Made by a program: the position numbers and the translations under genes
From: Mycobacteriaceae bacterium
Lineage (GTDB): Bacteria > Actinomycetota > Actinomycetes > Mycobacteriales > Mycobacteriaceae
Direction: 5' to 3'
Length of the DNA: 64,000 nucleotides
Assembly: GCA_019749805.1 (NCBI GenBank)
Contig: JAIEPH010000018.1
Location: forward strand, 19,110 to 83,109
Part shown: one piece after another, positions 1-64,000 of the stretch
How the letters are laid out: the number at the start of each line of letters is the position of its first letter
How positions within the stretch are numbered: the stretch's first letter is position 1
The notes under the pieces: generated by a model
What the model was told of the DNA's origin: nothing
Seen by the model: only the letters and a program-made list of their open reading frames with translations
The model's database searches: none

Positions 1-1073
1 GCGCGTTGGCGATCTCGGTGCCCGTGACCGTGGTCGCCGCGATCGGTGCGGCCAGCAAGCTCGGTGCGCTGGTCAAGGGTGGGGCCGCGCTGGAGGCGCT
101 CGGCGCGGTGCGCGGCGTCGCCCTGGACAAGACCGGCACCCTGACCGCCAATCGGCCCGCTGTCATCGAGGTGGCCACCACCCACGGCGCCACTCGCGAG
201 CAGGTGCTCGATCTGGCCGCAGCGCTGGAAGCGCGCAGTGAACACCCGCTGGCCGCGGCGATCCTGGCCGCCGTCAACGAGGTCACCCCGGCTACTGACG
301 TGCAGGCGGTGACCGGCGCCGGGCTCACCGGCCGCCGCGACGGCAACACGATTCGCCTGGGCCGCCCCGGGTGGCTCGATGCGGGCGCGTTGGCGGATGC
401 CGTGGTACGGATGCAGCAGGCCGGCGCCACCGCCGTGCTCGTCGAAGACAACGGCCAAACAGTCGGCGCGATCGCCGTGCGCGACGAACTCCGTCCCGAG
501 GCGGCCGAGGTCGTCGCCCAGCTGCGCCGCGACGGCTACCACATCGCGATGCTCACCGGCGACAATCACACCACCGCCGCCGCGCTCGCCAAAGATGTCG
601 GTATCGACGATGTGCACGCCGAGCTACGTCCCGAGGACAAGGCGCGGCTCATCGAAGAGCTGCGTGCCCAGCGCAACACAGCCATGGTCGGCGACGGGAT
701 CAACGACGCCCCCGCCCTGGCCACCGCCGACCTCGGTATCGCGATGGGGGCGATGGGCACCGACGTAGCCATCGAGACCGCCGACGTGGCATTGATGGGT
801 GAAGACCTGCGCCACCTGCCGCAGGCATTCAGCCACGCCCGCCGCGCCCGACGGATCATGCTGCAAAACGTCGGCCTGTCACTTGCGCTGATCATCGTGT
901 TGATACCGCTGGCGCTGCTCGGTGTGCTCGGTCTGGCCGCCGTCGTGCTGGTCCACGAGCTGGCCGAGGTCGTCGTCATCGCCAACGGTGTGCGCGCCGG
1001 CCGCGCCAAGCCCCTGCCCCTTGCACCGGCCGACCAACCAGCAACAGCCCACACAGCAGCGGCGCCTTCATGA
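1..1073 (+). CDS. ctpG: Heavy-metal P-type ATPase, CtpG-like, 5' truncated by window edge
   Basis: C-terminal ~356 residues of a P1B-type cation-translocating ATPase; the reading frame is open to the first base, so the N-terminal half (metal-binding domain, first membrane helices, most of the metal-site helix) lies outside the window. The phosphorylation loop DKTGTLT is encoded from about base 126. The SEHPLAAA motif of the nucleotide-binding domain and the GDGINDAPAL hinge motif follow, and two final membrane helices lie between about 870 and 985. From memory, the sequence reads closest to mycobacterial CtpG, a cadmium/lead-associated exporter regulated by CmtR in M. tuberculosis. The substrate here is not readable because the metal-binding helix is missing. 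It is followed by a candidate copper-type operator and Met-rich proteins, so it probably belongs to a metal resistance module. Assignment to the family is sure; CtpG rather than another Ctp paralogue is likely. Confidence 0.9.
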   Translation, partial: ALAISVPVTVVAAIGAASKLGALVKGGAALEALGAVRGVALDKTGTLTANRPAVIEVATTHGATREQVLDLAAALEARSEHPLAAAILAAVNEVTPATDVQAVTGAGLTGRRDGNTIRLGRPGWLDAGALADAVVRMQQAGATAVLVEDNGQTVGAIAVRDELRPEAAEVVAQLRRDGYHIAMLTGDNHTTAAALAKDVGIDDVHAELRPEDKARLIEELRAQRNTAMVGDGINDAPALATADLGIAMGAMGTDVAIETADVALMGEDLRHLPQAFSHARRARRIMLQNVGLSLALIIVLIPLALLGVLGLAAVVLVHELAEVVVIANGVRAGRAKPLPLAPADQPATAHTAAAPS

Positions 1074-1276
1074 TCGGCGGGAGTTGTCCGACAATCTCCA
1101 TCAGCGCACACGCCCCGTGGCAGGGAAAGCGAACCGGGCTGAGGCCGCATGCCAACCCACACACCACCACACCGCGCACACAGGGCCGGTCAAGGGCATA
1201 TCCGCGGGCGGTCGGGTCGCCGGAGCGGCACGGATCGCCACGCCGTGTTGGATCCGCCCCGAAAACCGCCCTTGCT

Positions 1277-1292
1277 ATACCCGCAGGGGTAT
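1277..1292. promoter_or_regulatory. Candidate CsoR/RicR-type copper operator inside a promoter
   Basis: Sixteen-base near-palindrome ATACCCGCAGGGGTAT: outer arms ATACCC/GGGTAT are perfect. It resembles the GC-box operators of CsoR/RicR copper-sensing repressors. It sits between a plausible -35 (TTGCTA, 1272-1277) and -10 (GAGAAT, 1295-1300) with 17-bp spacing, a repressor position. It precedes the SHOCT/Met-rich gene group. No CsoR/RicR gene is in the window, so the regulator would have to be elsewhere. Promoter and regulator assignment are inferred. Confidence 0.5.
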
Positions 1293-1328
1293 TGGAGAAT
1301 AGGGTTCACGCTGAGAGGTAGCAGGAAA

Positions 1329-1502
1329 ATGATCCTCGAGCCAATGCCGCCGAACTACGGAGACAGGCACTTTCTGGTTTCGGCACGGCTTGCGGGCATG
1401 TTGAGGCACATCGGCCCTACCGCCCGAGCGCCCTGCCAGTCCATCGTGGTGTCAGGTGAGACATTTCCCGGCCAGTCAGATGAAAGGGGTTCACCACCAT
1501 GA
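1329..1502 (+). CDS. Possible 57-residue leader ORF coupled to the SHOCT gene
   Basis: An ATG at 1329 follows a purine-rich AGCAGGAA stretch and opens a 57-codon frame. Its TGA (1500-1502) overlaps the ATG of the next gene (1499), the arrangement typical of translational coupling. It lies just downstream of the candidate copper-responsive promoter. The product has no signal peptide or motif I recognise. It may be a small protein, a leader peptide or chance; the overlap is the main argument for it. Confidence 0.3.
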   Translation: MILEPMPPNYGDRHFLVSARLAGMLRHIGPTARAPCQSIVVSGETFPGQSDERGSPP

Positions 1503-1780
1503 TGTACGGCACAGACGACTGCATGTGGGGCGGTTGGGGATGGGGCGGCTGGATCCTCATGGGCGTGGTGATGGTGCTGTTGTCGGCCGCCCTGATCACC
1601 GCGGTCGTGCTGGCCGTTCGGCATCTCGCCGGTAGCGATGCACAGCGCAACCGCACGGATTCAGGGACCTGGTCGCGGCCGGAAAATGCTCTAGCCCAAC
1701 GGTTTGCGCGCGGCGACATCGATGAGGATGAGTATCTGCGGCGGATGACGCTGCTGCGCGAACACCAGGAACCGCGATGA
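1499..1780 (+). CDS. Small SHOCT-domain membrane protein
   Basis: 93 residues. A short Trp/Gly-rich N-terminus (WGGWGWGGW) is followed by one membrane helix at about residues 19-42. The C-terminal SHOCT-type motif (short C-terminal helix; residues about 60-88, with ALAQRFARGDIDEDEY) is typical of small membrane proteins often found beside copper genes in actinobacteria. GAAAGGGG precedes the tandem ATGATG start; either ATG could be used. It is the first clear gene after the candidate CsoR/RicR-type operator and is likely co-transcribed with the Met-rich proteins downstream. The function of SHOCT proteins is not established; oligomerisation or membrane binding has been proposed. Confidence 0.85.
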   Translation: MMYGTDDCMWGGWGWGGWILMGVVMVLLSAALITAVVLAVRHLAGSDAQRNRTDSGTWSRPENALAQRFARGDIDEDEYLRRMTLLREHQEPR

Positions 1781-1870
1781 CTCACGTGCCGACAGCTCAG
1801 CGTCGGCCGATAGCGCGGTGCCAGTCGACCGAGGACCTCAAAAATGGATGCAGCGAAGGAGATTGAAAGA

Positions 1871-2227
1871 ATGACCGATACACCTGAATCAACGAGCGAA
1901 CGAATCGCCGCGGCCGGACAGCGCAGAGGGGTGAACCACGCCTTGGCGTGGAGTGGTATTGCCGCCGCTGCGGTGTTCATCGTTGCGGTGGTGTTCTTTT
2001 CCGGGTTCTTCATCGGCAGGGCCACCGACGGTTTCGGCGGCAATCGGGGGCACTGTCAAGGAACGCCCGGCATGATGGGACCCGGCATGATGGGACCCGG
2101 CATGATGGGACCCGGCATGATGGGACCGCAGGGCTCGTGGCCACCGGGGAACATGGGGCCCTCTGGCCCCTTGGGGCCCGGCCAGTCGCAGCCGCCGACA
2201 ACCACTCCAACCACACCTCGGCCGTAG
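1871..2227 (+). CDS. Single-pass membrane protein with tandem Met-Met-Gly-Pro repeats
   Basis: 118 residues from the ATG at 1871, chosen because AAGGAG lies nine bases upstream; an in-frame ATG at 1844 has no comparable ribosome site. The layout is a soluble N-terminus, one membrane helix (about residues 24-46), then an extracytoplasmic tail with one Cys and His near residues 60-62. Four perfect MMGPG repeats follow, ending in a Pro/Thr-rich low-complexity segment. Methionine-rich MxxM arrays are used to bind Cu(I) in periplasmic copper proteins, so a copper-binding or copper-buffering role is likely from composition and context, but no named family was recognised. The gene is between the SHOCT gene and another Met-rich exported protein. 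Confidence 0.75.
   Translation: MTDTPESTSERIAAAGQRRGVNHALAWSGIAAAAVFIVAVVFFSGFFIGRATDGFGGNRGHCQGTPGMMGPGMMGPGMMGPGMMGPQGSWPPGNMGPSGPLGPGQSQPPTTTPTTPRP
2066..2125 (+). repeat. Four perfect 15-bp tandem repeats
   Basis: Unit CCCGGCATGATGGGA repeated four times without mismatch inside the Met-rich membrane protein gene; each unit adds PGMMG. Perfect identity at the DNA level suggests recent slippage expansion, so copy number is likely variable between strains. Confidence 0.95.
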
Positions 2228-2400
2228 CGCACAAGCACAGGTTCACGCTGCGACGGCAGCAATTTCACGTTGTCTCGTCGAGTCGGCCATCGTCGGCCAC
2301 GAAGCCGCCATAGCCCCAAGACGGACGCAACTCGCACCGCGCGTTCGCCCACAACGCGATTGTCACGGCACACGTCGAGCACGCGAAGGGATCATCGGAA

Positions 2401-2997
2401 ATGACCGGAATGAGCAGGCGAGCGGCGCTGAGAATGCTCGCCACCGGTGGGGCCCTCTTCGGCCTGGGGTATGTCTTGCGCAACATTATCGACATACCAA
2501 TCAGCCGTGCCCAACCCGGGATGGGTGGCGCGACCGGCATGGACATGCGCGCCTACATGAACATGTTCATGCGGCATCAGGAGCTTCGACGCAGCGTGGA
2601 AGAGATTCCCGGAGGCGTGCGCACCACCACCGAATCCGACTCCGCCGACCTCGTCACCGAACTGCAGGCCCACGTCTCATCGATGTACACCCACCTCGAT
2701 CAGGGCAGTGAAGTCACCTGCATGAGCTCAAGCCTGCCCACCCTGTTCCGCCGCGCTGCCGATTATCAACGTCAGATCACGCTCACACCCAGCGGCGTGG
2801 TGGTGGTCGAAACCTCCAGCGACCCAGAACTGACCAACGCCATTCGCGAACACGCCCGCGAAGTCACCGGATTCGTCGTCGAAGGGATGCCGGCGATGAT
2901 GAGCGGAATGATGGGCGGCGGGATGATGGGACCTGGCATGGGTCACGGAATGATGGGTCCCGGTATGGGTCACGGAGTGATGGGGCCAAGCCGCTGA
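2401..2997 (+). CDS. Exported Met/His-rich protein with twin-arginine-type signal
   Basis: 198 residues. The N-terminus SRRAALRML followed by a hydrophobic stretch (residues about 11-28) and an alanine-containing cleavage region looks like a Tat signal or signal anchor. A central domain (about 45-160) contains a conserved-looking GGVRTTTES...LQAHVSSMYTHLDQG segment with scattered Met and His. The C-terminal 35 residues are Met/Gly/His rich (GMMGPGMGHG repeats), a likely soft-metal binding tail analogous to the neighbouring protein. Similar proteins accompany mycobacterial copper resistance genes as far as I recall. Start ATG at 2401; ATG at 2410 also possible. Role inferred: extracytoplasmic copper binding. 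Confidence 0.75.
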   Translation: MTGMSRRAALRMLATGGALFGLGYVLRNIIDIPISRAQPGMGGATGMDMRAYMNMFMRHQELRRSVEEIPGGVRTTTESDSADLVTELQAHVSSMYTHLDQGSEVTCMSSSLPTLFRRAADYQRQITLTPSGVVVVETSSDPELTNAIREHAREVTGFVVEGMPAMMSGMMGGGMMGPGMGHGMMGPGMGHGVMGPSR

Positions 2998-3206
2998 CGG
3001 AAGCAAACCACCCGCCAGATGGACTGCGGCTCCCCTTAACAACCTTTGACAAGTCCAGTGAAGCTGGCCGTCATGTTTGATCTCTACCGCCCATCCGTCA
3101 TCGGTGGGTGGTGGGCCCAGCGTGGCCAACATCGGCACCGGCGCTTGCCGGCATACCTTGGCCGTCACCGCGCCGATCGCCACTGAGTCGAGCGTAGCCA
3201 CATCAC

Positions 3207-3515
3207 CTATCCAACTTCGGTGCTCAGAGCTTCCGGCGGTAGCCACAGCTGCATGGTGAGCCGAGATCGCCCGTTCGCGCTGCCCGCAGGCATCTGCAAA
3301 CAAGCCGCCCAGCCCCCATCGGATCGCCTCAACCAGGCGATTTGGCGCGCTTTCATCGCCGGCTCCAACAGCAGGCCACCAGATTTCACAAACAGCGGCA
3401 GCTCGTCTCTACGGATCCCTGTGGGCGGAAACAGGTGCGCGATGTCCACGCAGACCTCACGGTCAACGCGAAACAGCGTCGGATACTCCCGCGAATCGTG
3501 CCAGCTCTCGAACAT
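3207..3515 (-). CDS. Small hypothetical protein, paired with the upstream gene
   Basis: 102 residues if started at the ATG whose complement is 3513-3515; a longer frame to 3602 would overlap the end of the upstream gene and has an Arg/Pro-rich, less protein-like N-terminus. The sequence contains a hydrophobic/aromatic core (VCVDIAHLFPP, LPLFVKSGGLLLEPAMKARQIAWL). No family recognised. It is transcribed in the same direction as the 3583-4479 gene and probably forms a unit with it. No strong ribosome binding site is visible, so the start is uncertain. Confidence 0.4.
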   Translation of the reverse strand: MFESWHDSREYPTLFRVDREVCVDIAHLFPPTGIRRDELPLFVKSGGLLLEPAMKARQIAWLRRSDGGWAACLQMPAGSANGRSRLTMQLWLPPEALSTEVG

Positions 3516-3582
3516 ATGAGCGATTATCCCACGCGGCCGGGCTGCGTCGACCCCCGCGACGAAGGTTCGCGCCCGGGGCGGA

Positions 3583-4479
3583 TCACTTGCCCGGCAGGGC
3601 AATCTTCTGGCTGCGCTGACGGCGGATCCGATCGCCTGTGCGGTTGCCCCAGTCGACCTTCAGCGCCGTCATAAGGCTTTGCCATTGGGGCATCCAGAGC
3701 ACTTCACGTGCGTGCCGCTCGTCCATCGTCTTGTACGAAGGGGCCTTCTGCGCCCATGCCCAGGCCAAGCCGCTGGCGATTTCGTCAAGAATCCAGTACA
3801 GCAGCTCGTCAGGGTCGCTCGTCGTGCGCCACACCCACCGCTGCTGAGGGCGGTTGTAGGTGTAGTACCGCAAGGCGTCAGACCGCACGTCATACAGGCG
3901 CCGACTGTGGCCCCGCCGGGACTCAACCGGCTCGGGCACCGCGTCAAGGTCGGGATACAGGCCGGTCAGGGTCGCCAACACCGCCACAAGCTGCTGGAGC
4001 TGCACGCTGAACTCGTCAACGTCCAACGGCTCCAGCTGCTCGGTCTGCGGCTGTGGTTCCTCGGCAGGTGCGGTGAAATCCTGGTCGGCGTCGTCGATCT
4101 CAACGATCCCGACGCGGTCGACTTTCGCAGCGCCCAGCACCGGATCTTGCCCAAGTGTGAGGTCAACGACGTAGGCCAGGTCCACGGGGAGGCCGCGCAT
4201 CCCCGCATGGAGCCGGCCTTCACCACGGGCCTGGATGACGATGATCTGAATCCACACGAACGCACCGGCGTCGTCGTGGCCGAGAAACTCCGGCTGGCAG
4301 CGGCTGGTGTCGAAGTCCGCGTTGACCCGGTACTTCAGCGGCTCGGCAAGCCGCGCGCACCAGAACTCGCCGCGTCCATGTCGATCGGTCAGACAACGCA
4401 GCGTCGACGCGGTGCGCGGCAGCTGCGCGCGCAAGTCATCCGGCCCATCTTGGACGTTGCGGATCACAAACGTCGACAC
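3583..4479 (-). CDS. Uncharacterised protein with an immunity-protein-like C-terminal domain
   Basis: 298 residues from a GTG start preceded by GGGAGGA six bases upstream. The N-terminal half (1-165) holds an acidic, beta-rich region; a Pro/Gln/Glu linker (about 138-155) follows. The C-terminal ~130 residues contain RRLYDVRSDALRYYTYN and DPDELLYWILDEIASGLAWAWA, which recall the Imm63-type immunity domain and related proteins; that similarity is from memory and weak. No toxin gene is visible next to it. It is flanked by an XRE regulator upstream and a small hypothetical gene downstream, all on the minus strand. Function unknown. Confidence 0.6.
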   Translation of the reverse strand: MSTFVIRNVQDGPDDLRAQLPRTASTLRCLTDRHGRGEFWCARLAEPLKYRVNADFDTSRCQPEFLGHDDAGAFVWIQIIVIQARGEGRLHAGMRGLPVDLAYVVDLTLGQDPVLGAAKVDRVGIVEIDDADQDFTAPAEEPQPQTEQLEPLDVDEFSVQLQQLVAVLATLTGLYPDLDAVPEPVESRRGHSRRLYDVRSDALRYYTYNRPQQRWVWRTTSDPDELLYWILDEIASGLAWAWAQKAPSYKTMDERHAREVLWMPQWQSLMTALKVDWGNRTGDRIRRQRSQKIALPGK

Positions 4480-4523
4480 GATCGTTCCTCCCTTCGTCGA
4501 CCCAACACAGCGCTAGCCGGCAC

Positions 4524-4772
4524 CTACACGAGATCCTCCACGAGCAGCGCAGGAGTGGCGCCCAGCGCCACCGCGAGCCGAACCAGAACCCCGATAGTGA
4601 CCCCCTTGCGGCCGTTTTCGACCTGGTTGAGAAAGGTGCGGTGAATGCCCGCCCGCTCGGCGAGCACCGCCTGGGTCAATCCGGCCTCCTCCCGGCGCCG
4701 CTTGATGTTCGCCCCGAGACGCTTCTGAACGGCGTCCTCATCGATGGCCACGTCGGTGCTGGTCCTCCGCAT
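4524..4772 (-). CDS. XRE-family helix-turn-helix regulator
   Basis: 82 residues from the ATG complementary to 4770-4772. The open frame extends upstream to 5141, but that part reads as non-coding sequence. A Cro/C1-type HTH spans about residues 18-75: RLGANIKRRREEAGLTQAVLAERAGIHRTF...VENGRKGVTIGVLVRLAVAL, containing all five expected helices. It is short and has no effector domain, typical of plasmid or phage repressors or antitoxin-like regulators. Upstream of its start (4798-4808) is an 11-mer shared with the palindromic promoter at 12.1 kb. It may regulate the 3.2-4.5 kb genes, which lie 44 bp downstream on the same strand. Confidence 0.85.
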   Translation of the reverse strand: MRRTSTDVAIDEDAVQKRLGANIKRRREEAGLTQAVLAERAGIHRTFLNQVENGRKGVTIGVLVRLAVALGATPALLVEDLV

Positions 4773-5468
4773 CAGGCCCGACTCCGGGCTGTGTGGCCTA
4801 TAGTCTACGCGCAGCGGGGTGTCGCGCAGCTCAGAACAGACTGTCACCGGTCGCCTCCTGCCAGTACTTTTCGAATTTTGTTGGCGCTGCTTCGATTCCG
4901 GTCCCGCAGGTGCGGACACGAATAGATGGTCAACTTTGTCGCTGCTGCGTTCGCGCAATATGTCGGATCTCGAAGTTCGTGGCGAAATCTCACGTCGAAT
5001 GGCGAACGTTGGCGAATCCGCCACGAACGTGAGACGAGTCGACGGAGCGGGCGGGACGCGACGTCCGTCGGCCACCAGGGCCATCGCTGGTTGGCGACTT
5101 CGAGCCGATTGCACTGTCCACCAAACTGTTTCAGCATTCATGGATACTCATCATTATCCGGTATACGGGTTCTGATGGCTCACTCACCTGCTTCGTTGTC
5201 GGCGCCAGTGACGTCGTCACACGCTGGGCGCTGAGCGCTTCTCCTTATACCGGGTCATTAAGTCTCGGTGACGACAAAGTGTCTATCCCGCACCGGTATA
5301 CGCATCTTCGTGATCTTCGTGCCTAACTCCCTATACATCATTTGGCGCTCGTTCGGCAGGCCGATCGCGTATCGCCTCACACCGAATAGGGGTGGGAATC
5401 TTGGTAATAAGCGGCACGCCCAACGGTGTTGCACTGCTGTCCAGCCTGAGCCCGATAAACATGGATAG
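4773..5468. other. Intergenic region, about 700 bp, with repeated CCGGTATA motifs
   Basis: No convincing gene. CCGGTATACG occurs at 5158-5167 and 5293-5302, and its inverted core TATACCGG at 5246-5253. A perfect inverted repeat GTGAC-GTC-GTCAC lies at 5208-5220. CTATAGTCTAC at 4798-4808 is likely promoter DNA of the XRE gene. The stretch is less GC-rich than its surroundings. Confidence 0.5.
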
Positions 5469-5987
5469 CTAATGGGTGCGGTTCTCGATTTCTTCGGTGG
5501 TAATCACCTCGATATCGACCTCTGATCCAGCCGGTCCGACCAGCACGACCAGATTGTGTCCGGCATCTCGGGCGCTGGGCACTATTAGCCCACCGCGGCC
5601 TAGCCAGGCGGCTGCGCCTCCGACTCGTTGGCATGCTCGCATGTCATCGGATCCGATGTCGGCAAGTGTGAGGTCGACGGCATCCAGCGCGTCTGGCTCG
5701 GTGAGGTCGACAAGTTGGTCGACGGTGAGCTCAACCTCGTAGAGCACCCGTCGGGCATAGGTGCGACGGGGTTGTACGTCGATCGCGTGTTGCCCTTCTG
5801 CGAGCGCAGTCGGACGGGTAAGGGCGGTGTAGATGGCGCCTACGCCCGGTGGGTTCCACCGTGCACCTGATGTGTTGACGCGGTCGGGCGGGTAGTCGTT
5901 GAACATATGACGCCAGGCCCGACCATGCCACGTCGTGCTCGGTAGCGCTTCCAGGGCATCGAGCAGGCTGGGGTCGTAGGTCGCCAT
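5469..5987 (-). CDS. RES-domain toxin (NAD-consuming toxin family)
   Basis: 172 residues, typical length for RES toxins. Conserved residues of the RES fold are present: Arg43 in GARWNPPG, Tyr53, Glu64 in PTALAEGQ, and Ser138 in LIVPSARD. Characterised relatives such as mycobacterial MbcT and ParT degrade NAD+ or ADP-ribosylate targets. It is encoded three bases after the Xre antitoxin gene (5991-6329) on the same strand, the standard antitoxin-first order. On a plasmid this pair probably acts in post-segregational stability or phage defence. The conserved residues give no sign of inactivation. Confidence 0.9.
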   Translation of the reverse strand: MATYDPSLLDALEALPSTTWHGRAWRHMFNDYPPDRVNTSGARWNPPGVGAIYTALTRPTALAEGQHAIDVQPRRTYARRVLYEVELTVDQLVDLTEPDALDAVDLTLADIGSDDMRACQRVGGAAAWLGRGGLIVPSARDAGHNLVVLVGPAGSEVDIEVITTEEIENRTH

Positions 5988-5990
5988 CTT

Positions 5991-6329
5991 CTAAACGAAC
6001 GCGCCGTCCCGCAGTTGATCAATGAGCGCTAGCACGTCTTGCGCTGCACCGCTCTGGATGCGGTCCGCGGGCGTCTGCCCCGACAGGAGGCGGTGTGGGC
6101 TGAATAGCCATAGTCGGGCTTCATCCGGCGGGTAGAACTCGTGTAGTTGGCTTGCGAGCCATTCCAGGGTTAACAGTTGCTGCAGCTTCGTGGGCTGCGG
6201 ATCGACGTGACCTTGCTGCCATCTCGAGATGGTCTGGGGTGTGGTGTCGAGCAGTTGCGCGATCTCTCGGCTCCGCACGCCAGCGTGCTTCTTGATTGCG
6301 TCAATGCGGGCGGCGACGGCTCCTGGCAT
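5991..6329 (-). CDS. Xre/MbcA/ParS-type antitoxin of the RES system
   Basis: 112 residues. An N-terminal HTH (about 15-42: GVRSREIAQLLDTTPQTISRWQQG) is followed by a C-terminal helical antitoxin domain (about 45-110) with the family-typical LFSPHRLLSGQTPADRIQSG...VLALIDQLRDG segment that occludes the toxin's NAD pocket. It probably represses its own promoter. Toxin start lies immediately downstream. The original family annotation is DUF2384/MbcA-ParS. Confidence 0.9.
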   Translation of the reverse strand: MPGAVAARIDAIKKHAGVRSREIAQLLDTTPQTISRWQQGHVDPQPTKLQQLLTLEWLASQLHEFYPPDEARLWLFSPHRLLSGQTPADRIQSGAAQDVLALIDQLRDGAFV

Positions 6330-6409
6330 GTCAGTGGCACTTCCGTTTGTGGTGGGCGCTTCGGTCGGCGTGATGGCGGTTCATGTCAGCATTCTGGCGC
6401 GCTGCGTCG

Positions 6410-7666
6410 TCATGCGCTTCGCTGCTGACGCTTCCCAGCTGCCGGCGCGCTGATGGTGAAGCTGGAATGGCGGGCAAGCTCGGCGCCCAGGGTCCCACGC
6501 CATGAATCCAGTCTGCGGCGAACCGTAGCAAGGCTGGGCGCAACCTCGGCGGTGCGCACGGCGCGGTCGCTGGCCGGCCTCAGGAAGTTTTCAAGGTACT
6601 GGCCAGCGCGCAGGCTTTCGGGCATGCCGGACAAATGCGCGACCTCCCGCGCGCGATAGCCAATGAAGTGGCGTCGCGGGTCCAGCTGCATGTCGAGCCA
6701 GCCTCGTGGGCAGCAATGGGCGTCACGGCATCCGTGGAGCGTTTTCATGCCGCGTGCTTCAAACAAACCCGTTGCGGCGTCGACGTCGACGAAGGCGCCG
6801 ATGGCGTGTAGGTAGACACGCGGGGCCGGAGTGAACGCCTTTGCGTCCGGTTTTGGGGGCCGCAGCATGGTGGTGAGGTCGACTTTCTCACCCAACGTGA
6901 TGCCGGACTCGATGCCACCGACGGCACCGAACGCGAGCAGCGCGACGCCGACGGTACCGCTGTGCTCGGCCACTAGCGGCAGGTCAAGCCCGTGCAATGC
7001 GCGACAGGTTTCGAGGTAGCGGCGCAGCGCGAGCGGGCCCGCGGTGGCGGTGCCGAAAGGGTGCAACCGCAGCCACACCGCATCGATGGGCAATCCTGTG
7101 AGCGTGGCGCCGACGCGTTCGCGTGCTTCGGTCGACAGCAGCGCGGCCGACCGTGCGACCAGCGGATAATAGATGAGCACCTCGCGAAGCCCGAGAGAGT
7201 TGAGCTCAGCGCGCAGCATTTGGGTGAGGTTGCGATCGACCTGCACCCACGGGTCGGATAAACCGTCGATGGCATGCGTTGGAGCCAGGACAGCACTGTA
7301 TCCGTCGCGCTCGACCGTGGCGGCGATCTGACGACACAGCATGCGGCCCCCAGGGCCGGCCAGCAGCGGCGGCGTGTGCAGCGCTTCCCCCGCCCACGGC
7401 AGGTCGGTGACGCCGCTGCGAGACACTCCGCCCGGCGTGGATAGCTCGACCGTGCGTGGGTCGAGCACGGTCTCCACGCCGAGCCGGCGCGCCTCGGACA
7501 TCAGGTCGGCTTGGCGCCCTCGCAACACCGGATCGGCCACCAAGCCAGTACCGATGTTGGTGCCGTCCACCAGCATCTGTAGGAGGACCTTGTGATCGTT
7601 ACGGCCAGGACGCAAATAGCAGCCCAGGGGGTCCGGCACGGGGCGAAGCACACGAGGTTGAGTCAT
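6410..7666 (-). CDS. Unknown protein, possible TGT-like TIM barrel with Cys-rich C-terminus
   Basis: 418 residues, no signal peptide or membrane helix. The pattern of hydrophobic strands, including LPLVAEHSGTVGVALLAFGA followed by VGGIESGITLGEK, fits the end of a TIM barrel. A Cys/His cluster (about residues 317-345: GCRDAHCCPRGW...HFIGYRAREV) followed by a helical tail (ESLRAGQYLENFL) recalls the zinc site of tRNA-guanine transglycosylase relatives, including DNA-modifying DpdA. That link is my inference from pattern only. It is transcribed divergently, 155 bp away, from a two-gene operon (7822-10478) with which it probably forms one system. No other 7-deazaguanine gene is visible. Start ATG at 7666. 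Confidence 0.6.
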   Translation of the reverse strand: MTQPRVLRPVPDPLGCYLRPGRNDHKVLLQMLVDGTNIGTGLVADPVLRGRQADLMSEARRLGVETVLDPRTVELSTPGGVSRSGVTDLPWAGEALHTPPLLAGPGGRMLCRQIAATVERDGYSAVLAPTHAIDGLSDPWVQVDRNLTQMLRAELNSLGLREVLIYYPLVARSAALLSTEARERVGATLTGLPIDAVWLRLHPFGTATAGPLALRRYLETCRALHGLDLPLVAEHSGTVGVALLAFGAVGGIESGITLGEKVDLTTMLRPPKPDAKAFTPAPRVYLHAIGAFVDVDAATGLFEARGMKTLHGCRDAHCCPRGWLDMQLDPRRHFIGYRAREVAHLSGMPESLRAGQYLENFLRPASDRAVRTAEVAPSLATVRRRLDSWRGTLGAELARHSSFTISAPAAGKRQQRSA

Positions 7667-7821
7667 CTGTCATCCAATCCCTTAACAGAGACATTAACAT
7701 AGTCGAGCGCATTATGCTTCTCAGAACTTGTACGCTGCGCCGGGGTGCGGTTACGCTCACATCGCGTCTCGGCCCATTACCACCGGCTTGGGCGTGCGGG
7801 ATAGCAGATGGAGGTGATGCG

Positions 7822-9087
7822 TTGGACAACTACACCCAAGGTCTGCGATGCCAGGACGTGAACTCGGGTCTCCGCACGTTCGACGCCGCCTCCGCGGTCT
7901 TGACCCCCGTGAAAAAGACCCGACTCATCGGCATGGCCGCAGATCTGGCCGCGCTGATCCGCGATCGGGAATTGATCAGCGACATCTCCGCGCTCGAGGC
8001 GGTGGCAGCCGCCGAACTTGACATCCCCTCCACCTCCTTCGACACGGTCGTCACCGTCCTGGAGGAGGCTGAACTGGTCGAGCTGACCCGCGTCAAGGGT
8101 CAGGTAACCGGCCTGACCAGTGACGTCCCCTACTACCGCGACCTGTACGACACATTGGGGCAGGCATGGCGAGAACGCCGCCCATCACAGCTCGAAGAAG
8201 AGATGCTCGCGGTCATCGACACGCTCGCCCACGGCCCCGTCGCCGCCGAGTCGCTCGCGACAGTGGCCGGCATCGACGATATCGACGCCGTGATAGCCCT
8301 GGGCCGCGATGCGGAACTGATCAAGAGCGTCGCCGGCGTCGACGGAACAATCCTCTACTCGCCCTACACCGCCTTCGAAAATCCCGGTCTGCTGTCATCG
8401 TTGGCCGAGGAGCACGGCAGCGATCGACTGCTTGAGGAGTTTCACGCCTTGCGCAACCACCAGGGCCTTGCTGTTACCGCTGATAAGCACCCCTTGCTTT
8501 ACGACGCGGTCGGCCGTGGCCTGCTCATCGCCCCCTCAGTTGAACTGCCCGGCAACACTGGTCAGCAACAGCCGTTTGCGACGCTGCCCTACACGCTTGA
8601 CCGGGCGCTGCTGGTCGGGGAGAAGCCGGTGCTCGATAAGGCCCTGGCCATCATCGCCTGTATCCGGTGCGGCGAGGAGTTCGGCGGATACTCCAACCTT
8701 CCCGACGCGGTGGTAGCGGTGAACAAACTGCTGCGCGAAGGCGAGCTCAACCCGCACAGTTCGGCTCAGCGGCAGTACCGGTTGATGCGCAACAAGGGCA
8801 TCATCCGATTCGGGCCTGACCCCGTCTCATGGGGATCGTGGGTGGTACCGACGTTGATCGACACGCCCGACAACCGCCGGGCGCTGGAGATCGCCCGTGA
8901 CTTGCTCATGCTGGGTGAGTCGATGAGCGGCCGGCGCGCGGAGTCAGCACAGGACCTGCTGTCGAGCGATGCCCGTTACCTGACCCCGCTGAAAACAGTC
9001 AAGGCCGCCCGCCCACGCCTGGAGTACTCCGACCCGGAATTCGCCAAGCTTGTCGCCGCCGTCATGGGGTACGGGACAACCGCATGA
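7822..9087 (+). CDS. Unknown protein with winged-helix-like repeats, first gene of operon
   Basis: 421 residues from the TTG at 7822, selected because GGAGGTGA lies directly upstream; the open frame continues back to 7456 over the neighbour's coding region and is not credible there. The protein is all soluble. Segments at about 30-95 and 130-185 each look like a winged helix (for example ISALEAVAAAELDIPSTSFD; VAAESLATVAGIDDIDAVI). A C-terminal region carries a CIRCGEEFGGY motif. No catalytic motif recognised. Its stop overlaps the next start by four bases (ATGA), so the two are translationally coupled. Possible DNA-recognition subunit of a three-gene system. Confidence 0.65.
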   Translation: MDNYTQGLRCQDVNSGLRTFDAASAVLTPVKKTRLIGMAADLAALIRDRELISDISALEAVAAAELDIPSTSFDTVVTVLEEAELVELTRVKGQVTGLTSDVPYYRDLYDTLGQAWRERRPSQLEEEMLAVIDTLAHGPVAAESLATVAGIDDIDAVIALGRDAELIKSVAGVDGTILYSPYTAFENPGLLSSLAEEHGSDRLLEEFHALRNHQGLAVTADKHPLLYDAVGRGLLIAPSVELPGNTGQQQPFATLPYTLDRALLVGEKPVLDKALAIIACIRCGEEFGGYSNLPDAVVAVNKLLREGELNPHSSAQRQYRLMRNKGIIRFGPDPVSWGSWVVPTLIDTPDNRRALEIARDLLMLGESMSGRRAESAQDLLSSDARYLTPLKTVKAARPRLEYSDPEFAKLVAAVMGYGTTA

Positions 9088-10478
9088 CAGACACGCCTTC
9101 GCCCACCCCCCGGGGCCAACAGACCCGCCCGTCCCGCGAAAAAAGGCGCGCTGGGCCTGATCGAGCGGCATCAGCAGCCGACCGCACACCGACCGGCCGC
9201 GGCACCGACAAGGACCTCGCACTCAAGGTGGCCATTCGCAGATTGCTCTGGCGAATGGGCTGCTCGACGCGCCTCGACGTTCGACTGCGCGCCTACGTTC
9301 CGGCGCGAGCCGGGAAAGCGCCCGCGCAAGACCTCACCGACCTCGACGTCCTCGGGATCGGGTTCACTCCGGCCGGGCAGCTACACACGACCTTCGCCGA
9401 CTGCCGCTCCACCGAAGGGCGCGCCCTGGAACGCATGTTCTGGGTACGCGGGGTCGCCGACTTCGTCAACGCGAACGACGCGTTCCTTGTGCGCGCCCAC
9501 GACGTCCCTCCCGCCGTACGGACTCTGGCGAGCCGGCTTGCCATCGGCGTGCTCACCCCTGGGGACTTTGCCGCCATGGAAGCCACCTTCCCAACCGAGT
9601 TGAATTTGACCGACGGACCGCTGGGCTGCCTGTTCAACCGCGACACAGCCGCCGCCCACCTCGACGCGCACAACGACGCGGACCGCAAACTCCGCAGACT
9701 GCTCAACTATCTCGAATTCGACTACTGGATCTACGACCAACACCGCAACATGACTCAGCTCGTCGCCCACCTGAGCGACGTTGTCGCAGTGCTTGACCCG
9801 TCCAATCGAGGACACCGCACCCTGTTCTACGACTGCGTCTGGCACTACGCCCTGAGCGCCGCCCACGCAGCCGGATTCGTGCGCAGCACCCGGATGGGCT
9901 CCGTGCCGACAGCGGTCGAGACCTACGTGGCAGGCGGCGAACTCGCGCTACGCGAGAAAGCCGGCCTGGCGAAGGCTCTTGAATCAGCCGGCTGGCCTGT
10001 CTCGAGCAGCATTGTGCAGCCGCCCTACATGCAGTCAATGACCGAATTGGTCAACCGATACCTGATACGGCCCACCGAAACCGCGGACGTCTTGCGATAT
10101 GCCGAATACCTCGCCGTCTCGGAAGTCAACCGTGTCGAGGCAACGGTCGCGACCGCCTTCGGCTCACAGACCAGAGCCATAGCAGCAAAACTTCTCGCCG
10201 ACACCTGCGGGTTCCTCGTAACCGCCGCCGGACTGCGCCCGGACTTCCGTACTCACGCGAGAGAACGCGTCGTCGTCGACCTGACCGGTGGTCACGCAGC
10301 CGCACCTGCCGACATCGCCGCCGGAGTTTCAGCGGCAAGCGGTGCGACAAACGACGACTCTGCGCCTGCTCGCCGGCCTCCCGACGTTGCGCCAGAGAGC
10401 GACCCAGCGCCAGGTGTGAATCCGACCGACACCACCGCTACGCAGGCAGCCGACGACGAACTTCCTTTCACGTCGTAG
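9084..10478 (+). CDS. Unknown protein, weak PD-(D/E)XK-like motif, second gene of operon
   Basis: 464 residues. A basic disordered N-terminus (1-40) leads to a domain at about 42-130. There, LTDLDVLGIGFT...HTTFADCRS followed by ERMFWVRGVADF resembles the beta-strand D..(E/D)xK core of restriction-like nucleases, with the last acidic-x-Lys replaced by DCR. This is suggestive only. The middle (130-390) is helical, and the end is a Pro/Ala/Asp-rich tail finishing in DDELPFTS, similar to the acidic tails of ssDNA-binding-type proteins. Coupled to the upstream gene by a four-base overlap. Not recognised; a nuclease or DNA-binding role is a guess from the motif and the divergent partner. Confidence 0.6.
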   Translation: MTDTPSPTPRGQQTRPSREKRRAGPDRAASAADRTPTGRGTDKDLALKVAIRRLLWRMGCSTRLDVRLRAYVPARAGKAPAQDLTDLDVLGIGFTPAGQLHTTFADCRSTEGRALERMFWVRGVADFVNANDAFLVRAHDVPPAVRTLASRLAIGVLTPGDFAAMEATFPTELNLTDGPLGCLFNRDTAAAHLDAHNDADRKLRRLLNYLEFDYWIYDQHRNMTQLVAHLSDVVAVLDPSNRGHRTLFYDCVWHYALSAAHAAGFVRSTRMGSVPTAVETYVAGGELALREKAGLAKALESAGWPVSSSIVQPPYMQSMTELVNRYLIRPTETADVLRYAEYLAVSEVNRVEATVATAFGSQTRAIAAKLLADTCGFLVTAAGLRPDFRTHARERVVVDLTGGHAAAPADIAAGVSAASGATNDDSAPARRPPDVAPESDPAPGVNPTDTTATQAADDELPFTS

Positions 10479-11025
10479 GCATCAGTGCGCACAACGTCAT
10501 CATCTGCGTCATGCATAACCGCTGATATTCACCAATCTGGGCGGCCACCCCTCCCCTATAGCAGTCGGCCGCCACGCCACCAATGTCAGGAAAGGCGGCA
10601 CGTCTACCGCGTCGCGCCGGTCGCGCTAGACAACGCGCAGGACCTCCGCCGGAATGGTATCGGCAGCCCAGTGCTGAGCGAGGGCCCGAATTCTCGTCTG
10701 CCATTCTTAGCACTTGTACTTCTGTCGAATCATGTTGTCTACAAGGCGTTTCAGCCCTCATGAATAATCTCTATTACCGGTAAAACTGCTGCGTATCCAT
10801 TATCATGTTGTCGCACAATACATCTCACCCACAACGGAGAATTGGTCACGCCGGGCAAGCAAGTGAAAACCGCCGCCAACTGGCCCTCCGCCATGGGTGC
10901 CCGTTCGGCATGGTCAATGGCGAGTTGCGGTGGTTGCGTCGCAGGTCGAGCACGTGTCGATCACGGTTGTGTGAGGGCGCGTGTCCTTGGGAAACGGGAG
11001 CCCTCACTTGCCGCAGCCTGGCGCT
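10479..11025. other. Intergenic region, about 550 bp
   Basis: No gene supported. It contains a perfect 10-bp palindrome TTACCGGTAA at 10774-10783 within a locally AT-rich stretch (10730-10830) that may hold a promoter. The short frames here have no ribosome sites and no protein-like composition. Confidence 0.5.
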
Positions 11026-11268
11026 ATGGCCGATGCCTCGAACGTGCGGCACGACACCATCGTGGTGCCCAAGACGATGAGCCCGGCCCAAGTACGGGCG
11101 CTGGCGGAGCGGAAGGCTCAGGCTCAAGTCGGCGACGATGACATGGTCGCCTTTTTGCATCTCCACGGATCACGGCCGGTCGGCGGTGAGCATGGCACCG
11201 AGGTCGAGTGGCGTTTCAGCTACCAGGTGATACCGCCTGGCAGCCCCGCTGCTGATACGGCCGGCTGA
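11026..11268 (+). CDS. Small hypothetical protein
   Basis: 80 residues from ATG 11026 (a GTG at 10981 would add 15 poorly protein-like residues). Amphipathic helix at about 18-35 (TMSPAQVRALAERKAQAQ), then a beta-rich half (DDMVAFLHLHG...TEVEWRFSYQVI). No known family. Lies upstream of a frame-disrupted small gene on the same strand. Confidence 0.5.
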   Translation: MADASNVRHDTIVVPKTMSPAQVRALAERKAQAQVGDDDMVAFLHLHGSRPVGGEHGTEVEWRFSYQVIPPGSPAADTAG

Positions 11269-11279
11269 CCGGAGCGGCG

Positions 11280-11749
11280 GTGCGTCGTGGAGGGTGGTGT
11301 CGCCTCTGGCGTTATAGCGCTTCACTGCCGAATGACCCACGCGACCGCCCCCTCACCAACGACGAACACGCCATCATCGACGAGATCCTCGGCCATGTGA
11401 CCCGCCATACTGACGCCTTCGATGACCCATCACCGCACGACGTTGTCGCTGTGCGTTTTCTCGACCGCGACGAGGCCGACGACACGTGTGGGAGGCCGCT
11501 CCGATCAGCTCAGGCCGCTGGCTCATCCGCGGCCTGCCCTGGTGGACTTTCGCCACCGAGGAACTCGAATTCCTCGACCACCACCACGGCGCCGACACCC
11601 GTCGCACCGGCCTCCTCGCCGAGTTCACCGCCGCGTGCGACAAGTGGGACCGCATCCTCGAAGACGACCTGGCCGGCAACGAAGCTGAGCACGAGGCCGC
11701 CATCAGAATCGTGGCCATCGCGCGCAGTCTCATCCCCACCCTGACCTAA
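11280..11749 (+). pseudogene. Frame-disrupted small hypothetical gene
   Basis: Two adjacent pieces read as one protein split between frames. The 5' piece (about 11325-11485) encodes DPRDRPLTNDEHAIIDEILG...VRFLDRDEADD; the 3' piece, two bases out of frame from about 11486, encodes WEAAPISSGRWLIRGLPWW...LIPTLT and ends at 11749. After the join each original frame becomes low-complexity Arg/Pro/Ser sequence. Removing the TG within ACGTGTGGG near 11487 would restore one frame of roughly 140 residues. Real inactivation, a sequencing error, or two overlapping genes (GTG at 11486) are all possible. No function recognised. Confidence 0.5.
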
Positions 11750-12150
11750 CCCGTCCACTTCAGGGCGCGTTCCCGCAACGCGCCGCCGCATATCAGGCCC
11801 CGTCGCAGTCGCCCGGACCCCGTGGACACCGCCATCGATTCACGACGAAGCCGCGCCAGCACCTACTTGCCCGCCGCCGTCGCGCTCAATGCGAAATCGG
11901 TGACATCGACAGCCGGGGGTCAATGCCGCGGCGATGTAGCGCAGCAACGCCGTCGACTCCTCCGACTACCCCGGGAACGGCGGCACGACTGGCAGCCCAG
12001 TGCCTGTGGATAGACCACGCCCGGTCAACGCAAAGCGCCGGTGGCCCAGGCGATCACACCGAATCACTTGACCAGACGTGTTGCCTATCGTCTACATCAT
12101 GGTGTAGACTATAGACAACATCACTGCTTGTTTCAGCAAAGGAGAATCCG
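11750..12150. other. Intergenic region, about 400 bp, ending in a palindromic promoter
   Basis: No gene supported in 11750-12080. The last 70 bp hold the long inverted repeat listed separately and the ribosome binding site (AAAGGAG) of the next gene. Confidence 0.5.
12081..12118. promoter_or_regulatory. 38-bp near-perfect inverted repeat in a promoter position
   Basis: Inner arms GTCTACA (12090-12096) and TGTAGAC (12103-12109) are perfect around a 6-base centre. The dyad continues outward with TTGCCTAT (12081-12088) against ATAGACAA (12111-12118), one mismatch, after one unpaired position. It overlaps a possible -35 TTGCCT and -10 TAGACT with 18-bp spacing, about 35 bp before the ribosome site of 12151-12498. 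Operator for a dimeric or tetrameric repressor is the simplest reading; a hairpin in the leader is the alternative. Confidence 0.65.
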
Positions 12151-12498
12151 ATGAGTGACCGGCCTGAACCCACCGGCCAGGAGTCAACACCCTCGTCCAC
12201 TGTCATCGAAATCGACGCCGGGGCCGGCGTTCCCGTCACGTTCGACCTCGGCAGGCCCAACGAATACGGCGACTACGACGAAGCCGCATACGATGGCAAC
12301 CTCTACCTGAGCATCAACGGGCGCCTGTACGGGTCGATCTACGTCCGACACGACGCCGCCGCCGACCACCCCACCATCACTCTCGGCCAGTACGACCCGG
12401 CGACGCAGCAGTGGGAGCCACGCACCGAGATCGGCCCCGAAGTCTGCGGCGACGAGGCGTCGACTACGGGAGCCACCGATGCGGCGGTGACCCGATGA
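12151..12498 (+). CDS. Small acidic hypothetical protein, coupled to the C5 methyltransferase
   Basis: 115 residues after AAAGGAG at good spacing. Strongly acidic, beta-rich core (STVIEIDAGAGVPVTFDLG...NLYLSINGRLYGSIYVR). No family recognised. Its TGA overlaps the ATG of the methyltransferase gene (ATGA at 12495), so the two are one operon downstream of the long inverted repeat. The position suggests an accessory or regulator of the methyltransferase, but nothing in the sequence proves it. Confidence 0.75.
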   Translation: MSDRPEPTGQESTPSSTVIEIDAGAGVPVTFDLGRPNEYGDYDEAAYDGNLYLSINGRLYGSIYVRHDAAADHPTITLGQYDPATQQWEPRTEIGPEVCGDEASTTGATDAAVTR

Positions 12499-14450
12499 CC
12501 GCCACGGCGGAGCACCGGCCCGCGGTTCAGCAGCGCCGGTTCGCACACGACGACCTGATCGCAGTCGACCTGTTCTCGGGCTTCGGCGGCCTCACCGAAG
12601 GCATCAAACGGGCTGGGTTCACCACGATCATGGCGGCCAACCACAACCGGTACAAGGTCGAGGTGCACGAGGCCAACCACCCCGAGGCCGAGCACTGGAT
12701 CGCCGACCTGGTCGACCGCGAGGCCTCTGACTATCACTCCGCACGTGATCTGCCGCCCGCTGACCTCCTCTGCGCTGGGGTGAGCTGTGTGAACCACTCG
12801 CCGGCGAACACCATGAAGGCCTATGAGCAGGGTCTGTCGCTGTTCGATCTCGAAGATCCGGAGTTCGACGCGCGAGTCACGCGGTCCGAACGTGACCGGG
12901 CCACGGCCAACTGCGTACTGCACTACGCCGCACAGCACCATCCACGACTGATCCTCGTCGAGTGCACCACCGAACTCGCTTCGTGGGGTCCGGCGATCCC
13001 CGGCAAGTTGAAAGTCGGTGATGGGTCCACGTATCGGTGGTGGCTCAAGCAGTTCGAAAACCTTGGGTATAAGTATCGGGTCCTGTATCTGAACTCGATG
13101 TTCTTCGGTGTGCCGCAATCACGAGACAGGCTGTACGTCGCTTTCTGGGACCGGCGGCTGCCTACCCCCGACTTTCAGCACCGACCACCATCCTGGTGCA
13201 GCTCCTGCGACCGCCTCATCGAGGCACGGTGGACCTGGCGCACCGGAGTGCCCGCGACCGGGTCGGTTCGCTACGGCAAACAGTACGAATACCGCTGCCC
13301 GTCCTGCCGGGGCATCGTCGTGCCGCCGATGACACCATCGCTGGCAGCGCTTGATCTGACCGACCTTGGCACCCGCATCGGCGACCGGAAAAAGCCGCTC
13401 GCCCCGGCGACCATGGCCCGCGCCGAGCGCTGCCGCCAACGGTTCGCCAAGTTCCCCGCGGTGCTCATGCCGGCCAAGGCGGTGCACGGGTCTGAGCGGC
13501 ATCCCTGGCAGCCGATGGCCACGCAGACCAGCCAGCAAGAGACCGCGATCTTGTCCACTGGCGCAGTGTTGGCCGCTGCGGGAAACACCTACGAACGGCC
13601 CGGATCGACCTGCCGCAGCAGGGATCTCGGCCAACCCCTGTGGGCGCAGACGGCCACCAACACCACCGGCCTCTTGACGCCCCCAGTCGCGATCACCGGA
13701 CAGACACTGGCCGCGCACCGTCACAACGGCGACGGCAAGCACATCACCCAGCCGATGGACACCGTCACGAGCACACACGAAAAGGCGGTGCTTCTCGCAG
13801 TCGACAACTTTCAGGGCGCTCCGCGGGGAGCTGACGAGCCACTGCCAACGCAGGTCGGCTCCGAGACGCTCGGTGTGGTGTCATCTGGGGTGGTTCCGTT
13901 CCGGAAGAACACGGTGCCCACCACACACGCCGAAGCGATGCCGACCGTCACCAGTGACCAGATCCCCGGGGTCCTGACCGCAGCCGGTGTGATCAAGAAC
14001 AACGGTTCGATCGACGAGGCGAAGTACCGCGCGCATCCGGCCAGCGACCCGCTGGGCACGATCGTGGGTTCGGCTGTCACGCAAGGGATGCTGTTCTCGG
14101 GCTGGTACAAGCAGAACGGCAGCCAGGGCACCGAGACGGCGCCGCATCCGGTGACTGACCCGTTCGGCACCCTCACCTCACGCGACACGACGGCCCTGCT
14201 CACCGCCCAGTGGCACTCCATGCTGGCCGAGTTGAAGCTGGAGGACTGCTACTTCCGCATGATGGCCGCCCACGAGATCGGCCGAGGCTGCGGCTTCGAC
14301 GTCGATTTCGCCGACTACAGCGGCACCTTCATCGTTTGGGGAAGCGCCCGCAATCAGGTCGACGGCTACGGCAACGCCGTATCCCCGCAGGTCGGAGAGT
14401 GGATCGGCACGCGCTTGCGCGCCGCTCTCCACAGCGAGGCCGCCGCGTGA
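12495..14450 (+). CDS. DNA cytosine-C5 methyltransferase with unusual motifs
   Basis: 651 residues; start at the ATG overlapping the previous stop. Motif I (DLFSGFGGLTEGIKRAGF, about 24-41) is clear. The catalytic PCQ motif is replaced by GVSCVNHSP with Cys98 as presumptive nucleophile. Motif VI ENV is replaced by ECT (Glu156), and motif VIII is QSRDR (about 208-212). A Cys4 zinc-ribbon-like insert (CSSC at 235-238, CPSC at 268-271) and a long region of repeated T-S-x-(D/E)-x-P-(L/M)-x-T-like segments (about 350-570) separate these from the C-terminal motifs IX-X (CYFRMMAAHEIGRGCGF...GYGNAVSPQVGEWIG). No restriction partner is adjacent, so it looks like a solitary, phage-type modification enzyme. 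Confidence 0.9.
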   Translation: MTATAEHRPAVQQRRFAHDDLIAVDLFSGFGGLTEGIKRAGFTTIMAANHNRYKVEVHEANHPEAEHWIADLVDREASDYHSARDLPPADLLCAGVSCVNHSPANTMKAYEQGLSLFDLEDPEFDARVTRSERDRATANCVLHYAAQHHPRLILVECTTELASWGPAIPGKLKVGDGSTYRWWLKQFENLGYKYRVLYLNSMFFGVPQSRDRLYVAFWDRRLPTPDFQHRPPSWCSSCDRLIEARWTWRTGVPATGSVRYGKQYEYRCPSCRGIVVPPMTPSLAALDLTDLGTRIGDRKKPLAPATMARAERCRQRFAKFPAVLMPAKAVHGSERHPWQPMATQTSQQETAILSTGAVLAAAGNTYERPGSTCRSRDLGQPLWAQTATNTTGLLTPPVAITGQTLAAHRHNGDGKHITQPMDTVTSTHEKAVLLAVDNFQGAPRGADEPLPTQVGSETLGVVSSGVVPFRKNTVPTTHAEAMPTVTSDQIPGVLTAAGVIKNNGSIDEAKYRAHPASDPLGTIVGSAVTQGMLFSGWYKQNGSQGTETAPHPVTDPFGTLTSRDTTALLTAQWHSMLAELKLEDCYFRMMAAHEIGRGCGFDVDFADYSGTFIVWGSARNQVDGYGNAVSPQVGEWIGTRLRAALHSEAAA

Positions 14451-14614
14451 CACCGCGATGCGCGCCGGTACCTCCACCGCTACGCCAGATCGAATTGGCG
14501 CATCTGAACGAAGCTGCTGATGAATCGCCGCCGCAGACAGGCCAACGTGCGGCGATGCCGCCCGCCCCGCCTTTGCGGCGGGGATGGCCGCCTGGCGGCG
14601 GCCGGAATCCGTAG
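14447..14614 (+). CDS. Possible 55-residue protein overlapping the methyltransferase stop
   Basis: A GTG at 14447 overlaps the preceding TGA (GTGA), giving a 55-codon frame. The N-terminal half (PPLRQIELAHLNEAADES) could be a helix; the rest is Pro/Gly/Arg-rich. No ribosome site beyond the overlap. Weak candidate. Confidence 0.25.
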   Translation: MTPRCAPVPPPLRQIELAHLNEAADESPPQTGQRAAMPPAPPLRRGWPPGGGRNP

Positions 14615-14895
14615 CCCCTCACCCCTTTTGCCTGTCAGCGGGGGTGCAGCCTAATCGGCCGGGGGCCCGACCGGTCAAGCCACGTGCGCGGCGCGCTGCG
14701 CCGGCCAGGTGACGTTTGCGGCCCTACGGAAGCTCGCCGACAGGCAGCGCTGACGCGCCCGGCGAGCCCGGGCCGCAAACCCGGCTCCGCGCGCCGCGCA
14801 CTCTGCGGGCTTGACCGCCCACCCTCAGCCGATTCGCCCGCACCCAGCGCTGAGCTGGCGCACCAATCACCGCACCACACAAACAGGAGAACACC

Positions 14896-15217
14896 ATGAC
14901 CATCACCGCCCTGGCCCCACACGCCCCGGCCACCATCGCAGCACCGACCACCTACCCGCACAGCCGCACCGCGCAGCCGACGCCGCTGAGCGCCACCCAT
15001 TCGCTGGCCATGGCGCGCGCGGACATCCCACCACGCGATCGCCGCCGGCGAAGATCACCACCGCGCCTTGGCTTTCGCGCTGTCCGCCCGCGACAACGCC
15101 GCCGCAGTACTCACCCACCAAGGCGCCGCAGCCGCCGAACTGCAAGATGCCAGCCACTACTTCGCCGAAGCCGAGGCCATCATCGCCCACCACGGCACCG
15201 ACCCCGACGTGGCCTGA
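14896..15217 (+). pseudogene. Frame-disrupted small gene
   Basis: Starts after a good CAGGAGA site with MTITALAPHAPATIAA and reads sensibly to about 15025. The protein-like continuation (HAIAAGEDHHRALAFALS...YFAEAEAIIAHHGTDPDVA, stop at 15215-15217) is in another frame. The interval is one base too long for an open frame, so a single-base insertion near 15020-15035, within GCGCGCGCGGACATCCC, explains it. Without it the product would be about 106 residues with an alanine-rich helical C-terminus. Function unknown. A sequencing error is possible. Confidence 0.5.
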
Positions 15218-15837
15218 ACCCGCCACCCCAGGGGCCCGGTCGCCCACCGCCGGGTGGTCGGGCCTCTCTTTTCCGTCTCGGGCCACCCGTTCCGCCGCGA
15301 CGACACGCAGAAACCCCCAATTCACGCGCCACCGTCGCCGCTTCTTGTACAGAACGCCATTTGCTGTAGTGACGTCAGCAGCCCAAGTCGCCTTTTTCAT
15401 CAGCGGGCCCGATGCCCCTCCCGCTACAATCCCCGAACACGATCTCGAACCTCGGAAAACCGGCCAATTTCATAGGAAGCGCGTCGGTAAAACCGCCACT
15501 ATCCGAGGAACTGAAATTCGCGATCATCACGGTTCGGTCTTGCCCATCCGGTCTTGCACAGCTGCGCATGCAGCATGACCAGGTCGGACGGAGCCTCTCC
15601 GGTCCTCGATCTGACACGCGTCGGGCACATTCCCAGTAGCGAAATCGGCATAGAAGAGGGTGGGAATCGCCAATGAGGGCACCTGGAGTAAGCGCGAATT
15701 AACAATGCAATCAGAACCCCGAATAGAAAGGCAAAATATGTCTGAGAACTTCGTAAAAAGAATTGCTATAATCGGATATAGGCACTATCATTAATGGTAG
15801 CGATAAACGCCGGGCGCACTATTTCTTGGAGGCGATC
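15218..15837. other. Intergenic region, about 620 bp, AT-rich towards its end
   Basis: No gene supported. From about 15640 the base composition becomes markedly AT-rich for this window. It includes TATAAT at 15767-15772 (a strong -10) and an imperfect palindrome CTATCATTAATGGTAG at 15785-15800, some 40 bp before nrdH. This is likely the nrdH promoter with an operator. Confidence 0.5.
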
Positions 15838-16071
15838 ATGAGCACGATTATCTACACCAAGCCCGCTTGCGTGCAGTGCACCGCGACCAAACGCGAATTC
15901 GACAAATTGGGACTGGAATACGACGTAGTGGACATTACGGCCGACTCCAGCGCGCGCGATCTGGTGCTGAGCATGGGCTACCTGAGCGCACCGGTCGTGG
16001 TGAGCCCAGGCGGGCACTGGTCGGGATTTCGGCCCGACCGGATCAAAGGCCTGGCCAACCAGGCAGCCTGA
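15838..16071 (+). CDS. nrdH: NrdH-type glutaredoxin-like thioredoxin
   Basis: 77 residues, standard NrdH length; ATG at 15838 preceded by GGAGGCG. The redox motif CVQCTATK (from residue 11) is the NrdH signature, and the C-terminal WSGFRPDRI matches the family's W-S-G-F-R-P-D-x-I motif. NrdH donates electrons to class Ib ribonucleotide reductase (NrdEF). No nrdI, nrdE or nrdF is in the window. A solitary plasmid or phage nrdH probably supplements host dNTP synthesis during replication or transfer. Upstream AT-rich promoter with a palindrome; the next gene starts 14 bases after the stop. Confidence 0.95.
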   Translation: MSTIIYTKPACVQCTATKREFDKLGLEYDVVDITADSSARDLVLSMGYLSAPVVVSPGGHWSGFRPDRIKGLANQAA

Positions 16072-16085
16072 AAGGACATCCAACA

Positions 16086-16352
16086 ATGAGCTACACGGCG
16101 ACCATTACCGACCCACACGACGCCGACGCTATGCCGATGTGGGAGTCCTTCGATCACACCGACCTCGACGACGCTCTGCGGGCCGCGCAAACCTACATTC
16201 ACGCGACACAGCCGGGCGACCGCATCGTCGACGAAGGAGACGGCGTCTACGCGATCTGGACCGGCCCTGCTCCCTCGACACGCGTCGCCACCCTCGTCAT
16301 CGCACCAACTGACAATCACCACGCCCAGGCGCTGCCGCAGGCAGGTGCATAA
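16086..16352 (+). CDS. Small hypothetical protein downstream of nrdH
   Basis: 88 residues, ATG 16086, AAAGGA upstream. Looks like a compact alpha/beta protein (WESFDHTDLDDALRAAQTYI then DGVYAIWTGP). Co-oriented with nrdH at 14-bp spacing, so likely in its operon. No family known to me; similar small proteins are common in actinophages. Confidence 0.7.
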   Translation: MSYTATITDPHDADAMPMWESFDHTDLDDALRAAQTYIHATQPGDRIVDEGDGVYAIWTGPAPSTRVATLVIAPTDNHHAQALPQAGA

Positions 16353-16427
16353 CCCGATGAACATCGCGCCTTCGAACATCGCCGCGGCGCCAGCCACCCT
16401 CCCCCTCACCGTCAGCGCGGTGTCGGC

Positions 16428-17099
16428 GTGACCGCTCAGGCCAGCGTCTTGTCACTCGACTTCGAGCAGCTCGACCTGTTCGCCGAGGTCGAAGCCGCCG
16501 AAGAGCGGCGACGCATGGACGCTGCCCCGACCCTGTTCGACACCCAACAGCGGGGCTACTTCGTGCGGGTCGCCGCCGCCAAGCAATGGGCCGAGGACTA
16601 CGGACACTTCGATTGCCTGCGACGCTCCCACGCCTGGCACTCCAGTGCGACACCGTTCGACCACACCGAACCCACCGCGACGTGCCGCCCCGCAGTCCTG
16701 ACCGCAGCCCTGCATTGCGACCACTACGACAACCAGTGCTCATGCGTCGGCGGAGGCGTCTACCGCGGCGCATGTCTGCACTGCACCTGGGAAGGCCCGC
16801 TGCGCGACGAGGAAAACACCGCCGCCGAAGACGCCCACGACCATGCGTGGCCCGGCTGGCGCGACCTGCCACTGGTACCCCGTCGCCCCGACGCCGCAGT
16901 CACCCGCAAGCAGACATCCTCCGCGCTGCGCCGCTGGATCGATCAGGTCAACGCCGTCTACCCCACCGGCTGGCTCGAGTCCGGCGGACCGATCCGCACC
17001 CGCCGCCACACCGTCGGCACCCGCCACGTCCCCAACCGCACCGGCTTCGGCGGATACGACCTGTGCGGCCACGTCACCCAAAACCCAACCCCGCTATGA
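16428..17099 (+). CDS. Cys/His-containing phage-type hypothetical protein
   Basis: 223 residues from GTG 16428. N-terminal acidic segment containing LDLFAEVEAAEE, reminiscent of sliding-clamp-binding QxxLF-like peptides (LDFEQLDLF). Middle region has a Cys/His cluster (CDHYDNQCSCVGGGVYRGACLHCTWEG, about 105-130) likely to bind zinc. C-terminus ends with RTGFGGYDLCG. It may belong to a family annotated DUF6349, from memory. Its TGA overlaps an ATG at 17096 in the frame of the next gene. Function unknown. Confidence 0.7.
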   Translation: MTAQASVLSLDFEQLDLFAEVEAAEERRRMDAAPTLFDTQQRGYFVRVAAAKQWAEDYGHFDCLRRSHAWHSSATPFDHTEPTATCRPAVLTAALHCDHYDNQCSCVGGGVYRGACLHCTWEGPLRDEENTAAEDAHDHAWPGWRDLPLVPRRPDAAVTRKQTSSALRRWIDQVNAVYPTGWLESGGPIRTRRHTVGTRHVPNRTGFGGYDLCGHVTQNPTPL

Positions 17100-17158
17100 C
17101 CTCCCCGCTGCCCGCCGCCGACACCGCCGATCAGGTTCTCCGCCACAGGAAGGCGCCC

Positions 17159-18073
17159 ATGAGCACCCAGACCCGTGACTGGTTCATCGACCCGCACAGC
17201 GACACCGACGGCCCCCAGCCCGGCACCGCCAACACACTGCGCACCGTCACCGCCGCCCGAGCCCCCGCCGTGCGCGACTACGACGTCATCCTGGTGAACT
17301 CCAGCGCCGGCAAGGACTCCCAAGCCTCCCTGGACGTGGTGGCCGCAGCTGCCCGCGCCGCCGAGGTCCTCGAGCGCGTCGTGGTCGTTCACGCTGACCT
17401 CGGCGACGCCGAATGGCCCGGTGTGCCCGAGTTGGCCGCCGAACACGCCGCCCACTACGGATTGCGATTCGAACTCATCCGCCGCGAACGCCACGGCCAG
17501 GTTGAAACCATCCTCGAACGGGTCCAGCAGCGCGGAAAGTGGCCCGACGCTGCACGGCGTTGGTGCACCAGCGATCACAAGCGCGGACCCATCCGCACTG
17601 TGATGACCCGCCTGGCCGCAGAACTGCGCGAGTCCGGCCACATCGTTGACCGCCCGGTACGCATCCTCAACGTGCTCGGCCTACGCGCCCAAGAAAGCTC
17701 GGCGCGCGCCCGCCGCGTCCCCTACACCCACAACGCGGCCGCAAGCAACGGCCGCCGCTACGTCGACGACTGGTATCCGATTCACAGCTGGACCACCGCC
17801 CAGGTCTGGGAACGCATCGCCGCAGCCGGTACCCGACCCCACGACGCCTACCGGGCCGGCATGTCCCGGCTGTCGTGCCGCTTCTGCGTGCTGGCCTCAC
17901 GTGCCGACCTTGTCTGCTCAGCACGCCTGAACCCTGAACTCGCCGAGCGGTACGCGGCCGTCGAACGCCAAACCGGCCACCAGTTCCGCACCAACCTCAC
18001 CATGGCCGACGTCATCGCCGAAGCCCGCGACACCGGACAGCTTGCTCTTCTGCCGCTGGCCGACATCGCCTGA
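17159..18073 (+). CDS. PAPS-reductase/DndC-superfamily PP-loop protein
   Basis: 304 residues from ATG 17159, which has ACAGGAAGG upstream; an in-frame ATG at 17096 overlapping the previous stop would add 21 residues. The PP-loop SSAGKDSQAS (about 45-54) binds the adenylating nucleotide. The distal ARRWCTSDHKRGP and LGLRAQESSARAR segments are characteristic of the phosphoadenosine-phosphosulfate reductase fold. A C-terminal CRFC motif in RLSCRFCVLASR may bind a metal or cluster. Related proteins serve in sulfate reduction or DNA phosphorothioation (DndC), and unassigned versions are frequent in actinophages. No other dnd gene is present, so the substrate is unknown. Confidence 0.85.
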   Translation: MSTQTRDWFIDPHSDTDGPQPGTANTLRTVTAARAPAVRDYDVILVNSSAGKDSQASLDVVAAAARAAEVLERVVVVHADLGDAEWPGVPELAAEHAAHYGLRFELIRRERHGQVETILERVQQRGKWPDAARRWCTSDHKRGPIRTVMTRLAAELRESGHIVDRPVRILNVLGLRAQESSARARRVPYTHNAAASNGRRYVDDWYPIHSWTTAQVWERIAAAGTRPHDAYRAGMSRLSCRFCVLASRADLVCSARLNPELAERYAAVERQTGHQFRTNLTMADVIAEARDTGQLALLPLADIA

Positions 18074-18100
18074 CAACACCACCACAGAAGGAGACACCCA

Positions 18101-18361
18101 ATGTTTGAACTCGTCATCGAGCACCACGCGGCACGCACCGTCAGCCCGCATCCCAGCCAGCACGAGGCCCGCCTGCACATGGTGGCGCACCTCGAGGCCA
18201 TCGCGTGTGACTACCAGATCGCCCAGGCCGCTCACGACTACACCACCTACCTGCTCACCGACCTCACCGACGACGCCGGCGACGAGCGCATCGTCGGCCA
18301 GGCCGTCATCGAGAACCTCCAACCCGGCCGCCACGCGCCAACCGCGGTGCAGCATGGCTGA
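18101..18361 (+). CDS. Small hypothetical protein
   Basis: 86 residues, ATG 18101 after AAGGAGACACCCA. Predicted helical (EARLHMVAHLEAIACDYQIAQAAHDY). No motif. Its end overlaps the next gene's start (18354), so both belong to the phage-like orphan operon running from nrdH. Confidence 0.7.
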   Translation: MFELVIEHHAARTVSPHPSQHEARLHMVAHLEAIACDYQIAQAAHDYTTYLLTDLTDDAGDERIVGQAVIENLQPGRHAPTAVQHG

Positions 18362-18686
18362 TCCCATCATCCTGGCGTCCTCGCCAGCCGGGCACGTCGA
18401 ACTTCGCACCGGACATCGCAGCAGTCCCGCCCTCGATGCCAAGTTCGTCCCAGCAAGCCCACAGCGCCCCACGCAGGTGTGGACGTCCTACGTCGCCTGG
18501 GCTGTCAAAGACCACACCCACAACGGGTGGAACCTCTGTGTCACACCCGAGTTCGTGACCCGAGGCCGCCTACATCAGCTGCCGCCGCTGCGCGCCGAGG
18601 ACGAGCTCGCCGCCACCGCCTGGCTGTCCTTGCTCGCCCACAGCTGGCTGCGCCTGGTCGAAACGACCACCGAGGGCGATGCCTGA
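18354..18686 (+). CDS. Small hypothetical protein
   Basis: 110 residues from ATG 18354, overlapping the previous stop. Two parts: a beta-rich N-terminus (DPIILASSPAGHVELRTG) and a helical C-terminus (EDELAATAWLSLLAHSWLRLV). No recognised family. Confidence 0.65.
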   Translation: MADPIILASSPAGHVELRTGHRSSPALDAKFVPASPQRPTQVWTSYVAWAVKDHTHNGWNLCVTPEFVTRGRLHQLPPLRAEDELAATAWLSLLAHSWLRLVETTTEGDA

Positions 18687-18854
18687 CCACGCACCCTCAC
18701 CGACATCACGCCATCGGCTCTCGCAACGAATGGGCATCACGCGAGAAATGCGCGACACCAAAAGCGGCTTCGCAGACTCCAAACCGTCTGCGGAGCACTG
18801 TCACACCCCAACGCGACACTCGGATCGCGCGTGCTCGCGGAAAGGATGCCCCCG

Positions 18855-19028
18855 ATGACAACCGTCTTTCTGATTTTGTTCGCCCTCGTGATGACCGCCG
18901 TAGTCGTCATCTTGTCGGCGCTCGACCCAGTCCGGTCCTTCGGTTCGGCTCTGGTGCGCAACGCGACCGAAGTGATTGTGATCGTTGCCATCTGCTTCGC
19001 CGCGGCCGCGCTCACCCAACTGCCGTAA
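18855..19028 (+). CDS. 57-residue two-helix membrane protein
   Basis: ATG 18855 preceded by AAAGGA. Nearly all of the protein is two hydrophobic helices (about 3-25 and 32-54) joined by a short LDPVRSFGSALVRN loop. Too small and unspecific to assign; holin-like or small plasmid membrane protein. The gene before it is on the same strand; the gene after is convergent. Confidence 0.6.
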   Translation: MTTVFLILFALVMTAVVVILSALDPVRSFGSALVRNATEVIVIVAICFAAAALTQLP

Positions 19029-19042
19029 CGCCAACACGGCCT

Positions 19043-19573
19043 TCACCACAACGTTGGCTCGTTCGTTCCGAGCAGCGCCGCCGCCACAGCCTCGGCATCC
19101 CAACCATCGCGTACCGCTTCCCGCAGCGCCAGCGCCCGCTCTATCCGCTGGACCACACCGGCGCCCCGCGTGAGGATCGCCGGCCGGCCACCCCCACGCC
19201 GCATCTGCGCCATCCGCTTCAAATTCTCGCGCTGATCGCCCGGCACCACATGTAACCGCCGCCCACCTGCCTCCTCAGCGGGCACCACGCGCACGCACAC
19301 GGTGTTGTCGCACTGGTGCAGCGCGCGCACCTGCGCCGACAGTGGCTCACCGTTCAGCGACAGCGCCAACGCATAGCGCGCCGCGCGCACCACCCGAACC
19401 ACCCCACCACGCCGCAGCGCGAACACCCCATAGCCCTCGCTCAGCGCCCCCACGTAGATCGCGCAATCCTCAATGCGCGGACCCACCACAACCTTTCCAA
19501 GAAACCGAGCAATCTCACCCGCGTGCGCGACGGGGTCCACCCGCAGCGTTAGCGGTTCCCACCGCCGCGACAT
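19043..19573 (-). CDS. HNH endonuclease-like protein
   Basis: 176 residues from the ATG at 19573; alternative in-frame starts up to 19609 or 19762 exist and no ribosome site is decisive. The core ALHQCDNTVCVRV followed by RLHVVPGDQRENLKRM (about 83-127) fits the H-x-C-D-N-x-x-C-V...H-L...G-x-x-x-x-N pattern of HNH_3-type phage or homing nucleases. The usual catalytic second His is replaced by the RLHVVPG arrangement, so activity is uncertain. C-terminal helix AVRDGWDAEAVAAALLG could be a small DNA-binding segment. It lies next to the relaxase region. Confidence 0.65.
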   Translation of the reverse strand: MSRRWEPLTLRVDPVAHAGEIARFLGKVVVGPRIEDCAIYVGALSEGYGVFALRRGGVVRVVRAARYALALSLNGEPLSAQVRALHQCDNTVCVRVVPAEEAGGRRLHVVPGDQRENLKRMAQMRRGGGRPAILTRGAGVVQRIERALALREAVRDGWDAEAVAAALLGTNEPTLW

Positions 19574-19634
19574 GCTTTGTCCGCCAGACATCCTCGCGCT
19601 CACATACATCGCCCAGTGCGCCGCCACCGCGCCG

Positions 19635-20099
19635 CTATTGGGCACCCACTGCGGCGCGGACACCTTCCTGCCCACCGCCGGCAGCGACGTCGTCGGTGGG
19701 CACCGCCGCAGACCCATTCTCGAGCCCGACGTTATCTCCCGACTCTGTTCCAGCCGCCCCATCGGCAGCCACCAGCTTCAGATACTCACGCACCCGCGCC
19801 GGTGTGATCCCCGCCTGCGCGGCGATCCCGCTGACTGTCTCACCGCGAAACCGCATCGCCTGCAACGCCTTCCCCGCCTCACCCCGAAACTTCAGCCTCC
19901 GCGCCGCGGCCTGCTCCCGAACCTTCTCAATCTGCGCGTCAAGCCACTCATCGACCCCATCGGCTTTCGCAGTCGAGACCATGAACATCGCCAGATCCTC
20001 AATGTTCTGGCGTTCCCGCGCCACTCGTTCCGCGGCGGCCGCCGCCTGGACCTCCAACAGCCGCGCACGCGCCGTCTTCTTGTTCGTCGTCCGTTCCAT
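19635..20099 (-). CDS. Small helical HTH protein upstream of the relaxase
   Basis: 154 residues from the ATG at 20099; the open frame runs further but reads poorly. N-terminal basic, Ala-rich long helix (TARARLLEVQAAAAAERVARERQN) and a later HTH-like segment (FRGETVSGIAAQAGITPARVREYLKL, about 95-122), then a disordered tail. Transcribed divergently from the relaxase across a skewed intergenic region. Position and architecture suit a relaxosome accessory protein or local regulator; this is inferred. Confidence 0.6.
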   Translation of the reverse strand: MERTTNKKTARARLLEVQAAAAAERVARERQNIEDLAMFMVSTAKADGVDEWLDAQIEKVREQAAARRLKFRGEAGKALQAMRFRGETVSGIAAQAGITPARVREYLKLVAADGAAGTESGDNVGLENGSAAVPTDDVAAGGGQEGVRAAVGAQ

Positions 20100-20374
20100 G
20101 ACTGCGAATGCTAAAGCCACCCACCAACACTTTTGCTCAACCCACAAATCCCCATCCCTGCTCCCCCCTGCCCGCTCACACAACTCACCCATCCCAATCT
20201 CGCCAGTCCTGTTTCGCACTACCGCCACCAGCACCCCCCTGTTACAGCCCTACCGAGATCCCACACACCTCTTGCACTTAGGTCACGGCTTGGTAACGGG
20301 GCCGGGTGGGCGGTGTCCTGTGCCTTTGCTCAACATGTTGGGAATCGGCCTTACCGTCGGCTCGTGACGCGGCG
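20100..20374. other. Strand-skewed intergenic region, candidate oriT
   Basis: The 275 bp between the divergent accessory gene and the relaxase gene. The top strand of 20110-20230 is very C/A-rich and G-poor, unlike any other intergenic stretch here. It contains GTTAC (20239-20243, followed by AGCC) facing GGCTTGGTAAC (20287-20297), and a perfect palindrome CAACATGTTG (20331-20340). MobF plasmids normally carry oriT beside the relaxase gene. No nic site can be named from sequence alone. Confidence 0.4.
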
Positions 20375-23300
20375 ATGATGAGCACCCACAAGCTCACCGC
20401 CGGAGACGGATACCTGTATCTGATCCGGCAGACCGCGGCTGCCGATGGCACCGACAAGGGCCGCTCATCGCTCAACGACTACTACTCAGCCAAAGGTGAA
20501 TCGCCGGGCCGCTGGGTAGGCCGCGGCGTCGCCTCACTGGCGGAGCCGAGCGGGCGCACTCTACTCACCGACACCGCCCAGGACCTGTGGCGCGTCGAGG
20601 AAGGCTCGCAGGTCTCCGAGGATCAAATGAAGGCCCTCTATGGGCTGGGGATGCACCCCAACGCCGCGGCCATGGTCAAACACCTGATCGCCCAAGGCGC
20701 TCCGAAAAACGGCGCCCTGCAGGCAGCCAAACTTGGCCGCCCCTTTCACATCAACGACGGCCACTCCGAACTGCAACGCCGCGTTGCCGTGGCCTACCGC
20801 GACCACAACCTCAGCCAAGCAGAGCACTGGAACTCCCCCATCGACGACGCCTTGCGGGCCCAGATGCGCACCACCATCGCCCGGGAGATGTTCGCCGAAG
20901 AATACGGACGCGAACCTGCTGACGACCGCGAACTGACCGGCTATATCGCCCGCGGCTCGCGCGAGTTGACCACCTCGGTGGCCGGCTACGATCTGACGTT
21001 CACTCCAGTCAAAAGCATCTCGGTGCTGTGGGCGTTGGCGCCCCTGGAGGTCTCACGCATCATCGAACAGGCCCACGACCGTGCCGTCGCCGACGCGCTG
21101 GAGTACCTGCAAGACAACGCCGCCTTCACCCGAACAGGTTCGCAAGGCGTCGCCCAGATCGACACCGACGGCTTCATAGCCGCAGTATTCACCCACCGCG
21201 ACAGCCGCGCCGGCGACCCCAACCTGCATTCCCATGTGGCGGTGAGCAATAAAGTCCGCGCAGTCGGCGCCGACGGCATCGCGCGCTGGCTCGCACTCGA
21301 CGGACGCCCACTATTCAAGTCCACAGTCGCGGCCTCCGAGCTCTACAACACACGCATGGAGGGCTACCTCGGCGCCGCCCTAGGCATGCAGTTCGCCGAT
21401 CGCGCCGACACCGAACGAGGCAAGCGCGCTGTCCGCGAAATCGAAGGCATACCAACGCCTCTGTGTGACGTGCTGTCGTCGCGACGAGCCGCTATCGAAC
21501 ACCGCTACGCCGAGCTGGCGAAGCAGTTCCAAGACGATCACGGACGTGAACCAACCACCCCCGAGGCGATCGCCCTGTCGCAACAGGCCACCCTCGAAAC
21601 CCGCCCCGCAAAACACGAGCCACGCTCACTGGCCGAACAGCGCCAGCAATGGCGCGGCCAAGCCATCGCCCACCTCGGAGGACAGTCCGCGCTCAGCGGG
21701 CTGCTCGCACGCGTGCTGTCCGGTCGGCGCCGACCAACACCGCACATCACCGCCGAATGGATCGACGAACAAGCCGCCGCCGTAATCGAAACCGTCGCCG
21801 AGTCACGCTCGATCTGGCAGCGCACCCACGTCTTCGCCGAAGCTCAACGCCGCGTGCGCGCCCAAGGCGTGGCCAGCGACCCCCAGATAGCCGAAGCCAT
21901 CACCGCTGCGGCCCTGAAAGACCCCTACAGCGTCGCGCACGCCCGCGACCACGACGCCGACCTCGGCGAGCCGCAGGCGTTGCGGCGGCGCAACGGCGCA
22001 AGCGTGTACAGCACGCACGGAACCGAGTTGTACACCAACGAAGCTATTTTGGCCGCCGAGCGGCGCATCATCGCCGCCGCCCACCGCCACGACGGCCGCC
22101 AGGTTTCCGAACGCGCCGTCGACATGGCGCTGCTCGAACAGCACGCCAAGGGCCGCTCCCTCAACGCCGGACAGGAAGCGTTGGTACGACACATGGCGTG
22201 CACCGGCGCGCGGGTCGCATTAGCCCTCGCACCGGCAGGCACCGGCAAAACCACCGCGATGGCGACCCTCGCCCGCGCCTGGGAGGAAGAAGGCGGGCGT
22301 GTGGTCGGGCTGGCGCCCAGCGCCAACGCCGCCCAAGTGCTGCGCGACGACATGCGCGGCCAAGGCCTGCACATCAACGCCGACACGATCGACAAACTCG
22401 TATGGCTACACCGCCACCCCGATGCACCCAAACACGATTCAGCCCGGTCCTGGTTCGACACCATCGACCACAACACGCTGATCATCGTCGATGAAGCCGG
22501 AAAAGCCGGCACGTTCGCGCTCGACACAGTAATAAGCACAGCGCTGGCCCGCGGCGCCACCGTGCGCCTTATCGGCGATGACAAACAGCTGTCGTCCATT
22601 TCAGCCGGCGGTGTCCTGCGCGACATCGCCGCCACCGCCGGATCCGTCACGCTCACCGAAGTGATGCGGTTCTCATCGCGCGCCGAAGCCGCCGCCACCC
22701 TCGCGCTGCGGGAAGGCGACCCGGCCGGGCTTGCGTTCTACGCCGACAACCACCGCGTCCATGTCGGCGCCGACACCACCGCAGCCGATATGGCATTCCA
22801 ACGCTGGCGCGCAGACAGAGCCAACGGATGGGACTCACTTCTACTGGCCCCCACCAACGAAGCCGTCGCCGAACTCAACGAACGCGCGCGCCTGGACCGC
22901 CTGAGCGCCGCCGCAGACGACCCCCACGCCGTCGAAACCCCTGGCGGCGAAGCAGAATTGTCCGACGGGTTGCGCGCCTCGGTGGGCGACATCATCACCA
23001 CCCGCAAGAACCGCCGCGCGCTGCGCCTGGGCGGTGCGCGCGACTTCGTACGCAACGGCTATCGCTGGACGGTGATGAAAGTTGGCCGCAGCGGCAGCCT
23101 GACCGTCGCGCACTTGGACACCGGGCTGAAAGTGACCTTGCCGAGCTGGTATGTCCGCGACAACGTCACCCTCGGCTACGCCGCCACCATTGATTCCGCC
23201 CAAGGCATCACCGTCGGCAACAGAAAACGAAACATCAAGGGAAGCTGCCACATCGTCGGCTGCGACACGCTGACCCGCCAACAGGTCTACACCGCGCTGA

Positions 23301-26300
23301 CCCGCGCGATCGACGAAAACCACATCTACCTATCCACCGCCGAACACGACCCGCATCGCATCCTGACCCCCAAGGCCACCCACCCCGACACCGCGATCGA
23401 CGTACTCACTCGTTGCCTGGCCCGCGACGACGCCCAGGTGTCGGCCACCACCGGGGACCGCCAATCACGAGATCCGTTCCGCCGCCTCGCCCACGCCGGC
23501 ACCCGCTACCTTGACGCGATCGGCGAGATGGCCCAGCTCCACCTCGGTGCCGCCGCCATGGCCGACATCGACCACCACGCCGAAACGTTGCACCCCGGTC
23601 TGACGCAGCAATCCGGGTGGCCCGTACTACGCAAACACCTGGCCATCATCGGCGCCAACGACGGCGATCCCATCACACGGCTCACCGCTGCTGTGGGTCA
23701 CTCCGATCTGAGCAACGCTGCCGACGCCGCCGCCGTCCTCGATTGGCGCCTCGACCCCACAGGCGAACACTCCGCCGGCGTCGGACCACTGCGTTGGCTG
23801 CCCGCCATCCCAACCGCCTTGGCCGCTGGCGCGCACGCCGCGCCCTTCCTGCAACGCCGCGCAACCCTGGTGGCCGACCTCGCCGAACAGATCCGCGACA
23901 CCGCAAGGACGTGGACGCCGGCCACCGCCCCACCGTGGGCGCGGCCCATTTCAGCGGTCAACCCGCGGCTGGCCGCCGAAATCGCGGTCTACCGCGCCGC
24001 GTTCGACGTTCCCGACGCCGACACCCGCCTGACTGGACCCGACCAATACCCAGCGCGGGCCCGCGCCATTCAACAGTTGCTTGAACGGCATGCCGCGGCG
24101 CTGCTCGGCCGGCCCGGAACCGAAAGCAGCCGCTGGGACACGCTGATCGACAGCGTCGACACCCGGATACGGCGTGACCCGTACTGGCCGCAATTGGCGG
24201 CACACCTATCCACAGTCGCGCGCACCGGAGTCGATCTGCACCAGCTGCTCGCCGACACCGTCGAACACGGCCCGTTGCCCGACGAAATGCCCGGCGCAGC
24301 ACTGTGGTGGCGGCTGTGCGGCACCCTCACACCGGCCACGCTCGACATCTCATCGACGCATCTACGCCCCCCGTGGCTAGCCGACCTACACGACGTGTTC
24401 GGCTCAGCATTGGCCGAAACGATCGCCGCTGATCCCGCCTTCCCCGGCCTAGTCGCCGCCGTCGCGGCCACCGACTCCACCCGATGGACGCCACGCGACC
24501 TACTTCACGTCGCCTTCGAGCATCTCCACGACGTCGACCACGAACCACCGTTGCGGCCTGACGAGTACGCCCGCCTACTGACCTACTCCATCGACCTGTT
24601 CACCACCGAGCACCCGTTCGACCATGACATCCCCATCCCGGCCGAGCCGCCGCAAACCCCCGAAGAATCCGAGGCGCTGCGCCACCACTACCCCGACCCC
24701 GAACAGCCAGACCATCCCAACCCGCAGCACAGCGTCGGTGACGATGAATTGCTCCAGCTGCTCGGATATGCACCGGACGCGACCGCGCCCGAGGACCCTG
24801 AACAACTACCGCCCGACCCGGCCCATAACGGCATCGACACCGCCGCCGACCTCGATGGACTCACCTTCGACGACCTGCTCACCGAGCGTCCCATCACCCG
24901 GCCGCTTCAGCCCGCACTCAACAACGTCGCCGCACTTCGCACCGCCTACCAGCACGCCAGCGCCGACATCGACCGATTAGAACAACTCGTCCGCGAATCC
25001 CGCGGGCCCGCCGCGCAAGCCGCGCTACCCGAACTGCTCAAGCTGCGCGCCCGCGCCGACGCGGACCGCCCCTACATGCTCGCCGTCCACGACGTCATCG
25101 AACGCTGGGACGAAGCCGAAGCCGCCTACGAACACGCGCTACGCCACGTCGAGTGGGCACGACAACAGCTCGACACCGCCCAGGCCGACCCTCACGCCGA
25201 CCCGCTCGACGTCGCCTCCGCGCGCGCGGGCGTCAAGCTGGCCACAATGCTGATGCCCAGCAGCCCTCCCGCCGAACGATTCCACGCCGAACTCACCGAG
25301 GCGATCGCCGCCCGCGCGCACGCCGCCGGCGGTGCCGACAAGGTAGTCACCTCCGAAGACGTCGACAGCGCCAGGCTCGCCGCCGAAAACACCGATCGGG
25401 CCGCACTGCGGGCCGCCATCGCCGCACGCAACCAACTCCGCGCCGAACTCGATCGCGCAGAAATCGCCGCTGCGGCCGCGTTCGCCGAAGCCCAAACCCG
25501 AAACGCAGACGACATCCTCGATCGCATCGACGCCCTGCACACCGAACTGTCTGTTCTCAATGCCGCGGGCGGCTACCAGCTGCAGCGCCGTCTGCACATT
25601 CCGTCCACCGCCACCGATCACCTTGACCCGATGACGGCCCGCGCCGTTGCCGCACTGGCCACCAACGGCTTCACCGTCACCCCGGTCCACGCCGGTGACG
25701 ACCGCGAAGCACTCGACGCGCTCAGCCTCTTCCACGCGGCCGCCTCAGCCCAAAACAAGAAAGTGCTGTGGTGCACGCCCACAACAGATCTCGCCGAGCG
25801 GGCGCTCGCCGCAGGCGTCGCCGACACCATCGCCCACATTGACAACGCCCACCAATATCTGCGCGACGGCAGCTGGCAACTACCGGCCGAAAGCATCGTC
25901 GTTCTCGACCATGCCGCCGACATGGCACCCCACACCATCGCCGACTTCGCCGAACACGCGGCCCAACAGAACGCAAGCCTGCTTCTCATCGACCCCGGCG
26001 ACAATCGCTGGCCTCAACCACCATCAGCTGCGCTGCTGAAGCTGCTGCACCACGACCTTCCATGGTCGGTCACCCTCAGCACCGCCGAACCCACACCAGA
26101 ACGGCGCCGCCACGCCCAGCCCGACCTCGACCCAGTCCTCGAACAAGCAGACCGCTACGACCCCAACCTGCTACCACCCGACGTCATCGACGCGCTCAAC
26201 CGGCGCCACGCCCTGCGCGACGAATACCGCTCAGCCCACAGATTCCACAACATGCTTTGGCGCGTCACCGACGCCCACGCCAACGACCACAGCACCGACC

Positions 26301-26317
26301 AGGGAATCCAACGGTAG
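20375..26317 (+). CDS. MobF-family relaxase-helicase (TrwC/TraI type), about 1980 residues
   Basis: Starts at tandem ATGATG (20375/20378). N-terminal TrwC relaxase domain (1 to about 400) has the tyrosine pair Tyr36-Tyr37 in SSLNDYYSAKG as candidate catalytic residues and the metal-binding three-histidine motif HRDSRAGDPNLHSH at about 274-287. A RecD/TraI-like helicase follows: Walker A PAGTGKTT (about 623-630), IIVDEAGK, IGDDKQLS, and a late TIDSAQGITV motif. The remaining ~1000 residues include acidic and helical parts and, near 1760-1890, a segment (VLWCTPTTD, IVVLDHAAD, LLLIDPGDN) resembling a degenerate second helicase core. It nicks one strand at oriT, stays covalently bound and unwinds the transferred strand. 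Confidence 0.95.
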   Translation: MMSTHKLTAGDGYLYLIRQTAAADGTDKGRSSLNDYYSAKGESPGRWVGRGVASLAEPSGRTLLTDTAQDLWRVEEGSQVSEDQMKALYGLGMHPNAAAMVKHLIAQGAPKNGALQAAKLGRPFHINDGHSELQRRVAVAYRDHNLSQAEHWNSPIDDALRAQMRTTIAREMFAEEYGREPADDRELTGYIARGSRELTTSVAGYDLTFTPVKSISVLWALAPLEVSRIIEQAHDRAVADALEYLQDNAAFTRTGSQGVAQIDTDGFIAAVFTHRDSRAGDPNLHSHVAVSNKVRAVGADGIARWLALDGRPLFKSTVAASELYNTRMEGYLGAALGMQFADRADTERGKRAVREIEGIPTPLCDVLSSRRAAIEHRYAELAKQFQDDHGREPTTPEAIALSQQATLETRPAKHEPRSLAEQRQQWRGQAIAHLGGQSALSGLLARVLSGRRRPTPHITAEWIDEQAAAVIETVAESRSIWQRTHVFAEAQRRVRAQGVASDPQIAEAITAAALKDPYSVAHARDHDADLGEPQALRRRNGASVYSTHGTELYTNEAILAAERRIIAAAHRHDGRQVSERAVDMALLEQHAKGRSLNAGQEALVRHMACTGARVALALAPAGTGKTTAMATLARAWEEEGGRVVGLAPSANAAQVLRDDMRGQGLHINADTIDKLVWLHRHPDAPKHDSARSWFDTIDHNTLIIVDEAGKAGTFALDTVISTALARGATVRLIGDDKQLSSISAGGVLRDIAATAGSVTLTEVMRFSSRAEAAATLALREGDPAGLAFYADNHRVHVGADTTAADMAFQRWRADRANGWDSLLLAPTNEAVAELNERARLDRLSAAADDPHAVETPGGEAELSDGLRASVGDIITTRKNRRALRLGGARDFVRNGYRWTVMKVGRSGSLTVAHLDTGLKVTLPSWYVRDNVTLGYAATIDSAQGITVGNRKRNIKGSCHIVGCDTLTRQQVYTALTRAIDENHIYLSTAEHDPHRILTPKATHPDTAIDVLTRCLARDDAQVSATTGDRQSRDPFRRLAHAGTRYLDAIGEMAQLHLGAAAMADIDHHAETLHPGLTQQSGWPVLRKHLAIIGANDGDPITRLTAAVGHSDLSNAADAAAVLDWRLDPTGEHSAGVGPLRWLPAIPTALAAGAHAAPFLQRRATLVADLAEQIRDTARTWTPATAPPWARPISAVNPRLAAEIAVYRAAFDVPDADTRLTGPDQYPARARAIQQLLERHAAALLGRPGTESSRWDTLIDSVDTRIRRDPYWPQLAAHLSTVARTGVDLHQLLADTVEHGPLPDEMPGAALWWRLCGTLTPATLDISSTHLRPPWLADLHDVFGSALAETIAADPAFPGLVAAVAATDSTRWTPRDLLHVAFEHLHDVDHEPPLRPDEYARLLTYSIDLFTTEHPFDHDIPIPAEPPQTPEESEALRHHYPDPEQPDHPNPQHSVGDDELLQLLGYAPDATAPEDPEQLPPDPAHNGIDTAADLDGLTFDDLLTERPITRPLQPALNNVAALRTAYQHASADIDRLEQLVRESRGPAAQAALPELLKLRARADADRPYMLAVHDVIERWDEAEAAYEHALRHVEWARQQLDTAQADPHADPLDVASARAGVKLATMLMPSSPPAERFHAELTEAIAARAHAAGGADKVVTSEDVDSARLAAENTDRAALRAAIAARNQLRAELDRAEIAAAAAFAEAQTRNADDILDRIDALHTELSVLNAAGGYQLQRRLHIPSTATDHLDPMTARAVAALATNGFTVTPVHAGDDREALDALSLFHAAASAQNKKVLWCTPTTDLAERALAAGVADTIAHIDNAHQYLRDGSWQLPAESIVVLDHAADMAPHTIADFAEHAAQQNASLLLIDPGDNRWPQPPSAALLKLLHHDLPWSVTLSTAEPTPERRRHAQPDLDPVLEQADRYDPNLLPPDVIDALNRRHALRDEYRSAHRFHNMLWRVTDAHANDHSTDQGIQR

Positions 26318-26372
26318 TCCCGTCGCCGCTGGCGCTCTTTGACGACGGTGCACTGGTGCGCCTCACAGCCGT

Positions 26373-28145
26373 TTACTGGCCGGGCTCGTTAGTATCGGTG
26401 CTCGCCCCGATTAAGTCGGCGAGATCGCCGTCACCGCGCTCGCGCAGCACTGCAGCGACGTCGGCCCGCGGACAGCGCAGGCTCGCGGCGAGCGCCGCGG
26501 CAGGGACCCGCACTGTATGACCGAGTAGTCGGCGTAGCCGGGCGACCCCAGACACTTCCGCTCCGATTCGCTCCACCGCCAGCGACTCTGCGTCAGGACT
26601 GAAGATCAGAACGAGGGTGTCGGTCAGGTCTGCGTCGAGCGCTTTGGCTGGAGCCCGCACAGACCCGATGTTGGGTCCGTTTGTGGACGACAGCCGCCAG
26701 ATCACCGCCACCGGACCGTGCGGACTGGCGAAGAGGCGACGCTGGCCCGGGGTGACGCCTAACGCGGCGGCAACTGCGGGATGGATCGGCTGTCCCGACC
26801 CGCGTAGCACGTCGGCGTTGACAGCCATGGCCAAGCGGATTTCCTTGTGCCCGTTGCGGAAAGCGCCCCGCGCAGCATACAGAGGCGGCGTCGGCGGCCA
26901 TTCGTCGATGTCAGTTCGCCGCCGAACAGTGGTGCCGTCGGTGATGAACGCAAGACTGGTGAGGTTGGTTCTGATAGAGCGTTCTGCCACGTCGGTGAAG
27001 CATGACCGTATGTCATGGATCAGCTGGTCGACACTGATGGTCCCGCCCGCCGCGTCAATGCGGGTGGCGATTTCCTCGGAAATGCTGCCGGCGTACTCAT
27101 CGATTCCCCAGGCGCGCAGGCCCCAGGTCTGCACGCCTGCCCGAACGAATCGCCGCTCGCGGTACAACGCTTCGCGAACAGCATTCACTGTCAGGGGTCC
27201 GCCGCCGATAGCGGCGAAAATGTCCTCAAGGGTCGCGGGCCCACCTCGGACGTGCAACACTGCTTCGGCCCGACTGGCAGCAGAGTCGCCCCACCGCACC
27301 CACACATTGCCGCCGAAACATCGCCAGTCCTCCCGGGAACGTAGATAGGCTCCCACGATGGCCAAGGGCATTCCTTCCACGATGAGCGCGTGCAGCAGGG
27401 TCTCGGTAGAGGGTGCGGGGGTGCGATCAAAGACGGCGTCGACGGCCGCCGTAACCCTTTGGGCGCCACCGGTTGCCGTATTCTCCAGCCAGTCGCCGCG
27501 GCGAGCGTATGCCCCCGCCAGGTGCAGCAGCACATGGGCGGCCTCGCTCGTCGGGTCAATGCCGAGGCGAGACAGTTCGGCGCAAACAACTTCCTCCGGT
27601 ATGTAGGGGCCGAGCCGGCGACCAAGCGCGGCGGCGTGCACGCTGACTTCCTGGTGGATGGGCGCGGCGAGCAGCTCCGCGAACCTCGCCAGTGCCCGAG
27701 ACTGGTGGCGGTGGACCCACGCCTTCGTTACACCAAGTCGCTGCGCCACCATGGCCTGCGATCGCGGTGGCGCGGTCCACAGCCGAGCCGACACCATCAC
27801 CCGATCCCGCTCGTCAAGAGCACCAAGGAGTCGATCCACGGAAGCGCCCGGCCCCATCCGTGCACCCGTTGCGGCAGCGCGATATCCGGCGACGGCCTCT
27901 TTGGCAGCTGCCACCAGCGCATCCATCGTGCCCTCGCCAGCCCACAGCGAAGCCAGCGTCTGGTCGGCAATGTCCGACCAACGCTCGAACTTCGCGGCGA
28001 ATGCGGTCGCAGCCCGCCGCGGCAGCCGCGCGTACGGAATCGCCGACGCGCCAACATCGTCCAGTCCGGGAACCAGTGCACGCAGTGGTGTGTGCGCGAT
28101 CTCCGGCGTCACCTCCTGGCCGGCAACTCTTATGCGTTTCGGCAC
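26373..28145 (-). CDS. Large protein with sigma-70 region 4-like HTH and winged-helix modules
   Basis: 590 residues from GTG 28145 (GGGAGGCGG upstream; a GTG at 28172 is also possible). At about 110-165, DERDRVMVSARLWTAPP...QRLGVTKAWVHRHQSRALAR has the layout of sigma factor region 4 (helix-turn-helix with MVAQRLGV...WVHRHQSRAL as recognition part). At about 300-420 are modules resembling HARE-type or winged helices (ATLEDIFAAIGGGPLTVNAVREALY; GTISVDQLIHDI). No RNA polymerase region 2 is visible, so it is not a full sigma factor. Likely a DNA-binding regulator; same strand as 28274-29821. Confidence 0.65.
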   Translation of the reverse strand: MPKRIRVAGQEVTPEIAHTPLRALVPGLDDVGASAIPYARLPRRAATAFAAKFERWSDIADQTLASLWAGEGTMDALVAAAKEAVAGYRAAATGARMGPGASVDRLLGALDERDRVMVSARLWTAPPRSQAMVAQRLGVTKAWVHRHQSRALARFAELLAAPIHQEVSVHAAALGRRLGPYIPEEVVCAELSRLGIDPTSEAAHVLLHLAGAYARRGDWLENTATGGAQRVTAAVDAVFDRTPAPSTETLLHALIVEGMPLAIVGAYLRSREDWRCFGGNVWVRWGDSAASRAEAVLHVRGGPATLEDIFAAIGGGPLTVNAVREALYRERRFVRAGVQTWGLRAWGIDEYAGSISEEIATRIDAAGGTISVDQLIHDIRSCFTDVAERSIRTNLTSLAFITDGTTVRRRTDIDEWPPTPPLYAARGAFRNGHKEIRLAMAVNADVLRGSGQPIHPAVAAALGVTPGQRRLFASPHGPVAVIWRLSSTNGPNIGSVRAPAKALDADLTDTLVLIFSPDAESLAVERIGAEVSGVARLRRLLGHTVRVPAAALAASLRCPRADVAAVLRERGDGDLADLIGASTDTNEPGQ

Positions 28146-28273
28146 GTTGTCACACCGCCTCCCGGGAGGCACTCATCGGGCGCGAAGGCCACTCGATCGC
28201 GCGAGCCAGCGGGCCGCCACGCACTGTTCCCAAAGGCTGGTTGCACCGCAGGTTGGATGCAGCGGGGCGGGGA

Positions 28274-29821
28274 TTAGGGCTGCTGCATCGCGTCATCGGC
28301 GTTGAACATCCACGGCAATTCGGCGTTGTTGATCCGTTGCCACAGCACCTGATCAACAACGACCGCTGCGGCTGGATCGTCGACGTCGGCGCCGGCGTCG
28401 ATCATCAGCCGCGCAATTGTCTGCGCGAGGTCGGCCGTGCTGGCAACCACGCGCGGATAGGGCAATGGCCACACCACGCCGGCGCTGTCGCGGAAGAACG
28501 CGGCTCGGCTCGTAACATAGAGATGCGTGAGGAATCCGCTGGCGGGCACTGACGTTCCCACGGTAGTGGCCACCGTGTTGCCCTCAGCAGCGATCCAGCA
28601 GTCAGGCCACAACGGATCGCAATAGTAGCTCGTCGATGGCGGCGAGTCTGCATCGTCGACTTCGGCCGGAAGATGAACGAGCGCGAGATGGAACCCGACC
28701 TCGTCACGCCGCGTCGCGCGACGCAACCGGCTAAACCGGCTGGCTACCAATTCCTGTCCGGCGATCTTTTCGTCAATCACATAGGCGCTGTGGGCGATTG
28801 GTGCTCCGCCGGCCACGACAGCCGCGCGCCGAGCGGTGATCGGGTTAGCGACCTCCTGATGTAAGAACAGCGACGCTTCACCGGCGGTGCGCGGGCTATG
28901 CTGCCCGGCAAACTCCATATCAGCAACCGCGGCGTGGCAGAAGCCGGGGAACTCGCGGTAGTGGTCATGGCCCAGCTGAATCCCGCCAAAGCTGCCGCAC
29001 AGTTGGTGCTCGATTTCGCGGACCATCCGAATCACGGTGTGGCGCAGTGCCGACGAACTGTCGGGGGCCAGCACGTCGAGCAGCGCTCGCGGATCGCGCC
29101 CAGTGGTTCCCGGCGCGATCGCCAGCGGGGCGTCCCCGGGCCGCCACATCAGGATCGCGTCGCGGTCCCGCAAGCCTGCTGACCACCACGGCACATCGGT
29201 GCGGATCAGATTGGCCACGTCGCCCCAAGTAGCTTGCTCAATCCCGACGTCGACGCCGCCGTACGGGGTGCCAATGCGCCCGTCTGCCACCCACACAGCA
29301 GGCTGCGGATCGCGCCACCTCGATGGTGGCCGGTCGTCGGTGTCGGCCGGGGTGACCACCGCGGTTGCCCACTCCAGGATTCCCAGCAGGGACCCCGCCG
29401 CCTCCGGAATCGTCGCGCCCGGGCAGTCTCGCACCGGGTAGGCGATGGCGATCGGGCCGCGCCCGTCGGATGGCTGCCAAGCGTGTATGACGAACTCCGG
29501 CCCGCCATAGCTGATTTCGACTGATTGGGCGTAGAGCATCCGCGCCGGCCCGTGTGACGTCGTGAGCGCAAATAGCCGCGGGATGAACGCCTCGAAGCCC
29601 GACTGGTCGTGATCGGCGATGTGGGTGTAGACCTCGGCCAACGTCCAGCCGTCGTTGTAGGGGTTGGCTGGATGGTCGGCGAAGAAGCCGCCGATCACGG
29701 TGTGGTCGTTCGTTCTGTCGGCGAGGCCCAGGATAGCGGCGGCGTGTTCTGCGCTCAGTGTGCGTTCATACCAGCGAGATTGAGCCATCCATTCGTCTGG
29801 CGACACTGCATGCACCGACAT
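28274..29821 (-). CDS. Unknown 515-residue soluble protein
   Basis: Start at ATG 29821 (MSVHAVSPDEWMAQSRWYERTL); an upstream extension to 29932 reads poorly. No membrane helix, signal peptide or catalytic motif recognised. Alternating beta-rich stretches with many Trp and Asp (YGGPEFVIHAWQPSDG, PTPYGGVDVG-like) and a C-terminal helical portion ending DQVLWQRINNAELPWMF. Together with the sigma-region-4-like gene 128 bp downstream it may form a two-gene unit. Function unknown. Confidence 0.6.
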   Translation of the reverse strand: MSVHAVSPDEWMAQSRWYERTLSAEHAAAILGLADRTNDHTVIGGFFADHPANPYNDGWTLAEVYTHIADHDQSGFEAFIPRLFALTTSHGPARMLYAQSVEISYGGPEFVIHAWQPSDGRGPIAIAYPVRDCPGATIPEAAGSLLGILEWATAVVTPADTDDRPPSRWRDPQPAVWVADGRIGTPYGGVDVGIEQATWGDVANLIRTDVPWWSAGLRDRDAILMWRPGDAPLAIAPGTTGRDPRALLDVLAPDSSSALRHTVIRMVREIEHQLCGSFGGIQLGHDHYREFPGFCHAAVADMEFAGQHSPRTAGEASLFLHQEVANPITARRAAVVAGGAPIAHSAYVIDEKIAGQELVASRFSRLRRATRRDEVGFHLALVHLPAEVDDADSPPSTSYYCDPLWPDCWIAAEGNTVATTVGTSVPASGFLTHLYVTSRAAFFRDSAGVVWPLPYPRVVASTADLAQTIARLMIDAGADVDDPAAAVVVDQVLWQRINNAELPWMFNADDAMQQP

Positions 29822-29959
29822 CGCACCAAAACCCCTCACCGGGCACCGCTGGCGGCGCGCAATGTTGTGGTCGCTGTTGTGCTGCGCCGCCGCGCCGGGT
29901 ACCCCTTGGCACCCCTGCCGACGATCCCACAACGGACACTGCCCATGGCGTTGCCGCGC

Positions 29960-31480
29960 CTAGGCTGGGTTGGTTTGGCCCGGCGGGGATGGCCGCGTGT
30001 CGGGAACCCACATATTGGGGCTGCCCGGCAACTGCATGTAGTCATGGGTCCAGTACGGCGGAAGTTCACCGGGGTAGCTCGGCGCCCAATAGATCGGCTC
30101 GTCTCCGCGTGTGCCGTGAACGCCATCCAGCGCCGACCGCGGCGCCCCCTGCGTCGTGTCGAACTGCGATTCGGGCACATACGGCGGGTAGTCGGGGTAA
30201 TTGATCGAGCCGTCGGGGTTCCACGTGAAGTCGTCGCCGTACGGCGGTGCAGGAGGTTCCAGCGGCGGCAGGGGTGGCTGAGTCGTGCCGTCTTGCGGAC
30301 TCAGCGGCGGCCCACCAGAGCCGAAGCTGACCAGATCGGCGGGGATGCCGCCCATCACGCCCTCCCCTGGTTCAGCACCGCCGGGTTCGACGTACTCGGG
30401 TCCGTCGCCTTCAAACCAGTCGTCAGGATCTGGGCCGGCGTTGCTGATGAGCTCGGCGGGGATGCCGCCCATCACGCCCTCGCCTGGTTCAGCACCGCCG
30501 GGTTCGACGTACTCGGGTCCGTCGCCTTCAAACCAGTCGTCAGGATCGCTTGCGGCGCTGGCCTGTGCGGCGTCGCCTCCTGTTCCACCCGCGATCGCCG
30601 GCGCCGCGGCGGCCCCACTAGGTGCCGCCGCGGAGGCCGCCGTCACTGAAGCGTGGTAATTGGCGGCGGCTTGGTTGGCTTGAGCCTGCTGCTGGGCGTA
30701 TCGCTCGGTCCACTGCGCCACCTCGGCGGCATTGGCGCCTTTGGTCGCGGCGAACCGCTGAATCGCCTGCTGCAGCGCCTGCTTGGTGTGGGCGATCTCG
30801 TCTGGACTGGGCGTGTTGGCCTTGGCAGTCTCGAAGCTCTCGCCGACCGTGCGCGCATATTGCGCCAGCTCGCGCGCCTGCTGGCCCATCGCGCGGGCCC
30901 ACTCGCCATGCTTAACCGTGTTCGTCGCAGCACGGTGGCGCCCATCCACCCACTGATCGGCAATCGCCACGCCGGTCTGCTGCGTCTGGGCGGCCAGCTC
31001 GTCGAGTTCATCTCCGTAGCGCGACCATTGATCGGCGAAATCGTAGAGGCTGCCAGCGCCCGGACCGCCGTATAGCGCGACGGCACGCGCCTCACCGGGC
31101 ATCGGGTCCAACGCCGCCGGTAATGGCGGAATGCCCGGTAGATCAGGTGCGGGCACATCGGCGCCACTGATCACCCCGCCGACCGCGCCCGCCGCGGCCG
31201 CGCCGTTGCCGCCCAAGATCGCACTCGCACCGGCCTCGTCTTGGCTGGCCAAGCTGGCCGCGGTGCTCTGTATCACCGCACCACCGATCGCCCGCTGCGC
31301 GCCGCCGTGACCAACCAGCGCCGCCAGCGCAGCCGAATGGGCGTTGAGCTGCCCGATCGCGCTCGCCGAGGTCAGATCCGCGCCTGGGGGCTGGGCCACG
31401 GCAGGCGCAGACGCGCTCGTTGATGCGGCCAGCTTCGCACCCGAGGCCGCCAGCCCCGCGGAGTTGAACTCAATTACCAC
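29960..31480 (-). CDS. EspB-like PE-PPE fusion, probable type VII substrate
   Basis: 506 residues from GTG 31480. Residues 1-100 (VIEFNSAGLAASGAKLAAST then LNAHSAALAALVGHGGAQRA) form a PE-like helical hairpin. Residues ~130-290 form a PPE-like helical bundle, with DQWVDGRH as the W-x-G-type turn and a YAQQQAQANQAAANY helix. The C-terminal 200 residues are Gly/Pro/Asp-rich and contain two copies of a 39-residue acidic repeat. This architecture matches EspB, a secreted ESX-1 substrate in which PE and PPE parts are fused. Although it lies by the T4SS genes, it is expected to be exported by the plasmid ESX system. Exact substrate status is inferred. Confidence 0.75.
   Translation of the reverse strand: MVIEFNSAGLAASGAKLAASTSASAPAVAQPPGADLTSASAIGQLNAHSAALAALVGHGGAQRAIGGAVIQSTAASLASQDEAGASAILGGNGAAAAGAVGGVISGADVPAPDLPGIPPLPAALDPMPGEARAVALYGGPGAGSLYDFADQWSRYGDELDELAAQTQQTGVAIADQWVDGRHRAATNTVKHGEWARAMGQQARELAQYARTVGESFETAKANTPSPDEIAHTKQALQQAIQRFAATKGANAAEVAQWTERYAQQQAQANQAAANYHASVTAASAAAPSGAAAAPAIAGGTGGDAAQASAASDPDDWFEGDGPEYVEPGGAEPGEGVMGGIPAELISNAGPDPDDWFEGDGPEYVEPGGAEPGEGVMGGIPADLVSFGSGGPPLSPQDGTTQPPLPPLEPPAPPYGDDFTWNPDGSINYPDYPPYVPESQFDTTQGAPRSALDGVHGTRGDEPIYWAPSYPGELPPYWTHDYMQLPGSPNMWVPDTRPSPPGQTNPA
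30336..30547 (-). repeat. Direct repeat, 117-bp period, two copies
   Basis: A 95-bp block at 30336-30430 recurs at 30453-30547 with one visible mismatch. It encodes the acidic DPDDWFEGDGPEYVEPGG and GEGVMGGIPA segments in the tail of the EspB-like protein. Near-perfect DNA identity implies recent duplication or homogenisation. Confidence 0.9.
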
Positions 31481-31614
31481 AGCTCACAGACCCCCAGATA
31501 CGTCTATGGTCGGGCACGCGCAAACACCACGGCGCGCGCCAGCGTGTCTTCGAATAATCATAAGGCTCGCCGAGGCCACCACCGGCACAGAAATCCGCCC
31601 CGGCCGCTGCGCGC

Positions 31615-32430
31615 TTACGATGCTGCCGCCACACTGAACTGCCCTTCTCGCAGCAGCCGTGAACTGGTGGCCAGGATCTTGGCGACAGTGTGATGATTCA
31701 ATTCCAGCCGGCGACCGATGTCGCGATTTGTGCACGCGCGGTCATAGCTGAGATGCAACACCTTGGCCACCGCCGCAACGTCGTCGTCTCGGCGCGCCGC
31801 GCCTCCCGAGCCGGCCCGAAGCCGCAGCGGCTCCCGGTCGAGCACCGCGGCGGCAACCTCACGCCAGCGTGCGTACTGATCGAACGACACGGGCGCATCG
31901 CCGCCATCGCGCTCGTCGGCTCCCGCATCGGCGCCACCGCTCTCGCCGGACTCGTCGCCGTTGGCGAGGTCGCTCGACGAGTCGCCGCTTGTGTGGCGGC
32001 CCGCCCGAGTCAGGATCACCAGCCCGTGAGTGGTGGCCAGCAGCGATACCGGAGCCACCCCGCCGATGAAGCCCGTCAACCACGCGTTGAGCGGTTGATC
32101 GGCCGGCACGATCGCGTGCAGCGTGTTGGCCACGATGCTGACCGCGGCCGAGCACCCCAGTACACACCAGAAGTACCGGCGATCGCGGCGATGTTCTGGA
32201 AACGCCGCCAACACCACCACGCCGAGGGTGGCCAGCAAGATCGTGCCGTCGATAATCAGCGGCCACAACCAGGCCAAATCCGCCGCCACATGCGCCTTGA
32301 CGGCCAGATCGCGCAGCGCCACAAACGATAACGCGAAGCTGGCCGCCCCTACCCCGGTAGTCAGCAGCACTGCTCCTACTCGGGCAGCCAGCAGCGCCCG
32401 CGATGTCTTACGCGTGTTGGATTGCGACAT
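31615..32430 (-). CDS. DUF2637-type four-helix membrane protein with C-terminal HTH
   Basis: 271 residues from ATG 32430 (GAGAGGA upstream; ATG 32451 is an alternative). Four membrane helices between residues 15 and 145 are characteristic of DUF2637/SpdB-like proteins encoded on actinobacterial conjugative plasmids. An acidic linker (150-185) leads to a C-terminal HTH (CTNRDIGRRLELNHHTVAKILATSSRLLREG). In Streptomyces, Spd proteins assist intramycelial plasmid spread; here the role is more likely regulatory or transfer-related. Member of a leftward gene cluster (34.5-31.6 kb). Confidence 0.8.
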   Translation of the reverse strand: MSQSNTRKTSRALLAARVGAVLLTTGVGAASFALSFVALRDLAVKAHVAADLAWLWPLIIDGTILLATLGVVVLAAFPEHRRDRRYFWCVLGCSAAVSIVANTLHAIVPADQPLNAWLTGFIGGVAPVSLLATTHGLVILTRAGRHTSGDSSSDLANGDESGESGGADAGADERDGGDAPVSFDQYARWREVAAAVLDREPLRLRAGSGGAARRDDDVAAVAKVLHLSYDRACTNRDIGRRLELNHHTVAKILATSSRLLREGQFSVAAAS

Positions 32431-32542
32431 CGTGCAGAGGTCCTCTCTCATATCTCGGTGGTTCAACCGCGGCATGGGTGGCGCCGTTAGGCCGTTGTGC
32501 TCCTTGACTATTGGTGTCAACGGGCTGGGGCGGCCAGCGGAA

Positions 32543-32887
32543 TCAGGGGTCACCGGTGTAGACCCACAGCACCCGTCGCCTGCCTTGACGTAACGCTCGG
32601 CGCACCTGGCCGCACGATTCCAAACTGCGCAGGTGACGGTAGATTCCGGTGAAGCCTTGTGCGGTTCGCCGATACTGCACGACGTGCCAGGACTGGTGAC
32701 ATTCCACGACCTGCATGCCGTCACCGGGTCGCGGTGCGTTGCATCGCAGGACAGCGCAGCTGTCGTCGTTGCGCTCGGTCTTCCACGGCATCCGTTGCGC
32801 CAACTCCTGTGTGGACAGCGGCCGGTTGCTGGTACGCAGCTCGGCCAGCAGCCGATCGCGCAGCATCAAGGTGTCGGCCTTTGTCAT
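32543..32887 (-). CDS. Small winged-helix-like protein with Cys/His insertion
   Basis: 114 residues. The ends fit a winged helix: LRDRLLAELRTSNRPLSTQELAQRM and IYRHLRSLESCGQVRRAL...RRVLWVY. They are separated by a ~35-residue insertion with several Cys and His (DSCAVLRC...VVECHQSWH) that may bind a metal. No named family. It lies between the DUF2637 gene and another HTH gene on the same strand, suggesting a regulator. Confidence 0.65.
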   Translation of the reverse strand: MTKADTLMLRDRLLAELRTSNRPLSTQELAQRMPWKTERNDDSCAVLRCNAPRPGDGMQVVECHQSWHVVQYRRTAQGFTGIYRHLRSLESCGQVRRALRQGRRRVLWVYTGDP

Positions 32888-32936
32888 CGCCCACCACCGA
32901 CCTGGCGCCGCCGGGCCCGCTTTGCGGTTGCGGGGT

Positions 32937-33719
32937 TCATTGCACCGCAGCGTGATTCGGCTTGCGCCGACGTCGGCTCGACCGGCCCGTTGCCCGGCGG
33001 CGGTAGAGGGTGTTTGGCTGCGGGATCAGCAAGGCAAGCCCTTTAGCGACACTGCCGCCTTCGCCGTCTCTGCCCGAGATCTCTTGTAGCCAGCGGGTGA
33101 GGTGGTGCTGATCAATCGGCACGGCGGCAGCCAGCGCCACCACCAGCGCCTGCAGCTCATAGCGTTCGGCCTGCTGCAATTCGGCCCAGATGACGGCGGG
33201 ATCTTCGTTGTGCACGTGTTCGACGATGCGTGTGGCCTTGGCGTGCAGCGCGGCACACTGGCTGATCCGCGTTGCCTCCGTCGAGTAGACGGCCGGCAGG
33301 TTGCCGTGGCCCAGGAGGTAGCGCAGCTGCGCAGCTACAGGGTTCGGCGTCGTGTGCGGGCGGTGAAACGTTGAGGGGTCCCACTCGCAGTCGAGCAGAA
33401 GGCCCATGCGCACAATCGCGCGCATCGACCACAGATCCGCGGCGCGCCGGTGCGGATGATCCGGCCGCCAACCGTCTTCGGCGAACTCGTCTGCATGGCT
33501 GTTCAGCAGCCTGGACAACCGTGCAGGATCGACGTCGAAGAAGTTCGCGACATCAGCGCGTGTCGGCTGGCTGGGCAGCTCGGCGCCGGCGTCGAGCTCA
33601 TCGAGAACATCGACGTGCCTGGATAGCTCGTCGCGGCGCTGGCGTGCGCGCTTTTGCTGTAGCCGCGCCGCCTCGATGGCCCGGATCTCTTCGATGCTCA
33701 AATCGCTACTTGTCGTCAC
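32937..33719 (-). CDS. Hypothetical HTH protein, plasmid-associated
   Basis: 260 residues from GTG 33719, chosen because GGGGAGGAG lies seven bases upstream; the frame extends beyond but the extension overlaps the previous gene. N-terminal basic coiled-coil helix (IRAIEAARLQQKRARQRRDELSRH, about 10-35), then an HTH (PTRADVANFFDVDPARLSRLLNSH, about 50-75). The remainder is helical with DLWSMRAIVRMGLLLDCEW. Basic C-terminal tail (RRRATGRSSRRRRKPN). Start overlaps the end of the DUF4326-ASCH gene by 14 bases, so they are coupled. Function unknown. Confidence 0.7.
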   Translation of the reverse strand: MTTSSDLSIEEIRAIEAARLQQKRARQRRDELSRHVDVLDELDAGAELPSQPTRADVANFFDVDPARLSRLLNSHADEFAEDGWRPDHPHRRAADLWSMRAIVRMGLLLDCEWDPSTFHRPHTTPNPVAAQLRYLLGHGNLPAVYSTEATRISQCAALHAKATRIVEHVHNEDPAVIWAELQQAERYELQALVVALAAAVPIDQHHLTRWLQEISGRDGEGGSVAKGLALLIPQPNTLYRRRATGRSSRRRRKPNHAAVQ

Positions 33720-34548
33720 GGTTGTTCTCCTCCCCCGCAGCTGGCGCACTGTGCACCGACCGCGGTGTTGTTCGAAGTGCGCTGCGGCGCACCAGCACTG
33801 ACCACGACATGGATTGAAGGCCGGTGAATCCGCGTCCCCAGGTGCGCGCCGCCAGGCGGTGCGGGTGGGCGAACACCCAGTGATAGATCGGCCGATCCGG
33901 GCGGCGCTGCGGCTCGGCCCACGGGCCACAGCAGTGTCCGTGCGCCCGGTGCACATCGGCCAGTACGGCGGCTCCTAGCCAGCCCAACTGCTCGCAATGC
34001 CACCCGGCGTCAAGGCCGCCCCGTTGCGCGGCGCGCATTCCCGCTTCGTCGATGCGCGTGCCGGCGTAGATCATGACCGGGCCGCGGTAGTCGGTGGCCC
34101 ACGTGCGGTTCTCGACGGTCTTGCCCCCGAGGTCGTCGGGGACCAGCAGCAACGATGCCCAGGGCCGCCGCAGCGTCAGCGCCATTGCCCTGCCGCCAGC
34201 TCTAAACGGCGCTGTCGGCGGGTTGGCCACATCGAGCAGCACGTCGCGGTGGCACGCGGGGTCGCCCAGCGCGCAGGTGCAGGCCAGGTCCCGGCCAGCG
34301 AGGTCCTCGGCGATGGCGGTGAGCACATCTTGGCGCCCTGCCAGCCACACCGCGTATTCGCTTACAGCGCCCATCCGTTGGATCGGGTTGCCGCCGCGGT
34401 CAAAGGGATTGGCGAACGGCGTGCCCGCAGCGACCGACGCGGCATGCTGGGCACCAGTGCGCGCCGACTCCACCACCGGGCGCGGGTCCAAATCGGTGAG
34501 CTGAACTTCGGCCCAGCGAGCTGCTCGTCGAAGTGTTGAGCTTGCCAT
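33706..34548 (-). CDS. DUF4326-ASCH fusion protein
   Basis: 280 residues from ATG 34548 (CAGGAG upstream). A start at 34584 overlapping the upstream stop (ATGA) is an alternative. N-terminal domain (to ~115) ends with LACTCALGDPACHRDVLL, the Cys/His signature of DUF4326 proteins. The C-terminal domain (about 120-250) begins MALTLRRPWASLLL...GGKTVENRTWATDYRGPVMIYAGTRI, the hallmark of an ASCH RNA-binding-like fold. Both domains are known separately in phages and plasmids; the biochemical role is unknown (RNA or modified-nucleotide recognition is proposed for ASCH). Confidence 0.8.
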   Translation of the reverse strand: MASSTLRRAARWAEVQLTDLDPRPVVESARTGAQHAASVAAGTPFANPFDRGGNPIQRMGAVSEYAVWLAGRQDVLTAIAEDLAGRDLACTCALGDPACHRDVLLDVANPPTAPFRAGGRAMALTLRRPWASLLLVPDDLGGKTVENRTWATDYRGPVMIYAGTRIDEAGMRAAQRGGLDAGWHCEQLGWLGAAVLADVHRAHGHCCGPWAEPQRRPDRPIYHWVFAHPHRLAARTWGRGFTGLQSMSWSVLVRRSALRTTPRSVHSAPAAGEENNRDDK

Positions 34549-34580
34549 CGTCGCTCCTGTGCTGAATCGGTTACGTGATG

Positions 34581-36608
34581 TCATGGCGGTGTTGGGCCGT
34601 TTCGTCCCGGCGCAGGCGCGGAACGGGGCCTATCCGATCCCCGCGGGCCTTGGTCGCCGCTGGTGGGCTTGTTCGGGCTGGTCGGTTGTGCCCGGCTTGT
34701 TTCGGTGCGGTTGGGCTGCGGCGGGGAAGCCGGCGTACGACCGGGTGCGTTGGGAGGTTGTTGTTGGTGCTGTCCCTTGCCGTTGCGGTGGCGCAGGTGC
34801 GATGCGGCGTGCTGGGCCGCCCCGGCGGCCGCCGCGGCTGCTGCAACCTCGGGAGCAGCGACCTTGGTGGCCGTCCTGGCCGCACCCGAGGCCGCAGCCG
34901 AGGACACCTTGGCGGAAGCGCCTTTTCGGGTCGCGGTGCTGGCTGTGCGCGCCCCCGGCGTCGATGCCCCGGTCCCGCCATCGCCGTGGGGACCGCGGCC
35001 CGGCCCTGTTGGTCCCGGACGGCTGGCGGCTCCGGTTGACGGCGCCGACGGTGGTTTGCGGTTGGACTTAGCCGGTGGGTGGGCTTGTCGCCCCGGCGCT
35101 TTGGGGCTGTTCGCGGTGTCGCTGTCGGACGTTTCTTGGCTGCTTCGACGCTCGCTAAGTTGTGACCGTAGTTTGCCCAGTCGCCGCCCCGCGTAGTCCA
35201 CACCTTCCATGCCCTGTCCCATGCGCACGGTGTTGCGCAGCACAGCGCCGCCGATCCGTACCGGGCCGGGGATTCCTCGATCACCGAACGCGCGCAGCAG
35301 ATGGCGAAAGCCGATGGCGCCGCCGATGCCCAGCAGAAGCAGAACCATGATCTTGGCCATCGGGTGGGTCATGGCGATCGTGCCGGGCAGCGCGCCGCGG
35401 GTCACGTTGGCCATCAAGATCACCAGAATTCCCAAACCCGCTGTGGCCACGACCATTTCCACACCGTGAACGATGAGTTTGAGCGCGGTGCGTTTGGCGA
35501 ACTGCCGTTGGGGCCCGGGCGCGACAGCGACCGCCGCGGCGGGCACGATTACCAGCACGTTCCAAAACGCCTTGAACCCGACGCGGATCACCTCGCAGCC
35601 GACATAGTCGACCGCGAACAGCACGAAGAAGATCGCCAGGATCAAGAACGCGAACAGGCCGACGGAGATGGTGTTGAGCTGCTGGGCGTACTCGAGTGCA
35701 GACAGGTCGCAATAGCGCATCGCGTGCGCGGGCGCGGCGCTGTTCCCTGCGGTCAGCGCACTGTTGTACAGCTGTGCGCAGCCGGGCACATCATCGATGA
35801 TCTTGCCGAAATTGATGAGCTGAATCGGTTGGCGCACTGTGACATCGACAAGCCAAGTGGTCAACTGCTCCAGCTGCGCCTCGCTGCCTCCTGGGGCCAG
35901 CGCACCGTTATTGGCCACCCCTTGCGACACGGTGAACCCCACGGTCCTGCCGATTCCCAAGATGCCGTTGTCGCCGGCGATCTCGCCGACGGGGTCGCGC
36001 AAGAAGATCGCGGCCAAGACGATCACCAGGACGCCGCTGAAGATGATTCCGATGCCGCTGCCCACACCGCGGGTCAGCGCCACAACTCCGCCGATGGCCG
36101 CGCAGATCGTCATCGCGCCCGGCACCAGATAGAGCCGGTTGACCACGTCGGTGATGTTGGCCAGTACCGGGCTGGCGATCGCCGCCAGCCAGCCCAGCCA
36201 CGTTGTGGACAGCGCGAACTTGACAAACCAAATTCCCACCGCGCAGATGCACACCAGCACCGCGCATTCGAATCCCAGCCAGCCGGCCAGCTGCGTGTAG
36301 GTCAGCGCGGTGCCCACCTTGGACAGCAGCGCCGGTCCCCACGTGTCGGGTGAAACCCCGAAATCTGGTCCCTGCTCGACAATGGCCTCGGTCATCGGAA
36401 CGACTGAGACGAAGTGCGAACCGATCGGCATGTTGTAGCTGTCGTGCAGTCCAGTCCACGACAACGCGCCACTGATGCCCTGCGCCGCTGCCATCGGCGC
36501 GGTGAGCACTGCCAGCAGCGCACCACCCCAAATCAGTTGGGCCGCCAGCCACACGCGCCGCACCCGCGGATGCGTGTACAGCCAGGCCGCCACCAGTGAA
36601 CTCACCAC
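34581..36608 (-). CDS. VirB6/TrbL-like polytopic T4SS membrane protein
   Basis: 675 residues. The first ~460 contain an N-terminal signal-like helix, an extracytoplasmic stretch (AAAQGISGALSWTGLHDSYNMP), and at least seven membrane helices. The last ~190 residues are a disordered Pro/Ser/Ala/Arg-rich cytoplasmic tail. Topology and position directly after the VirB4 gene (start overlaps its stop by a few bases) identify it as the inner-membrane channel component equivalent to VirB6/TrbL of Gram-positive-type T4SS. The long low-complexity tail may contact the relaxase or coupling protein. Confidence 0.8.
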   Translation of the reverse strand: MVSSLVAAWLYTHPRVRRVWLAAQLIWGGALLAVLTAPMAAAQGISGALSWTGLHDSYNMPIGSHFVSVVPMTEAIVEQGPDFGVSPDTWGPALLSKVGTALTYTQLAGWLGFECAVLVCICAVGIWFVKFALSTTWLGWLAAIASPVLANITDVVNRLYLVPGAMTICAAIGGVVALTRGVGSGIGIIFSGVLVIVLAAIFLRDPVGEIAGDNGILGIGRTVGFTVSQGVANNGALAPGGSEAQLEQLTTWLVDVTVRQPIQLINFGKIIDDVPGCAQLYNSALTAGNSAAPAHAMRYCDLSALEYAQQLNTISVGLFAFLILAIFFVLFAVDYVGCEVIRVGFKAFWNVLVIVPAAAVAVAPGPQRQFAKRTALKLIVHGVEMVVATAGLGILVILMANVTRGALPGTIAMTHPMAKIMVLLLLGIGGAIGFRHLLRAFGDRGIPGPVRIGGAVLRNTVRMGQGMEGVDYAGRRLGKLRSQLSERRSSQETSDSDTANSPKAPGRQAHPPAKSNRKPPSAPSTGAASRPGPTGPGRGPHGDGGTGASTPGARTASTATRKGASAKVSSAAASGAARTATKVAAPEVAAAAAAAGAAQHAASHLRHRNGKGQHQQQPPNAPGRTPASPPQPNRTETSRAQPTSPNKPTSGDQGPRGSDRPRSAPAPGRNGPTPP

Positions 36609-39433
36609 GGCGACCCCTCGGCGCTGGCCGTCTCATCGAGATAGCGGGTGTCAAAGGCCTCCACGAGCTCTGGCTGCACCGGCTCGAGCAGATCGACGAG
36701 CCCGACCCGGCCGAAATCGTCGATGAAATAGGCATACCCGTGCCCGTCCTCGGTGCGGGTCTGCATGACTTCGGGGTACTCGTCGGGATTGATTCCCAAT
36801 TTCTTGAACGCAGACCGTGCATAGTCACGTTCGGTGGGTTTGAACGGGGTGATCACCCGCATCGGCAGGTTCTGGGCGCCGATACCGTCGAAATCCTCAG
36901 CGTGCTGCGATATTCCGATCAGCCCGTAGCGTTCCTTGCGGCCTTGGGTGGCGATGCGCATGGCATCTTTGCGTCCCACCGGCGAGCACAGATAGGTGCG
37001 GGCCTCCTCGGCGACAAACCATCCGAACCCGCCCGGGCGGCGCCGCTCCGGATCGGTGTAGGTCAGCCGTGTCAGCGATGCGATCAGCCCGTAGATCGCC
37101 AGGCCGGCGCGCGCGCGCCGGGACTGGCGCTGGTAGAGGTGCAGCTCGTCGGTTTCGGCGATCTCGGGCAACTCCAGGGACGCCGTCACCCAGATCACGG
37201 CGTCCTTCTCAGCGATCGGCGGGACGGGCAGCGCGTCGTCGAACACCGCCTGCAGGTAGTCCACCGCTGCCCACGAATTGAGCTTCGCGGTCAACGCGGC
37301 ATACTCTGTGCGCTGCGCTCCGGTCAACTCATTGAGGTAGCGCACCAACGCGCCCATGCTGGGCGCTACCTGCTGGCCCGGGCGCAGCAGAAAGCTCAGC
37401 TGCCCCGCCAGCTCTGAATCTGGTTCGACGCCCATCATCGGCAACAGGTGATCAAGGGTGTGCTCCACGGCGACCTTGGGCGGGAAGATCCTCAACGCGT
37501 CGAGCGACCACTGCCCGCCGGTGGGGTCGATAACTGCCACCCGATCGCCGTGGTGCGCCAGCGCCGGCACCCACTCCTGCATGGTGCCGGGGTCGATGAT
37601 CGACGCCTGCGACCCGCGCTTGATCAGTGCGTCAACCACCCGCTTGCACGCTTGCGATTTCCCACCGCCGGGCGCGCCGATGAACAAAATGCCCGGCGCC
37701 CCACGGCGTTTCGTGGTTCCTTCCAGGTCGATCAGCACCGGGGTGGGCCGACGGGTGGCCAGATTGCGCGCCAACAGGATGCCGGTCTGATTGCCCAGCT
37801 CGCTGGACACCAGCGGTGCAAAACGCGCCCAGTGGCTGGTGGTGGTCGGCTGGCCGAACTGGCTGCGCGGTGCGCGCTCCTCACTGCCGGGATGACCGAT
37901 CTGCCACAACGAACGTTGCGCACCACGCGGCTGGGCCACCGAGGTGTCCAGTTCCTCCGCGAAATGGGTTCGCAGCTGTTGTGCGGCATAGGAGGCGGCG
38001 TGGCGCGATCGTGAACCGACGGCGATGACGGTGGTCCACTCCGCTTCGCGTTCCAGATTGCTGGCCTCCAGCTCGGCGTTGTAGTCCTCTGCAGCTTCGT
38101 AGCGCCGAGCCAGATCAGAGGCGCTGGCGCGGCGACTACCACGTTGAAAGGACTGGTCTTCGAGATTTCGCTGCGCGAAATCGACGCGGTTGAGCGCCTT
38201 CTCACGCGGGCGTACCGTCACGTGCTGATACCAGTCGACACTGGCGTCTACCTCGACGTCGTAGGCCGACAGCAGGTATTCGGCCCGCGGATAGGCCAAC
38301 CCGGTGCGTGGCAGCTGCGCCACCGGCAGCAGCGCCTGGTAGCTGTCGATACCGGTGCGTGTGGTGATCCGCAGTATCGGGGCCAGGGAGGGAAGATGGC
38401 GGCGAAGCCAGGAGCGGTGTTGGCGGCGGGCCCGCTGGTCCCCCTCGTCGAAGTCGGCTGGCATGTCCTCGAATTCGGCCGCCGTGAGCCGGTCGGGGCC
38501 GCCTTCACTGTGTGGGAAGGGTGTGTCGGCGGCCCCCAGCGTCCAGCGCCGGTGATACAGCCATTGAATTTGACGTGGGGTGGCCGGTCGTGGCGCGAAC
38601 TGGTCAGGGATGTGCTGAAGGATCTCGTCGACCAGCTCGCGATATCCCTCCAGGGTGGTCGGATCGTCGTGGTCTCGTCCGACCACCGCGCCCCATCCCC
38701 GCGCGAGCGTGCCGGCCCCGCTGCGCCCGGCCATGCCGGCGTCAACCGGGATGCGCACCCCGAAGATCTGTTCGTAGAACGGTTCGATCGTCAGAACGGG
38801 CTCCCAATCGCGCACCTCGCGCACCCAACCGGGTTTGGTCTGGAATTCGCCCAGCATTCGGCGTTTGAGTCGGCGCGCGCTCAGCGGCGCACACACGCTC
38901 CAAAAGACCATGCCCGAGGGCAGTTGACGCACCAACGGTCGATGGCCCTCGGCCACTGCGCGCTTGTCGTCATAGGGCAGCATTCCCCCGGGTTGGCCGG
39001 CCAAGATGAACTCCGCGTACACCCCGCCGTGGGTGAACACCAGGTTGCCGATCACCGCTTTGGGCGGCGACAACCACCGGTCGCGTTTGCCGCGTGCAGC
39101 CGCGCGCGCCTGCGTGCTGAAAAGGCTTGTGAACAGCCACATCATCCGGTACAGCGGGCTGGGCCTGCTCACCGGGGCTTGGCGCGCCAGAAAGGTCAAT
39201 GCCAACGTGATGGCTGCGCCGTAGATGAAAATCGCCAGCGCATAACCGGAATCGAACCAGTTCCAGCTGGCCCACAGCGTGGCTGAACCGGCGAGCAGAA
39301 ATGTCGCGCCGTCCCAGATCCGCCACGGACCCCCTCGCAGCGCAGTGTTGTCGTCGATATGGGATATATAGAACGGGAAGTCGCGGACGTCGGCGAAAAC
39401 CCGTGCAGTCTCCTGGCTTTCAGTGTCAGCCAT
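36602..39433 (-). CDS. virB4: VirB4-type T4SS ATPase with VirB3/PrgI-like N-terminal helices
   Basis: 943 residues. N-terminal FPFYISHIDDNTALRGGPWRIWDG followed by two membrane helices (about 45-85) resembles VirB3/TcpE-type proteins fused to VirB4. The ATPase core has Walker A FIGAPGGGKSQ (about 580-590), Walker B region GWFVAEEART (about 800) and the downstream GISQHAEDF motif. VirB4 energises assembly and substrate transfer in conjugative T4SS. It is translationally coupled with the VirB6-like gene downstream and the small gene upstream (39426-39620). Confidence 0.92.
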   Translation of the reverse strand: MADTESQETARVFADVRDFPFYISHIDDNTALRGGPWRIWDGATFLLAGSATLWASWNWFDSGYALAIFIYGAAITLALTFLARQAPVSRPSPLYRMMWLFTSLFSTQARAAARGKRDRWLSPPKAVIGNLVFTHGGVYAEFILAGQPGGMLPYDDKRAVAEGHRPLVRQLPSGMVFWSVCAPLSARRLKRRMLGEFQTKPGWVREVRDWEPVLTIEPFYEQIFGVRIPVDAGMAGRSGAGTLARGWGAVVGRDHDDPTTLEGYRELVDEILQHIPDQFAPRPATPRQIQWLYHRRWTLGAADTPFPHSEGGPDRLTAAEFEDMPADFDEGDQRARRQHRSWLRRHLPSLAPILRITTRTGIDSYQALLPVAQLPRTGLAYPRAEYLLSAYDVEVDASVDWYQHVTVRPREKALNRVDFAQRNLEDQSFQRGSRRASASDLARRYEAAEDYNAELEASNLEREAEWTTVIAVGSRSRHAASYAAQQLRTHFAEELDTSVAQPRGAQRSLWQIGHPGSEERAPRSQFGQPTTTSHWARFAPLVSSELGNQTGILLARNLATRRPTPVLIDLEGTTKRRGAPGILFIGAPGGGKSQACKRVVDALIKRGSQASIIDPGTMQEWVPALAHHGDRVAVIDPTGGQWSLDALRIFPPKVAVEHTLDHLLPMMGVEPDSELAGQLSFLLRPGQQVAPSMGALVRYLNELTGAQRTEYAALTAKLNSWAAVDYLQAVFDDALPVPPIAEKDAVIWVTASLELPEIAETDELHLYQRQSRRARAGLAIYGLIASLTRLTYTDPERRRPGGFGWFVAEEARTYLCSPVGRKDAMRIATQGRKERYGLIGISQHAEDFDGIGAQNLPMRVITPFKPTERDYARSAFKKLGINPDEYPEVMQTRTEDGHGYAYFIDDFGRVGLVDLLEPVQPELVEAFDTRYLDETASAEGSPW

Positions 39434-39620
39434 CGCTGTGGCCTCGTGATTGCGCTACCGGGTCCACGCCGCCGAGGACGAATGCGCCGAAAGCAGGGAC
39501 GTAACGGTGGAGCGCGCCGCCGAATCCGCTCAGCGCGATCGCCCGCGCCGGGTGATGAGCGTTGTGCTCTCCGGCAACCCGCGCCAGCACCTCACCGCTG
39601 GGCGGCGTGGATTGGATCAT
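39426..39620 (-). CDS. Small T4SS-operon protein
   Basis: 64 residues; its stop overlaps the VirB4 start and it begins 31 bases after the VirB2-like gene. Weakly hydrophobic central helix (GGALHRYVPAFGAFVLGGVDP). No family recognised; conserved order in the operon supports it as a real gene. Confidence 0.55.
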   Translation of the reverse strand: MIQSTPPSGEVLARVAGEHNAHHPARAIALSGFGGALHRYVPAFGAFVLGGVDPVAQSRGHSDG

Positions 39621-39650
39621 TGGCTTTCCCCCACCGTTGGCTGTCTTGAA

Positions 39651-39926
39651 TCAGCGGCCGTACTGGCCGACGGTGACGCCGTCGCCGTGTCGGTCGATGG
39701 TTTCTTTGAACGAGGCTGACAGCCCGACCGCGCCGAGAACCAGTGCAGACAGCGCGATTCCGCCGATGATCTTGCCTGCGGCCGCGCCAACACCGCGGGC
39801 AAGCGCGAATCCTCCGGTCACCACGCCGCAGATGATGACGACGATCGACAGCGGCACCTTCGCCGACTCCCAAAACCCGGGCACGGCCGTGAACAAGTCG
39901 CCGGCGGCGACTACCGTTTCCACCAT
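39651..39926 (-). CDS. VirB2/pilin-like two-helix membrane protein
   Basis: 91 residues with two hydrophobic helices (about 24-46 and 51-72) separated by RGVGAAAGK. This size and topology match VirB2/TrbC-type proteins that line the T4SS channel. No long cleavable leader. Preceded by GAGGAG-like purines. Located between the TcpC-like and VirB4 genes. Confidence 0.7.
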   Translation of the reverse strand: MVETVVAAGDLFTAVPGFWESAKVPLSIVVIICGVVTGGFALARGVGAAAGKIIGGIALSALVLGAVGLSASFKETIDRHGDGVTVGQYGR

Positions 39927-39959
39927 TTCGAATCTCTCCTCACATCTTGTTGGGGCTTG

Positions 39960-40895
39960 TTACTTGGTTGGCGGCGTTGACGTGGCCACCGGGACCGGGT
40001 CGTCGTCTTGCGAGACGGCCGGCGCTGGGTCGATCGCGGCCACTGACCAGCGCCCGCCCAGGCCGCGCAGTGTCAGCGGGTAGGTCAGCTGTGCGGGGGC
40101 GTATTGCGAAGTCACGGCGTTCACGTTGGCCAGGATTCGAACTGTTTCGCCGTCGGCGGGAACGGCTGCCGGCTTCGCCGTGGCGGTGACCGCGGTGACG
40201 GTTGCGCTCTGGTAGGCATCACCGAGACCGACCAGCAGCGCATCGGAGGTGACGTAGCGCTCGACGCCGCCGGCCGCGGTCAGATAGGCGCTGATGAACC
40301 CGGCGACCACTTGATAGGCGGGGTCGGCTTGGCCGAGCGTGGTCGGGTAGCTCATTGGCAGGTCCGCTCCGGGGCCGGGGCCGCCGACGCGGGCCGGAAG
40401 GCCCAGCGCGCGCGGACCGAACTGCGACCACAGCACCGGCACCCGATACACCGCCCGGGTGGGTGACGCCGACTCGTAGGGCCGCTCAGTGACCCCGACG
40501 ACCACCGAATACACCTCGCCGGTGGCGTCCTTGCCGGCCACACCCTCGTAGGTGACCGCAACCACAGTGGGCGCGCCGATCACCACAGCCGGAGTGGAGG
40601 GCAGGGTGAGGTCGCTCGACGACAGCGAGACGAACTGAGCCAAGCTGGCGGTGTCCTGCGACGTCGCGGTCAGCCACACCGACACGTAATCTTGGGCGAA
40701 CGAACCCACCACAGCCGACTTGTTGACCACCGTGCGGGCCGGGCCGACCACATCGGTCGGAGTCCCAAAAATCAGCTGCCACACCAGGTTTAGCCCGGCC
40801 AGCGTCGCCAGCGCGAGCACGACCGGTCGGCCCATCCTCGCGCCGAGCGACCCCGACGTTGCCAACCGGGAGCGCCACGTGTTGTTCAGCCTCAT
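39960..40895 (-). CDS. TcpC/VirB8-like conjugal transfer protein
   Basis: 311 residues: short cytoplasmic N-terminus, one membrane helix (about 24-44), and an extracytoplasmic region with two tandem NTF2-like halves typical of TcpC-family VirB8 homologues (WSQFGPRALGLPARVGGPGPGADL between them). Bitopic VirB8 proteins nucleate the T4SS channel. The C-terminal tail is Pro/Thr/Asp-rich. Four-base overlap with the upstream gene. Confidence 0.85.
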   Translation of the reverse strand: MRLNNTWRSRLATSGSLGARMGRPVVLALATLAGLNLVWQLIFGTPTDVVGPARTVVNKSAVVGSFAQDYVSVWLTATSQDTASLAQFVSLSSSDLTLPSTPAVVIGAPTVVAVTYEGVAGKDATGEVYSVVVGVTERPYESASPTRAVYRVPVLWSQFGPRALGLPARVGGPGPGADLPMSYPTTLGQADPAYQVVAGFISAYLTAAGGVERYVTSDALLVGLGDAYQSATVTAVTATAKPAAVPADGETVRILANVNAVTSQYAPAQLTYPLTLRGLGGRWSVAAIDPAPAVSQDDDPVPVATSTPPTK

Positions 40896-41545
40896 CGTGG
40901 GCGCCCGCTCTCGAGGCGGGCGGCCACGGCTTCGCGCATCGCCACCCCGATGCTCGCCCGTTGGCGGGCATCCAGATCGGCCACACGAGTGAGCCAGTCA
41001 TACATTCTGGCGTCGGCCTCTGCCGCCTCCAGGGCGGCGTGTCGCCATACCGCGGCATCATCGGGATCGGCCATCTGCAAGGCCTGCGCGTGCACCCACG
41101 CCATGCCCTTGCCGTTGCCCAGCGGCGAGGCCGCATACAGCAGCGCAGCAAACGGGTAGACCGCCGACGTCAGCCACAGCCGCGCCGACTGGCGATCACA
41201 GCGTGCGCGCTGCCCGACCGCGACAACGCTGAGCATTTCTTCGGCGGCCCTGATCGCTTGTCCGGGCGAGTCGATGCCCGCCTCAGCGTGCGCATCCTGC
41301 AGATGTCTGTTGCGGTCGGCGACGGCTTCACCGGCCAACCTGATGGCCACGAACAACAGCGCACACCACGCCCACAGGTCGTGAAGGTGACCGTCGAGAC
41401 AGGCCACGGTGACCGTGAGAACCAGCACGGTTGCGGCGCCGTCGATTGCGAGGCGCTCATCGTCGCTGTCGCGCCAGCCTGTCAGCGAGACCCGCGCCAA
41501 CCACGTGGTCCATCGCGAAGAGTTGGCGGCGATGTTGGTGTTCAT
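40892..41545 (-). CDS. Membrane protein carrying a VirD4 all-alpha-domain-like segment
   Basis: 217 residues. Two membrane helices (about 38-70) followed by a cytoplasmic helical domain. The segment PFAALLYAASPLGNGKGMAWV...LDARQRASIGVAMREAV (about 130-210) is clearly similar to residues ~145-235 of the VirD4 protein encoded at 43826-45283 (PLAAFLYAASPQGNGEGMDWV...MDPRQRDSVAITMRKAI). In coupling proteins this region is the all-alpha domain that recognises substrates. This protein has no Walker motifs. It may supply the membrane anchor and a second recognition domain to the short VirD4. Confidence 0.7.
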   Translation of the reverse strand: MNTNIAANSSRWTTWLARVSLTGWRDSDDERLAIDGAATVLVLTVTVACLDGHLHDLWAWCALLFVAIRLAGEAVADRNRHLQDAHAEAGIDSPGQAIRAAEEMLSVVAVGQRARCDRQSARLWLTSAVYPFAALLYAASPLGNGKGMAWVHAQALQMADPDDAAVWRHAALEAAEADARMYDWLTRVADLDARQRASIGVAMREAVAARLESGRPR

Positions 41546-42570
41546 CAGATCGGCTCGTGTCCAATGATTTTCAGGCTGCCGATCGCGAACTTCGCGTCCA
41601 CCGGGTCGGTGTTCACCGGCTGCCCGAAGATGGGATCAGCGCTGCCAGGGGCAGGTGTTGCTGTCGGCGCGCCCTCGGTGAAGATGTCGGTCAGGCCCCC
41701 CGTCCCAGGGGCAGGCGTGGCCGACGGCTGCGGTTCGGCCGGGGGGCGCGATGTCTGACGGATCAACATCGTGATCCGCGACGCCAGAACGCGCTTGACC
41801 GGAATTACTGCCTCGCCGTGAACATTGCCGGTGTCCTGGGTCATTAACGTCTTGTCGGTGTCGTTGAACATGTACTGCACCGTGGTCACCACTCGGTGCT
41901 GCGACCACTGCGACGCCCCGCTGGCATCCTTACCCACCCAGCCCGGGGTGAGGGAAATGGCGGTGATCACATATGTTTTCGACAAATCGATGTCAATGAC
42001 CTGTCCATCGACACCGTTGCGCACACACACGAACGCGTTGCGCGGATCGCTGCCAGTCATCGTTTGCGCCGACGTGGATCCCGCCGGGCAAGACCCGGCC
42101 GCATCTGCGCTGTAGGGCAGCGGACGGTCAACCCCCGGACCTTCCGGCGTCGGCGTCGGTGCAGGTTTGGCAACCGCTACGGCGGCAGGCTCAGCCACCG
42201 AGTCGCGCGCTCCCGAAGGGGTCTGGTCGCCCCCGGAGTAAAACATCACCCCGGCTACCAAGGCAATCACCACAGCCGCGGCGGCCAGGCCAGCGAAACC
42301 GGTCGCGACCTTATGGTCAAACCGCTGCGGCGGCGCGGGTGCGTCGTCGTCGCGCGCCGGATCCCCCTCGTCTAGATCGACGGGCTGCATCTCACCCACA
42401 CCGGCGGGCTCTTCGGCCACGACCGTCTCAACCTCGACGCCCTCTACCTCAACTTCGACGCGCTCCGCCTCGCCGTCGGCGCCGTAACCCGCCTCGGTGT
42501 CGTAATCGTCGTCTTCCTCGGTGATTTGGCGTGCCAACCAGACCGCATCAGCTTCATCAGGGGCACTCAT
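41545..42570 (-). CDS. Single-pass membrane protein with discoidin-like extracytoplasmic domain
   Basis: 341 residues: very acidic cytoplasmic N-terminus (1-85), one membrane helix (about 88-110), a Pro/Thr linker, and a C-terminal domain. That domain (about 150-265: VCVRNGVDGQVIDIDLSKTYVITAISLTPG...VVTTVQYMFND) has the pattern of F5/8 type C/discoidin-like carbohydrate-binding modules, then another Pro-rich tail. It probably sits in the periplasm and binds cell-wall glycans to anchor or localise the transfer apparatus. It overlaps its neighbours by one and four bases within the T4SS operon. Confidence 0.75.
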   Translation of the reverse strand: MSAPDEADAVWLARQITEEDDDYDTEAGYGADGEAERVEVEVEGVEVETVVAEEPAGVGEMQPVDLDEGDPARDDDAPAPPQRFDHKVATGFAGLAAAAVVIALVAGVMFYSGGDQTPSGARDSVAEPAAVAVAKPAPTPTPEGPGVDRPLPYSADAAGSCPAGSTSAQTMTGSDPRNAFVCVRNGVDGQVIDIDLSKTYVITAISLTPGWVGKDASGASQWSQHRVVTTVQYMFNDTDKTLMTQDTGNVHGEAVIPVKRVLASRITMLIRQTSRPPAEPQPSATPAPGTGGLTDIFTEGAPTATPAPGSADPIFGQPVNTDPVDAKFAIGSLKIIGHEPI

Positions 42571-42995
42571 CGCCGCTCACCCCCGTGCTGGATGACCCGC
42601 AGCGTCGCCGTGCACGGACGTCGCCGTTGCTGCATGAACCGCACGCCCGCGCCCGAATCCACCGGCGGCGGGGTTGGCGGCTGCCACCCCGCGCTTGGGC
42701 CGGTCCACACCGCCGGCCACACCGGCGCCGCGGTGGGCATTCCGTAAACGTCCCGTCCTGACGAATAGGCGTTCACGAACTGATTGGCGACCGGATACTG
42801 GCCGACCCCGTGACCGGCGGCCTGGCCGCAGCCTTGTCGAGGCCGACCCAGCGCCCGAGCAACCACTAGCACAACCGCGACAACGGGTATAACCAGGATA
42901 ATTCCGCCGGCCAGCGACATCATCGCGGCCACCCCCTGCGGCATCGCCGCCAACGCGAGGACAAAAGCGGCTACAGCCGCTACGCTCACCTTCAT
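42567..42995 (-). CDS. Small two-helix membrane protein, first gene of the T4SS operon
   Basis: 142 residues. Hydrophobic helices at about 4-22 and 24-48 precede a Gly/Pro-rich soluble tail with a Cys (RQGCGQAAGHG). Another frame is open here (to 43032) but its product is Arg/Ser-rich and not protein-like. The start codon lies 12 bp from conserved element copy A, which is probably its promoter or operator. Confidence 0.65.
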   Translation of the reverse strand: MKVSVAAVAAFVLALAAMPQGVAAMMSLAGGIILVIPVVAVVLVVARALGRPRQGCGQAAGHGVGQYPVANQFVNAYSSGRDVYGMPTAAPVWPAVWTGPSAGWQPPTPPPVDSGAGVRFMQQRRRPCTATLRVIQHGGERR

Positions 42996-43006
42996 GAGTG
43001 CTGATT

Positions 43007-43041
43007 CTGTCAGAATAAAGCAGCAAGAGCAATAGGTAAAC
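43007..43041. promoter_or_regulatory. Conserved 35-bp element, copy A
   Basis: Lies between the divergent genes 42567-42995 and 43047-43829. Blocks: CTGTCAGAA, then AAGCA, then CAATAGGTAAAC, at the same spacing as copies at 45293 and 49031 and nearly the same at 57823. The + strand gene begins only five bases after the element, so its mRNA may be leaderless. Confidence 0.75.
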
Positions 43042-43046
43042 GAACT

Positions 43047-43829
43047 ATGAGCAGGTATGTGCCGGATCGGTTTGACGACCTACGCCGCGAGTGGATCGCC
43101 GATCACGCGGGCATCTTCACCATCCAGAAGCGCCGCGCCGAACGACTGAACCGCCAGATCCGTCGCCGCAATCGGGTCCTGGCTGGCGCACGACCAAACC
43201 CGTACGACGACAACACGATTCACCCACTGTGGGCGCGGCGGCCCACCACCGTGGAAGGCTGGCTGGAGCTGGCCATCATCGCCGCCGCAGCCGCCCTGGT
43301 GCCCATCGGCTGGCCGGTCGGGGTGCTGATGTATCAGCGCCTTATCGCACTGATCCCGACGCGGCTGCGGTCCTACCCGATACCGGCGCTGCTGTGGACC
43401 GCGGTCGGAATTGGCACCCTGTGCGCGCTGCTCTACACCCCCGATGACTCGCTGAGCACCGCGCTCTACGCGCCTTACCTCCTCGCGCAGATCCCCGCGG
43501 CGTTCGCTGTCGCCGGCCTCTACGGAATCCTTAACGGCTGGCTGGCCGTCGACGGATCCACCGACTGGTGGCCGCTCACACCGCCGCCCATCTCCGTCGA
43601 CCTCGATATCCCGATGGGCCCAGACGACATGACCGCACCGCCGGTCTTTGCCACCGCCGACGCCGAGCATCCCGGTGATCTGCGGCCCACCGGCGGGTCT
43701 CGCGGGTCGGTGCGCCTCGTAATCGTCGGCCTGCTGATTTGTGCGATCGGGTCGGCATGGATGACCGGCGCGGTGATCGCCGGTGTCAAAGACGTTGTGA
43801 CCCAGTCGGTGACGACCTACAGCGGCTAG
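43047..43829 (+). CDS. Four-helix membrane protein divergent from the T4SS operon
   Basis: 260 residues, ATG 43047, no ribosome binding site. Basic cytoplasmic N-terminus (RRAERLNRQIRRRNRVLAG) precedes membrane helices at about 73-98, 110-128, 138-160 and 226-248. No recognised family. It is convergent with virD4, sharing a CTAG at 43826-43829 as the two stop codons. Since the VirD4 here lacks its own membrane helices, this protein is a candidate membrane partner; that is inference. Confidence 0.75.
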   Translation: MSRYVPDRFDDLRREWIADHAGIFTIQKRRAERLNRQIRRRNRVLAGARPNPYDDNTIHPLWARRPTTVEGWLELAIIAAAAALVPIGWPVGVLMYQRLIALIPTRLRSYPIPALLWTAVGIGTLCALLYTPDDSLSTALYAPYLLAQIPAAFAVAGLYGILNGWLAVDGSTDWWPLTPPPISVDLDIPMGPDDMTAPPVFATADAEHPGDLRPTGGSRGSVRLVIVGLLICAIGSAWMTGAVIAGVKDVVTQSVTTYSG

Positions 43830-45283
43830 GTTTCGCTGTCGGCCCACAACTTCCTCAACCGCTCGACCACACGCCCGTCGCCGCCGGCTCGCTTGTCGCC
43901 ATTGCCCGCCCCGTTGAGCAACGTCTTGACCGCGGCGTCGTAGTAGGAGCGAAACACCGTCCAGTCGGGGATCTCGACGCACTTGCCTACATCTCCGCGC
44001 ACGAGCAGGCGCGCCGTCTCACGATTCGGGGGCAACAATTCTTGCCAGCGCAGCCCCGGTCCCATATCGCTGCTCAGGCTCCGGTGGCCATCGGCCTGGC
44101 TGTAGCTTTCCGGACGCCGATTGGTGAATAACGACCAGTCCTCGCCAGCTTCGAGCAGCTCAATTTCCCTGGCCCCGTACATGATCAGCGAGGCCGGAAA
44201 GATCGCCCGCAGTTCATCGGCGTAGTCCCTGCCATAGACCGTGTCCAGCTGACACGATGCCTGCACCGCTGCCACCATGTTGATGCCCAACCCGCGACCT
44301 TCCCCGACGATCCGGCGCAGACTCGGGATCGGGGCTGTGTTGGGCAACTCGTCGATCACCATCAGCAGACGGTGCATCTGCTCGCGCCGCGCGGTCTTCT
44401 CTCGCCAGCGCCGCACCAGCGAATCCAGCAGCGTCACCGCCGCGCCGGCCACCGTGCCGTCGGCCGGCGCCAACACAAACAACGTGGCTTGCGGATCATC
44501 GAGAAACACCGGGTCAAACGCGCGGTTGAACAGAGTCGGAGTCGCCGCCGACGTCGACATCGCCACCGTGGTCAACGCCGACAACGACAGCCGAAGCCAC
44601 GGCGTGATCGCCTTGCGCATCGTTATTGCCACAGAATCACGTTGGCGCGGGTCCATTTGCAGAATCCGCATCATCCCCAGCGCCAACACCTCATAGCGGC
44701 GGCATAACGCTGCGGCCTGGGCCCATCCGGGTTCGGTGAAGTTCTCCGGGTCGATGTTGTCCACCGCCCGCAACACCCAATCCATACCTTCGCCGTTGCC
44801 CTGCGGGGAAGCCGCATACAAGAATGCCGCCAGTGGACCCGCTGCTTGAGACTCCCAGATACCGCCGTCGGAAACCTCATCGGCCCCCGAGCCCAGACCG
44901 ACGGTGGCCATCTGCATGATCGTTTCGGCGATGGTCAGCGCTTCCAGGGGCGACTCGATCGTCACCGTCGGGTCATAGAACAGCGGGTCCACCCCGTCCG
45001 GATACACCGGGGTACCGATCGGGCGCAGATCAATCATGGCTTTGGGGCCGAACCGGCGCTCCATGACGTACTGCAGCAGGTCATCTTTGGACGACACCAC
45101 CACTGCTGGGCCACCCCACATCACCGCCGCCGGCGCCAGCACGCGCCGCGTCTTGCCCGTCTCGGTCGGCGCCGAAACCAGCACATGCGCCGCGGTGCTC
45201 GGCACATACAACTGCTCAGTAGCTTTGCGGCCCACGCGGCGGCGCAAGAACCCGCAGTAGGGCGTCGCGGGTTTGAGGTACAC
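43826..45283 (-). CDS. virD4: VirD4/TraG-type coupling protein lacking N-terminal membrane helices
   Basis: 485 residues from GTG 45283. Walker A APTETGKT (about 38-45), Walker B LLMVIDELPN (about 305-314), and the typical QDxxQ-region equivalent (MVAAVQASCQL). The all-alpha domain (about 120-240) contains PLAAFLYAASPQGNGEGMDW. Classical VirD4 proteins start with two membrane helices, which are absent here, so membrane attachment must come from a partner. It delivers the relaxase-DNA complex to the T4SS. The start is 10 bp from element copy C and TATAGT lies just upstream, consistent with a leaderless transcript. Confidence 0.9.
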   Translation of the reverse strand: MYLKPATPYCGFLRRRVGRKATEQLYVPSTAAHVLVSAPTETGKTRRVLAPAAVMWGGPAVVVSSKDDLLQYVMERRFGPKAMIDLRPIGTPVYPDGVDPLFYDPTVTIESPLEALTIAETIMQMATVGLGSGADEVSDGGIWESQAAGPLAAFLYAASPQGNGEGMDWVLRAVDNIDPENFTEPGWAQAAALCRRYEVLALGMMRILQMDPRQRDSVAITMRKAITPWLRLSLSALTTVAMSTSAATPTLFNRAFDPVFLDDPQATLFVLAPADGTVAGAAVTLLDSLVRRWREKTARREQMHRLLMVIDELPNTAPIPSLRRIVGEGRGLGINMVAAVQASCQLDTVYGRDYADELRAIFPASLIMYGAREIELLEAGEDWSLFTNRRPESYSQADGHRSLSSDMGPGLRWQELLPPNRETARLLVRGDVGKCVEIPDWTVFRSYYDAAVKTLLNGAGNGDKRAGGDGRVVERLRKLWADSET

Positions 45284-45292
45284 ACGACTATA

Positions 45293-45327
45293 CTGTCAAA
45301 ACTAAGCACTCAGGGCAATACAGAAAC
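45293..45327. promoter_or_regulatory. Conserved 35-bp element, copy C
   Basis: Blocks CTGTCAAAA, AAGCA and CAATACAGAAAC at the same spacing as copies A and B. Only virD4 (minus strand) is next to it; nothing codes rightward for about 225 bp, so the element most likely serves the minus-strand gene. Confidence 0.7.
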
Positions 45328-45552
45328 ATCAGCCGTTTACTGATTGTCTCGCGCGTGCAGACCGATAGCTGAGGGGTTGCAACTGAGGAGGCGGGCAGAC
45401 GTCGCTCATTCGCCGCAGCTTGAGCTGCTCAGTTAGTGAACCCGTGATCGGGACTTCTGACGGCTCGACCGGGACGCGAGGACGCCGGCGGCCCCTTCCC
45501 TGCGCTGGAAAGCGCCGTCATCGAACACCTTTCGTGTGACCGTGAGATCCGG

Positions 45553-46158
45553 TTAGCCAGCGCCGGTGTCGCCGTTGCATGTGGCTGGTGACCAAAATCC
45601 TCGCCCGTTGGCTCGGGCGTCGGACTCGGCCGAGCGAAACTGCGCCTGGTACCGATACGGCAGGTCGTAGGTGTACTCGTGGCCGAATCCCGCGCTGATC
45701 AGCATCAGATTCACCAGCTGCCCCGACGTCGTCCAGACATAGGCCAGCTCCCGGCCGTACTGGTCGCGGCTGTCTTGGGAGGGATCTTGCTCTAGGTACA
45801 CCGACTGGCCCGTCAACAGCTGTTTGGCGTGCTCGGATGCCTCAGCTCCGAAGCACTGCACACCGGTGCGGCGATCCTGGGTCTCCGGTGTGTCGATCCC
45901 GATCAGACGCACTTTCACACGCTCGTCGTCGCGTTCCACCGAGATCGTGTCACCGTCGATGACCGCAATCACCGCATGTGGTCCACGCACCCGATCCGCT
46001 GGCATCACCGGGTCTGCCCCGTGCGGTGCGGTCGTGGACACGGGCAGCATCGACTGCACCCCGGTACACCCGCATAGCCCCACAAGGAGCAGCGCCCAAA
46101 ATGCCCACAGCCCAACGACCTTGACGCCCATCCCGCGAGCACCCGCTGCACCAGACAT
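45553..46158 (-). CDS. Lipoprotein thermonuclease (SNase family)
   Basis: 201 residues from ATG 46158 (AAAGGAAA upstream). The N-terminal signal with lipobox-like LLLVGLCGC predicts a lipid-anchored extracytoplasmic protein. The SNase domain (about 60-195) has VIDGDTISVERDDERVKVRLIGIDTPE, with the Asp/Arg/Glu active-site set, and YGRELAYVW with the second arginine. It would hydrolyse DNA or RNA outside the membrane with Ca2+. Thermonucleases recur in conjugative plasmid transfer regions, where they may trim incoming or competing DNA. Next to the alpha/beta hydrolase gene (29-bp gap). Confidence 0.9.
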   Translation of the reverse strand: MSGAAGARGMGVKVVGLWAFWALLLVGLCGCTGVQSMLPVSTTAPHGADPVMPADRVRGPHAVIAVIDGDTISVERDDERVKVRLIGIDTPETQDRRTGVQCFGAEASEHAKQLLTGQSVYLEQDPSQDSRDQYGRELAYVWTTSGQLVNLMLISAGFGHEYTYDLPYRYQAQFRSAESDARANGRGFWSPATCNGDTGAG

Positions 46159-46186
46159 CTGCGTTTCCTTTCCCGAGACCCGGCGC

Positions 46187-47140
46187 TCAGCTTGCACGCC
46201 GAGCCCTCGCCGCGGTGGCGCTTTCGTTGGGGCGCAGCCTGATCGCCCTGTTGATCGCATTGGTCACGATGTGCGGTGCCTCGTGGAGCAGCATGTGCCC
46301 ACCCCAGGGCACCTCAACATGCACGGCGTGGGGAATGCTCGCCGCGAGCTCGCGCGCGTGAGCCGCGGGCGTGATTACGTCAGCGCCGCCACTGACCACC
46401 GTCGTGGCCGCGGTTATCGACCCCAGGCTGTGATAAAGGTCGTAGTTTTTCAGTCCTGGAAGAAAACCCACCGCCGTCGTCAACGGGGTGGTCTGCAGCG
46501 CGGCCGACATGAGGTCAGCGAGCGTGTTGCGCTCGGCGCTGCGGTGGCCGCCGCACTTCATCAGGGCAGCAGACATCGGGCCGGCGAGTGCCCGCGCCGT
46601 CGCGTCCAGCCGTGCAGGCCGCATGAGTGCGACAAGTTGAGCCAATGCGCCCAGCTGCGGCGTGCTCAGCAGCCGCCCAAGGCCACGCTGGTCGAGATTT
46701 CGCGCCGCGGTGGCGACCAGCACGAGAGCCTCCGGGTCCACAGGCCGATCGTGTGCGGCACGACCGCAGTAGGCCAGCGCGGCCATGCCACCCATGGAGT
46801 GGCCGGCGATGGTGAGGGGCCCGGCGACCTCGAGTACGGCCAGGAGTTCGGCGAGGTCGGCGCCCAGACGCTTCACCCGGTAGGTGCACATCGGTGCCGA
46901 ATCTGAGAGACCGTGGCCGCGGTGGTCGTAGCTGATCACCCGAATCCTTGCGCCCCGGCGGCGCACCAGCTGAGCGATCTGCACATCCCAGCACGACTGG
47001 CTGAGGCAAAAGCCGTGTAGCAGAACCACGGTGTGGTCGACCTGGCCACCTGACCACCAGTCTCGAACCGCCAGCTGCACACCATCTGTGGTGCGCACTG
47101 CGCGCTCGACGCAGCCGACACCGAGTGACCCTACTCTCAT
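46187..47140 (-). CDS. Alpha/beta-hydrolase
   Basis: 317 residues. Oxyanion HGFCLSQ near residue 43, nucleophile elbow GHSMGG (about 115-120), likely Asp in VVSGGADVITP and His in WGGHMLLHEAP. Mycobacterial lipase/esterase-like fold without signal peptide. Cell-envelope ester or lipid hydrolysis is likely given the transfer context but the substrate is unknown. It overlaps the downstream gene at 47137-47140 (ATG/stop overlap), so it belongs to the operon of the adenine methyltransferase. Confidence 0.85.
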   Translation of the reverse strand: MRVGSLGVGCVERAVRTTDGVQLAVRDWWSGGQVDHTVVLLHGFCLSQSCWDVQIAQLVRRRGARIRVISYDHRGHGLSDSAPMCTYRVKRLGADLAELLAVLEVAGPLTIAGHSMGGMAALAYCGRAAHDRPVDPEALVLVATAARNLDQRGLGRLLSTPQLGALAQLVALMRPARLDATARALAGPMSAALMKCGGHRSAERNTLADLMSAALQTTPLTTAVGFLPGLKNYDLYHSLGSITAATTVVSGGADVITPAAHARELAASIPHAVHVEVPWGGHMLLHEAPHIVTNAINRAIRLRPNESATAARARRAS

Positions 47141-47679
47141 CGCCGCCTCGCTTCCTGTTGTGCCGCCGCCGAGGTCGCCTCCAATGACTCAACGGCGCCG
47201 CTGAACTCGCCACATCCGCCATCTGCGAACTGACGCCACGGGATGAACCTCTCGCGCGTGCCCCGGGAGTCTTGGCACCAAAAACCCCACAGACGACGAT
47301 GCGGCCCGGTCACGATCACCGTCCAGCACGGGATCTCGCACCCAGAGCTGTTGCGCGGTAGACAGATACGATGCCGGTGGGTGGCCTGGCGGACCGCGAT
47401 GCTGGCGCGCCCGCGCCGATGCACACCGGTGGGCGTCACCTCAAAATAGGCCCCGGACAAGATGACCGAGGCGAAGCCCCACGGATGATCATGCAGCCCT
47501 TCAGGATCGGAGGCGATGAACTGGTGTAGATACACGTTCAGCCAACGGTTGCGCGGCATGAGATACCAACGCCTCAAATACGGTTCGCCTGGTTTGGCTG
47601 CCACCACTTGGTGAGGTTCACCCCGCAACCAGGCCCGCCACCAGCTGATCTCGGTGGGTCGGCTCACCACCGCGCTCAT
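47137..47679 (-). CDS. Cupin-like protein
   Basis: 180 residues from ATG 47679, overlapping the stop of the preceding gene. The core YLHQFIASDPEGLHDHPWGFASVILSGAYFEV (about 50-81), then THRHRICLP and CWTVIVTGPHRRLWGF, has the HxH...G spacing and beta pattern of a cupin fold with histidines for a metal. Comparable proteins occur in phages and plasmids with unknown substrate. Confidence 0.7.
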   Translation of the reverse strand: MSAVVSRPTEISWWRAWLRGEPHQVVAAKPGEPYLRRWYLMPRNRWLNVYLHQFIASDPEGLHDHPWGFASVILSGAYFEVTPTGVHRRGRASIAVRQATHRHRICLPRNSSGCEIPCWTVIVTGPHRRLWGFWCQDSRGTRERFIPWRQFADGGCGEFSGAVESLEATSAAAQQEARRR

Positions 47680-47969
47680 CGGTGCGGCCCCGCAGACGAC
47701 GTCACCGTGGCGCTCGCCGGCACAGGGCTCGTCGCCGCCGCGCCGCCGGTATGTCCCAGCACGATTTCCACCACGACCGGACGGCCCGCGTGATCGGCAA
47801 TCGGATAGCAGTAGTCGCCGTGCGACGCCGGAACCGCCACGTCCACCCCACCGGCGGCCAGACTCAACGTCTCGGCAACCATGAGCAGCAGCATCGAGCA
47901 CAGACCCGCCAGCGCGCCGCACACCATTGGCCATGGGGACCGGGCTCGTGCACTCGTCGCACTCGTCAC
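47676..47969 (-). CDS. Small exported or membrane-anchored protein
   Basis: 97 residues with a signal-anchor helix (about 14-38: VCGALAGLCSMLLLMVAET) and a small extracytoplasmic beta-rich part (GVDVAVPASHGDYCYPIAD). No family recognised. Overlaps both neighbours by four bases. Confidence 0.65.
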   Translation of the reverse strand: MTSATSARARSPWPMVCGALAGLCSMLLLMVAETLSLAAGGVDVAVPASHGDYCYPIADHAGRPVVVEIVLGHTGGAAATSPVPASATVTSSAGPHR

Positions 47970-48892
47970 GACGCCACCTCGGTTTCAGTCCACGTCGTGC
48001 CGGCATCCGTGGCAGGTGTGATCGGTGCCTGCGCAGACGAGGGATGCTGGACCGTGGGTTCATCGTCGTCCTCGTCGAAAAGCGACATCGCCTCTGTTAG
48101 AGGATGATTCGACCACAGCACCTCGGTGCGGTTCTGATCACCGCGGCGCCCGTTACCGGTGAACGTCGAGAGCCGCACACTGTGCCAGCCGTCGTAGAGC
48201 GAGTCGTAGAGGCCGCTGGAATACCCCGACAGCACCACATGCGCCCGACAGGCCCGCAGCGCCTCGGCAAGTTCGCGGTGCTGGTCGTCGCTGCGCATCT
48301 CCTGGGCGTACTGGTTGCCCCAGGCCCGCGTCGACCCGAGATACGGCGGGTCGACGTAGAGCAGGACGTCGCGGTGTTTGCCGTACTTGCCGATCAGCTC
48401 GATCGCCGGCCGACACTCCAGACTCACCCCCGCCAGCCGCGACGCGGCGGGCAACAGCCGAGCCACGTAGCCGCCCAGGTAGTCGGGCATGCCAGCTCCA
48501 CCATGGGGATTGGCGTAGTGGCGCCATCCCGTGCGGCGTCGCGTCAGCCCCGAACGTCCTTGGGTCAGTCGTACCCACACCCGCCGCGCCCGCTCCAGCT
48601 GATCCAGCTCGTCGGCGGGCTCAAAGGAGCGCTCATGTTCACGCCGTGAATGTGGAGTCAGCGCGCACACCCGCGCCAGATCCTGCGGCCGATCGCGCAG
48701 CAGCCGCCAAAACAACACCAAGTCGCCGTCCAGGTCGTTCACCGTCTCCATCGGGCTGCGCGGTTTGGCCAGAAGAACGGACAGGGAACCGGCGAACGGC
48801 TCAACGTAGTGGCGCGCTGGTGGCAGTAACGCCACGATGCGATCGGCAACGCTCTGTTTGCCGCCGAAGTACGGAAACGGCGGGGTGCTCAA
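47966..48892 (-). CDS. Dam-class DNA adenine-N6 methyltransferase
   Basis: 308 residues when started at TTG 48892, which overlaps the stop of a 21-residue leader frame; the longer frame to 48961 has a TTG with no usable spacing from its ribosome site. The FPYFGGKQ motif at the N-terminus (SAM binding), YVEPFAGS, and catalytic DPPY (VDPPYLG, about residue 180) define the D12/Dam family. Probable recognition of a short palindrome such as GATC is family knowledge, not visible here. No cognate endonuclease, so a solitary enzyme likely protecting the plasmid or regulating transfer. Heads the operon ending with the thermonuclease. Confidence 0.88.
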   Translation of the reverse strand: MSTPPFPYFGGKQSVADRIVALLPPARHYVEPFAGSLSVLLAKPRSPMETVNDLDGDLVLFWRLLRDRPQDLARVCALTPHSRREHERSFEPADELDQLERARRVWVRLTQGRSGLTRRRTGWRHYANPHGGAGMPDYLGGYVARLLPAASRLAGVSLECRPAIELIGKYGKHRDVLLYVDPPYLGSTRAWGNQYAQEMRSDDQHRELAEALRACRAHVVLSGYSSGLYDSLYDGWHSVRLSTFTGNGRRGDQNRTEVLWSNHPLTEAMSLFDEDDDEPTVQHPSSAQAPITPATDAGTTWTETEVAS

Positions 48893-48954
48893 CGTCTCAC
48901 CTGCCAGGTGAACAGATCCCCGGTGGATCGTGCACTCGGACTCGCCGTCTGCAT
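48889..48954 (-). CDS. Possible 21-residue leader peptide of the adenine methyltransferase
   Basis: ATG at 48954 has GAGGAGG six bases upstream, the only strong ribosome site here. The 21-codon frame ends CGTTGA, whose TGA overlaps the TTG start of the methyltransferase. This arrangement implies translational coupling. The peptide (MQTASPSARSTG...) has no recognisable regulatory codons. Confidence 0.4.
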   Translation of the reverse strand: MQTASPSARSTGDLFTWQVRR

Positions 48955-49030
48955 TCCCCAACCTCCTCGCCGTAACGGAGATTTGGTGCGGCTACGCCGC
49001 GCCCGTTTACACCTTCCGTGTCACCCAATA

Positions 49031-49065
49031 CTGTCAGAAAAAAGCAGTAAGATCAATACGTAAAC
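49031..49065. promoter_or_regulatory. Conserved 35-bp element, copy B
   Basis: Between the divergent adenine methyltransferase and the 49110 gene. Blocks CTGTCAGAA, AAGCA, CAATACGTAAAC; 28 of 35 positions match copy A by eye. An extra GTTTAC half-site lies at 49007-49012 in inverted orientation. Confidence 0.75.
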
Positions 49066-49109
49066 GCCAGCTGTATACGTACCGTCGTTTTGCTACTGAG
49101 GAGGCTTTC

Positions 49110-49481
49110 ATGACCAGCGACAACAATCCGACCCCCGCGCAGGCGCTCGACGAAGCCCGCGCCGATGTCACCGCCGCCCGCGATGCCGCCAACCATGGCG
49201 ATCGCTACCGCCAGGGCCAGTACGCGCGGGCAGCCATCGACGCCGCGGCCAGCGCCATCCTCGATCCGGACTCCAGCCAACGCGAAGTCGTCGCCGCCCG
49301 GTTCTTCCTCAGAGAGAGCCTTGGGCTCGACGGCCGCGCCAACGACTGCGGAGCCGACAGCATCGACACCGAGCAGGAATCGTGCGGACTCAGCGACCCA
49401 GACCGCGAATGGCTAACGAACTATCTCAACAATCGCCGTCCCGCCCAGCGCACGCGCGCAGATAGTGGCCTCTCGCTGTAA
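49110..49481 (+). CDS. Small helical hypothetical protein
   Basis: 123 residues, ATG 49110 with GAGGAGG upstream. Helical, acidic, Ala-rich (QALDEARADVTAARDAA; YARAAIDAAASAIL), with a C-terminal NLNNRRPAQRTR-type basic tail. No recognised family. Starts 45 bp after element copy B and is convergent with eccA. Confidence 0.7.
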   Translation: MTSDNNPTPAQALDEARADVTAARDAANHGDRYRQGQYARAAIDAAASAILDPDSSQREVVAARFFLRESLGLDGRANDCGADSIDTEQESCGLSDPDREWLTNYLNNRRPAQRTRADSGLSL

Positions 49482-49537
49482 AGCGCGTTCTGCGTTGCCG
49501 CCCTGAACAATTCGCTCGCCTCGCGCCACCAGCGCCC

Positions 49538-51319
49538 TTACAGACCACGCTGCGCTGGTGGCAGCGCGTTGTTGAGCCCCTCGGCGAGGTCCTCGCGGGT
49601 CAGTAGCGACAAGGTCTCCTCGCCGATGTCTTGGCCAAGAGTTTCATCGGTGAGATCAGCTGCGCCCAAACCTAATTCCGTAATCACTCGCAGGTCGCGG
49701 ACTTCCTGGGAACGCTCCACGACGGTACGGACAAACCGCCCATTGCCCAGGATGTCGATGAGCCGTACGACATCGCCGTCGGGCGACTCGAACTGTTCGT
49801 TGTAGTAGCGGGCGAACGGCCCGGCCAGAACGTGCTCGATCGCGCCGTCCTCCACGCTGTCACCGCCTTGGGCGACGATCCCTCGCGCGATCGCCATCAA
49901 CGCATCCGGCTCGTAGGAACGAAATTCGATGACCGTCGAGAACCGCGACTGCAGACCGTCATTGGAATCAAGCACACGCTGGCATGCTCTGGGGTATCCC
50001 GCGGCGATAATCACCGCTTCGTCGCGGTGATTTTCCATCCACGGCACCAGCGCTGCCACGATCGCCTGTCCATAGGGGTCACCAGTGGTGTACCCAGGTT
50101 TGATGGTGTCGCCGAACTCGTCGAAGAACACCGTGGCGCCGATCGCCTTTTCCAGGAACGTTCTTGTGTTCGAGTCGGTTTCGCCGACATGAGGGCCCAG
50201 CAGGCTGTCGGGCTTGGTCTCGAAGATCTCTGAGCGCGGCAGCAGTCCCAGTCCACAGAAGATGTTAGCGATCGCGCGCGCGGAGGCGGTCTTTCCCACC
50301 CCCGGTGGTCCGACCATCAACAAATGGCGGCTCACTGGCGGTGTCGGTAAGCCTTTGCGTTGCCGCAACACCCGTGCGATAGTGCCGGCCTTGATCGTAG
50401 TGATGCGCTTCTTGACGTCGTCCAGGCCGACCATGGCGGCCAGATCTTTCTCGGCGGTGGCCAGCAGCGCGCGGGCGCTATCGGCGTGCTCGGCTGCCGC
50501 GCGCTGATCAGCAGACGTCTCGGTCGCCGGGTCCCACCGGTCGGTCCGTGAGTCAATGGTGGCCTCGTCGGTGACCTTCAGCCCGTAGGTCACATCAGCG
50601 ATCGCGACCTTGGCGAGCTCGAAATCCGGCCAGCGCACACGGATGTCGGTCAGCAGCGTGCGGGCGGCCTCCTCCTCGCCTTGTGAGCGCGCCACCAACG
50701 CGCGCAAGAACGTCGCGTCCCGCAGTAACGGATCCGACGGCGATGGCGTGTCACCTGCCCGGCCCACGGCCGCGAGCGCCCGGTCAAACAAGCCCAGATT
50801 GGCCGCTGCCTTCGCCTCAAGCAGGCTGGCCGCCCGGCGCAGGAACACGAACTGCCAGGTATCGCAGCCGATCAATGCGGTCAGCACGTCGGGCCAGCGC
50901 TCGGTGCGGCTGGCCAGCACCGCGCGCACGTAGGCCACTTGTGGGAGTGGCGGCAGCGCGTCGAGCTCGTCGCTGGCCTGCCCGAATTGCCCAGCGTCGA
51001 CCAGCGCCGCAGCGTAAGCCAGCCCCGCCGAGGTCTCGTCGATGATCTCCAGCCGTACGTACTCGATATCGAAGAAGGCGCCCAGCGCCTGCGGGGTCGT
51101 TCCTAACGCCCGCAGATCGGCCCCAACCCGGCGCGACACCTGCGACAGCGTGCGCAGCGTCGACAGCGATCGGTCACCGGCGGCCACGCGGCCCAGCCAG
51201 GCGTCGGCCATTTTCGGATCGTCGTCGGTAGCAAGCTCGAAAACCTGTCGTGCCCGCTGCGGGGCAGTCGGCAACGCTTTGACCGCTGCGCTCAGCGCCT
51301 CCAGGCCGCGATCGCTCAT
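49538..51319 (-). CDS. eccA: EccA-type AAA+ ATPase of the ESX locus
   Basis: 593 residues, standard EccA length. An N-terminal TPR-like helical domain (to ~270) is followed by a CbbX-type AAA+ domain with Walker A VGPPGVGKTASA (about 336-347) and Walker B TVFFDEFGD (about 400). EccA is a cytosolic ATPase that helps disassemble EspG-PE/PPE complexes or assist secretion. Last gene of the leftward ESX operon; its start overlaps eccE by four bases. Confidence 0.95.
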   Translation of the reverse strand: MSDRGLEALSAAVKALPTAPQRARQVFELATDDDPKMADAWLGRVAAGDRSLSTLRTLSQVSRRVGADLRALGTTPQALGAFFDIEYVRLEIIDETSAGLAYAAALVDAGQFGQASDELDALPPLPQVAYVRAVLASRTERWPDVLTALIGCDTWQFVFLRRAASLLEAKAAANLGLFDRALAAVGRAGDTPSPSDPLLRDATFLRALVARSQGEEEAARTLLTDIRVRWPDFELAKVAIADVTYGLKVTDEATIDSRTDRWDPATETSADQRAAAEHADSARALLATAEKDLAAMVGLDDVKKRITTIKAGTIARVLRQRKGLPTPPVSRHLLMVGPPGVGKTASARAIANIFCGLGLLPRSEIFETKPDSLLGPHVGETDSNTRTFLEKAIGATVFFDEFGDTIKPGYTTGDPYGQAIVAALVPWMENHRDEAVIIAAGYPRACQRVLDSNDGLQSRFSTVIEFRSYEPDALMAIARGIVAQGGDSVEDGAIEHVLAGPFARYYNEQFESPDGDVVRLIDILGNGRFVRTVVERSQEVRDLRVITELGLGAADLTDETLGQDIGEETLSLLTREDLAEGLNNALPPAQRGL

Positions 51320-53037
51320 CGGCGCTCCGCCCGACGAGAACGCAGATGACTCAAGTATTGAGCTTCGTTGCGTGGCCGCATGATCGTCAACGGAACCTCC
51401 CGCCCTGAGGGCGTAGTCAACACCACCTGACCCGTCGCGACCTGCGTGACAACGATGTCGGAATCTGCCGGTGGCGTCTTGGTCACCACGATCAGCGCGT
51501 GCCCACGCTCCCCGGTGGTGGCCAGCAGCCGCTGAGCGGCTTCGCCGTCTGCGACCACCAGCGTCGGTGTCTCGGGCGGTTCTATGCGCCCGGCCAGCAT
51601 GACGCGGTCGTCACAGATCGGCGACCACATCGCGGGCCGATCTGTATGAACCAGGGCAGTCGCCCCGGCGGCAGTGGCGCGCAGCACCAGCGACTGCACC
51701 ACGTACACGTCCGCATTCAACGCCACCCGGGTGTATTTGAGCGGGTCGGTAATCGACATCAGGAACGGAAATCCGCCAAGGGTCATCCCGAACAAGAACC
51801 CCGAGGACCCCACCGGAACGACCAGATTCTTCTTGTCTCCCAATCGGGGTCGCACCCGCGGGCGTTGCGGCGCCAGCCGCTTGGGGGCCAGCGGTAACTC
51901 CACTGCGCGATCCCCCAGCGGCAGCGAGGCCAGCAGCGCCGAGAATGACTGCCCGGCAACGCGATGCAAGGTATGAAGCGGCGGATGAGGCAGCGGCATC
52001 GTGGTGTGCAGGCGCACCAGCACCCCAGCCGCCAGGCTGCCGTCGGCGGCGCGTGTCAGCCGTACCACGGTCACCGTTGTCGTCGAGCGGATGGTCCACA
52101 AGTCATTGAGCAGCCGTGTCGTCAAATCCGTGCCGGCGACGCGATAGGGCGTCACGTACTCATTGCCCACCTGCAGGTGCGCCCAATGTTCCTCATAGCG
52201 CGCCAAGTCGTGCCCGGCCAATAGGGCATCGGTGGCCGCGTCGATCTGCTCGGGAGTGCACATCACCGCCCGGCAGCCTTCCCGTACCGCCGCCTGCCGG
52301 ATCCGTTCGGTGGCCGCCGCCACGGCCACCCCGATATCGCCGCGGTAAGTCAGCGCGTCCATGCATTCCTGCGGGTTCAACCGCAACACCAGCCAGGTGC
52401 GCCGCTCACCGACCGCCGGCCGGTCACCAATGATCTCCTCATAGCGCGGGGTGTATCGCCCCGTCGACGACGTCCTGCAGCCGACCGACACGGCGTCAAT
52501 CGAATGCAGCTCCAGCCCGCCGAACTGCTCGAGCAGCGCCCCGATCGCCTGCAGAGGCACCGTGTCGATCGTGTCGGCGCCCTCGGCGACAAGCGCCGTG
52601 GGTGGAAACGCTCGACCATGCAGCGCGATCATCGTGATCGCATACTGTCCATCCCAGCGCATGCCGACCGGACCCACTCCGGGCAAGTCGACATTGAACG
52701 GTGCGGGAATCGCGGTTCGCCTGGCCCGCACCGCTGCACTGCGCTTGGCTTTGCGGCGCGCGCGCACCCGGCCCAGCCACCCCAATGCGGTTGCGCCGCG
52801 GTAGGTCACGGTCACCACCAACAGCAGCACTGCTGCGGCAATCACCGGCGCCCACCACGGCAATCCAGCCACCGTCATAGCGAAACCGATTGCCAGCGCA
52901 ACGATTTCAGCCTTGACGATGCGCTGTAGCGGAAACCTTAGCCGCCAGCGCGGCAGCTTCTGATCACGCACCAACGGGGCGCTCGGACGCTGCTCGTTGT
53001 CGGCTGCAGTCCGCTCAGCGGTGGCTGTCGCGGTCAT
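51316..53037 (-). CDS. eccE: EccE, ESX membrane component
   Basis: 573 residues. Two N-terminal membrane helices (about 42-82) and a basic loop, then a large soluble domain (PALFNVDLPGVGPVGMRWDG-like region and following). This is the EccE arrangement: EccE sits at the periphery of the ESX membrane complex. Overlaps mycP and eccA by four bases each. ESX-2 order supports the call. Confidence 0.9.
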   Translation of the reverse strand: MTATATAERTAADNEQRPSAPLVRDQKLPRWRLRFPLQRIVKAEIVALAIGFAMTVAGLPWWAPVIAAAVLLLVVTVTYRGATALGWLGRVRARRKAKRSAAVRARRTAIPAPFNVDLPGVGPVGMRWDGQYAITMIALHGRAFPPTALVAEGADTIDTVPLQAIGALLEQFGGLELHSIDAVSVGCRTSSTGRYTPRYEEIIGDRPAVGERRTWLVLRLNPQECMDALTYRGDIGVAVAAATERIRQAAVREGCRAVMCTPEQIDAATDALLAGHDLARYEEHWAHLQVGNEYVTPYRVAGTDLTTRLLNDLWTIRSTTTVTVVRLTRAADGSLAAGVLVRLHTTMPLPHPPLHTLHRVAGQSFSALLASLPLGDRAVELPLAPKRLAPQRPRVRPRLGDKKNLVVPVGSSGFLFGMTLGGFPFLMSITDPLKYTRVALNADVYVVQSLVLRATAAGATALVHTDRPAMWSPICDDRVMLAGRIEPPETPTLVVADGEAAQRLLATTGERGHALIVVTKTPPADSDIVVTQVATGQVVLTTPSGREVPLTIMRPRNEAQYLSHLRSRRAERR

Positions 53038-54452
53038 CGCGTACCTCTCTTCGAGAGATTGATGATGGAAAACACCAGCACCAGGGCCAACACCAGCGCA
53101 CCTGTGCCCACGAGAGCGACGATCATCGGCCGGCGATCCGGTGGCGGCGGAGCCGGTGGCAGCGTCAAGGGCCGTGAAAGATGTTCTTGCGGCAGCGGAT
53201 CAGCCAGCGGAACGTCATAATTCAACGCGGCCAGCGGATCAATAGCGCCATAACCGACGCGGTTGTCGATCACTGCGGCCGGCGAGTGCGCCGTCTGCTT
53301 GATGCGATTAACCACTTGGGCCGCTGTCAATTCCGGATACTTCGCCCGGATCAGCACTGCCAGCCCCGAGACGTAGGCCGCCGAGAAACTGGTCCCGTTC
53401 ATCGCCTTGAGCACCCCGTCGGTCGTGTCGAACGTCGAATTGATCAGTCCGCCGCGAACATCGAATCCTTGGATGAACACTCCCGGCGCTGCGGTGCCAA
53501 CCCACGGCCCAAACAAGCTGATCTCGCGCCCGTTTTCGTCCGCGGCCGGCTGGCCAGCGCCATCGGTGGCGGTCACCGACAACACGTAATTCGAGAACCA
53601 CGCCGGCGTCGAGATGGTCACCACACCGTTCCAGTTGCGGTACTTCTCCGGAGAGGAAGCCGTGGCGTCGATATCGGGGTTCTGGGCGCAATCCTGGTTG
53701 GCCACATTTCCTGACGCCGCGACGATCACGACGTCTTTATCCACCGCGGCGTAGCGAAGCGCCGCACCAAGGGTGGTCTGGTCGACGGGCTTGAGCACCG
53801 GGATACACGCCACGACCGACATGTTGATCACCCGTGCGCCCGTGTTCGCCGCGTGCACAACGGCTTTGGCCAAAGTCGACACAGTGCCCGCCCGGCGATC
53901 AGCCTGCACGTCCCCCGCTGTGGGATTGGCCGGAACGTAGGCTCCCGACGATTGGCGAATCGAAATGATCTCAGCTTCCGGTGCCACGCCAACGAACCCG
54001 TCGGTCTCTGCCGGTGCGCCGCCGATGATGCTCGCCACGATCGTCCCATGCGAGTCGCAATCGGTAAGGCCGTCACCGCCTGCAACGACGTAATCGCCGG
54101 CCCCGCGCAGATGCCGCAGCCTCGGCGACGGAGACACCCCGGTGTCGATCAGCGCCACCGACACACCCTCGCCCTTGCCCGCTGACTTCCACAGCTCCGG
54201 CAGATCCATAAACGTCTGCGACGGCGACGGCGCCCCCAGGTCGCTATTGGGCAGCACGCCGGTGATCGCGCAGCCTTTCTCCATGCGCAGCGGCTCGTCC
54301 GGCCCAGGTGGAGTGTCCGGCGGCACCGCGGCCGGATCCACCACCGGCGGGGTGATCGCATTCGCCGTCCCCGACATCAACGGAGTCATCCCCACCAGGG
54401 CGATGACCGCTAACGTGGCCACCGCGCAGCGGCCCCGACGGTGCGCGCCCAT
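53034..54452 (-). CDS. mycP: Mycosin, subtilisin-like ESX protease
   Basis: 472 residues from ATG 54452, which overlaps the eccD stop. Signal peptide (about 1-35), catalytic Asp in ALIDTGVSPS (about 95), His in CDSHGTIVASIIGG (about 134), Ser in GTSFSAAYVSG (about 353), and a C-terminal membrane anchor (about 438-462). Mycosins process ESX substrates and stabilise the secretion complex. All three catalytic residues are intact. Confidence 0.95.
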   Translation of the reverse strand: MGAHRRGRCAVATLAVIALVGMTPLMSGTANAITPPVVDPAAVPPDTPPGPDEPLRMEKGCAITGVLPNSDLGAPSPSQTFMDLPELWKSAGKGEGVSVALIDTGVSPSPRLRHLRGAGDYVVAGGDGLTDCDSHGTIVASIIGGAPAETDGFVGVAPEAEIISIRQSSGAYVPANPTAGDVQADRRAGTVSTLAKAVVHAANTGARVINMSVVACIPVLKPVDQTTLGAALRYAAVDKDVVIVAASGNVANQDCAQNPDIDATASSPEKYRNWNGVVTISTPAWFSNYVLSVTATDGAGQPAADENGREISLFGPWVGTAAPGVFIQGFDVRGGLINSTFDTTDGVLKAMNGTSFSAAYVSGLAVLIRAKYPELTAAQVVNRIKQTAHSPAAVIDNRVGYGAIDPLAALNYDVPLADPLPQEHLSRPLTLPPAPPPPDRRPMIVALVGTGALVLALVLVFSIINLSKRGTR

Positions 54453-56002
54453 CAGCGGTTCCTGGCCAGGAAATACAAATTGAGCAACCAGAACGCCAAC
54501 GGCGGCACCAGCACGATCAGGCCATATTCTAGCCATTCCACCACCTTGCGGAACGGCGGGGAAAACGCCCGCCGCGGCACCGTCGCCGCGATGATCAGCC
54601 CCGCGATCCCCAGACCGAGGATCGCGGCGGCCATGATGAAGTTCATCCGCGCGTCATCGGCGACCACCGCATACTTCACCGCCAGCGCGGTCATCATCGC
54701 CAACGCGGTGGCCACGACGGTGACGGCCTGAGCCCGATCACCAAACGCGCGCCCGGTAAACACCAGAATCGCCGCCACGATCAGCACGTACACAGTGGCC
54801 AGCCACCACCGGCCGTGTCCAGGGATCACAGCGCCCCACGCGCCAAGGGCGAAGAACACTGACGTGGCAGCGACCAGTGCGGTCAGATACGTGTTGGCTG
54901 CCAAGGCGTCGCGCTCCAGCTCAGCCATGCTGGGGGTGCCCTGGGTTTCGGCGGCAGCCAACGCCTCGGCAGCGACGTCGTCAGCGTCGGCGAACACCAG
55001 TTTGCCTGTGACGGTGGGAAACTGCGGCATCGGAAGACGGGCGATGCGCCCGGCGAGGCCCTCGGACTTTCTCAACACCAGCAACGCGATGGCCATCGCC
55101 CCCACCCACAGGTATGTCATGGACACACCGAGCGCGCGGATCAACCAGAACGCGACGAAGGCGCTCGCGGTGATGGTGACCCACGCCAGGATTCCAGCCG
55201 GCGCCGGGGTCAGCCGCCACAGCGCCGCGGCCAGCACTGCAGCTGTGGCACACCCGAAGACCGCGTGCCAGGCTTGCGGCGGGCCCGGCGTGGCCATCAC
55301 CGCCGCCGCCGGCGCCGCGACCAGCGCCGAAAGCCACAGGCCGTTGGCGACCGCCAGCTCGCGGCGCCGCCACCACACGATCGACCCGGTCAGCAGCAGC
55401 GCGGCGCTCAGCGCCGCAGCCCCTATGGCCGGCACCAGGTTCCAGTTCTGGCCTGCCGCCAGGTTGAGTCGCCAGGCGTTGAGCAGCAGCCCGATCGTCA
55501 CCAGCACACCCACTGCTGCAGCGACGGCGGCGAAGAGCACAGCGACGCGTTCGGTGACCTCCGAACCCTTCGTGGCCAGCAGCTGCGCGATCGCCGAGGA
55601 CGCGTTCTCGACCACGGGGGTAAGCGTCACCTCTGCGTCAGCGGCCTCGAGGATCAGCAGGTCGCCGTCGAGCACCGACTGCTGGGCCAGGCTTTGGCCA
55701 CGGTCCAGCGGTTCGCCGTTGATCCGTGCCAACGTCACCGTGCCCGGGTTGATCAACCCCTCATCGTCGGGTGAACGCAGCGTTTCGCCCTCCAGCAGCA
55801 CCCGCAGAATCGAATCGACCACCGAGGCCACCGACGCGTTGGCCGGCAGCGTCAAATCATGTTGGCGTCCATCGAAAATCACGGCCACACGCACCTGCTC
55901 GATGAGCCGCGCGCGATCCCTCGGACGCACCCCGGGCCGCTCAGCTCCAGTCGTTGCCGCCGGCGTCGCCGCTGCCGCGTTGTTGTTTTCAACCAGGGTC
56001 AT
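54452..56002 (-). CDS. eccD: EccD, ESX transmembrane channel component
   Basis: 516 residues from ATG 56002, overlapping the preceding TGA and following GGAGTGG; a GTG at 56011 would add three residues. An N-terminal ubiquitin-like domain (about 35-125) and eleven predicted membrane helices (from ~155) are typical. EccD forms the central ESX membrane pore-like dimer. Confidence 0.95.
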   Translation of the reverse strand: MTLVENNNAAAATPAATTGAERPGVRPRDRARLIEQVRVAVIFDGRQHDLTLPANASVASVVDSILRVLLEGETLRSPDDEGLINPGTVTLARINGEPLDRGQSLAQQSVLDGDLLILEAADAEVTLTPVVENASSAIAQLLATKGSEVTERVAVLFAAVAAAVGVLVTIGLLLNAWRLNLAAGQNWNLVPAIGAAALSAALLLTGSIVWWRRRELAVANGLWLSALVAAPAAAVMATPGPPQAWHAVFGCATAAVLAAALWRLTPAPAGILAWVTITASAFVAFWLIRALGVSMTYLWVGAMAIALLVLRKSEGLAGRIARLPMPQFPTVTGKLVFADADDVAAEALAAAETQGTPSMAELERDALAANTYLTALVAATSVFFALGAWGAVIPGHGRWWLATVYVLIVAAILVFTGRAFGDRAQAVTVVATALAMMTALAVKYAVVADDARMNFIMAAAILGLGIAGLIIAATVPRRAFSPPFRKVVEWLEYGLIVLVPPLAFWLLNLYFLARNR

Positions 56003-57765
56003 CGGCGCCACTCCGTCGGTCCTGGACGGCCCAGCGAACCCGGATCGCGGTCAGCCGCGCCGGCGAAACCGTCGGCCAACGATGCGGCCGCTTCGATAAA
56101 AGCCCGACGGGTCTCAGGTTTGAGCCGATCGAAATCGATGGCGGTGGCTTCGTGCAGATGCGGATCGTAGGGAATTGTGTGAACCGCGCGCACAACACGT
56201 TCGAAGTCTTCGTGCAGGTTACGCACGGCGGTGTCAGCCGCGATCTTGGTGACATTGCTGATCACCATCACCGCCGACCGGACCAGGTGCGGATAACCGT
56301 GCGCCAGAAGCCAATTCAGCGTGTCCTGGGCGTATTTGGCGCCGTCGAGCCGCGTCGTCGACACGACAACAACAGCGTCGGCCATCTGCAGAACCGCCGC
56401 AGTAACGTCGTCGGCCATCTGGTTGCCGCAGTCGATCAGTCCGACCGGATACTGACGCTGCAGACGCTGCCACGCCTCTGTCAGCTGCCATCCCTGGATG
56501 ACCTCGTCGCCTGGGTCTGAACCCAGGACCTCCAGACCCGACGTCGAGTCCTTGCCCAGATGGAACCGAAAGTCGCTGTAGGCGTTGAGGTTGTCGTCGT
56601 TGATCAAGCTGCGCCACGTGTTCTGCGACGGGTGGTCGATACGCTCGGCCAAATTGCCCCTGGCCGGGTTGCCGTCAATGGCTACCACTTTGTCGTCGCG
56701 GTAGCGCGCCAAGGCCGCGCCAAGACCAACGGTGGTGGTGGTCTTAGACACCCCGCCTTTGATCTGCATCACCGCGATCAGATACGCACCCCGCAGATTA
56801 GCCTTCAGTCGCCGCTCAAGGTCTTTCCATTCCCGCTCAGCTGGCGACGGACCCAAATTGATACCGGTCGTGCGGCGAAGCGCCTTACGCCAACCTTTTT
56901 CCGGCTCGGGTTTGTGCGGCCGCACCAATTCGGCTTCACGGATCTGGGCGCGCATCGACCCAACCGAGAAATCGGTCTGCCTGCCACGATCGAGATGCTG
57001 TTCACGCGGCAGGTATTCGGTCGGATAGCCGGCCCGCCCCCCTTGCTGGCGTGGATCGGGTTGTGGCCCTGGCGGATTGACCGGTGCACGCCGCGGCGGC
57101 GGATACGGCTGTGGGCGGCGCTCAACCGGCGCTTCGGCAGCCGGCCGCGATGTGTCGGGTCCCTCGGGCAGCTGGATCGGACCAGAATTCGGTCCCGTGA
57201 GGCGTTCCGGTCGCGGCGGTGCCCCCCACGGCGGCGGCTCCGGTGCTCGGCGAGCCTCGGGCGCGACATGCTGCGGGCCGCTTGCAGGTCCAGCCGGCGG
57301 GACTGCTGACGTGCCGCGCTCACGCACGGGCGGGGGCCCCACCAGCGGAGGCTCCGGCGGAGTCTGACTCCGGCGCGGTGCTTGCGGTGCGGGCGGTGTT
57401 TGCGGTGGCCGCGCGTCATACCCGTGTCGACCCCCTGGGGTGCCCCACCCGTATGCGTCGGGGGCCGGCGGGCGCTCGCTGGGTGCGGCGTGCTGCGACC
57501 CTTCGCGCGTCCGCTGCCCGGCGGTCGCAGCGCCCCGCACATCTGGCGAGACTGCGGCCGTCATCTCCGCATCCGCATCCGCATCCGAGGCCGTCTCACC
57601 CAGTGCCACTGGTTTTTCCCCCGCTTCGACCTCTGGCGGCGACGGCACTGCTTCGGCGGCACCAGCGGAGCCAGGCTCGTCGGAGGCCTCAGGCTCGCCG
57701 TCCGGTTGCCGTGGCTGCGGGCTGGCATAGCGCGTGTAGAAGTCTTCGTCGTTGTTGTTGCTCAC
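55999..57765 (-). CDS. espI: EspI-like MinD/ParA-type ATPase
   Basis: 588 residues from GTG 57765 (GGAGACC upstream); a start at 57816 would extend into the promoter element. The N-terminal ~280 residues are Pro/Ala/Gly-rich and disordered, as in EspI. The C-terminal ATPase (from ~325) has a deviant Walker A KGGVSKTTTT (Ser in place of the usual Gly before Lys), with VVAIDGNPARGNLAERI and GLIDCGNQMADDV. EspI down-regulates ESX-1 secretion when ATP is low in M. tuberculosis; ESX-2 has a related protein at this position. Confidence 0.85.
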   Translation of the reverse strand: MSNNNDEDFYTRYASPQPRQPDGEPEASDEPGSAGAAEAVPSPPEVEAGEKPVALGETASDADADAEMTAAVSPDVRGAATAGQRTREGSQHAAPSERPPAPDAYGWGTPGGRHGYDARPPQTPPAPQAPRRSQTPPEPPLVGPPPVRERGTSAVPPAGPASGPQHVAPEARRAPEPPPWGAPPRPERLTGPNSGPIQLPEGPDTSRPAAEAPVERRPQPYPPPRRAPVNPPGPQPDPRQQGGRAGYPTEYLPREQHLDRGRQTDFSVGSMRAQIREAELVRPHKPEPEKGWRKALRRTTGINLGPSPAEREWKDLERRLKANLRGAYLIAVMQIKGGVSKTTTTVGLGAALARYRDDKVVAIDGNPARGNLAERIDHPSQNTWRSLINDDNLNAYSDFRFHLGKDSTSGLEVLGSDPGDEVIQGWQLTEAWQRLQRQYPVGLIDCGNQMADDVTAAVLQMADAVVVVSTTRLDGAKYAQDTLNWLLAHGYPHLVRSAVMVISNVTKIAADTAVRNLHEDFERVVRAVHTIPYDPHLHEATAIDFDRLKPETRRAFIEAAASLADGFAGAADRDPGSLGRPGPTEWRR

Positions 57766-57822
57766 CTGGTCTCCAATGTCTGGGTTCCCCCGCATCCAGC
57801 GTGCGACGCTGCTCAATACACT

Positions 57823-57855
57823 ACACTTTCAAGCACCATTACGCAGTACGTAAAC
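57823..57855. promoter_or_regulatory. Conserved element, copy D
   Basis: CACTTTC, AAGCA and CAGTACGTAAAC in the order and close to the spacing (one base longer after AAGCA) of copies A-C. The left block is the least conserved. Located 58-90 bp upstream of the espI start; the gene to the right ends just beyond it, so espI-eccD-mycP-eccE-eccA is the likely target unit. Confidence 0.55.
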
Positions 57856-57870
57856 ACCTGAATTGCTTGT

Positions 57871-58737
57871 TTAATTTTGTCGTGAATGGTCGTGCCAGGA
57901 CGCGATGCCCACCGTGGCCACGAGCGACTTCAGTGCACGCGCGCCCGCGTCGAGGGTGCCCGGCACGATCTGAGTCCACCACGTCCCGTCATCGCCGCGG
58001 ATCGGCCCGGCGACCATCCGCCCGGCCTCGGTGTCGGTGACCGACGCCGACGCCATCGCCACATGGTCGCCACGGCTATCGTGCAGCACCAGCGCAAACG
58101 ACACCTGCATCCAGGGGTCCTCGGCCGCCAGCATCACGATCCGCCGCTGCTCGACGGTCAGGCCCAGCCCGCCGAGGATCTTGTTTGCGGTGTGATCGCC
58201 GCGCACCACCTGGCCCAGCCCGTCAAGGAAGTCCCCCGTCCGCACCGTGATCGGATCAAACTGCGCCGGCTCGACCGTTGCACCGCACAACGCCAAGATG
58301 CGTTCCAGCAGATCACGCGGCGACCCGACATTGGGCACCTCCTCAATGGTGACGTCGTCGCCGCATCGTGACGCCGCCACATGGCGCCCCTCGCGCCGTG
58401 CAACAACCAGCCGCATATGCTCCTCGCCGCGTTGAATGTTGGCGCACAACTCGATATCGGGGGCGCCCAGCGTTTCCAACCACAACGCGATCTTGGGATG
58501 CACCGTTTCGTCGTCGACCAGCACACCTGCTTCCCGCAGAACGGGGATGCCTGCGTGGTCGGTGGGCGGCCCAGAAGCAGTGACCCACGGCCGCAGCAGC
58601 AGGGTGGCAGGCAACAGCTCTACACCGCACAAGCCCTGCAGGATCCACACGCCCTCACATGTGGTGTTCAGCGCTGATACCGGCGGCGGTCCGCTGTGTT
58701 GGGGCGCCGGCCGCCGCGCGAACTTCGGGGTACTCAC
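57871..58737 (-). CDS. espG: EspG, PE/PPE chaperone of the ESX locus
   Basis: 288 residues from GTG 58737 (GGAAAGGATC upstream). Matches EspG in length, in the LHDSRGDHVAMASA and ILGGLGLTVEQRRIV-type segments, and in position between esx and espI/eccD genes. EspG binds the tip of PE-PPE dimers in the cytosol and targets them to the ESX machine. Confidence 0.85.
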   Translation of the reverse strand: MSTPKFARRPAPQHSGPPPVSALNTTCEGVWILQGLCGVELLPATLLLRPWVTASGPPTDHAGIPVLREAGVLVDDETVHPKIALWLETLGAPDIELCANIQRGEEHMRLVVARREGRHVAASRCGDDVTIEEVPNVGSPRDLLERILALCGATVEPAQFDPITVRTGDFLDGLGQVVRGDHTANKILGGLGLTVEQRRIVMLAAEDPWMQVSFALVLHDSRGDHVAMASASVTDTEAGRMVAGPIRGDDGTWWTQIVPGTLDAGARALKSLVATVGIASWHDHSRQN

Positions 58738-58870
58738 CCAGTGATCCTTTCCGTTCGAGTGTGAACACGGTCCACCTCGCGCAACGGCCCGGCAAGCGCG
58801 CACCCGCGCAACTGCGCAAGGCCGCAATGCTTGCCGGGCCGCCAACCCGAGTTACTGACGCAAGGCCAGC

Positions 58871-59164
58871 TCAGTACTGGGCCGCCAGCATGCCGTCTTT
58901 CTCGGTCATTCCGTCGTTGACCCGCAGCAGGGTCATCCCAGCCATTTTGATGGTTTCCTGCGCCTCGGAGTAGCGCTGGTTGACCAGGTTGATGGCTTGC
59001 TGGAACGAATCCGAGCCCTGGCCGCCGAAGTTCTCGGCGTTGGCGGTGACGATGCTGAGCGAGCGCAGCCGGTTGTCCTCGGTCTGGCCGGCCACGCGGG
59101 CGACCTCCTCGGACGCGGCGGCGATCTGCGGAGTCGCGTAATGAACTTCTCCCGTAGCTCCCAT
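58871..59164 (-). CDS. Esx protein, EsxC-like, lacking the WXG tryptophan
   Basis: 97 residues, helical hairpin. The turn is ENFGGQGSDSFQ instead of W-x-G, resembling ESX-2 EsxC, which also lacks the Trp. The Y-x-x-x-(D/E) secretion motif is approximated by YSEAQ near residue 65. Probably forms a secreted heterodimer with the gene at 59222-59539. Confidence 0.85.
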   Translation of the reverse strand: MGATGEVHYATPQIAAASEEVARVAGQTEDNRLRSLSIVTANAENFGGQGSDSFQQAINLVNQRYSEAQETIKMAGMTLLRVNDGMTEKDGMLAAQY

Positions 59165-59221
59165 GATTGTGGGTGTCCTTTCGTGAAAGTTGGCTTATGA
59201 CTTGGCTAGTGCCGTGTCGGC

Positions 59222-59539
59222 TTAGACGATCAGGTTGCCGACCTGGCTGATCATGTGTGCATGCTCTTCGTCGGCGGTGTTGATCACCTGACCGTTGTTG
59301 GACATCTTGTGCGAATGATCGGCGAACTCCGTCGAGAACATCGTCCCCTGATGGCGCAGCTGCTCACCGACCTGCTGCATGGCGTTGCCAGCCAGGCCGC
59401 GCAGGCTGACGCCCAGCCCTTCCATCGTGTTGGCCAAGCCCTGAACCAGGCTGGCCTGCGTATCGCTGACCTCCTGCAGGCCCTGCGCATCCTGCGCAAT
59501 GCCGTCGAGTTGGCCATAAATCACGCCGGGTCCGGTCAT
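59222..59539 (-). CDS. Esx protein, partner of the adjacent Esx
   Basis: 105 residues, helical hairpin with turn SLRGLAGNAMQQ in place of W-x-G and a long C-terminal helix ending NTADEEHAHMISQVGNLIV. GGAAGG upstream. Sits between the PPE and EsxC-like genes exactly as esxD does in ESX-2. Confidence 0.85.
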   Translation of the reverse strand: MTGPGVIYGQLDGIAQDAQGLQEVSDTQASLVQGLANTMEGLGVSLRGLAGNAMQQVGEQLRHQGTMFSTEFADHSHKMSNNGQVINTADEEHAHMISQVGNLIV

Positions 59540-59599
59540 AATCGGTATTCCTTCCCTGTCGATATCTGGTTTGTGTTGTTGAGAACGTCAAAATGAGGG

Positions 59600-60844
59600 T
59601 CACGGTTTGTGGTCGTCGGCCCCCTCCCCCGAAGGGAATACCGCACCCGACCCACCGGTGATCACCGGAAGCCCCGACGGGGCGCGGTACAACGCTGCGG
59701 CGGCCGTCAACGGCGCCGCGCTGTCGGTCTTCTCACGCTTGTCCTGCTCGCCGCCGGCGCCGTGCGCCATCGGCCCCATCATCGCGCCTGGGCTGCCCAT
59801 CCCGGCCGATCCGGCCGGTGCGGTCGCAGCTGCTCGCGCGTCGGCGATCTTGGGCGCCGACGCTGCCTCAGCACCTGCCGGCGTCGAGGCGTTGACCGTC
59901 GCCGAGTTCCACGACACCGGGCCGCGCAACGGCGACATCGCACTGGACATCGCCCCCACACCACCGCCGCCACCGCCGCCCCCGGCGGCCAGGCTGGCCG
60001 AAACAGGTCCACCAGCGGCAGGCGTTGCGGTCAGCCAGCTGCTCGCAGAGCCGGCGTCGGCCCCCGGTGGTGAGAGCGAACCAAACTGCGAGGACAACGA
60101 CATCAGCGGAGACAGCGCCTGCTGCGGCAGCCCTGCCAATCCCCCGCCGCCAGAACCCAACTGCCCGGCCTGGCTTCCGAGCTGGCCCAGCTGGCTCATC
60201 ATCGGCATCAGTGTTGACATTGCCGCCTGCGGATCGGCGGCCGCGGTCAGCGAGTCCTTGCCCGCCAGCGAAGTGGGTGCTCCCGGGCTGCCCCCGACCG
60301 GCATCGCCGTCGGCGTCGGCGGTTCGATCGGCGGAATCGACCCAATCCCGGCCTCCGACGCCGCCGCATAGGCGTACTTGTTGGTCGCCGATCGGATCCA
60401 CATCTCCGTGTAGCGGGCGCGGTTGGCGGCGATCAGAGGCGTCAACATCCCGAACGCCGGGACATTGGCCTGCTGCAACGCGACATGCTCGATCTGATTC
60501 TCGCCGATCTCACCGGGGGTCGGCGTGGCCGCTCTCAGCGTCTCGAACGCTTCAGCGGTGGCCGTGATCATGATCGCGGCCTCTTCCAACATCATCGCCA
60601 ACTTGGCCTGCCACAGCAGGTGAGGCACGTTGGCCAGCACCGCGAGGTTACCGGTCGGCGCCGGCCACGACGTGTTCAGCGCCGCCGCCACCGCTTGATG
60701 CCCGCCGAGCATGCCGATGATCGCCGCCGCCAGCGCCGAAAGTTCACCGGCGCCGGCCATGAAACTGGCCGCGCCCGGGCCGAGCCAAAACCCTGCCGAG
60801 TTGTATTCGGGCGGATCAGCGCCCCAACCACCAGGCGGACTCAT
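59600..60844 (-). CDS. PPE-family protein of the ESX locus
   Basis: 414 residues from ATG 60844. N-terminal PPE domain (about 1-175) with GADPPEYNS, W-containing turn TSWPAP and the helical EspG-binding tip (AIMITATAEAFETL). The C-terminal half is Gly/Ala/Ser-rich low complexity. Paired with the PE gene upstream; presumably secreted as a PE-PPE heterodimer. Corresponds to PPE69 by position. Confidence 0.9.
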   Translation of the reverse strand: MSPPGGWGADPPEYNSAGFWLGPGAASFMAGAGELSALAAAIIGMLGGHQAVAAALNTSWPAPTGNLAVLANVPHLLWQAKLAMMLEEAAIMITATAEAFETLRAATPTPGEIGENQIEHVALQQANVPAFGMLTPLIAANRARYTEMWIRSATNKYAYAAASEAGIGSIPPIEPPTPTAMPVGGSPGAPTSLAGKDSLTAAADPQAAMSTLMPMMSQLGQLGSQAGQLGSGGGGLAGLPQQALSPLMSLSSQFGSLSPPGADAGSASSWLTATPAAGGPVSASLAAGGGGGGGGVGAMSSAMSPLRGPVSWNSATVNASTPAGAEAASAPKIADARAAATAPAGSAGMGSPGAMMGPMAHGAGGEQDKREKTDSAAPLTAAAALYRAPSGLPVITGGSGAVFPSGEGADDHKP

Positions 60845-61015
60845 CGCCGACCATCCCGGGCACTGGCACACACGTCGTGCCGATCCAGCGGCACCGCCGG
60901 GGATTCACCGCCCGCACGCGAAAGCCTCAGCGCACGGCCCTCGTGTGTCCGGCCACGACCCCGTGGGCCCGCCGACTCGGTGGATGCAATCATGCGAGGT
61001 CTCGGCTTCGGTCTC

Positions 61016-61327
61016 TTAGGCGACGACGTTGGCCAGCTCGAGAGCCGACAACATATCGGTCAGCGTGTACATGCCCGAAGAGACACCGAGCGACGACCCG
61101 TACAGACCTTCCACCGCCGACGCTGCACCGAGCACCCCGGCCACGTTGGCGGCGTAGGCAGCGACCTTCATCACGTTCATCGGCGAGATATCCGGATCAG
61201 CCCCCATCGGCACGACCGCTCCGGCCGCCGCGGCCTGTGCGGTATGGCCAGCCGACTCGGCCGACAGCGCAGCCGTCGACGCAGCCGCGCCCATCATGCC
61301 CTCCGGTATCGCAGAGATGAATCCCAT
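61016..61327 (-). CDS. PE-family protein of the ESX locus
   Basis: 103 residues from ATG 61327 with AAAGGAG upstream. PE motif in SAIPEGM (residues 8-9) and helical hairpin. Precedes the PPE gene in operon orientation; corresponds to PE36 by position. Confidence 0.85.
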   Translation of the reverse strand: MGFISAIPEGMMGAAASTAALSAESAGHTAQAAAAGAVVPMGADPDISPMNVMKVAAYAANVAGVLGAASAVEGLYGSSLGVSSGMYTLTDMLSALELANVVA

Positions 61328-61477
61328 TCCAACTCCTTTGCTAGTGTCCAACGCCTTACCGAGATTCTGACACACTTGCCCAAAGGCAGAAACACCGATT
61401 GTTCACTCGTTTCAAGCAGATAATACGCCGGGTTCCCAACACTGCATGACACCAATTTTGGGCCCCTTTTGTACCGG

Positions 61478-64000
61478 TCATTGTGTATCCCCGGCGGGGG
61501 CCGGCACGGTGGTCATAGCCACCTGGATCAGCTGGCCACCGTGTTTGCGGTAGTACAGTTCACCGCGGCCAGGCTCGCGGCTTGCTGGGCGAACTTGGTC
61601 GATGATGATCTCTTGTTTGTTGCCATCCATGACCAGTACACCGGCGCCTGCGATGTCCATGGCGCCGATGACTTTGTTCATCTTTCCCGTCTGATAGAAC
61701 CGCTCTGCATTCGTTGCTGCCAGCACGTGCAGACCCACCCGGCGGCCCTTTTCGATCGCAGCGACCAGGGGCAGCAGGCTCGACTGGTTACTCCCGGGAG
61801 TCGTCAACAAGTTCAGGTCATCGACGATGATGAACCACTTGGGTCCCGACGGCCGCCACTGGGCCAGCTCCTCGGGTTCCATACCCGCCGGTGGCTCCCG
61901 CTGCAGGATCTTCTGGGCTATCGCTGAGCAGGCGGCGCCGACCTCCTGCGCCGAGCTGCCGTAAACCGCGCGGTATCGCTTGTCGATCGCATTGACCAAG
62001 CTGTAGTTCGGATCAAACAGCACCACCTGCGCCTGTTGCGGGGTGAACGTTTCAGCGATCGACTTCAACAGTGTTCGCAACACTGTCGTGCGCCCTGACC
62101 GACTGTTGCCCACCGCATAGAAATGCGGCGCGGTCTCCAAGTCCACCCAGATCGTCGACATTTCGTTTTCCCCGATGCCCAGCTTGAGCATCCCCGGAGG
62201 GGCCGGCGGTAGCTTCTCGTAGGCGATCTCAGCCGGCAACACCTCAAGCTGCGGTGCCCGCTCGTGCCCGCGCTCACTCCACAGCCTGCCGATCGCGGCG
62301 GCCGTGCTCGCCACCGTCTGATGTTCAGACACCTCCGCCGTGGACTCACTGCGTTCACCTCGGGTGTACGGCACACCGACCAGCATGTGGTTGCCGTTGA
62401 GCAGTACCGCTCGCCCGGGCTGATCGGGCACAGAGGCAGCCACCTTCTTATCCCGCAGCATCGACTCCACGTGACTTGACATCCGCAGTTCGATCTTCGT
62501 GCGCAGCTTCTGTTCCAGCGCAGGCGGATTGATGCTCAGCCACTGGTCATTGGAGATGATCAGATGGATTCCATAGTTCAGTGCCGACTCAGCCATTGCC
62601 GCGATGCGCTGATGAAGATCGAAGGTATCGATTTGCAGCGCCTTGATGTTGTCGACGATCAAGAACACGTCTCCGTGACCATCTTCGGGCACCGTTCCCG
62701 CGGCGTTGCCGAACTTGCGGGCGCGGAACTCCGTGATGTCGATGCCGTGTCGCCCCCAATGACGTTCACGGAAGCGCAGCAGCCGCTCCACCTCAGCGAT
62801 CACCCGGCGGATCTTCTCGTCGTTGCCCTTACCGGCGATACCGCACACGTGAGGAAGATCGGCCATACTCGCCAATTTCCCGCCGCCGTAATCGATTCCG
62901 TAAAACTGCACCCGCTGCGGGCTGTGTGAAATTGCCAGCGTGGCCATCAGCGTGCGGATCGCCATCGACTTGCCGCTTCCGGTGGCCCCGGCAATCCCCA
63001 CATTGCCCATCGCCCCAGACAGGTTGACGCTCACCAGCTTCTGAGTGTGCTGCATCGGGTTATCCTCGCGGGCGATGGGAATAACCAGGCCTGAGTCAGC
63101 GCTGAGCTGATCCCACGGCCGTCCCCAAAACTCCTGGGCCAGCTCGTCGAGCGGTATCTCGGGAGTATCATCCAAGGGCGGCAGCCACATCGTGCGGCGC
63201 AACCGGCCCTGACCGAACTTGACGATCTGCTCGACCACAACGCTTTCCACCGTCGGAGCCTCAACACCGGGAACCGGCGTCTCCTCCTCCTCGGGCGCAA
63301 CGAGCTCGTCGTCGGCGTCGAAATCCTCAGGCAGCGCCGCCACCGCCGCACAGAACCGATGCACGTCGACGAAATGGCCATCGCTGCGGCGCCGTTGCGC
63401 TCCTGTGGGTTTGGGGGCGATGAACGGCGCCCTGGTGAAAAACGACCGATAACGGGTGTGCTCGTCGTCCACCACCAGAAACGCCGAACCCTGCGGCGCG
63501 TTCTTCAGATCCTCGTAGGCACGCGGTGAGCCGATCGCTTGGCGGCTTTGAGCGGCGTCTTTGACCTTCATTCCGATCGAATAGTTCTGCTGGGCGATAA
63601 GGCCCTGCATCTTGCCGGCCTCCACGCGCTGGGAGGCGTTGAGAATGTGAATCCACAACGACCGACCCTTGCGTCCCACCTCGTCGAACACCTTGGCCAT
63701 CTCAGGGCGAATCTCAAGCAGCGCGCTGAACTCATCCAACACAATGAACAGTGTGCCGATCGGCTCCAGATCCGGACGTGTTGTGGCGCGGGCGATCTCG
63801 TAATCGCGCACACTCTCATAGCCAGCTTTGGCCAGCATTTCTTCACGGATCTGTAGTTCACCCTTGGTCACGTCTCGGAAACGGTCCAGCTTGTGCGCGG
63901 ACTTTTCCAAGTTCGACACCACACCCACACAGTGCGGTAGCCGCTCCAGCCCGGCGAACTCGGCCTCGCCTTTGAAGTCACCCAGCAGCATCTGCAGCAC
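61478..64000 (-). CDS. eccC: EccC FtsK/SpoIIIE-type ATPase, 5' part outside window
   Basis: 840 residues of the C-terminal part; the frame is open to the window end. It includes the end of ATPase domain 1 (Walker B TLFIVLDEFSALLEIRPE), domain 2 with Walker A AGATGSGKSM and Walker B VFLIVDNI, and domain 3 with the altered Walker A VGNSRSGRTTV. The N-terminal membrane helices lie beyond 64000. EccC is the motor that recognises the C-terminal secretion motif of Esx/PE substrates. Its start would be expected just after eccB, as in ESX-2. Confidence 0.95.
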   Translation of the reverse strand: MLQMLLGDFKGEAEFAGLERLPHCVGVVSNLEKSAHKLDRFRDVTKGELQIREEMLAKAGYESVRDYEIARATTRPDLEPIGTLFIVLDEFSALLEIRPEMAKVFDEVGRKGRSLWIHILNASQRVEAGKMQGLIAQQNYSIGMKVKDAAQSRQAIGSPRAYEDLKNAPQGSAFLVVDDEHTRYRSFFTRAPFIAPKPTGAQRRRSDGHFVDVHRFCAAVAALPEDFDADDELVAPEEEETPVPGVEAPTVESVVVEQIVKFGQGRLRRTMWLPPLDDTPEIPLDELAQEFWGRPWDQLSADSGLVIPIAREDNPMQHTQKLVSVNLSGAMGNVGIAGATGSGKSMAIRTLMATLAISHSPQRVQFYGIDYGGGKLASMADLPHVCGIAGKGNDEKIRRVIAEVERLLRFRERHWGRHGIDITEFRARKFGNAAGTVPEDGHGDVFLIVDNIKALQIDTFDLHQRIAAMAESALNYGIHLIISNDQWLSINPPALEQKLRTKIELRMSSHVESMLRDKKVAASVPDQPGRAVLLNGNHMLVGVPYTRGERSESTAEVSEHQTVASTAAAIGRLWSERGHERAPQLEVLPAEIAYEKLPPAPPGMLKLGIGENEMSTIWVDLETAPHFYAVGNSRSGRTTVLRTLLKSIAETFTPQQAQVVLFDPNYSLVNAIDKRYRAVYGSSAQEVGAACSAIAQKILQREPPAGMEPEELAQWRPSGPKWFIIVDDLNLLTTPGSNQSSLLPLVAAIEKGRRVGLHVLAATNAERFYQTGKMNKVIGAMDIAGAGVLVMDGNKQEIIIDQVRPASREPGRGELYYRKHGGQLIQVAMTTVPAPAGDTQ

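What the first reader, a model, noticed from the sequence alone, without database searches (positions are those of the whole stretch)
43007..57855. Four-copy conserved 35-bp element linking T4SS, coupling protein, methyltransferase and ESX units
Copies at 43007-43041, 45293-45327, 49031-49065 and 57823-57855 share the blocks CTGTCA(G/A)AA, AAGCA and CA(A/G)TA..(T/G)AAAC, three at identical spacing and the fourth one base longer. Every copy precedes a leftward gene: the first T4SS gene, virD4, the adenine methyltransferase and espI. Two also face a rightward gene. A 35-bp similarity at four promoter positions is not expected by chance. It is probably the operator of a plasmid regulator that switches conjugation and ESX together. 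What binds it is unknown; HTH proteins at 19.6, 26.4, 31.6, 32.5 and 32.9 kb are candidates.
Basis: partly seen in the sequence, partly recalled or inferred. Interest (0 to 1): 0.75.

Follow-up and report, generated by a model that had tools for sequence, protein, structure and literature searches.

The report
Shared switch for mycobacterial plasmid transfer
A short DNA element repeats at the starts of the gene sets for both secretion machines on a family of mycobacterial plasmids, and it is likely the docking site of one small plasmid-encoded DNA-binding protein that would turn the DNA-transfer kit up or down as a unit.

Summary
The four copies are real, at the stated coordinates, and are the only four matches of their pattern in the host's 6.48 Mb genome. 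Read leftward, each looks like a promoter: a GTTTAC box, TG at about -35, 17 bp, then a -10-like hexamer. At the T4SS and virD4 copies a start codon follows 8 and 6 bp later. A matrix built from the four copies alone finds 45 hits (44 distinct sites) of score 20 or more in 24 related plasmid regions, all upstream of T4SS, espI, PPE, virD4 or hydrolase genes; permuted matrices give 0.47 on average (maximum 7) and six pRAW-type regions 0. The T4SS promoter carries the box in 25 of 25 regions including the window, and in 0 of 6 pRAW-type regions. The best candidate is a 114-aa winged-helix protein with a Cys/His insert (32543-32887) at the end of the T4SS operon: present in 9 of 9 pattern-positive transfer-plasmid genomes and 5 of 5 box plasmids of PLSDB, not found in 11 box-free plasmids. 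Binding, sign of control and signal are untested.

The parts
43004..43041 (-). Copy 1: GTTTAC box (43041-43036), TTG (43032-43030), -10-like CAGAAT (43009-43004); promoter of the T4SS operon; ATG at 42995 is 8 bp further
   Evidence: sequence; orthologous site in 24 of 24 related regions
45290..45327 (-). Copy 2: box variant GTTTCTGTATTG, -10-like CAGTAT (45295-45290); promoter of virD4; GTG at 45283 is 6 bp further
   Evidence: sequence; site before virD4 in 7 other regions
49028..49065 (-). Copy 3: GTTTACGTATTG, -10-like CAGTAT (49033-49028); promoter of the methylase/hydrolase unit
   Evidence: sequence; 5 of 5 regions with the hydrolase, window included
57818..57855 (-). Copy 4: GTTTACGTACTG, -10-like TAGTGT (57823-57818); promoter of espI and the ESX genes behind it
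   Evidence: sequence; 17 of 19 fully covered regions, window included; weak on window evidence alone
32543..32887 (-). 114-aa winged-helix protein with a Cys/His insert; proposed reader of the box
   Evidence: 29 of 396 genomes, among them 9 of 9 with a transfer-plasmid box; top five PLSDB hits are the five box plasmids; invariant residues; predicted winged-helix fold
32937..33686 (-). 249-aa HTH-like protein; second candidate reader
   Evidence: 23 of 24 box regions, 0 of 6 pRAW-type; absent from G210, which has the box
32543..42995 (-). Leftward chain of ten genes behind copy 1 (T4SS cluster ending in the winged-helix gene), taken as one operon
   Evidence: gaps of -7 to 49 bp except one of 217 bp; operon inferred
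43826..45283 (-). VirD4-type coupling protein
   Evidence: Pfam T4SS-DNA_transf, TraG-D_C
47966..48961 (-). D12-class N6-adenine methyltransferase
   Evidence: Pfam MethyltransfD12
55999..57816 (-). EspI-like ParA/MinD ATPase, first gene of the espI-eccD-mycP-eccE-eccA run; the start is more likely the GTG at 57765 behind a GGAGACC
   Evidence: Pfam CbiA, AAA_31; sequence; start inferred
43047..43829 (+). 260-aa protein divergent from the T4SS operon, directly behind copy 1; membrane protein by eye
   Evidence: 24 of 24 box regions and 6 of 6 pRAW-type regions; no Pfam family

Best explanation
The element is a conserved box built into the promoter-like sequences of the T4SS operon, the coupling-protein gene, the methylase/hydrolase unit and the espI/ESX unit, and it is likely the operator of a plasmid-encoded 114-aa winged-helix protein predicted to repress, and on a signal release, these transfer genes together. 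Shown: the fixed layout, conservation at orthologous promoters, near absence elsewhere, and tracking of the winged-helix gene with the box. Inferred: the -35/-10 assignment and the leaderless starts at copies 1 and 2; that this protein binds the box; that it represses (the box would cover about -46 to -21, where a bound protein would block RNA polymerase, and the gene ends the T4SS operon, which would give negative feedback); that the Cys/His insert senses a metal or redox signal.
For: Matrix from the four window copies alone: 45 hits of 20 or more in 24 related regions, all upstream of transfer genes; 60 permuted matrices average 0.47, maximum 7; pRAW-type regions 0. T4SS promoter 25 of 25 with the box. 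Four matches in the own genome, all on this contig. Strict pattern in 396 genomes: 11 matches, 10 of them at transfer-plasmid promoters (one, G087, by identity with the M. dioxanotrophicus site), reversed control 1. Winged-helix gene in 9 of 9 pattern-positive transfer-plasmid genomes but 29 of 396 overall; top five PLSDB hits are the five box plasmids. Of regions picked only for that gene, 12 of 12 with a covered T4SS promoter have the box there. In G336 a box heads an operon holding a paralog of the protein. Predicted winged-helix fold.
Against: No binding, transcription or transfer data. Gene and box travel in one plasmid lineage, so co-occurrence may be shared descent; a DUF4326 gene co-occurs as well (24 of 24). 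Copy 4 is not significant within the window alone. virD4 has the box in 8 of 23 and PE/PPE in 11 of 19 regions; the window itself has none at PE/PPE. The window matrix gives 2, 2 and 1 pRAW-type hits at thresholds 14, 16 and 18. An espI-only matrix puts 20 of 24 T4SS sites in its top seven but misses four (ranks 9 to 48; call 81C). The paper on M. tuberculosis promoters found no conserved -35 motif and a TANNNT -10, which CANNAT departs from (PMC3898074, passages). No sequence relative of the protein with a solved structure (one hit, E 0.44), and no Foldseek match with E up to 0.001.
Confidence: 0.4

Rival explanations
1. The box is the site of an activator, perhaps the same winged-helix protein, that helps RNA polymerase at weak promoters and turns transfer on.
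For: GTTTAC lies just upstream of -35, a place used by activators that touch the sigma factor; the T4SS-class hexamer CANNAT and the PE-class TTC at -35 look weak.
Against: Conserved letters continue into the spacer between -35 and -10 (TG(C)TT), where a bound protein more often blocks (general knowledge). R388 and RP4 networks use repressors only (PMC3937220, passages).
Confidence: 0.25
2. Another plasmid-encoded protein reads the box: the HTH-like protein at 32937-33686, or a Cro/C1-type protein elsewhere on the plasmid.
For: The HTH-like protein is in 23 of 24 box regions and 0 of 6 pRAW-type ones. A relative of an M. chelonae Cro/C1 protein is found in 20 of 22 box genomes.
Against: G210 has the box without the HTH-like protein. 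The Cro/C1 matches fall to 36-45% over short stretches in ten of the genomes, as generic HTH proteins would, and G064 and G151 have boxes without one at E 1e-5.
Confidence: 0.15
3. A host-encoded sigma factor or regulator reads the box.
For: The spacing from box to -10 is constant, as in a sigma-factor promoter.
Against: A host regulon should have chromosomal sites: none outside this contig in the own genome, and one match away from transfer genes (G237) in 396 genomes, as many as the reversed control gives. The strongest columns lie upstream of -35.
Confidence: 0.1
4. The promoters share descent or a good promoter sequence, and no dedicated regulator exists.
For: The element coincides with promoter positions; duplicated promoters would look alike.
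Against: Promoter classes differ in their -10 region yet keep the box, and conservation persists where VirD4 is 69-75% identical.
Confidence: 0.1

Closest known systems
Transfer-repressor networks of R388 (StbA, KorA, ArdK) and RP4
   Same: One plasmid protein proposed to act on several promoters of transfer and establishment genes, with its own operon among them; negative feedback (PMC3937220, abstract and passages).
   Different: Other host group; the box spans a T4SS and a type VII system; the candidate is a winged helix with a Cys/His insert; no repression has been shown here.
pRAW-type mycobacterial conjugative plasmids
   Same: Homologous VirD4, VirB4-like and ESX genes.
   Different: No box and no winged-helix gene in the regions examined; 8 of 11 box-free plasmids have a Cro/C1-like gene divergent from the T4SS operon.
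Fur/PerR/Zur and MarR-type winged-helix regulators
Mycobacterial leaderless promoters
   Same: Start codon 6-8 bp after the hexamer at copies 1 and 2; 26% of M. tuberculosis genes with a primary start are leaderless (PMC3898074, passages).
   Different: CANNAT instead of TANNNT at three copies, and a conserved box upstream of -35.

Membership tests
Plasmid-wide transfer regulon (R388/RP4-like) | The same operator at several transfer promoters of one plasmid | tested here: met
   Four promoters in the window; T4SS 25 of 25, espI 17 of 19, PE/PPE 11 of 19, virD4 8 of 23, hydrolase unit 5 of 5
Plasmid-wide transfer regulon (R388/RP4-like) | A plasmid-encoded DNA-binding regulator | tested here: inconclusive
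   Winged-helix gene co-occurs with the box; binding untested
Plasmid-wide transfer regulon (R388/RP4-like) | Repression of the promoters by that regulator | not testable with these tools
   needs reporters or RNA data
pRAW-type regulation | Cro/C1-like gene divergent from the T4SS operon | tested here: not met
   The 260-aa gene occupies that place in the window and in the five named box plasmids
Fur family | Winged-helix DNA-binding fold | tested here: met
   Model pLDDT 82.3, pTM 0.70; PerR and Zur among the best alignments
Fur family | Match to the FUR family profile above its cut-off | tested here: not met
   The window protein lists no FUR match; its homolog P0025 scores 18.2 bits against a cut-off of 23.1
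sigma-A-type mycobacterial promoter | TANNNT -10 hexamer | tested here: inconclusive
   TAGTGT at copy 4; CAGAAT, CAGTAT, CAGTAT at copies 1-3

The most novel reading that the evidence does not exclude
A single winged-helix sensor with a Cys/His insert controls, through one promoter box, the type IV coupling system, the type VII secretion system and the DNA methylase of a whole mycobacterial plasmid lineage: the first transfer regulon of this kind, evidence that the two secretion systems are run as one conjugation machine, and a case of regulator replacement against the pRAW lineage.
Probability: 0.35. Interest if true: 0.75.

Novelty: new variant of a known kind. Interest (0 to 1): 0.62.

Why it matters
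pRAW was described as needing both a type IV and a type VII system for transfer (title of Ummels et al. 2014, in the reference list of PMC12857230), and that 2025 review says it is unknown whether the VirB4/VirD4 core works with the T7SS as one channel (passages). A shared promoter element at both systems suggests that they are expressed as one unit and gives a handle on when mycobacterial plasmids transfer. The plasmid family includes a carrier of the macrolide-resistance gene erm(55). The candidate regulator has no name and can be tested directly.

Tried and rejected
Chance likeness of four 35-bp stretches: rejected. Copy 4 on window evidence alone: not significant, carried by relatives only. 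WhiB-type regulator by a cysteine pattern in the window and the loci held then: four matches, taken as chance. Rfam, window 32000-64000, gathering thresholds: no match. Element as a general feature of T4SS/ESX plasmids: rejected; the best 15-site-matrix score in 11 regions of plasmids without the winged-helix gene is 11.3. DUF2637 protein as reader: 8 of 24 box regions. Conserved inverted repeat in the box: none seen by eye. Distant winged-helix relatives: CP012886 (region L114), G181, G086 and G318 show no site above 8.1; MF600313, CP122997 and CP076860 (34-43% identity) were not examined. Foldseek gave no match with E up to 0.001.

Literature: six full-text searches on this subject listed no title on this element or regulator; two more were for comparison. 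One search, for the letters GTTTACGTG with mycobacteri, listed 4 papers, unrelated by title and not opened. Passages were seen of PMC7478629 (the word promoter does not occur in it), PMC12857230, PMC3937220 and PMC3898074; no paper was read whole.

Limits: the matrix was trained on 15 sites from the window, L008, L010, L011 and L012, so scores there are not independent; one search uses window copies only. Of the 24 related regions, 5 were chosen by VirD4 similarity, 7 by the strict pattern and 12 by the winged-helix gene, so 24 of 24 for that gene is partly by construction; several regions are near-identical (for example G142 and the M. chelonae plasmid). In one search ten more hits score 16 to 20; three of them (G336:17623, aub:133189, chel:127749) are not near transfer genes. 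Of 21 stretches fetched for the winged-helix gene, nine were not counted: G254, G032a, G032b, G106 and G197 do not cover the T4SS promoter; G181, G086, G318a and G318b have a 34-35% relative, no T4SS gene and no site of 12 or more. No search of all T4SS plasmids of the genus was obtained.

Full report
WHAT IS THERE. The four copies are present as described. Written leftward they align without gaps: c1 GTTTACCTATTG-ctc-17-CAGAAT, c2 GTTTCTGTATTG-ccc-17-CAGTAT, c3 GTTTACGTATTG-atc-17-CAGTAT, c4 GTTTACGTACTG-cgt-17-TAGTGT. The one-base shift seen in c4 concerns only the inner TGCTT block; the frame from GTTTAC to the hexamer is fixed. This is the layout of a promoter pointing at the leftward gene: TTG or CTG at -35, 17 bp, a -10 hexamer. 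At c1 an ATG follows the hexamer after 8 bp, at c2 a GTG after 6 bp, so leaderless transcripts are predicted; these are common in mycobacteria (26% of M. tuberculosis genes with a primary start; PMC3898074, passages). c3 and c4 would have leaders. The same paper found a TANNNT -10 and no conserved -35, so the assignment at c1-c3 (CANNAT) is an inference.

IS IT CHANCE? The pattern AAGCAN{7,8}CARTANNNAAAC occurs four times in the 6,476,954-base genome, all at these places; reversed control 0. In leave-one-out tests c1 to c3 each rank first in the window, c4 ranks 33rd. With a matrix from relatives only, c3, c1, c2 and c4 score 46.5, 44.3, 30.3 and 28.8, the next window position 10.2. With espI-class sites removed from training, c4 ranks fourth, behind c1 to c3, and all 17 espI-class rows rank 2 to 7 in their regions. 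The reverse test, an espI-only matrix, puts 20 of 24 T4SS-class rows in the top seven; four rank 9 to 48.

RELATIVES. tblastn of the window VirD4 against PLSDB matched 59 plasmids, five at 60-80% identity: M. dioxanotrophicus, M. intracellulare subsp. chimaera, M. aubagnense, M. chelonae pMchErm55 and M. riyadhense. All five have the box at the first T4SS gene; four of five at espI, two at PE/PPE, two at the hydrolase unit, one at virD4. M. riyadhense was not in the training set and gave 49.2 at espI, 31.9 before virD4 and 26.3 at the T4SS. Six pRAW-type regions gave no score above 11.3, and five more without the winged-helix gene none above 9.8.

The strict pattern GTTTACSTRNTGN{19,21}CAGNAT in 396 genomes of the genus gave 11 matches in 10 genomes, reversed control 1. 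Two matches are in the own genome. Seven other genomes were fetched and show transfer regions with the box; G087 has the M. dioxanotrophicus site; G237 has none of the transfer genes within the 19 kb fetched and is taken as chance.

A matrix from the four window copies alone, run on 24 related regions (1,146,274 bases), gave 45 hits of 20 or more (44 distinct sites). All 45 lie upstream of a T4SS, espI, PPE, virD4 or hydrolase gene, 97 to 1,908 bp from its matched part, and none inside a matched gene. Sixty column-permuted matrices gave 0.47 on average, maximum 7. Pooled pRAW-type DNA (232,180 bases) gave 0 at 20, but 1 at 18 and 2 at 14 and 16. By promoter, with the 15-site matrix and a score of 14 or more (window included): T4SS 25 of 25; espI 17 of 19 fully covered (misses: M. 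dioxanotrophicus, where a transposase gene splits espI, with a 14.6 site before its first part; and G121), three more cut off; PE/PPE 11 of 19 (the window scores 1.1); virD4 8 of 23, one of these cut; hydrolase unit 5 of 5; pRAW-type T4SS 0 of 6. The classes differ in their -10 region but share GTTYAC and mostly TG at -35 (TTC in most PE sites) and TG(C)TT, so the box is more than a generic promoter.

HOW IT MOST LIKELY WORKS. The winged-helix gene is the last of a ten-gene leftward chain behind c1 (gaps up to 49 bp, one of 217). Bound to the box, about -46 to -21, it would block polymerase at these promoters and at its own operon: a negative feedback that would let transfer genes burst when the plasmid enters a cell without repressor, as modelled for R388 (PMC3937220, abstract and passages). 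The Cys/His insert would let a metal or redox signal release it. Shown: layout, conservation, specificity, co-occurrence. Inferred: promoter activity, binding, repression, signal. Activation is a live rival.

COMPARISON. It works like the plasmid-wide repressor networks of R388 and RP4 but is not shown to be one. pRAW-type plasmids lack box and winged helix; eight of the eleven box-free plasmids have related Cro/C1-like genes divergent from the T4SS (BLAST; of four scanned, two pass HTH_3). The two lineages thus appear to use different regulators for homologous machines. Six searches of the library listed nothing on this element. Verdict: a real, conserved transfer-regulon element, undescribed as far as those searches show, with a strong but untested candidate reader.

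Noticed in passing
L009:18924-19358; L014:5782-6216; L115:14906-15340; L116:30263-30634; same place in L015-L018: In eight box-free plasmids a Cro/C1-like gene lies divergent from the T4SS operon, in front of a conserved GTTCAC...GGTAAC stretch in six of them seen by eye; it may be the pRAW-lineage counterpart of the box system.
   Followed up: partly
L024:31803-31814, L024:39629-39640; L020:4738-4749, L020:10951-10962: Box-like sites (scores 13.3 to 17.1) before genes of a second ESX-related cluster in the M. chelonae and M. dioxanotrophicus plasmids suggest further regulon members; the window contig ends before that cluster.
   Followed up: partly
window 43047-43829: A 260-aa protein without a Pfam family is found in 24 of 24 box regions and 6 of 6 pRAW-type regions: a core transfer gene of unknown function.
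   Followed up: no
window 45335-45340: A GTAAAC in the opposite sense lies just upstream of copy 2, whose own box is the most degenerate of the four.
   Followed up: no
L024:27959-28768: The M. chelonae member of this plasmid family (pMchErm55) carries the macrolide-resistance gene erm(55).
   Followed up: no
window 64000: The window ends where contig C97 (83,109 bases) ends, inside eccC, so the rest of the ESX locus and perhaps further boxes lie on other contigs.
   Followed up: no
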